Shown here: piece by piece, positions 1 to 64,000 of the stretch
Layout: each line of letters starts with the position of its first letter
Position numbering within the stretch: the stretch's first letter is position 1
NCBI GenBank assembly: GCA_963930775.1
Contig: OZ005702.1
Location: 1,798,001 to 1,862,000, forward strand
Source of the DNA: Cliona cf. orientalis
Taxonomy: Eukaryota > Porifera > Demospongiae > Clionaida > Clionaidae
Direction of reading: 5' to 3'
DNA: 64,000 nt
Translations under genes and position numbers: made by a program
Notes under the pieces: model-generated
What the model was told of the DNA's origin: nothing
Seen by the model: the letters and a program-made list of their open reading frames with translations, nothing else
Databases searched by the model: none

Positions 1-1608
1 TTGCATTCTCTACCTACACAGGGTAGTCTAGTACTAAATGGAAGAATCCTAAAAAATGGTAGCTCTTTCAACCAGCAAGACCTTCACAATGGCTCACTTA
101 TCTATGTCTATGACCATGGCACTAACATCAAGGAAATTGATAATTTTCAATACAGTCTCTCTGTTGTCAATCGTGCCACAGCCAACAAGACTGTATTTCA
201 GCTAGAAATCCAGCTTCTTTCTGCAGATCACGCTCCGGATCCACTAGTAATGACATCAAGTACTCAGATTGATCACCGCATGATTCCTTCAGATCACGTT
301 CCAAATCCACTAGTAATGACATCAAGTACTCAGATTGATCACCGCATGATTCTTTCATCATCACATGCATTACCAAGGTCACTTGCTGAGACTCGGTCTA
401 CTGCAATTCTTTTTGGTACAATGGTACCAGCAGTAGTCATCATAGCTGGTTTAATATTGCTAGCTTCATGCATCACTGTCATAGTTCTAAGACATCATCA
501 TCACGAAGATTACCCTGAAAATGATCACATATATGATTATCCCGACATTCAACTGCTTCCTGTTCTTCCTGCCCCGCGAAATAAGCTAGAGTGTGCTACT
601 GTCACAGATTCACCACAGATAGTGAACAGACGAAAGATTGCAACTGATGACAGTGGATGTTCTAGTAGCACAGATGTGGACAAGAGCTGTGTACATAATG
701 ATACTATAGACAAAAGTAGTGGCAGCACAGCTGTAGCAGGTGAGATGGAACATGATGAAGCATGCACAGAATTCGAAGACAGTATAGGCATTCCAGTTCA
801 AGAAAACGAAGCTTATAAACAATGCGGCACACCACTGTCGGGCCAGTCTGGCCACAATGCTGCCCCATCAGGTGGTCACCCAATGGAGTGTCCTAATACA
901 GATCAAATTCCATTCCAAGTGAGTAGCACACCTGTTGACTCAGAAAGCACTGTGAGTCATTTAGATGCAGTAGCAAATACCAAAATAGATACAACCCCAA
1001 ATTGTAACCTTCCACCACGCTGTACATGTGTAGGTATAGAGACAATACCATTCTCTTTTGCACGTGACTCAAACCAGTTAGCTCCACAAAATGAGACTCC
1101 AACATCAATGCAGTGCACAGATGATTCACATGATCATGATCTTAAACTTCAGCAAACTATTCTGGATCCAAATGATGCATACTCTGATAGCACTCTGGAT
1201 CCAATTCAGTCAGGAAAATACGAAAATCAATCACTCACTGAACAGGTGCCGTACCCACACGACTTGAAATTTGGCAAAGAGACATCAGCAGAATCTATTG
1301 ACAGCATGGATGAATCAACGGCAAACGAAGGAGCTTCCATTGGATCGTGCAGTGCTGCACCTCAATGCAACTCATATGAACGCATAAGGGGATATGAAAG
1401 AATACATCACTGTGACATTGACTTACCTGAACACAGTAGATTAAGCTGCATTACACAGAGTGCAACCCCACATGGCAGCGTGGAGGAAGAGGGGCCCACA
1501 GAATCAAATCATTTGGGGTGCTCAATTCAAAGCATGAATGGATATGAGCAAGTATGTGGCTATGAAGTCATTCAACATTGTGACTTAAAATTGGAAGATT
1601 TGCAGTAA
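1..1608 (+). CDS. CSPG4/NG2-like single-pass membrane proteoglycan, 3' end (partial)
   Basis: This is the last exon of a larger gene that begins upstream of the window. Bases 1-21 look like an intron end (pyrimidine-rich, then ACACAG), so the exon probably starts at 22 in the same frame. Residues 8-72 resemble one CSPG repeat, the unit of CSPG4/NG2, FRAS1 and FREM ectodomains, with the pattern G-x-L, FNQQDL and an IxYVYDHG-like turn. Residues 77-120 hold a 22-residue tandem duplication. Residues 136-163 form one hydrophobic transmembrane segment followed by RHHHHED, which suggests type I topology. The remaining ~370 residues are a Ser/Thr/acidic, probably disordered cytoplasmic tail with a repeated tyrosine motif (YExxxGYExIxHCD) at about 459 and at the C-terminus. 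No PDZ ligand like vertebrate CSPG4 (QYWV) is present. It is likely a surface adhesion or matrix receptor; the exact family member is uncertain. Confidence 0.7.
   Translation: MHSLPTQGSLVLNGRILKNGSSFNQQDLHNGSLIYVYDHGTNIKEIDNFQYSLSVVNRATANKTVFQLEIQLLSADHAPDPLVMTSSTQIDHRMIPSDHVPNPLVMTSSTQIDHRMILSSSHALPRSLAETRSTAILFGTMVPAVVIIAGLILLASCITVIVLRHHHHEDYPENDHIYDYPDIQLLPVLPAPRNKLECATVTDSPQIVNRRKIATDDSGCSSSTDVDKSCVHNDTIDKSSGSTAVAGEMEHDEACTEFEDSIGIPVQENEAYKQCGTPLSGQSGHNAAPSGGHPMECPNTDQIPFQVSSTPVDSESTVSHLDAVANTKIDTTPNCNLPPRCTCVGIETIPFSFARDSNQLAPQNETPTSMQCTDDSHDHDLKLQQTILDPNDAYSDSTLDPIQSGKYENQSLTEQVPYPHDLKFGKETSAESIDSMDESTANEGASIGSCSAAPQCNSYERIRGYERIHHCDIDLPEHSRLSCITQSATPHGSVEEEGPTESNHLGCSIQSMNGYEQVCGYEVIQHCDLKLEDLQ
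226..357 (+). repeat. in-frame 66-bp tandem duplication in the CSPG-like gene
   Basis: Two adjacent 66-bp units (226-291 and 292-357) differ at only a few bases. They encode two 22-residue copies containing PLVMTSSTQIDHRM in the extracellular stalk just before the membrane segment. The near identity suggests a recent duplication that may be polymorphic. Confidence 0.9.
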
Positions 1609-1926
1609 CTATTAGTAGCTAGCAACAAATTTATAATAATAAATATTATAGTTTGATGATCATGACATTGTGATATTATGTGCATGTTCACCTCACATGT
1701 TTAATTAATAGCTCTTCCCAATCTGAGAATTTGTTCCCTGAATTTCTCATTGATCAATATTATAGTAATTTTACATTTGATACATTTCGCTACAATCATG
1801 GGAATAATAAAATTAAGTATTGCTGCAGCCTTACTGTTGCCATGGTCAATGTACGCATGCGTAGTATACCACAATCCGATGGGCGTGGCCTTGTTACCAA
1901 GGGAACTTCCGCGGTGTGCTTTGAGG

Positions 1927-3320
1927 ATGGCTTTGGCAAGCAGTCTCCGCTTTGAGAGGGCAAAGAAGGGCCCAAGCACGAGCAAGGCGCAAGCCATGCA
2001 ACTGGAGAAGATCAGAGTAAGTTCAAGATACGTTGTAGTGGTACTAGTCCTGTGTAGTCTGGGAGCCAGCCCCTTCACAAGTGCAGACTAAGTCCAGCCC
2101 CTCCTACTAAAAAATAGTGTCTCTAAACCTGCTCGAAATAAGGGGTTGTGCACAAGACTGTTTAATATAATGCCTGATTCCCTTGTTGCAGAAAGATGAG
2201 ATTATTGCAGCACAAGAGCAGCTCATGAAAAAGTAAGTCCACGGATACTTTTATGCTTTTAAAATCACATGATGCATTTTTATGTCACGCATAATAGTGA
2301 TATGAAGGCTACTCTGCGGGCTGGATGGAATGAGTCATTAGAAGAGGTACTACAATTAACTCAGTGTCAGTTGAAAAAGAAAGTTCAATATTTATACACA
2401 AACAGGCTAGTGAGAGGAGAAGCTTAAAGGTCAAAACAGAAGAGATCAAGAAAGAACTGAGACTAGCAAATAAAGCGGTCATTGAGGTAAGTTTAGACTC
2501 TACTTATCATTTCCAGTTTACAATCAGTAACACTGCTGCATAATTACAAGTGTGTACTCTTGGTATCAAAGAGTGTATAATACTCTTGTTTATGCACCTA
2601 TCAATGTAATGCCCCACTACCCCCCTCCCGGGCACCATAGGGGCTAGGTGGGGATTTGACTAATGAACTCGTCAACTTCCCGTAAGGTGGGGCCAGCCTC
2701 GTCTGTCAAATCCCCACTCTATCCCCCTTCCAGGGTGGGGAAATGATAGGGGATTTGACAAATATCGAATACATGCATGTCAAATGCCCCTATCTGGGGC
2801 TTGGTTTTCTATGTCAATCCCCCTGTGTTTCCCCCTATAGCGCCCGGGAGGGGGGTAGTGGGGCATTATATTGATAGGTGCATTACTGTGTGTACAAATA
2901 ATGCACCTATCAATTGTTTGCCCCACCTCCCCCACCTGGGGCAAAGGTGGGGGATAGGTGGGGATTTGACACACATTTTTTGCAATGGCCCCACCCCTGG
3001 GAGGGATCCATATCGTCCATTCCCCCACCTACCCCCTACCTCTCCCCCAGCATGAGGGGTGGGGATTTACCATAATGGCTAACAATAAAAAAAATTTATC
3101 ATATTCGTTACTCTCCCACGGTCATTAGATGTCACCTGTGAGCCCTAATTGCCTCATTGGTACATGTGACATTTGCCCCACCCCTCGGGCCTTAAGCACT
3201 CTTCATTGTCCACTGCAGGTTCGTAGACACCAACTGAGAGAACTGTTAGAGTCAGAGTATGAACAGCAGGAAGCTGAACTACACAACATGGGACTAACAT
3301 TTCACAAGGATAGATCATGA
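1927..3320 (+). CDS. CFAP141: CFAP141 (C1orf189) homologue, axonemal microtubule-inner protein
   Basis: Five exons join in frame: 1927-2016, 2192-2232, 2298-2346, 2406-2486 and 3219-3320, with GT-AG boundaries throughout. The product is about 120 residues, highly charged and helical. The end matches the CFAP141 family: ELRLANKAV followed by LRELLESEYEQQEAELHNMG and a short basic end, as in human C1orf189 (101 aa; recalled, not searched). Known members are small proteins bound inside doublet microtubules of motile cilia. I chose the ATG at 1927 because it gives a family-like length; the in-frame ATG at 1798 would add a hydrophobic stretch unlike the family. The last intron (2487-3218) carries a foldback repeat. 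The gene converges on the small gene at 3472-4030, with 151 bp between stops. Confidence 0.75.
2594..2884. repeat. foldback MITE-like element in the last CFAP141 intron
   Basis: The left end (ATGCACCTATCAAT, then GCCCCACTACCCCCCTCCCGGGC) returns as its reverse complement ending at 2884, giving arms of about 40 bp around a ~200 bp G/C-rich core. A related partial copy starts again at about 2898 with the same ATGCACCTATCAA end and runs to about 3065. No coding capacity is evident. It looks like a non-autonomous terminal-inverted-repeat element or a nested pair. Confidence 0.75.
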
Positions 3321-3471
3321 CCACTAATCCTTGAGGAGAACCTAGTGTACTATGCTAGACTTTATCAACATTAAATTTTGGAACATTTGGCACACAGTAT
3401 TCTTTAAACCACAAACAACATAAGATACAATCATGTACATGATAATATAATATATATATAATATACTACTG

Positions 3472-4030
3472 CTATCTATCAGTATTAGAAGAAATGACAT
3501 GCATGAGTTGTTTGCTGTGCTGTTCCGCCTCACTGGCAATCTTGGGCAGAGAATGTAACCCTTCAGCACCACACAAACCCTGGTGGGCAGTCACTAGATG
3601 AATGCAATTCTGCACTAGGGCATCGGTCTCTGCAACAAGATTTTACAAAAAATTAATAGTCAAACCATAACAATTACTACTAGAAGCAATAGGTATGCCA
3701 ATTCAGATTACTAAGGGCACGAAGATGAAAACCCGTTTTTTAGTCTTTTTGTTGAGACCCTTTCCATGAGGTGCGGTAATGAATACATTAAATTCAGCAC
3801 TTGGAAATAGGAGGATCTGGACACGAGACTAGTACCTGTCTCATTAGCAGCGCCCCCAACACCAGGGGGTCGGCTAGTGAACACAACGTCATCGTCAGGA
3901 GCATTCGCTAGATCACTCATAATCTGCTCTGAAGTCATAACATGAGAACCACTTGGAGCCTGGGTGAATTATGAAAAATTTATAGACAACTTGGTAGAGA
4001 ACAATCTATGCTTACCATTGCTTCTTCCAT
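3472..4030 (-). CDS. small unidentified protein, three exons, divergent from PRKCSH
   Basis: On the minus strand three exons join in frame: 4030-4016 (ATG, five codons), 3959-3836 and 3629-3472. Donors and acceptors are consensus (gtaagc, cag; gtacta, ttgcag), giving a 98-residue protein. The N-terminal half is acidic and disordered (MSDLANAPDDDVVF). The C-terminal half is helical, with LVQNCIHLVTAHQGLCGAEG and HSKQLMHVISS, and ends in TDR. I do not recognise the family; size and helix pattern resemble small subunits of lysosome- or coat-associated complexes, but that is only an impression. The start codon lies 96 bp from the PRKCSH start codon on the opposite strand. Confidence 0.6.
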
Positions 4031-4126
4031 GGCTAGGCTTCTCTCTTAATTTCGAATCAGAGGGGTTAACTTTTCTTACACGTGTGCGAGATATGTACTT
4101 TGACCCCTACCATTCTCTGTTGCAAC
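4031..4126. promoter_or_regulatory. compact bidirectional promoter between the small - strand gene and PRKCSH
   Basis: Only 96 bp separate the two divergent start codons, so both promoters and 5' untranslated regions must overlap here unless non-coding exons exist further out. I see no TATA box at a canonical distance. The position follows from the two gene models; promoter activity is inferred. Confidence 0.5.
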
Positions 4127-5875
4127 ATGGCTGCCATTCTAGTTCTTTTTGCGCTCTCCTTCGCCCTCTCCGTTGACGGCGCTGAGATCAGGGGCGTTGC
4201 TCCGAGTAAGATGTCTCGCTACAGGAGTGGTAGCGAGTTCACCTGTCTGGATGGCTCCGCCACTATACCGATCTCCTATGTGAATGATGACTACTGTGAC
4301 TGCAAGTGAGCATAGTTAATGTGTGTTTACAAATTATCATATACAGAGATAAATATAAATAACACAGAGAAAATGGTAAAATAACTGAATGAAGCAAAAA
4401 TCACCACTCTATATGCACACTCATTATGATTCCATTGTACATGTACCTAAGCTTACATGTATCCTTCTCTTGCGTGTATTACATATGAAATCTTCCCCTG
4501 TAGGGATGGTTCCGATGAGCCTGGTACATCTGCCTGCCCCAACGGCCGATTCCACTGCCTCAACAAGGGCCACAAATCCCTAGACGTCCTCTCCTCTCGA
4601 GTCAACGACGGCATCTGTGACTGCTGCGATGGAAGCGATGAATGGGATAGCCGCGCCACGTGCTCCGATACTTGCAAGGAGATGGGAGAGAAAGCTGCCC
4701 AGGAGGAGAGGCGCTTGCAGGAGCTTCACGAACAGGGAAACCAGAAGAGGCTCGAGTACGTGGCCCAGGGGAGGGAGAAGGTCGAGGAAGCACGCAGTAA
4801 GCTCGCCGAGAAAGAGCCCGAACTCGAGACGCTGAAGAGTGAAGTGGACACTCTACGTACCGCAAAGGAGGCAGCAGAAGAGCCCGAAAAGGCAGCAAAG
4901 GATGAACACCGACAGCGATGGGAGGAGGAGAAGGAGAAGAGAAAAGAAGCGAAGAGGGCAGAAGCGGCAAAAGTAGGATTTCAGGAGTTGGACACAAACA
5001 GTGATGGGTACGTGAGCGTGGAAGAACTGCAGGCTCGTGTGGAACTGGATGAGGACAGAGATGGAGAGGTATCGGAAGCAGAGGCCCTGGAGTATCTCGA
5101 CAACCAGCAATCGGTCAATTTCGACACCTTTCTCGCCAATGTATGGGACGTTGTAGCTGACAAGTGCACTTTTAAGAAGCCAGCGGCCACAGAGGGTGAA
5201 GAAGGTGTGGCAGAAGATGGAGGTGATGGAGCTCCAGCTTCTGAAGGCACTGATGAGAGTGCTCCTGGGGATATCAGTGATGACGACGACGATGATGATG
5301 ATTTCGATGATTTTGATGACGACGATGATGATGATGATGACACTACCCCTGGGGATGATGAAGAGAAGATGCCGGAATACGACGAAGCCACCAAGGCACT
5401 CATAGCAACTGCTGACGAGGCGCGTACGGCCCTGAGGGACGCCGAAAGCAAGAGGAATGCCCTCGAGTCCGAGATAAGTGAGTTCAAGAAATTGGTCGAG
5501 ATGGATTTCGGTCGTGAGTATGAATTCGGTCCCCTCTATAGGCAGTGCTATGAGTACACGGACAGAGAGTACACGTACAAGATGTGTACCTTCGACAAAG
5601 TCTCGCAGCGACCGAAAAATGGAGGGCGGGAGACAAATCTTGGTACTTGGGGCACCTGGAGCGGATCCGGAGACCGACGCTATTTCGTCATGAAGTATGA
5701 AAACGGTGAAAAGTGTTGGAACGGTCCGAGTCGATCTGCAACCATCACTCTAAAGTGTGGTCTGGAAGATGCTCTTCTGTCGGCCAGCGAGCCAAATCGA
5801 TGTGAGTATGCTATGGAATTCTCCACCCCTGCTGTTTGTGAGCCTCTGAAGCATATTGTCCACGAAGAGCTCTAG
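4127..5875 (+). CDS. PRKCSH: glucosidase II beta subunit (PRKCSH)
   Basis: Two exons, 4127-4305 and 4504-5875, encode 516 aa (human about 528). This is the regulatory and retention subunit of ER glucosidase II, which trims glucose from N-glycans in the calnexin cycle. In order: a signal peptide (MAAILVLFALSFALSVDG), two LDL-receptor-A-like cysteine repeats (DDYCDCKDGSDE and DGICDCCDGSDE), a charged coiled coil, paired EF-hand loops near residues 222-245 (DTNSDGYVSVEE, DEDRDGEVSEAE), an Asp/Glu tract near 312-346, a MRH lectin domain (about 398-509, with YRQCYEY and WNGPSRSATITLKCG), and a C-terminal HEEL ER-retrieval signal. The intron falls inside the first LDLa repeat. All parts expected for the family are present. 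Confidence 0.97.
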
Positions 5876-6136
5876 ACTAAACTTTGTAGAAAAAGAGTAG
5901 GAATTTTGACTAATATTCGCGATCAATCCGCAATGATTATGATTTCTCTAATTATACGAAATTTGTCTTTCAATATTTCTATATTGATGCATGCCAGGAT
6001 AGACCAATCAGTGTATTGAAGTGTGCGTGTCAGTGTGAGGTAAAGAAGACAAAGTTAGCGGTTGATCTTACTAGTGTGTGTGTGTCATGAGGTTATGATC
6101 TGAGGAGCTCTTGGGCTAGGTTATAAAGTTACGATC
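5876..6136. other. short intergenic gap, PRKCSH to GOLPH3
   Basis: About 260 bp hold the PRKCSH 3' end and the GOLPH3 promoter. A GTGTGTGTG patch lies near 6075. I found no clear AATAAA after the PRKCSH stop and no TATA box at a convincing position. Confidence 0.5.
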
Positions 6137-8378
<2,242 letters not shown>

Positions 8379-8451
8379 TTGTTCAATATATGACAATTTC
8401 TTTCTGTTGTATGTATATACATAGCACTATAATACTCATACCGTGTACAAG

Positions 8452-8457
8452 AATAAA
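8452..8457 (+). terminator. polyadenylation signal AATAAA of GOLPH3
   Basis: A canonical AATAAA lies 74 bp after the GOLPH3 stop codon, followed by T-rich sequence. It is the only such hexamer in a suitable place before TIMM44. Confidence 0.6.
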
Positions 8458-8855
8458 ATAGGCTCATTCTGTAAGAGACTACATGCAGAATCTGATATAA
8501 TGGGTTAATCTTTATTCTATTTAATAAGTACCTATCTCAAACAAGTGTACATTAAATTTTATGTACGTAATTTCCTGCATGCAAACAACACTATACGTGG
8601 AAACACAGATCTGATCACACCTGTTTGTGCTCGCATTTTCATTATGTACACTGATTATGATAATTTTTGTACTCATTCTTTGTGTTGCTACATTATTATA
8701 TTCAAACCTAAAATCATTGAATATTGCATGAAGACGCTTTATTGGTGCAAATTGAACCACATTAATACACGTATAGTATACGGAAAGCGTATACTACAAA
8801 AGTCCACGTGGACAGTGCGCTTCATTTAGATTCAGGTTGCATCAGCACAAATAGA
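8458..8855. other. GOLPH3-TIMM44 intergenic region, probable TIMM44 promoter
   Basis: About 400 bp of AT-rich sequence without coding potential. A short palindromic patch (CGTATAGTATACGGAAAGCG then TATAC) lies at about 8769-8799, just before CCACGTGG, a perfect E-box core at about 8803, some 50 bp upstream of the TIMM44 start. A promoter role is inferred from position. Confidence 0.4.
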
Positions 8856-11800
8856 ATGGCTGCCTGCAGATCATCTCTATGGAGAAGTTCCTACCAAATC
8901 CTCAGAAATCCTTCGATCATCGTAGGCCACAGAACTCCATTACTACCAAGCTGTAGAAACTTACCACCCGTTGCACGTGGCGTCTCAAGATCGCCGCTGC
9001 CCGTATCAAGCAGACTGTATTGTTACTCTCGGAATCTTCATCGCCACCATGGCGTATCTATAAATCGTTTCAGATCTGGCTGGACGTCTACACCAAGGAA
9101 CACTGTCAGATGGTACAGCGCAACCAACCAAGGAGGGGGTGGGGCTTCAGGTGGAGGGGGCGGGGCTAGTGGAGGAGGAGGAGGGGGTGCTGGTAGAAAA
9201 GGCTTCTTTCAGAATTTCTTAGATAACCTCAAGAAAGGTGTGGAAAAGAATCAAGAGATGCAGGAGAGTCTGAAGGGGTTTCACGAAGAGCGAGAAAAGC
9301 TTCACCAGTCCTACGTTGCCCAGCAGGTGAGGCTCAAGTTTGCAGCTGCCTTGGAAAAGATGGCCGGTCTTGGTCGGAGGGGAGCAGAGGGATGGAAGAC
9401 AGTCAGGGACTCCTCTTCGAAGGTGAGCCAGGGAGACCACTTCTACATTTCCTATCTCAGCCTATTTTGGTTCAATTAGCTGCTTCTTTTAATTCTATTA
9501 TTGCTATTCTAATTGTATTATAGCTTAGATCTAGCCAACATACTTCAGGAAATCCTTACTTACTTAACGTTACAGCTGCCCTAGTTTGCAATATCATGCA
9601 TACAGTATCATCATAATTGTATCTGTGTATGCATAACATTATTGATTAAGGCCTTGCAATAATACGTGCATTTCAGGTCTACAAAGAAGCATCGGAAACC
9701 GAGATGGCCAAAAAGGGGCAGGCTATTGGCAGTGAGGTGAGTTCTGCGATATAATTAATAGGGGTTTCCCTATAGGGCAGAGTAGAGCAGCGGTCCATGC
9801 ACCGCTCTACTAGTATTCATCTCCCTTTGATGTGGTTAGTGGAATGTATAATTATACAGGATTGTTTCTGAATTCTGGGGAAACTCTTGATAAACCATAC
9901 TTACTGCAGAAAATCTCTTTCTTTCCTCACGTAGTTTGCAAAAGAGGCACAGAAGACAGCTGAGAAGGTGTCGGAAACAGCAGGAGCCTTTGCTGAAGAG
10001 GTGGCCAAAACTGACGTGGGACAGGCAATCAAAAAGGTCGGCACAAACTATTATTTCAGTCAATGTAAATTGTTCCTGTGGTGGCTGGTGTGCAGTTATA
10101 GCCTTGTCCCCAGGCCACTCCCAGTTTCCAATGTTATACGCTGAAAACATTAAAGAAACTGGAAGGCTAGTACAATTATTTGCATGACATTTGTACTTTG
10201 ATGTATTTTCCAGTTTTATAAAGAGTTTTATAAAGAGTTTGTTGTTGGGTCAATCAACGTTACTGATATGATTGTTGTACATGAATACATGTTGTAGAGG
10301 TTCATTGCTATGTTCTTCGAATGATAGATGAGTTACTTAGCTTAGCATAGCAAAGATTTTTATCCAAAACTTGGACGTTTCGGTCTAGAAGGTCCACGAG
10401 AACAAAACGTCCAAGTTTTGGATGAAAATCTTTGCTATGCTAAGCTAAGTAACTCATCTATCATGAATACATATAACAGTTAACAACTACATGTACCGGT
10501 GGTATATGATTGGAGAAAAAAAGAACTATACATGTATTATAATTTGTATTAATTTTGCTCAGGGTGCTGAGGTGGTGCGTGAGGACCTGATTGATGATAT
10601 AGCCAAGGAGTCTGGTCCCTACCAGCCGCCGGAGAAGATCTTGAGGAGGTCGGACATGGCCACAGACTTCTCCACCCCACAACAGAGGATCATCAAACCA
10701 AACGAGTGAGCAGAGATGAATTTTTTTCTATTTCTCTCTCTAATATCCTGTGTAGCTTACACAAATTCTTCCATGCATATTACGTACACAATATACTGGT
10801 CAGTGTTAAATTTTATTGTACTCTGCTCCCCTCGGTAACTAATCAGATTTTCGTCAACCCCCCTCACCTACCCCCTCCCCTTCCCCTTTTCTTTTACTTT
10901 GTGTGTTTTATTAAATTTTGTTGTATCCAGGGAAGCAAAGGGGGTGGTTGCGACGGAGCAGTCCAACTGGGACAAGTGGAGACAGCAGTGGAAAGAACTC
11001 AAGGAAAATAACCCAGTGTCCAATGGTGAGCAAATTGTTTAAGACCGGTAATTTCTCATCAGATTAACAGAATATTAATTTTCATCGTGGTGTGTATAGA
11101 CACCTCTTGCCATTTTTGTTTAAGGCCATAACAAGAGTGCATTAATGTACTCTTATATTAACTAATTGCCTTATAGTTGTATTATTAAACAATGTACAAT
11201 ATAATACCTCTTGTAGCATTCTATGACCTGAAGGTGAAATATGATGAAAGTGACAATATCATGATCCGAGCGTCTCGTACCGTGACAGACAGAATCGGTG
11301 ACGCCGTAGGGGGTGTGGTCACGCAGACGGACATGGCCGAGGTGCTCGCTGAAATCTTCAAGATTGACTCCAAATTCACCAAGGAGGAGTTTGTGAAGCA
11401 GTGTCAGTTTGAGATCATCCCCACCGTGCTGGAAGCATACCTCAGTGGAAACACTCACGTGCTGGAAGACTGGTGCCATGAAGCTGTGAGTTGCGTGAGG
11501 AAAGTATTATGAGAAGCTACTTGTAGCTGAGAGAGGGTGATGAAGGGAGAGAAGAAGGAGAGAGAGGGGAAGAGAAGGAGATGGAGAGGGAGAGGGGGAC
11601 GATAAAGAGAGATTGATTTACTGATCTTGTGGCTTTTCTTTTGCAGGCATTCAATGTTCTGTCTGCCATCATTGAGCAGCGCTCTCAGCCTGGAGTGACG
11701 CTGGAGTGCAAAGTCGTTGAAGTTCGAGATGTAGATGTAAGTTCTATGTATCAATCTGGAACCATTTTCAGGAGTGTTGCCCTCTCTTTCCCAGAGAATG

Positions 11801-12225
11801 GTTACTAGACTTTTTCCCCTCCCTTTGAACAGGGAAACTAATTATATTGACATTCTGATCATTATACTGCAGATTTTACTAGCCAAGAAGTTGGAGCAGG
11901 GTCCTGCCTTTGTGGTGACCTTCCAAGCCCAGCAGCTGACTAGGAAGAAAAAGGAAGGCAGCATTGATGATGTAAGTTGTCCCTATAATTAATTATTGAT
12001 CATAGGTCAAAGATTGTGAGACTTTTATTGTGTGCGACCCCTTACCTACTGATATGACAGCCTTGGTGATCGACCCTTTACCAATCCACCTTCACTTTGC
12101 AGGAACTATTGGAGAATGTTATCTATATCTGGGTGCTGTGTCGAGACCAGAGCATCTACGACCCTCGAACTGCTTGGAGAGTTTTAGAATTTGGTATTCA
12201 GTCTTCTGGCAAGCTTCTTATATAG
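8856..12225 (+). CDS. TIMM44: mitochondrial import inner membrane translocase subunit TIM44
   Basis: Nine exons encode 515 aa: 8856-9422, 9677-9736, 9935-10036, 10563-10705, 10931-11025, 11217-11485, 11647-11736, 11873-11971 and 12103-12225. Tim44 anchors mitochondrial Hsp70 to the TIM23 channel on the matrix side. Residues 1-90 are rich in Arg/Ser without acids, as in a matrix presequence. Residues 93-113 are an unusual Gly-rich stretch, followed by FFQNFLDNLKKG. The C-terminal domain carries MKYDESDN-like sequence (VKYDESDNIMIRASR), DIIP-like FEIIPTVLEAYLSG, DWCHEA and a final YIWVLCRDQ, all matching the human C-terminus. The exon 3 donor (GTCGGC) is weak; other sites fit consensus. A second ATG at 8808 would add residues but lacks presequence character. 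One intron carries a large hairpin and another a dispersed repeat. Confidence 0.96.
9763..9846 (+). repeat. 92-bp dispersed repeat, copy 1 (TIMM44 intron)
   Basis: From GGGTTTCCCTATAGGGCAGA to TGGTTAGTGGAATGTA, this matches, with few differences, the reverse complement of 54782-54873 in a SCAPER intron. The core GTAGAGCGG...CCGCTCTAC can form a hairpin around TGCATGGAC. A diverged fragment (CCCTTTGATATGGTCAATGAAATG) lies near 49750. Confidence 0.8.
10321..10464. repeat. long near-perfect hairpin in TIMM44 intron
   Basis: The left arm 10321-10380 (starts ATGATAGATGAGTTACTTAG) is the reverse complement of 10405-10464 with about one to three mismatches, around a 24-base loop. Length, symmetry and lack of an ORF fit a small foldback element. 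It lies between TIMM44 exons 3 and 4 and would be transcribed with the pre-mRNA as a ~60 bp duplex. Confidence 0.9.
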
Positions 12226-12883
12226 ACCAATCAACTAATCACCCTATGCTTCCTTCATTATTGATATAATATTATGCATTGTGTCTTATTATTTATTGTG
12301 TATAGTAATGTTATGTGTCATTTATGATAAGCTACCATGAAAAATGGTATTCAAATATGCTCTGGATATAATTATTATGGCTGACATGTACAGCTATTAT
12401 AAAAAAAAACAAACTCTTATAATGAACCTCCAGACAAGCGATGTGGGGCACAGCTACACAGTCATGTATAATATACCTCATGTGATAGAATCTATTAATT
12501 TTTATGATAACGTGTTTCAGTTGTACATCATGTTACAGTACGTATAGTACTCAGTAGCTCCATGTAGAATCATGACCAGGCAGTGGCAGGCACAAAATTT
12601 AAGCGTGTATATATGTACCAACTAAAATATTGGCATAAATGAACATGCTCGTGCATGAGCCATTGATTCTACTGCGGATTTGTGTTAGAAGAAGAGAAAT
12701 ATTATTTTCTGCTCGAGGATCAACACTTGAAGGATGAGGCATAAACAAACAGGTGGCAGAGGTAAACAGACCCACGGTGTCCTCAAAAGTTAGAGAAAAT
12801 GTTATTCCTAAATTGTGTCTATGTGATTATAACTCAAAATATACAATGTCATTTATTTTACAGCTACGTAGGTCTCACCCCCT

Positions 12884-13076
<193 letters not shown>

Positions 13077-13950
13077 CATCAGCTGAAAACAGTACAAGCT
13101 ATAGTTATTAGGAGCAGTCTCAGTTTTAATTTAATTTAATTAGTCATCCGGTATTAACGGTGAACCTGAAAGTTTAACCATGTCAAGGGAAGGAAACCAA
13201 TTTGTTGATCCCATGCTGACTGCTCAATGGTTAGTCATAATAATAATAATAATCATAATTATTATACCACAGTAAATTAAATGTATAAAATTGTAGAAAG
13301 TAAGTTCAATTGACAAAGTATTAAATTTTAGTAGACTATAGCTAGCTATGCACAAGGCTCTTGAAGCAGATACGAGTTTAACTTAATTACGAATCTTAGA
13401 CATAATATCATAATTTGGATCACAATATTAATTTGATTTAGCAGTTAGTAAATGGCTTTCAAAGTCCTTTGAACATTCGCTTTATACCTAATCCCACATG
13501 CACTTTGAATGGACCATACACTTATAGGTCTCATCCGCAGCCCCGGCCCCTTTCATGCCCACGTGTGTGACGTCACTGACATGAAAAGGGGGCTGATCAT
13601 GCATGAGGATAAGACTAATACTTGGGCTGTGATACTGATGGTGTGTCCATTAAATCAAATCACATCCGTACATAATATTCACAGGCCAATAGCCACCACT
13701 GATCCCTCGATCTGTGAGCTCCAGTACTGTCTACATAAGTAGATTCTTATCATTAATTTTATAACGGAGGATTGATCGTTCATATTATGCTCTATGAATT
13801 AATACCTGAACCACTAAACCTCACAATTTGCACACACACCATGAGAAGAGAATCTTAATTATAAAAATTAATTTCATAATAATCATAGATCATGCCGCAT
13901 GCAAATCACGTTACATATAATCATGCAGTACTCTATCTAGCACATGCATA

Positions 13951-13981
13951 GCATGGCATGGCATGGCATGGCATGGCATGC
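13951..13981. repeat. (GCATG)n minisatellite
   Basis: Six tandem GCATG units, each overlapping the CATG palindrome. Confidence 0.9.
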
Positions 13982-14266
13982 ACTACGGTTATTAGATTGG
14001 CCAATAATTAAGCAAAAATCAAAATCTCGGGATTGAACTGAGATAATTAATTTTGGGTGGAATTACTGTGACCATATTATTTAATATGCATAATATATGC
14101 ATGCCATTATAGTTTGTACCCGCTCTACATCTATAATACGTACATGGGAAGTGGCCGGCACCCCATACTCAATATACAGTTCATCAGCCATCGATCGCAA
14201 TAGTATGCTAATTAAACAGTTGGATTACCCCTTCCAGTTCTAAGTTGGCTAGTAGAGCGTGCAGGT

Positions 14267-14295
14267 GGGGGGGGGGGGGGGGGGGGGGGGGGGGG
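14267..14295. repeat. homopolymer G tract
   Basis: A run of 29 G. Length is likely unreliable in the assembly. Confidence 0.9.
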
Positions 14296-15210
14296 AACTC
14301 GAGTGTTTCTTTATTATCTCTTTCAATGAATTGATTATTAAGGTAGCACAATAAGGTGAGAACACCAAGTGAGTACAAAGCAGTTACGTGCAAAAACGTC
14401 AACACGGAGATGGATGAACTGGCAGTGGATAATAAAATTATACGTAGTACGAAAATACAAATTGATACAAAGTACAAAAAACTATATATACGGCAAGTTA
14501 ACAATATGAACCCTGTGCAAATGATAATAACTGTTGAGAGATTCGATTGATCGAGCTGAAAACGAAAAAAGGAGTGAAGTAGTTAACGGAATTTATTTGT
14601 TCAAGTGATACAAATCTATCAGTTAACGGTGACGTACACTGAGAAATGCAAAGTAACATTATTGATGTACGTTTACTATAATTATTATGCCGTGTGGGTA
14701 GTAATGTTGTTAGTGTGGCACAAAAAAAACTGGCAACAGCACAAAACATGTTGAAGCGTGTCTTGTTGTAGAGTACGTATGATCATGATAAGAAGTAATA
14801 ACTATTAATGAGTCAATTAATTAAGAATGATTGATATTAATATGTGAAATGTACGTAGCTGTGAAGAAGGCCTGACTGCAAACAAATGAATGAAAAATTT
14901 GAATATGATTTTTGTTTAGTGTGCACGTAGCATAAAAATAATAGATGGTTGCAATTTGACAATGTATTATGTGACTTCTGAGATACGAAAGCTGGTATGA
15001 TTCACTGAACGAGCGAGAGAAGAAAGGTGGTACAAAAATAAAGGATGAAACTGCAACAAGTATATAAGTTTGCTGACTATTCTCCGCTTTGCCTAACTTT
15101 GCTTGGACATGACAGATAGTATAATATAAAAGAAACTATGGCGTGCAATTTTAGGAAGTGTAAAATACATTTGTCTTTGAAGTAGAGACTGCTGTCAAAC
15201 TGTTGATCTG

Positions 15211-15216
15211 TTTATT
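15211..15216 (-). terminator. polyadenylation signal AATAAA of ISL
   Basis: On the minus strand AATAAA lies 92 bases beyond the ISL stop codon (TTTATT on the plus strand). Its position supports the last-exon assignment. Confidence 0.55.
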
Positions 15217-15307
15217 ATAATATGACAGTTTGTTTGTACGAGATGTGTTGGTGTGAGTGTTGCAAGTACTGAATCCTGTTGTATTTTGTGATTTGACTTC
15301 AGCTTGG

Positions 15308-15382
15308 TCAATAGTAGCTGCTGCCTTGAGTGGTCGTGGCGGCCGTAGAGTAGACAAACGTCTGCTGCTGGTGTTCAGTGGT
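15308..15382 (-). CDS. ISL: ISL exon 7 (C-terminus)
   Basis: Acceptor TTTTTAG then 24 codons ([20 protein letters not shown], then SSYY) and TGA. Frame follows exon 6 at phase 0. It has no database-recognisable domain; assignment rests on phase, acceptor, composition and the polyA signal downstream. Confidence 0.7.
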   Translation of the reverse strand, partial: TTEHQQQTFVYSTAATTTQGSSYY

Positions 15383-18300
15383 CTAAAAATAGAACACAAA
15401 GGGAATGCATCATTATGTACGTACTAAAAATAGAACAATATTTTTACACCTACAAGTAGAAAATTAAGCCCATACAAGTACATTAAGAACAGTATGCACA
15501 CAGACTGAAGCACTTTCTGTATATAGCAGCTGCCCTGAAACCACTATTCCTTACGTACAAAACTGTCCATGGATATCACAAAATCGCACAACCTATGGTC
15601 ACCTCATCCTACTAAATTAGCAAAAATAGGCGTTTAATTAAATTTAGTATCATGGTGAATACTCATAAGCTTCACCCCCTCAAATTATGCACCGTACTCT
15701 TAAGGCAAGTAAAGGAATACGTACTGTCTACAGCTAGTATCTCTGGGACGAATGGCTATAAGGAGCTGTGATGAAACGCCCTCTGCCAAACTTGCAAATA
15801 TCTGATCTTTCAAGGACACCAGAAAGGACAGGACTACTTAGTAGCCTGTCTGTCTGTGCCCACCTGGATACACACATCTACGGGTGCTAGCTATGCTTTA
15901 AATTTTTTAATTTATAGAATTTTTGTGTTATTGTCGCCTCTGGGACTGCACAAAGTGTAGCTAACAAAGTGTCTTGGTACAAAAAGGCATCGATCCTGAT
16001 AAACAACTTAAGAGCTTCTCTACTTTTGACACCACTGGGCTACACACAAAGCTAGTGTCCCGATTTAAAAAGGTGTCCTGATAAATAAATTATTTTAGAA
16101 GTTGCACAGTTTAGTATACGCACTTCTATATACACAGCCAGAGAGAGGTGACCTTAATTAGTTCACAAATCCTTAGCACTATGTATGTTATTACAGAGAG
16201 GCTCCACTATGTTACACGTACGTATATATACTCCAGGTGCATTATGATATGTTTATGTGGAAGCAGCCATCAGCATGCAGAGACTGAGGTGATAATATAA
16301 CAAAAAATAAATTGGAGCACTATGATGACCACGAAAGTACACAGACCCCACCACAAGGCAATACTCTCCAGTTGATACGGCCTAAGTGACTTCAGCTTGT
16401 ATTACTTCAATGCATTGTATATATTTATGGGCTTTTTTGAAAGTCGGGATCAGTGCAAGACAAGCAGCCGCTAATGGACTAGGAGACCAGGAATAACACC
16501 GAGCTGGCGAAGTAAAACCCAGCGCCCACACCTAAGTAACCACATTACCAACATAATATTTTCACCACTTATGTATTTTGTTGCACTACAAGTATATTAT
16601 GATAATAAAGGTGCATGGGACTGAGGGTGGTAGCTAGTGGAGGATAATGCAGACAAAAGAAAGTTTTTGTTGCCTTTCTTTAGTTCACTGTATTTTTTCT
16701 CCCACGCTAATTTCCGTCCCACGTATGTATGTCCCTCTCCTTCTTGTCATCCCACCCGTCTCTCTCTCTCTCTTTACTTCTCCCCTCTCACTCCCTCCCT
16801 TCCTATCCTCTCTCCCTCTCTCTCTCCCTCTCCTCTCTCTCACCTACCATTGGCGAAGAGTAGTCCACGCTGGTTTCAAAATGTGCAATAGTGTCCGTTG
16901 GAGAGGCCCAGACTGGGTTCTGTTGATATGTGACAATCGGAGAGACAGCTGTCTGAGTGGGTGTGGTAGGAATCTGTTGCATGGCATCGTAATTGCTAGG
17001 GGCAGAGGGGTAAGTGAAGGCGGACATTCCCGGGTGTGGGGAGATTTGTCCCATGCTGTCCGGCGTGAGTGGAGTTTGTGGCGTTAGAGGAGGGATCACA
17101 GACTGCAAGTAATGTGCGTGGTGAGTGTGCAAAAATAATAGTAAGGAGTGTTTCTCCCTTCCTCCCTCCCTCCCTCCTCTCTCCCTCTCTTTCTTTCCCT
17201 CCCCCCTCTTCTCCTTCATTCCCTCTTCCCCTAAACTCAAACCTATACATGTACACGAAATTCCACTCACATTTCCTGCTCCAGCCTGCAGTGCTTGTTG
17301 TTGGTGCATTCTGGCCGCCTCTGCCTGAATTGCCTTCTTCTTGTCCTTACACCTCTTGTTCTGGAACCACACTCTGATCACCCTCGGGCTCAGTCCAGTG
17401 ATCTCCACCAGTTGCTCCTTCAGTAGTGCGTCCGGGCGTGGATTGGACGCGTAGACAGTCCTCAGTGTCTGCAGCTGTTGCTCGGAGAGAACCGTACGAA
17501 CTCGGGGACCTTTCTCGGAGTTGGAGCGTTTTGCTGACGCAGCAGTGGAAGAGGAAGTGGAGGAGGAAGTGGAGGAGGAGGTGGTGACGGTGGGGGAGGA
17601 AGTGGAGATGGGCGTGGTCTTTGGGGCGGCGGAAGTCGCAGACGGTGATGTCGAGGAGTTGTTGGCATTGGTCGTCATGTTACTGATGTTATCTGCATAT
17701 GGGATAAGTACCGTAAAAATGACATTAATTATTACTGAATTTAATCGGACCTCTTTAAACTTTACACTAGGCATATAATGTAAAAATTTACGTGGGATAA
17801 TAAATCTATGTGACTGCCACTTCATTCACACAGTAAAACTCGAGCAGAAAAGTATCGCTTAGCCTTATAACGTTACCAACAGTACTAACATCAATTCCCT
17901 ATGAACTCATAACATGTACATACATGACCATACAAGTACATGTATAAACATAGTTACCGCCAATGCAGTAGGTAAAGCACAAAGGCCTATAGACTACATA
18001 CTTGAGAGAGAATACCGCTAAATGCCAGCTTGAAGGTGAGACTACGCCGTACACGTGCAGTGAAAGACTCAACACCGCCAAAGTTTGTGAAAACATCTCA
18101 ACAATGTACCCTTTGTTCCTGATCAGCCCAGTGCTACATGTAAGCCATGCATGCTAGCTACAGGCTAGGCTACCACTCCACATGGTAACGCATGGTAGTA
18201 CGTATACTAGTGTAATACATAGCTTGGCTAGCCTGAATATATATCATGCAAAATACATGTACATACATGCAGCTACTGCAATGGGCTTTTGGGTTTTCTT

Positions 18301-20815
18301 TTAGCTGGTATTGGCTATATGTATGTAGCTATCATCTGGAATAATATTTTTGGTGGTCACCCCGGGTAACCACTCCAAAATTTTTCAAAGGAGGTAGCCA
18401 ATTCCCCTATTATTAATAATACCATATGACGCACAAAACTAGCTATAACTTGAGCAATATCATAATAAGCTGAGCACCAGCCTTGGTAATGTCCAGTACC
18501 ACAGCTGCATAAAAATATACTACAGACTAGATCGCATATACATGATGGGCACAGCATTCATTGGTATGTCCAGCATACTAGCTACATAATATGTATGTAT
18601 GTATGTACTATATGAATAAAGTGTTAAAAAAGGGATTATGTCATTGGTAATCATAACACTAATATTAAATTACAGCAATAGCTGCAATGTACGAATATAA
18701 TTATGGGCAGGGCACTTCAAGGTATGTCCGGTATAAGGATCAGTTGCATGCATGCATGCACATAGCGGATTACATCATAGGCTGGGTCGGCTAGGAAACG
18801 CACCCCTCCCCATATTTGTAGTAAACATTGTAATTCAACATTTCCTTCGGAGTTTTTTTCTCATAGACTGGCCGTCTCATACACTCAGTCAGGTCCATGC
18901 ATGCAGCTTCATATGTGCATGTATATACAGTCATGGAGTCACTGAATCCTAGTTATATTATATAGCATCCTTATTAAAGAATGCAGAACATTTACTTTCT
19001 ATATCCTAGGGGAGACCACCCCAAGTCCCCAAGCATTATTGCTTTTTTTCAGTTCTGATTCAGAAAATACTCTAGTTGTATGTTGCATGGCTTTTTTTTT
19101 GCAATTCATAACTCTTAGGGGGGGGGGAGGAGATATCAACGGAATGCTTCTCTAGATCTGCTTACTAGCTGTATACTATTAGCACAAAAATTTCTAAATT
19201 TCAGCGTACCAATTGCAGATTGGCAGCATATATATATATACGCACTCTCGATTCTCTCATGGCTATGGATAGCTACTAGCTATATATATCAAGGTGAACT
19301 ATCTGACAAGATCTCTCTGCAGAGATGCACACTTCCCCCCCTCCCCCACTGGCCCGGCAAACATGCATGCCTGCATATGCATGTGCATGCATGAGATAGG
19401 CAAAGCACAATCTATACTGCATGATAATATTATGTAGACATAAATATTATTATACAGGATGTCAGATGATAGATAATCAGTATACCCCTACTTCACTTTC
19501 TCCCTCTTCCCACTCCCTCAAGCCCTCCCTCCCCTCCCCCTCCCCTCCCTCAGCCACATGAAGGGCCGTGGTCAGGCCAACCCAGCTCATCATCGCATAC
19601 CAGGCACTATACATCATCCAATCTCTCATTCATAATCTTGGAATAAGAAAAAAAAATTATGTTGCAGACACAGAATATGGTATATTATTGCATAGAGGGA
19701 AAATTATGTCATTCTAAGGCTTATAACTGGCCCACTTGGCAGACAGATTGAAGATTAAAAGAAGTGAACATTTTCACTTTTTTGGGTGCCCATGTCTCTA
19801 TATTCTAATTTGGAATGTTCATATTTAGCCTCAGGGTGTGACCATCTTCACTGGCTACATGCACTAGGTATGTGCATGCATGCATGCATGGAGCTAGCTA
19901 GTTAGTCTGGGCTGTACTACAAATTACCATATCAAAAAGATACACATTAAAGTACATATTGTGGTAACCAAATGTGCCTAATACAGTATACGCCTTGTGC
20001 AGTATGTATACAGTAACTACGTACGTACGTATGTATGCGACATTTATTGGGGTCGACAAGATGCATGGGCCAGCAAGTGCACCCCCAAATTAACGTCATG
20101 CATGTAACTGATTTGTTTGTCCATGATCCCTTTCCATCATCAGGCCAGGCTACCCTACACTCCTCGCTCCCGTACCCGTAGCCAATAGTTTGCCTATAAA
20201 AACTTTGGTTGCTAGGCAATTACAAACAAATATGTAGTCACGTACCTGATAGTTGATAGTAGACATGTTATATTATGTGAAAAGCATGAATTTTGGCTAT
20301 ACATACCGGTATGTAATATTGGGGAGCAGTATAATATTACAATATGATATTAGCAGTATTTCATGTGGTGGCATGTGGTCGTAGGCAACATGCTTGGTGG
20401 TCACCCCGGGTAACCACTTCAAAAACTTATTTCAAAGGAGGTAGCCAACACAGAAATCTACTCAGTCACCTAGGAGTGATTGAATTAGAGGGAGACGTGA
20501 CAGAGAGGGAGAGAGAGGAAGAGGGAGAGAGGAGCTAGAGTACATGTACGTATGTAGCTAGCTGCTTTTGGAAAAGACACATCACTAGCGCATGCATGCA
20601 GACACTGAATGAATTATTCAACTACACACAAAACAAAAAAAAACGTTGCATTCCTTTTGATGTTTCATATAGGAGCAAATTGCAGTAGTCTAGCTTCAAA
20701 ATCTTGCAGCATGGCATATATTTTGATAGAAGTCAATATAGCTGCATGTACAGCCATTATCGTAAAATTACGTACCACTCATGAGATCACCATACGTATG
20801 TACTACTGTCTTTTT

Positions 20816-20849
<34 letters not shown>

Positions 20850-22222
20850 GGTCAAGTTAAGCAACCACTATTACTGCACACACACACAAAACATCCCAGG
20901 TAGGTAGCAGACTAGTACATAATTATTGAAGATACGTGCAATGTCACGCACACGTGGATGGATCAATACGTATCTTGTATCAACACGTGTGTGTGGGTGT
21001 GAGGCTGGTGGTGAGTGGGGGAGTGAGGGGTGACCACCACAGAAAGGGGCATTAGTTTACCCTGTGCGTCCTGCCGTAGCAAGCAGGGCACGGGCATGGC
21101 ATGGCATGGCAAGGTGGCACTGGGGCCACGGTCAGCCATGTATGGTAGATCAGTCGCGGTCGGTTGGTCACGCTTCAGTGTCAAGCAGTGACTCAAATCA
21201 GGTCAGATTACCCCTCAATCCCTAGCTAGCAGATGCTAGGCTATAGCTGAGGAATGGTACAACTCCAGGCAATGCACACACATGTATGTCACATGCATCA
21301 CTGCATGCCACTAAATTTTAAACTGTACATGGCTATAATATTATAGTATACAGAACCCACTATAATGGTTTACTTATAGGAGGGTTTCCACTAGAGAATT
21401 TACGATGATGTTTTTAACCTATGGATGAAATATGAATTTTCTAAGGTGATTGCCTTTCCAGCTAGTGACCAGCTAGAGCTAGCTAGTGAGTGACCATTAT
21501 CTTTTGGTTCCAAATCATGATCAGGTTTGTTTATCTTCTTGCGTAGATTGCTTACTTAGAGGAGATGGCTCAATTCTCGAAAGAGTTGCAGATTGTTTAT
21601 CCATACCCATTGACAAACAAAGTGTCTACCACACTAGCTAACACAGCTACTTCATTAACTTCAGTAAAACCTTTTTCTTTACTTTTGTAGATGTGGTGGA
21701 ACCCCAGCATTGGTTTTAAATGCTACCTTAATGACTGCATTTTACAGCAGTTGGACCAAATTCTAAATGGTCATTGATTCCATAATATACTATAGAATGC
21801 GCAAGGTTATTGCAAGCTAAGGAAAAAAAATCACACCCTGGAAATGAAGTTTCAATCACTATAGTTTTGACACCTAATGCGTAGCCATTATCATAACTGC
21901 AAGGTTCCAGCATCTCTCTTGTTTACTGCTGAAGTGTGTCTCGAGGTTGGTTGGGTGTTCATAATGAAAGCCACCCGTGAAGTGCAGAAGTTTGGAAATT
22001 TTTTATTTGAATACAGTACGTAACCGTGGCATTATTATTAAGTACATGTCAGTCGTATGGTGCACGCTGTGATCTGTGGCTGGGGTCATGCAGTGTGGGA
22101 GAGAATGCAACTTGGGAGCAATAGAGCATGCAAAATTTGTGTAGACTGAAACCCTCGACTGCACACTAATATTTCCATGATGAGAAGAGGTAGTGAGAGA
22201 GAGGATGAGAAAGAGGAAGAAA

Positions 22223-22254
<32 letters not shown>

Positions 22255-22464
22255 TTGAACTATGTAGTTGGATAGCTAGCTCAGTCATTTCTACACAATA
22301 CCTCCAACTGCACCTGCACTTTTTTTCATTCTCCCACGACAGACAACAGCCTATAGCTACGTAACACACCACACCCTGCCCTGAGCAGATGCTGTAGCAG
22401 CAACATGCAGTTAGTCTCACTATGCACTAACTAGCTTGCACGTCACATGCATAACTCCAAGCAT

Positions 22465-22506
<42 letters not shown>

Positions 22507-24164
22507 GATGCATTCTTTCGGAGATACTAGGATAAGTCAGACAAGATCTAACGAGAGATTGAGGCTGGGGGCACAAGATCTCGGCCTCGAACAAACACAA
22601 AGATATGCAGCTCTTTCAATAACACACGCACCAGTAGTCTGTTGCATGAGTTAGACCAGTGGGCTCGCGTCACAATCTCTGACACGTCGATCCACACCTC
22701 ACCAACACATGTACGTACTTAGCTACTACATATAGTACATATATGCAGTTATCAATGCAATTTCAACTTCAGTATACATAGTACAACGAAATATGCAGGT
22801 CGTAAGATATGCAGTATGTACGCAGTGTGTATTTATTAGCGGTTTATCTTGTAACAACAGAGCAGCTACTCCCACTTGTTGATGGGTACGCGGTTATCAG
22901 TAGCTAAGGGAGTGGGCAGCTACAGGCACAGGGCATGTGCGGTAGCCTAGTGCAACTTGTTGGCCAGTGCTTGGTTGCTTGGAGATATTCAGGGGGAGAA
23001 GAGGGAGAAAGAGAGAGAGAGATGGAGAGAAGGGGAGAAAGAGAGAGAGAGAGATGGAGGGGGAAGGGAGACAAAGGGTAAGAGAGGGAGAGGGAGAGAG
23101 AGAGAGGAAGGGGGGCTACTATTCAGTATGCTGCTGATGTAATGGTTTTAACTTCCTTGCGGTTGGTACATTCCTTGTCTAGCAACATGGCAAATTTTCA
23201 ATCTTGAATCCTTCCACTGCATACTTTAGCGCACTGATCATAGTTGATTCCCAGTATTGATAACTAAACAAATTGTCTGTTCCCTAATCCACTTCCCTTC
23301 CCTCCTTAATAAACATACAAAGTCATACCACACGACATACAAATGCACAAGTACTTCCTCCTAGAACGTCCTTGTTTCCAAAGAAGCTAGGATGATGCAT
23401 AATATTATAATATTGATAGTCTCTCCACAAACTAAATTTTATGCAAATAGTCCTCGAACTTTCCAGCGAAAATGCTATTAATAATAATTATTATTTACTC
23501 CACAGCTCCCACCATACACATGAGCTGATCGAGAGCTATAAAGTTGCCAAATTCCAACAAGCCACACTATCAGCGTCCTACAGACTAGACCTACACACAT
23601 GCATGCAGCAACTACATGCTGTACGTGCAATGTATCTCCTTCCTACACTATTACAGAATATAGAAACATACTTACGTCTATAGCCAATAGTTGCACACAC
23701 ACACACACACACTAAAAGAGGCACTGTACTAACTAAAGAAGAAAGAAAGAGCCACTTGAAAAACTGGGGTAGGGTAGAAGAAACAACAGTCCTGCTGTCC
23801 CTGAGGGCATTCAGTGGCAGGATGCTCTGGCTAGACACAGTGTACATTGTCTACTTTCAATATTCACAAGATATTATGTAGCTAGCCCAATGATCTGACC
23901 TAAGGGGAATTGGTGGGACTAGGTATAAGCTAGGTGGGAGGGGGAGGTCTCAGGAGGGAGTTGCACACTGCAGCTGTTCCCTGTTTGTTGACTCAATAGC
24001 CAATAGTTTCCCAACATAATATTATTATCGATATTCCTAAGCTCAAGCAATAGCTTGAGGAATACTGTATCTAAGATGGGAGAAGCATGCCACGTTACCT
24101 AGCTACTGTAACATATAGATGTATGAAAACTGGTCTTACTATGCAGGCTTAGCGGGATCAGCTG

Positions 24165-24199
<35 letters not shown>

Positions 24200-27100
24200 C
24201 ATGTGTGCATGTGGTTACTAGGGATGCAGCCTTGCCTATCAGGCTGCAGGGTCAGGGGTCAGAGTGACATATTATGTTTACTACCAGTCCTGCTCTGCCG
24301 GCATACAACAATACATCATGCTTCCTCAAAAGAAGCTAGCTAGCTGCAGCCATGTCCTGGCTGGGACACACTTCATATTGTACACTGCATACGAGGCAAT
24401 CTTGAACACCTGAGCTGTCACAGTTTATTAGCTTGACAATGGGTGGGTGTCTTCGCCACCGCATACCCCCCTCCCCCCCCCCCCCCCCCCAGCGCAGGAA
24501 TTTGCTTAGCAGCCCCCTTTGGATTTTGAATTGCCCCCCTTCCCCCCTTGAATTCTGACTGCTCCGGTCCTTCTGGAGCAAAATCTTTGCAATGAATGAA
24601 CATAATATATACATGTACGAAATAGTATGCATGCATATATTAATTATTATACTAGTGCATACATTTGAACACCTGCATGAGGTGTACGGTTGTATAACTA
24701 GAGTGCTGAGTGTGGTCGTTAGACAACACTAGCTGTCCGACAATGTAGCAGCCACGGTGGCCAGTGTCTGACCTCAGACTACAATCAGCACGGCGCAGTG
24801 CGACCACAACCACACACACACACACTCATACACACACGCGCACACGGTGCACGCTACAACGCTTTAATAATAATTCCACCACACACAGCTTACAAGCAGG
24901 AAGACATGGCATTAGCTGTTGCCAGCTAGCTAGAGGTATTAAGTTCAGTGGCTCCCCCCAAAAAGATTCCTAAGGCATCAGTGTAACAGTAGCATGAGGG
25001 GAGGGTGTGTTTTGGGGAGGAATTAATAATTTATATTACGCTTTAATTAATATTTAAGTTCCAACTACTTGAAGATCAAAGGGAATTGCACCTCAATTGA
25101 ATTTCAGTGGTAGCTACTGGCTGGGGAGAATAACAATTGACTTTTTGCCTGGTAATTAGTCACTTGGGTATACTCGCATAATTCTAAAGAACCAAGAAGT
25201 CACTTGGGTATACTTGTATTTATAAAGAACCGTTGGTGGAAATTAAGCTACATACGTACGTACGTATGTCACATGCATTGTGTTCTTTACCATTGAATTG
25301 CAAGGCGTCGTAGTGGCTTTTGCAGAAGAGCTTGGTTTTGCTGAGGCCAAACTGCTCCCCAGGAGCTAACTGCTTCTCACACGTTGAGCAGCAAAAACAG
25401 TTAATGTGGTATACCTGAAAAAAGAGGGAGAGAGGGAGAGAGAGGGAGGGAGGGAGAGAGAGGGAGAGAGAGAGAGAGAGAGAGGGAGAGAGAGTGGGAG
25501 AGAGAGGGAGAGAGAGGGAGGGAGGGAGAGAGAGAGAGTCAGGAAGAGAAAGTAGTATGTGTGTGAACAGCAATATGTAGCAATTGGTACAAGAGCGTGT
25601 ACACGCACGTACAGACATCAAAGAAAATCGGCAGATTCAAAAGAACCGGTGACAAGTTGTAGCAAGATCAATAGACCGACTCATATTAAGTACAGCTAGC
25701 TAGATGTACACGATCGTGTGTGTGTACGTGTGTATGTGTACCTTCTCTCCAAGAAGACTACAATAAGCACAGCAACTGCGATTGTTCAACATTCAAACTG
25801 AGGCCTATTGCTTCAATGAGCTGTCTTCGCGACGGCTACAGCACTAGCTGTTAGCGAACAGCAGAGATACAAACCATCTCACAGCCAATGACTATAGGTA
25901 CCATAGGTGCTACTCTAGTCTGGCAAATACACATAGATAGGTACATTTTATCAATTTTAGTGCTTAAAAAGTATAAAGTATTTTATTGCCCCTATAAAGA
26001 CACATACTACGTGCTTATTGGAATTATACTGTTACAATATTAGCAACTATCAATCACAACGCAAAGAAATACCATTCTAATACAGTAGAACCTCAGTACA
26101 GCTATTTTACTGATTCTTGTTTTATTTTTGATGCTATTCTTCTATAGCCCTTAATTTTTTGGCCCGTATATAATAATAATAATATTAGGTGACCACAATT
26201 ATACTAGTGCAAATATATATACATTTGTGCTTGTTAGGGAAAAACTAGCTAGTTTCTCCAGATGTGTGCATATGGCAGGTGGGTGGCTGAAGCAGTTACC
26301 TGGGTTTTTGCTTTCATGACAAAGTCTGTGGCTGCAATGGGCTGGAGACAACCGGCGCACTTCACACCAAACAACCTGTGGATAAAGTGACGTGAGTGTG
26401 TGCGTGAGTGAGTGTGTGTGTGTGGGGGGGGGGGGCGGGGGAGAGTGAGTACATGTATCCATCCAAGCTATTATTATAGTAATGGTGGAACTTCTCAATC
26501 TGTTTAATTATTACGACCTCTGAATCGAGATACCCCTATCTCGAATCAGGACACTGTCTGTTGTCTCGGCTACATACATAGATAAATAAGTTTAACAAAG
26601 CAATCTCAGAAATCAGGACACCTCTTTAATCGAGATATTTCCGTGTGTTCCAAGTGGGGTCTGTAATTTAATAGAGAGGTTCCACTGTTAAGGTAGTCGG
26701 TGCTTTTTTTCCAAGAAACTGACGTGACAACAAGAACTATAGCAAAAGGTTTGGCAGTTTTTGAACGAAAAGGATCACGCGTAAAATAATTATCCCAATT
26801 TTGGTCCAAGCTAATTCACCTTGCATTATCTAGCTTGGCTGCAGCAAAGTTTGATCCATCCAATGATCCAGCTAGAGACTCATCATGACATGCATGCACG
26901 TACGTATATTCACATGCCAAAATATTATTTTCTAAAGGTACACAGAATGTATCGATCAGGCCAGCTGCACATAACACATGTAGCTAGCTAGCTCTAAGGT
27001 ATAGGTAGCTAGCCATGGTACCCACCAGGCTTACGTATAATTATCTTTGTCCATAGGAAGGAAGGCTATAGCTAGGGAATGTAATTTGGCTCTCACTGGT

Positions 27101-29346
27101 GAACTCTTGAATGAGCAGAGAGACAGAAATCTTGGCAGCTGTCAATCTTCAAAAACATGCATGTCTACAACATTTGTCAGGAAACAAGCGCCATACCTTG
27201 CACCATTGCTATTATCATGAGTCTACATAATTGTATTACAGCCAATACATTGCAATTCGATATTGGTATGTTATTGCTATACGTACGAACGTGCGATAAT
27301 ATTGTTATGCTGAGTTGCTGTCGGCTGACAGGAAATCGTAGCCATGGCAATGTACAAGTCTGCCGTAGATGTACGGCTATTCGTCGCTGAGCATATTATT
27401 TCACTTGGTCACCGGGAGCTTCAAAGATAATGGCCGTATACTGTAATTACACATATGTACATGCGTATGTACATTAATGCATACGTACGGATATAATATA
27501 ATATTATTGAGAGCGAACTCGAGAGTGCGTAAAATTATTCATTAAGTTTGAGTGTTAAATATAGCCTTGGGGGCTAGACTAACGCAGGTAAGCACACACC
27601 AGGACCTGGGAACCACGTCCTTACACATGTAATATAAAAACCGAATACAACACTATAATAACATGTACTATGTGTGTAGAAAATTTTGGTATAATTACAA
27701 CGTCTATATTGGCATATTATGGGACCGTTTCATAATCATATTACAGTGTATGTACAGGCGCTAGGCACAGGTAAGTATGCAACTGGCAACGGACGTCGCA
27801 ATACAGGGTGAGGCAAGCTACATAGCTAGCTAGCTAGGCTAAAAGTGCAACTATCAGCTACGTACCTAGCTACCTAGCTGCCTCGCTGGCTAAGCTAGCT
27901 ACAAGTACAAGAACACGTACTACATTGTAATAGTACAGCGTGACACAATCACATGACATCACAGCCTCAGCGGGCATGGCACAGCTGCACCATGGAGCCC
28001 AGCCGCCCGCCCGACCGCCCGGACCAAGCAATACAGGGCTATTGTTATGCAATATACACTGACGTACAATGTTATAATACGTATCAAAAAAATTAATAAT
28101 AATATGCATAACAATAATATATTATTATCTATGCATAATTATGTCATGAGTGCATAGCAACACAATAATATTATTATTTCAAGTATAATTATAGCTACTA
28201 ATGCAGGGGGCTCCATACAGACTACCCAAATATTAGCCATAATATTACTATTATATATAATTATGCTACATACTGTACTATCCTTCACTTTCCTTCCGTT
28301 TCCTTGATACCATGCAGCACTGCATGGTCCAATTTAGTATATCTTCGCGGGAAATGGCTACAAGATTTTGTAAGCTTTGGGAGGGAACCCCTGGCTATAA
28401 TATTGGCCCTCAGAGGATCAGTGTACACCTAACTATTCTTTTGTGTTTGCACTGTTATGCAACAGGATACCATCTAAAGCCCCACTTCTCATGAACTACC
28501 AGTAACTGCACCGCTAATTATAACACCAGCTGCATAATACAACGAACGCTTACCTCACCTCACCTTGAAACAGGGAGGGATGTTAAACACAGTTGCCATG
28601 ACTACCAATAGCTACAAGAGCCTGCTACATAGGTCAATAATGTAGAATGGTGCATTATCCCCCCCCCCCCCCCCCCCCCCAAAGCAGTGGGCATATTGGT
28701 ATAGACGAAGGAATGTATAGTTTATATTTTTCACTTCTCAAAAGGGATATATCCAATAGTCGATATTGACTTTTCAATCTGCCTATTCTGAGTAAGTGTA
28801 AATAACCCTAGCTATTCACAATTACACCACAGCACACTCCACCACTACACACACACACACACACACACACATACGCACACACACACACCACTTCCCATGC
28901 ATTGATCTGCAGCGAAGGACGGACGTGTAGCCACATGCAGTATAGTGTCTGACCTCAACCTGCACCCTGGGGAAGCCTTAGGCTGGTGGCTGTAGTGTGC
29001 CAACACCTGGTGCCTAACGCTCTAGAGGAAGTCTTTCATCCCTGGACCGGCCGCCATGCAGAGGGCAACCATAATATACTACGCTCTTGAGTTGAGGAAA
29101 CACACACAGACCACAGCTAGCTCCTCACAGCAGGGGCTATAGTAGTAATTATGGAGTGCAGCTATAAGCTGTTCCAATTAAGGCTAAGAGGGTATTGACC
29201 AATACATGGTGTGGTGCGTATGTGGGTATGTAAAAGAGTTCATGACCAGAAACAATACTTCTATAGTGGTCAGAATGATTCCTGTACTTATAGGCTAGCT
29301 AGTCGATCTTCCAGCCTGGTGCTTGTACATGCACAAGGAAGGCGCT

Positions 29347-29382
<36 letters not shown>

Positions 29383-30355
29383 GAGAGTGAGAGAGAGAGA
29401 GAGGGAGAGAGAGAGAGTGAGGGAGGGAGAGAGACTAAAACACAAAGAGATGTAAAGAGAGCGAGGCATCTAGTATGATATCCACGTTCGATACACGCAT
29501 GCAGCCAGCAAGCACCTTGGGATTCCTGAAAGGCCAGCGTACAGTGTCAACTACATCTCCTCAGCTGTTAATTAGGGGCTGTCTAGTGTGAGCGAACATG
29601 CAGAACACGATGACTGCATCGCTGTGAATAGATTCACCCCTGTACCCCTACAGCGCTATGCGTGTAGTCAGGAACATCAGCTGACAACAGAGTACAAGGC
29701 GTGGGGCGCTTTGCCATCACACCAACCAGCCAAAATCTTATGCAAATTTATGTATGTACATGAATACCCATCCAATGGGGCCAAACCTCAAAATTAATAA
29801 TTATTTTGTTGCACATCTCAACATTAATTTTCTATAATTATCGTCTTGTTTTGGGGTTTTGTAGGATGTGATGATAATATTATGATACCTACATAATATT
29901 ATTTTAAATCAGCTAGTGCACTAATTCGTATACATCATGCATAAAGAGAGCTCCAATGTGGCTGTGATTGTGACGCACATTTTGACATTAATTTTTTCTT
30001 ATCTGCATACAATTGTGGCTTTTCTATAACCATGCATTCAGATTTATAGTATAATACCACAGTGCAATATATACATAATGTCATACGTATAATATTATAA
30101 GGAGTTAGGTACGAGAGGGACGGCCGCGGGAAGGGAATTAAGGGACATTGACACAGTCGCAGATCGTTAGTCGGTGCCAAGAGAGCGGAAAGTCTGGAGT
30201 GATTCGATAAAAACTTGATAGCGGGATGGAATCGCCCATCTGAAACAAAGTTGTATAACCCCCACAGATGTCCACACATGTTCGCCAGCCCGCTAGCCCG
30301 CTTGCCTGTCATATACTTTATCCATACATACGGACCCTACCACAGCTGTATGTAC

Positions 30356-30386
<31 letters not shown>

Positions 30387-33300
30387 CGTACGAAATACTA
30401 TTTAGTTGGCCCAGGTGGAACAAAATATCCCGTTTCCAGAGCAACAGCACCTGGTTGCCACGGTAAGAACGCGTAGTATAACAAAAAAAATAGCGGAAAT
30501 ATGATAGGGGGGCTTTTGCGACATCTCATGCTACTATATACTACTGCTGTGGCATATCATGTAATTATTGATCACAGTATATAGTAGCAATTGCATAGTA
30601 CACTATATACAGGGTATTCCAACATCTACCGTACATGCAGCACTATGATATCATTATTGTATATACCGACCCCATGCAGGGTAGGGCAGGGCTGGGGCTA
30701 AAGCCACATGGAGCCAGGAGTGTGGGTGGCCCCGGCTGGCTAAACATATAGCTCTGGTCTCTACCAAACAATACTGACTATGTACATGTATAATAAGAAT
30801 AATATTATTATTGTTATGCATGCATGATCGGTTGGTTGGTCGCTGGCAGCATAATTAGAACATGCCTGCAGGCCATTCTGCATGTCATTATTGTAATGAT
30901 ATTACTGCCTGTCTCTCTGTCTCACTCTCGACTGTGACCACCGATGTATGGAGAATTGGACAGATTAGGTGTAAATTGACTCGTGTGCGGGTAATTGCGC
31001 ATGCAATGGTGATGAGACTTGAAGAAATAATTTTATCATAATTTCATGTGCGCAGTCTTGCTTGCACAAACTGATCAAATTGTAATTTGGCTGGTGCTTC
31101 TGAGTGCTGTAGGGATATCACTATTGTTCCAATCGTGCATTGCTTCATGCGATCATACTGAGACTCAAAAAGTTAACGGCCAAGGGCAAAAAATTAATTA
31201 TAAAAATGTCAGTCACATTTTATTTTCTTTTGAGAAGGAAGACTCAGTCAATAAAATTAATATGGTGTCTCAATTAATTAAGGCTCAGTGGCCTAGCTAA
31301 CTAATGCACAATACCCATTTTGGTCTTATTTATTAAAAGAGCTATATAGCTGAGTGCCTAAATTACTGTAACAGCAATTCACTAGTATAGTGCAATCTAT
31401 TGTGCACAATTCACGCCGGAATCGTTTCAGATTTTAAGCTACGTACGTCCATTGCAAACGAGAATCCCAGTACAACTTCAAGCTTATAATGAAATACAGC
31501 CCGCAGCCCTACACGTACATGACAGTAGACAGTTATGTATCAGTGATGGGAGAAATCTGACACCACTTACAGCACGTTACGTCATCCTAGCACCATTTGA
31601 TCTACTGACATCACGCCGACTAATTGCTTTGATTAATTGAATTTATACAAACCAAAAATTAATTGCCGACAGCAACAGAACACTATACAATGCCATGAAA
31701 TGCAAATGCATGTCAATACAGCACACCTCATGGAGGAGAGAATTACTAAGGAATAGAAATTCTTGAAAACTTAATACCTTATACAGCAGATTTTTATGGA
31801 GTACAAAATTATCCCCCCAAGGAGTGGATAAGCCTTCAAAATAGTGGAAAAGTGTATAATAATATAAACAATGCTCTCAATTGTTTAGTCAGTTTACATG
31901 CTCAATTATGCACTTTTCAGTGGGTTATCCACTCTCAATGACAATTTACTTGAATTACATTGCAAATTCAGCTTATTATTACATATACATCAAAATATTT
32001 CTAGCTGGTATATACACTAACCTGACGTAGTCATTCTTGCAGTAAGGTCTGCCGTTCTTAATGAAGCAAGTGCAGCTCTCGTCCAGCAGTTGCTGGCACT
32101 CAGCACAGGTGAGGCAGTCGATGTGCCACTCTAGGTCCGGCGAGACGCTCAGTCGATAGTCGTCCTCGATCGGTTTCTTGCAGCCGTAGCAGAGCTTGGG
32201 TCCGAGGGGAGGGGGAGACAGCCCATTCGTCTCTGTATACAAGGCATGTGTATGTGCATGTACAAAAAATGTTATAATGATGAACTGCATGCAACTATGG
32301 TGTATAGTTAAAAAAAATGCAAAATATCAGTTAATACTCATATTTGTGGAAAATACTCAACTGAACTATACATGTATACCGCAGCCATTAAGAAAAATTA
32401 AGGCCTATAATAATTATAATATTATTATAGGAAAAGCGAAGAAACCACATATCGACATGCGTAGAGGGAGACATGTTGGGCAGCGAAGCTCTAGAAGGTT
32501 GGTGCTGGCAGTGTGCTGTGTGGTCAGATGAAGCCAGCCAGAGGCTGCAGAAAAATCAACACCGGCCTCTCCGTGGCGTTTGGGAAGGGGAGGGACAGCC
32601 TTCTGCTGCAAAAACCTAAACCTAGCTTAATTTGTATGAAAGTCTTTTCTTCGACCGCCAGCCATCATAATATATACACACATGCACTGGGCTTCCGTAT
32701 AATAATAATATCCACCTACTGGCAATCACTGGATATTTGGTAGCACCATGAGAAGCTATATACGCACACAGCAACAGCACATGACGGTTTGGGTAGGTTT
32801 CCCTAGGCTACCCGGCTAACTACCCTTCTCTCCCCCCCCCCCCCTCCTCCCCTCACTCACTCCTGGATCAGCCATGAAAACTTTGGAGTCAGCAACCACA
32901 AGGGTGGTTGTATGGTCCCTCAAGCACCCATACATGAACATGGGGAAGCGGCATGGTTTGCAGGGCTGGCTAAACTTTAGCCTTTTGAGGTATAGTAGCT
33001 TATAGCATAGGTAGCTGTACAAGAGTACTTGTAGCTGATGCAAGGACTGGTGTATACTAAGCAAAAAAAAAATAATAATAATAATAATAGTCTAATAGTT
33101 AGCTACAGCATAACTTAGGTGGAGAATCCGCTGCACTTGCATGCATATAGCTCCATGAAAATTCAGTAGATCTATCTTCTACTACGTACATACAATGTTA
33201 TTATTATACCAATCCCAAACTTAAGGGGCAACCATCCCTGGCCAATGCCAGCTGCTCAGGCAAAACTAACTACATACGTAAGCTGGCAAAAGGCAGAGCC

Positions 33301-35266
33301 ATGGATGCACTCAGGTGTCCAAACTTGAGGACTAGGAGTGGTAGGTTTATTAATAATTATTTGTTTGATTCAGCGTGTGCATCATGCTATCAGGAAGGAA
33401 ATGGCTTAATAACTGACAGAGGGGGAAATCCTGATTATGTACACAACATCATTTATTAACTGTTGCCTAGCTACATACATACATACACCGAAGTACCAGT
33501 GTATACACTAACTGCCATTTGATGGGTGCAGTGTTTTATACACGCACTGCGCCACATACACACTAACTCAGTGCAGCACTGGATGCACGAGACGAAATGC
33601 ACTTTAATTAATTTTAGTGAGCGATTAAATTGAGTAGGAGTTACGACGTAAGTACTAGCTGGATTGTTTGTTTTGAGACTTATCAAGCAACAGAGGGCAA
33701 CAAATGATCACCAATAATAATATTATAGTGGCCTCACAACAGTGTAGAGTGGACTGTATCTATAATATAACTACTTAATGATAATAATATTAGACAGTAT
33801 CGTGCATGCAGCAACTGAAGAAATTTGATGCTCAATAAGACACACATCATTTATGCTAGAAACGGGCTCTCGTCATTAGCGATACAAAGTACCGCATGTC
33901 TGTTCTACAAAGCTCCTTGATCACCTTTCACACGCTCACACAATTACTGAACAGTTACAGGCGCACTCCAGCTAGCTATTGCTTTAGTGAGGCACTAGCC
34001 ATTGACTGGCACACGTGGCTCATGTGCTGCATAATATAGTCTGCTCCCTGAGAAGAATCATATGCAAACATGTGCTTGTCTATATAGTATCGTGTTACAA
34101 TTGCAAGGGAAAAAATGAGACATATCTAAAACGGATCAATGTCACGCCTGGTTGCCTGCAAATTTAGTACGCTATCCAGTAGACTAGATTGCCATCATTC
34201 TATGTAATAATAATAATAATAATAAAAATGACTGTGCATGGCATGGTGGAAGGGTATATACGTAGCTTAAGTTTGAATTTTTAAAACGAAATGCTCATTG
34301 AAGACATATCTCGAATTTTTGCCATACATCATTGTTATTATGTATGCTCAACTGTATGTGGTCAAGCCACAATCCAGCACAAAGTCAAAACACTGAGCCT
34401 TTGGATGAAACTATGTACTTGCACTCTAGAACAATGCAAGCATAGCCAGTGCTATAGCAGGGAGGGACAGAAGTACAAGCCAAAACTGAGAACTGATTGA
34501 GCCTAGCTCAGCATGCACACTTAATCATTAAGAGATTTTCAGCTTAAATTGACTGTACGGATAAGGGTCACTACTACCATATTCTATAATTATTGTGATC
34601 TATGCTACTACCTATGCAACATTAAAATGCTGGGAATTGCATGGCGGCCTAGGGATGAGTGAGGCTGTAGCTAGGGATTGATCATAACTGTTACAATAGT
34701 ACCGATATTATTGCTAATATGCTGCAGTATGGGTACTTAATTAACACTAGCAGAATCTGATACTGTACTGTAAATGTGTGACCCTTGCAATTGGCTGATA
34801 CGCGGAGACTGTACTGTGTGGAGTAAACTTTCTACTTGCCTTACCACTGCTACTCCTGCATGCTATGCTGCAGCAGGTGGGATGGCTAAAGCTTACTCTG
34901 ACAGCTGATTTATGAGTGTTTTTCCAAACTGGAGCTGCAACCTGTCACTACAAAGATTAGCTCCGCTCAATGGCTAGGGCACGCGTATAAAAAATATTTA
35001 CGCGTATAAGACGTACACTTTTGGAGCTATTCTCACTCGAGCCAGTGTTGTGTGTACGTTTCAAGCACCTCAAAGTTTACTACTCAAAACAGACAGGCGG
35101 CAACGCAACACAACACAACAAACCTTGCGCCGCGCACATTACAAACAAACGCGAGCTATATTTTTTTTACCTAGATGTAGCTGTGCATGTATGTATGACG
35201 ATATTATCATGATAGCCCTCCTCCAAACTCACCGGCATTGTTGCAGTTAGTATTGATATTCTCCAT
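15308..35266 (-). CDS. ISL: Islet-type LIM-homeodomain transcription factor
   Basis: Seven exons (minus, 5' to 3'): 35266-35233, 32232-32022, 26375-26300, 25414-25291, 17692-17271, 17102-16848 and 15382-15308, totalling 1197 bp and 398 aa, with frame kept at every GT-AG junction. LIM1 covers residues 26 to about 80 ([21 protein letters not shown]), LIM2 about 88-141, and the homeodomain 209-268 ([51 protein letters not shown]). RVRTVL, NPRPDALxKEQLVE and NKRCKDKK are diagnostic of Islet rather than Lhx1/5 or Lhx3/4. A Ser/Thr-rich linker (about 153-200) separates LIM2 from the homeodomain. Islet controls neural, endocrine and muscle fates in bilaterians; its role here is unknown. Introns total ~19 kb, far more than in the genes to the left. 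SCAPER is the upstream neighbour on the same strand. Confidence 0.95.
16848..17102 (-). CDS. ISL: ISL exon 6 (Pro/Ser/Thr/Gln-rich C-terminal region)
   Basis: Encodes 85 residues from [15 protein letters not shown] to [11 protein letters not shown], resembling a transactivation region. The donor GTAGGT follows at once. Reading through the donor would give a short tail ending in an Arg/Glu repeat from the adjoining CT tract (stop near 16803), a possible intron-retained isoform. Confidence 0.85.
17271..17692 (-). CDS. ISL: ISL exon 5 (linker and homeobox)
   Basis: Residues 149-289. A low-complexity Ser/Thr linker precedes the complete 60-residue homeodomain (residues 209-268), which lies uninterrupted in this exon. 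Helix 3 reads [16 protein letters not shown] Gln/Ala-rich segment ([12 protein letters not shown]) follows. Confidence 0.97.
18351..18402 (+). repeat. ~50-bp dispersed repeat, copy A
   Basis: GGTGGTCACCCCGGGTAACC, then ACT-CAAAA and CAAAGGAGGTAGCCAA. The first part is a near palindrome. It matches 20394-20448 in the same orientation. Confidence 0.8.
20170..20219 (-). repeat. dispersed repeat shared with 59461-59510
   Basis: The reverse complement of this stretch (TTGCCTAGCAACCAAAGTTT, then TTATAGGCAA and GGCTA) is nearly identical to 59461-59510 in a SCAPER intron. Two copies 39 kb apart, one in each gene. Confidence 0.8.
20394..20448 (+). repeat. ~50-bp dispersed repeat, copy B
   Basis: Second copy of the element at 18351-18402, with a small insertion (AACTTATTT). 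Both copies lie in ISL intron 4, 2 kb apart. Confidence 0.8.
20817..20848. repeat. (CA)n microsatellite
   Basis: About 15 CA units; a shorter interrupted CACACA patch follows at 20878. Confidence 0.9.
22465..22506. repeat. (GCAA)n microsatellite
   Basis: About ten tetranucleotide units of CAAG in ISL intron 4. Confidence 0.9.
24166..24199. repeat. (GT)n microsatellite
   Basis: About 17 GT units in ISL intron 4, followed by GCATGTGTGCATGTGG. Confidence 0.9.
25291..25414 (-). CDS. ISL: ISL exon 4 (second half of LIM2)
   Basis: Residues 108-148. [12 protein letters not shown] gives H110, C113, C116 and C119 of LIM2; LFCKSHYD supplies the final C and H. The 3' splice site is preceded by a long sense-strand CT tract (25420-25540). 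Confidence 0.97.
26300..26375 (-). CDS. ISL: ISL exon 3 (first half of LIM2)
   Basis: Residues 82-107, [13 protein letters not shown] then DFVMKAKTQ, with the first two zinc cysteines (C88, C91) of LIM2. Splitting LIM2 after the K-x-Q motif is common in LIM-homeodomain genes. Confidence 0.96.
26376..32021 (-). other. ISL intron 2 (5.6 kb), candidate regulatory DNA
   Basis: No exon found. It holds (CA)n near 28850, a C20 run near 28660, a GA/G-rich tract at 29347-29434, (TATG)n at 30357-30386, a GC-rich patch at 27960-28025 (CCGCCCGCCCGACCGCCCGG) and otherwise AT-rich unique DNA. Several short ORFs show no protein character. Confidence 0.45.
32022..32232 (-). CDS. ISL: ISL exon 2 (LIM1)
   Basis: Residues 12-82. 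[25 protein letters not shown] and [19 protein letters not shown] give all eight zinc ligands of LIM1. SPDLEWH and LDESCTCF are hallmarks of Islet LIM1. Confidence 0.97.
32233..35232 (-). other. ISL intron 1 (3.0 kb), candidate regulatory DNA
   Basis: No exon found. Contains a C run near 32830, (ATA)n near 33070 and 34210, and AT-rich unique sequence. As the first intron of a developmental regulator it is a plausible enhancer location, but that is inference only. Confidence 0.4.
35233..35266 (-). CDS. ISL: ISL exon 1 (start codon)
   Basis: ATGGAGAATATC and on to AATGCCG, then donor GTGAGT; eleven codons plus one base, phase-compatible with exon 2. The protein start [11 protein letters not shown] is short, as in other Islet proteins, which begin close to LIM1. 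Chosen on donor quality and phase. Confidence 0.75.
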
Positions 35267-36129
35267 AGTCGATTAGTCGCTCGATCTTTCTCTTCTCTCT
35301 TCACAAGATATCGAGCCTCTGAGCTAGCTGGAGCACTTTGCCGGGCGGCTAAAATTATGCTATAACCTTGCACACTCGCACGATGGATGGTATACTATCT
35401 GCGTTTCAGCAAATCGCCGGTAGAAACTTGGTAGTTTAATAACCACGCACAGACGGAGCGAGCTAAGCGTGCATGGGTGCTACGGGCGGACAATACACTT
35501 GCATCAGCGCTTATATACAAACAGGCATGCATACCATACCATCCGATCGCCCCCGGGGCCCCATGTCCGCTACGCTCGAGCTGAGCATAATATCGCATGT
35601 GAGCCGAGCTGTACTGTAGCTGTAAGCATGCAGAATACGTCACCAACGTAGGTAGCTAGTGGCGATACACATATTCATAGCCCCGAGGTCGAATCGGTGT
35701 ATATCACCTTCGCACTTTCCACAATACGTTCCACAATACGTTTTATCGCACACAGCTGATTTGATCTGCCCTTCCGCAAAAATACTGTCAAATATTCCCC
35801 CCGCCCCCCAAATGACCAAAACAACAAATTAATGGCAGTAGGTGTGGTAAATTTTTAAAAGGAGCTGCAGCATGATTAATCATAATACAATCAGTAAAAA
35901 TGCTCATAACAATTTGAAAGTGATGATTGGAAAGTGATAGATGTAACAAATAAATAATATTATGTTCACTTGATGTGACGGTACTTGTCCAGTTTTTGAT
36001 GTAGAATGGCAAGAATAATAATACAGTGGAACAGAACGCATAATTTGAGAGAGAGCTTACAAAAACACAAACCCAAAATGAAGAGTAAAATGAACAATGT
36101 CATGGAGAATGGGTAGCTAAAATGATTGA
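35267..36129 (-). promoter_or_regulatory. ISL promoter region between SCAPER stop and ISL start
   Basis: These 863 bp must hold the SCAPER 3' UTR and polyadenylation signals and the ISL 5' UTR and core promoter. The ISL-proximal part (35420-35720) is richer in CpG than the surroundings (CGATCGCCCCCGGGGCCCC, GTCCGCTACGCTCGAGC); the SCAPER-proximal part is AT-rich. I see no clear AATAAA for SCAPER. Promoter activity is inferred from position and composition. Confidence 0.55.
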
Positions 36130-62640
<26,511 letters not shown>

Positions 62641-62768
62641 GGTTGACTAGTATAGCCAAGTTTCAATAACATATACCGGGTAGCACATGCAGCGCAGTGA
62701 AGGTGCATTCTCAATTAAAGCGCACCACGAGCTGTCGTCACCTTTGACCTCCACTTTGCGCGCGCTAA

Positions 62769-62794
62769 CCCCCCCCCCCCCCCCCCCCCCCCCC
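62769..62794. repeat. homopolymer C tract near SCAPER start
   Basis: 26 C in a row, about 130 bp upstream of the SCAPER start codon. Confidence 0.9.
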
Positions 62795-63010
62795 GTAGAG
62801 ACGAGCACAATATGCTGGCATTGCTTTGGGCATAATAAGTGGTTTTGTTATGCTGGCATAATGCTGGCATAATAGGATTAAATTATAAGGCAGTCAGGTA
62901 ATCGACCAAGTACATAGTACTTTTCTTACGTTTAGTGAGTAAGGTAGTCTAGTATGGCCGTAGCTTGTCTTTTTAAGGTGCAAGTTTCCAAATGAGATTA
63001 GTATAGGTAA

Positions 63011-63174
63011 TAGTGAGGTTTTATGTTGAATTTGGGTAAAATAGCACTCTGAAATAGGTATTTGGTTCAAAAATTGTATGAGCGATAGCGAGTACAATTT
63101 GATGAACCAAATGCATGCCTATTTCAGAGTGCTATTTATCCAAATTTAACATACAACCTCACTATCACAGGCTA
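63011..63174. repeat. foldback element upstream of SCAPER
   Basis: The left arm (TAGTGAGGTTTTATGTTGAA onward to AAATTGTA at about 63078) is the imperfect reverse complement of 63093-63174, around a ~14-base loop (GAGCGATAGCGA). Arms of ~68-80 bp with a few mismatches. Non-coding, MITE-like. Confidence 0.85.
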
Positions 63175-64000
63175 ATAGTATACATGCATACACAAAGTCA
63201 GATAGGTATTTCAACTCAGAAGGGTATTTCAAACTCAGGTGCCTATTTCACTTGTAATACTTGTAATTGGTATACAAGATTTATACACATCCAAGTACAA
63301 GTATACTATTAGGCCACTATTGGTTGAAGATTAGTTTCTCATCCCCCGCCCGCATGGAATTTTGTCCCCGCTTCAATCTCGTCATTATGCCATTATATGC
63401 TACTACGCATGCGCAGATCTGCCTCGCGAGCTATCTGACTACGCCAAGAGTAAATTTACTCTTGACCACGCTAGTATTGCTTTTTTTGTGTATGCATTTT
63501 GTTATTTTAAGGATCAAGAAGTGTTTACATAACACATTTCCTGGAATGCACTAATGTAATTAAATAATGGCATAATGGTAATGTACCGCCCGCCTGCATA
63601 CAATTCTGGGAAAGTCCCTGATGAGAAACTATTATTCAACAAATAGTGGCCTTAGTATCAAAATACTAAAAAATGAGAGAAACTGAGAGCATAATAGGTA
63701 CAAAACAATGAGCATAATTGGCTTGGTGTTGGGAATTACATAAATTATGTGTGTGTCCCTAGTATCCAGGTGGCAACATTCAAGTTATAAAATTATATCA
63801 CAGCAAATTATGTGGCTATATCTAGTAACAGAAGTGTAGGAAGAGGGTTCGATAAAGGGGGGCTCTGTAGACCTATAGGCAAGAGCTAGTGTAATGTGAA
63901 TGCGTACATAATGCACAAAATTTAATTACGCAACTATTATCAGAAAACATATAGGAGGGCACCAGCTTCCGGAGCCCCCATGGTTCCTACGCCTATGATT

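Follow-up and report, generated by a model that had tools for sequence, protein, structure and literature searches.

A head-to-tail Islet–SCAPER gene pair in the sponge Cliona cf. orientalis as a probable genomic regulatory block

In the 2017 eLife study by Gaiti et al. (PMC5429095), Isl-Scaper is given as one of 60 metazoan microsyntenic units and as present in the sponge Amphimedon queenslandica, where enhancer-like elements are predicted in introns 10, 17 and 21 of the 25 Scaper introns. The same study reports adult enhancer-like signatures for 43 of the 60 units, above the level of random neighbor pairs, and finds that Nematostella and C. elegans do not share the Isl-Scaper pairing; hence the constraint on linkage is not absolute. 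Both the ancient animal pair, which the initial annotation of the present locus had invoked, and the enhancer-like signatures within Amphimedon Scaper introns are thereby traceable to print. The same applies to its claim of a sponge Islet sequence working as an enhancer in a vertebrate, since a 2023 review (PMC10176946) describes Islet-like GFP expression in zebrafish driven by a sponge Islet enhancer. From vertebrates, an enhancer close to Isl2 and Scaper in the mouse is reported in PMC10917818 to give staining consistent with Isl2, and a gene list in a figure legend of PMC4287527 has ISL2, SCAPER and then RCN2 and others in order on human chromosome 15. Among the open-licence papers listed, PMC5429095 and PMC10176946 were the two that mention Scaper along with sponges or Amphimedon, and others may exist. 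The Islet–SCAPER pair is already known from a sponge and from vertebrates, and the locus described here is a clean further example.

The DNA analyzed, hereafter the window, is a stretch of 64 kb corresponding to positions 1798001-1862000 of the chromosome-sized contig C14 in a genome of 216.8 Mb and 149 contigs. SCAPER is followed by Islet on the minus strand in head-to-tail arrangement, with the following elements (exons from high to low coordinates).

36130..62640, minus strand, SCAPER coding span, ATG at 62640 and TAA at 36130, spliced model with 19 exons
SCAPER exons 1 to 7, minus strand: 62640-61963, 61773-61682, 61590-60273, 59939-59903, 57483-57330, 56695-56575, 54690-54550
SCAPER exons 8 to 14, minus strand: 53108-53037, 51491-51195, 50996-50841, 50195-49828, 48079-47786, 46903-46535, 44255-44112
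SCAPER exons 15 to 19, minus strand: 41509-41304, 41162-41101, 38899-38812, 37667-37588, 36406-36130
35267..36129, spacer of 863 bp from the SCAPER stop to the Islet ATG
15308..35266, minus strand, coding span of the Islet LIM-homeobox gene, ATG at 35266 and stop at 15308, 7 exons, 398 aa
Islet exons, minus strand: 35266-35233, 32232-32022, 26375-26300, 25414-25291, 17692-17271, 17102-16848, 15382-15308

The Islet model has GT-AG borders at all introns, the longest of which measures 7.6 kb, and consistent phases throughout. Its product combines a pair of LIM domains with a homeodomain of Islet type and lies nearer to ISL than to LHX or LMO proteins: among the best 60 of 93 PDB matches, the LIM domains score highest with ISL-1 (165 bits, followed by LMO4 with 101 bits), and the homeodomain reaches 104 bits with ISL-1 versus 49 bits with LHX4, the best other homeodomain-only chain. 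Among the best 120 of 798 database matches, the closest proteins with a named organism are from Halichondria panicea (55% identity) and Em0009g1284a (48%), whose prefix we take to stand for Ephydatia muelleri. At its very start, the model is similar to the database hits P0003 and P0008, and at its very end to P0001 and P0002 and, less so, to Halichondria; as both ends thus align with some of the eight closest hits, the start and stop used for measuring the spacing are supported. A tree of 17 rows (the window protein, its eight best hits and eight named bilaterians from the 120 matches listed; midpoint-rooted, without cnidarian or placozoan sequences) separates the window Islet, two named sponges and six organism-less proteins from the eight bilaterians with a support of 100/100, the branching order inside this group of nine being mostly undecided. 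With sponges as the closest named sources of Islet in this comparison, a sponge origin of the window is likely. In the C-terminal part of the protein, at about residues 293-321, many residues are the same in the window Islet and in all eight of the closest hits.

For SCAPER, a spliced model was built with a human SCAPER sequence as guide, followed by an exon-by-exon check of reading frames. The guide is aligned almost end to end, with the model being incomplete between 44112 and 41509, where at least one further small exon is to be placed. The exon opening at the ATG at 62640 encodes a SCAPER_N domain (Pfam, E 4.1e-19), and the homology extends over the full length, including the C-terminal half, in this model lacking at least one small exon. 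For the middle region, 641 database proteins were matched, with annotated SCAPER among the best 120 of them, and the C-terminal half, which is free of the coiled coil, matched 19 proteins, of which 13 are named SCAPER, the top one being from Branchiostoma with 36% identity. A SCAPER from a named sponge was found neither among the best 120 of the 641 middle-region matches nor among all 19 matches of the C-terminal half. It is hard to conceive that the two genes are misidentified, in the sense of a different LIM-homeobox gene or a non-SCAPER protein with a coiled coil, a reading for which no support was found: ISL-1 chains outscore other LIM and homeodomain chains among the PDB matches considered, and the coiled-coil-free half of SCAPER retrieves mainly named SCAPER proteins. 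The initial annotation of an Islet-type LIM-homeobox gene beside SCAPER, both on the minus strand and 863 bp apart, is exact in its coordinates and agrees with PDB, Pfam and database matches.

Each of the two genes is found at one place only in the genome. The SCAPER_N profile gave a single match across the 216.8 Mb, and all four matches of a 326-aa SCAPER piece fall within the SCAPER locus. The Islet protein gave 17 matches, six at the Islet locus and 11 elsewhere, the latter with identities of 31-47%, coinciding with LIM or homeodomain matches and headed by a LIM domain with 47%. The two genes are adjacent, with no gene in the 863 bp between their coding ends, and nested intronic genes may exist beyond the 20 open frames of the whole window covered by the Pfam scan. 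What is observed directly is thus the order and strands of the genes, their spacing and their presence at one place of the genome, and the chance that two given single-copy genes become neighbors is estimated to be of the order of 1e-4, assuming 20,000-40,000 genes. As the boundaries are exact and lie on a chromosome-sized contig, order, strand, spacing and intron content of the block can be compared for retention.

Like the Amphimedon unit, the present locus has Islet adjoining SCAPER in a sponge, with many SCAPER introns and several of them longer than 1 kb. The 18 introns of the model have a mean length of 1.2 kb, and 10 of the 18 exceed 1 kb, which may be ordinary for this genome. Amphimedon Scaper is described with 25 introns, three of which bear enhancer-like elements; the 18 introns modeled here, with at least one small exon missing, were derived from sequence alone. 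The locus also resembles the vertebrate ISL2–SCAPER locus in having orthologous neighbors. In contrast to the head-to-tail arrangement with 863 bp in between, however, human ISL2 and SCAPER are tail-to-tail. A Pfam scan covering 20 open frames of the window gave no match to RCN2, PSTPIP1 or TSPAN3, which come after SCAPER in the human list.

Like genomic regulatory blocks generally, the locus places a developmental transcription factor next to a gene that is unrelated to it and has long introns. A developmental regulator as target and an unrelated bystander are both present, the bystander status of SCAPER being taken from its family and not from expression. The defining marks of such blocks are conserved non-coding elements and enhancer activity; the present locus would belong to them by its gene content. 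On published grounds, the likeliest reading is that the pair forms a genomic regulatory block in which Islet is the target and SCAPER the bystander. Some of the control DNA of Islet would then lie in or near the pair, i.e., in the SCAPER introns, the 863-bp spacer and the long introns of Islet, and a break of the linkage would sever Islet from its enhancers, so that SCAPER would stay beside Islet. We infer that the enhancer features published for sponges would extend to this species, and likewise the placement of the elements. This block reading is favored by the adjacency and single occurrence of the two genes, by the published enhancer findings, by the largely copy-free intron 13 of SCAPER and by the number of SCAPER introns longer than 1 kb, while the low count of CpG islands compared to background, detailed below, the repeat load of the SCAPER intron islands and of other introns, and the incomplete conservation of the pair among animals speak against it. 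An adjacency that is plainly inherited and has no regulatory reason in this lineage appears improbable. It would fit a block that has no surplus of CpG islands over the background and a window whose own regulatory DNA is only putative, but the pair has been reported across distant phyla and, according to PMC5429095, conserved pairs are enriched in enhancer-like signatures versus random neighbors.

Regulatory DNA was approached via retention of CpG in a CpG-poor genome, which is a weak proxy. The window shows a CpG o/e of 0.50 and a TpG/CpA excess of 1.25, and the background has a mean CpG o/e of 0.53; as both are CpG-poor, stretches keeping their CpG may be unmethylated. The background totals 190 kb, with a single region taken at 0.5 Mb from each of the 19 contigs C1-C19, and is a non-random sample in which exons, promoters and repeats are unmasked. 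Against this background with 50 CpG islands in 190 kb (2.63 per 10 kb), the block has only six in 47.3 kb (1.27 per 10 kb), and an enrichment of the block for CpG islands was consequently rejected. Moreover, the method detects the Islet 5' end but not the SCAPER start (peak 0.82), so at least one promoter is missed. At Islet, the following stretches were obtained.

34871..35890, presumed promoter, a CpG island spanning the 5' end of Islet, with an o/e of 1.03 and a maximum of 1.39 over 300 bp
27126..27805, CpG-rich part of intron 2 of Islet, with an o/e of up to 1.73 over 300 bp, a candidate for a regulatory element or an internal promoter
29876..30500, another CpG-rich part of Islet intron 2, with an o/e of 0.99 and a peak of 1.14, less strong as a candidate
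17411-17935, CpG island covering part of the Islet homeodomain exon

A second copy in the genome was looked for and not found for both 27126-27805 and 29876-30500. The peak of the former, at 27246, is reached by 0.13% of the background windows; as 2 of the 19 background regions also attain a value of 1.73, about half such a peak would be expected per 47 kb, and it is not rare. Of the 1020 bp making up the island at the 5' end of Islet, 624 lie within the spacer, where a motif scan also gave a TATATAA at 35517 on the minus strand. AATAAA is absent from the 863-bp spacer. Run-through from SCAPER to Islet was considered on this basis and dropped, as 824 of 1263 windows of equal length are also without AATAAA. 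A further CpG-rich stretch with a 300-bp peak o/e of 1.69 lies at 14276-15055, just downstream of the Islet stop.

In the SCAPER introns, two CpG islands are present, each containing a high-copy repeat. In each genome search, at most 40 candidates were scored, so that the copy numbers given are minimum values and matches of low copy number may have escaped, above all for introns 4, 7, 14 and 16.

53176..53758, interspersed repeat located in intron 7 of SCAPER, with 39 or more further copies of 88-99% identity (40 of 269 candidates scored)
53839..54138, CpG-rich flank of the intron 7 repeat, 300-bp o/e 1.22, weakest candidate, copy search spanning 53176-53950
43183..43338, short interspersed repeat located in intron 14 of SCAPER, with 39 or more further copies of 82-91% identity (40 of 546 candidates scored)

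More than half of the CpG island 53176-54200 consists of the intron 7 repeat, and this part of the island is, as an interspersed repeat, not ancient regulatory DNA. The island was accordingly rejected as regulatory DNA for 53176-53758, with at least 39 other copies, and retained for the flank, the o/e of which is reached by 2.7% of the background windows. In intron 14, repeat 43183-43338 sits within the CpG island 43026-43550 and counts against this island as embedded control DNA. Two of the three longest SCAPER introns searched hold further high-copy repeats. Intron 4 has a short one at 59439-59681 with an internal inverted match and two weak matches near the opposite end (40 of 1558 candidates scored), and intron 16 bears one at 38901-38998 (40 of 132 candidates scored). 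SCAPER intron 13 (44256-46534) is largely copy-free, with short matches near both ends only (40 of 44 candidates scored). The locus thus yields a short list of candidate fragments, and both SCAPER intron islands, tempting at first, turn out to be repeat-bearing. Regarding the repeat family of 53176-53758, 11 of the 12 best other scored copies are on C1 at about 18.9-33.9 Mb; C1 (37.5 Mb) is the largest sampled contig, and this part of it may be unusual.

The CpG proxy favors, if weakly, intron 2 and the 5' end of Islet over SCAPER. Of the initial annotation, gene identities, strands, positions and spacing hold up, the regulatory block is probable on published grounds, and the putative regulatory DNA embedded in the SCAPER introns gains little from this proxy. 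Less likely than the block, albeit deserving serious attention, is that Islet is run mainly by its own promoter and introns (e.g., 27126-27805), with SCAPER introns devoid of Islet enhancers and the linkage either inherited or set by a promoter placed 863 bp behind SCAPER. The absence of second copies for both Islet intron 2 islands, the high-copy repeats in both SCAPER intron islands and the extension of the 5' end island into the spacer would suit this explanation. However, Scaper introns bear enhancer-like signatures in Amphimedon according to PMC5429095, the flank beside the intron 7 repeat of SCAPER retains a peak o/e of 1.22, and CpG retention is a weak proxy with peaks like that at 27246 recurring in the background. 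A more speculative and rather doubtful variant has the main Islet control DNA in the two CpG-rich stretches of Islet intron 2 plus the spacer, the SCAPER introns invaded by repeats and the block held together by a promoter packed against the SCAPER 3' end. If true, such a promoter-held block would be the reverse of the published Amphimedon picture. The genomic regulatory block with SCAPER as bystander remains our preferred reading of the locus.

To the left of the Islet–SCAPER block, Pfam matches mark coding stretches for glucosidase II beta (PRKCSH; 4451-5875) and GOLPH3 (GPP34; 7371-8378), both on the plus strand. Also on the plus strand, a 237-aa open frame at 8766-9479 is without a Pfam or PDB match and appears to resemble the N-terminal end of TIM44, a protein of mitochondrial import. 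RNA families gave no matches in the 64-kb window at gathering thresholds. The homeodomain search of the genome returned 29 matches, a number small enough to be compatible with a sponge. Five homeodomain matches lie inside 162 kb at C12:7759917-7921574, a group which we assume might be a sponge NK-type homeobox cluster.
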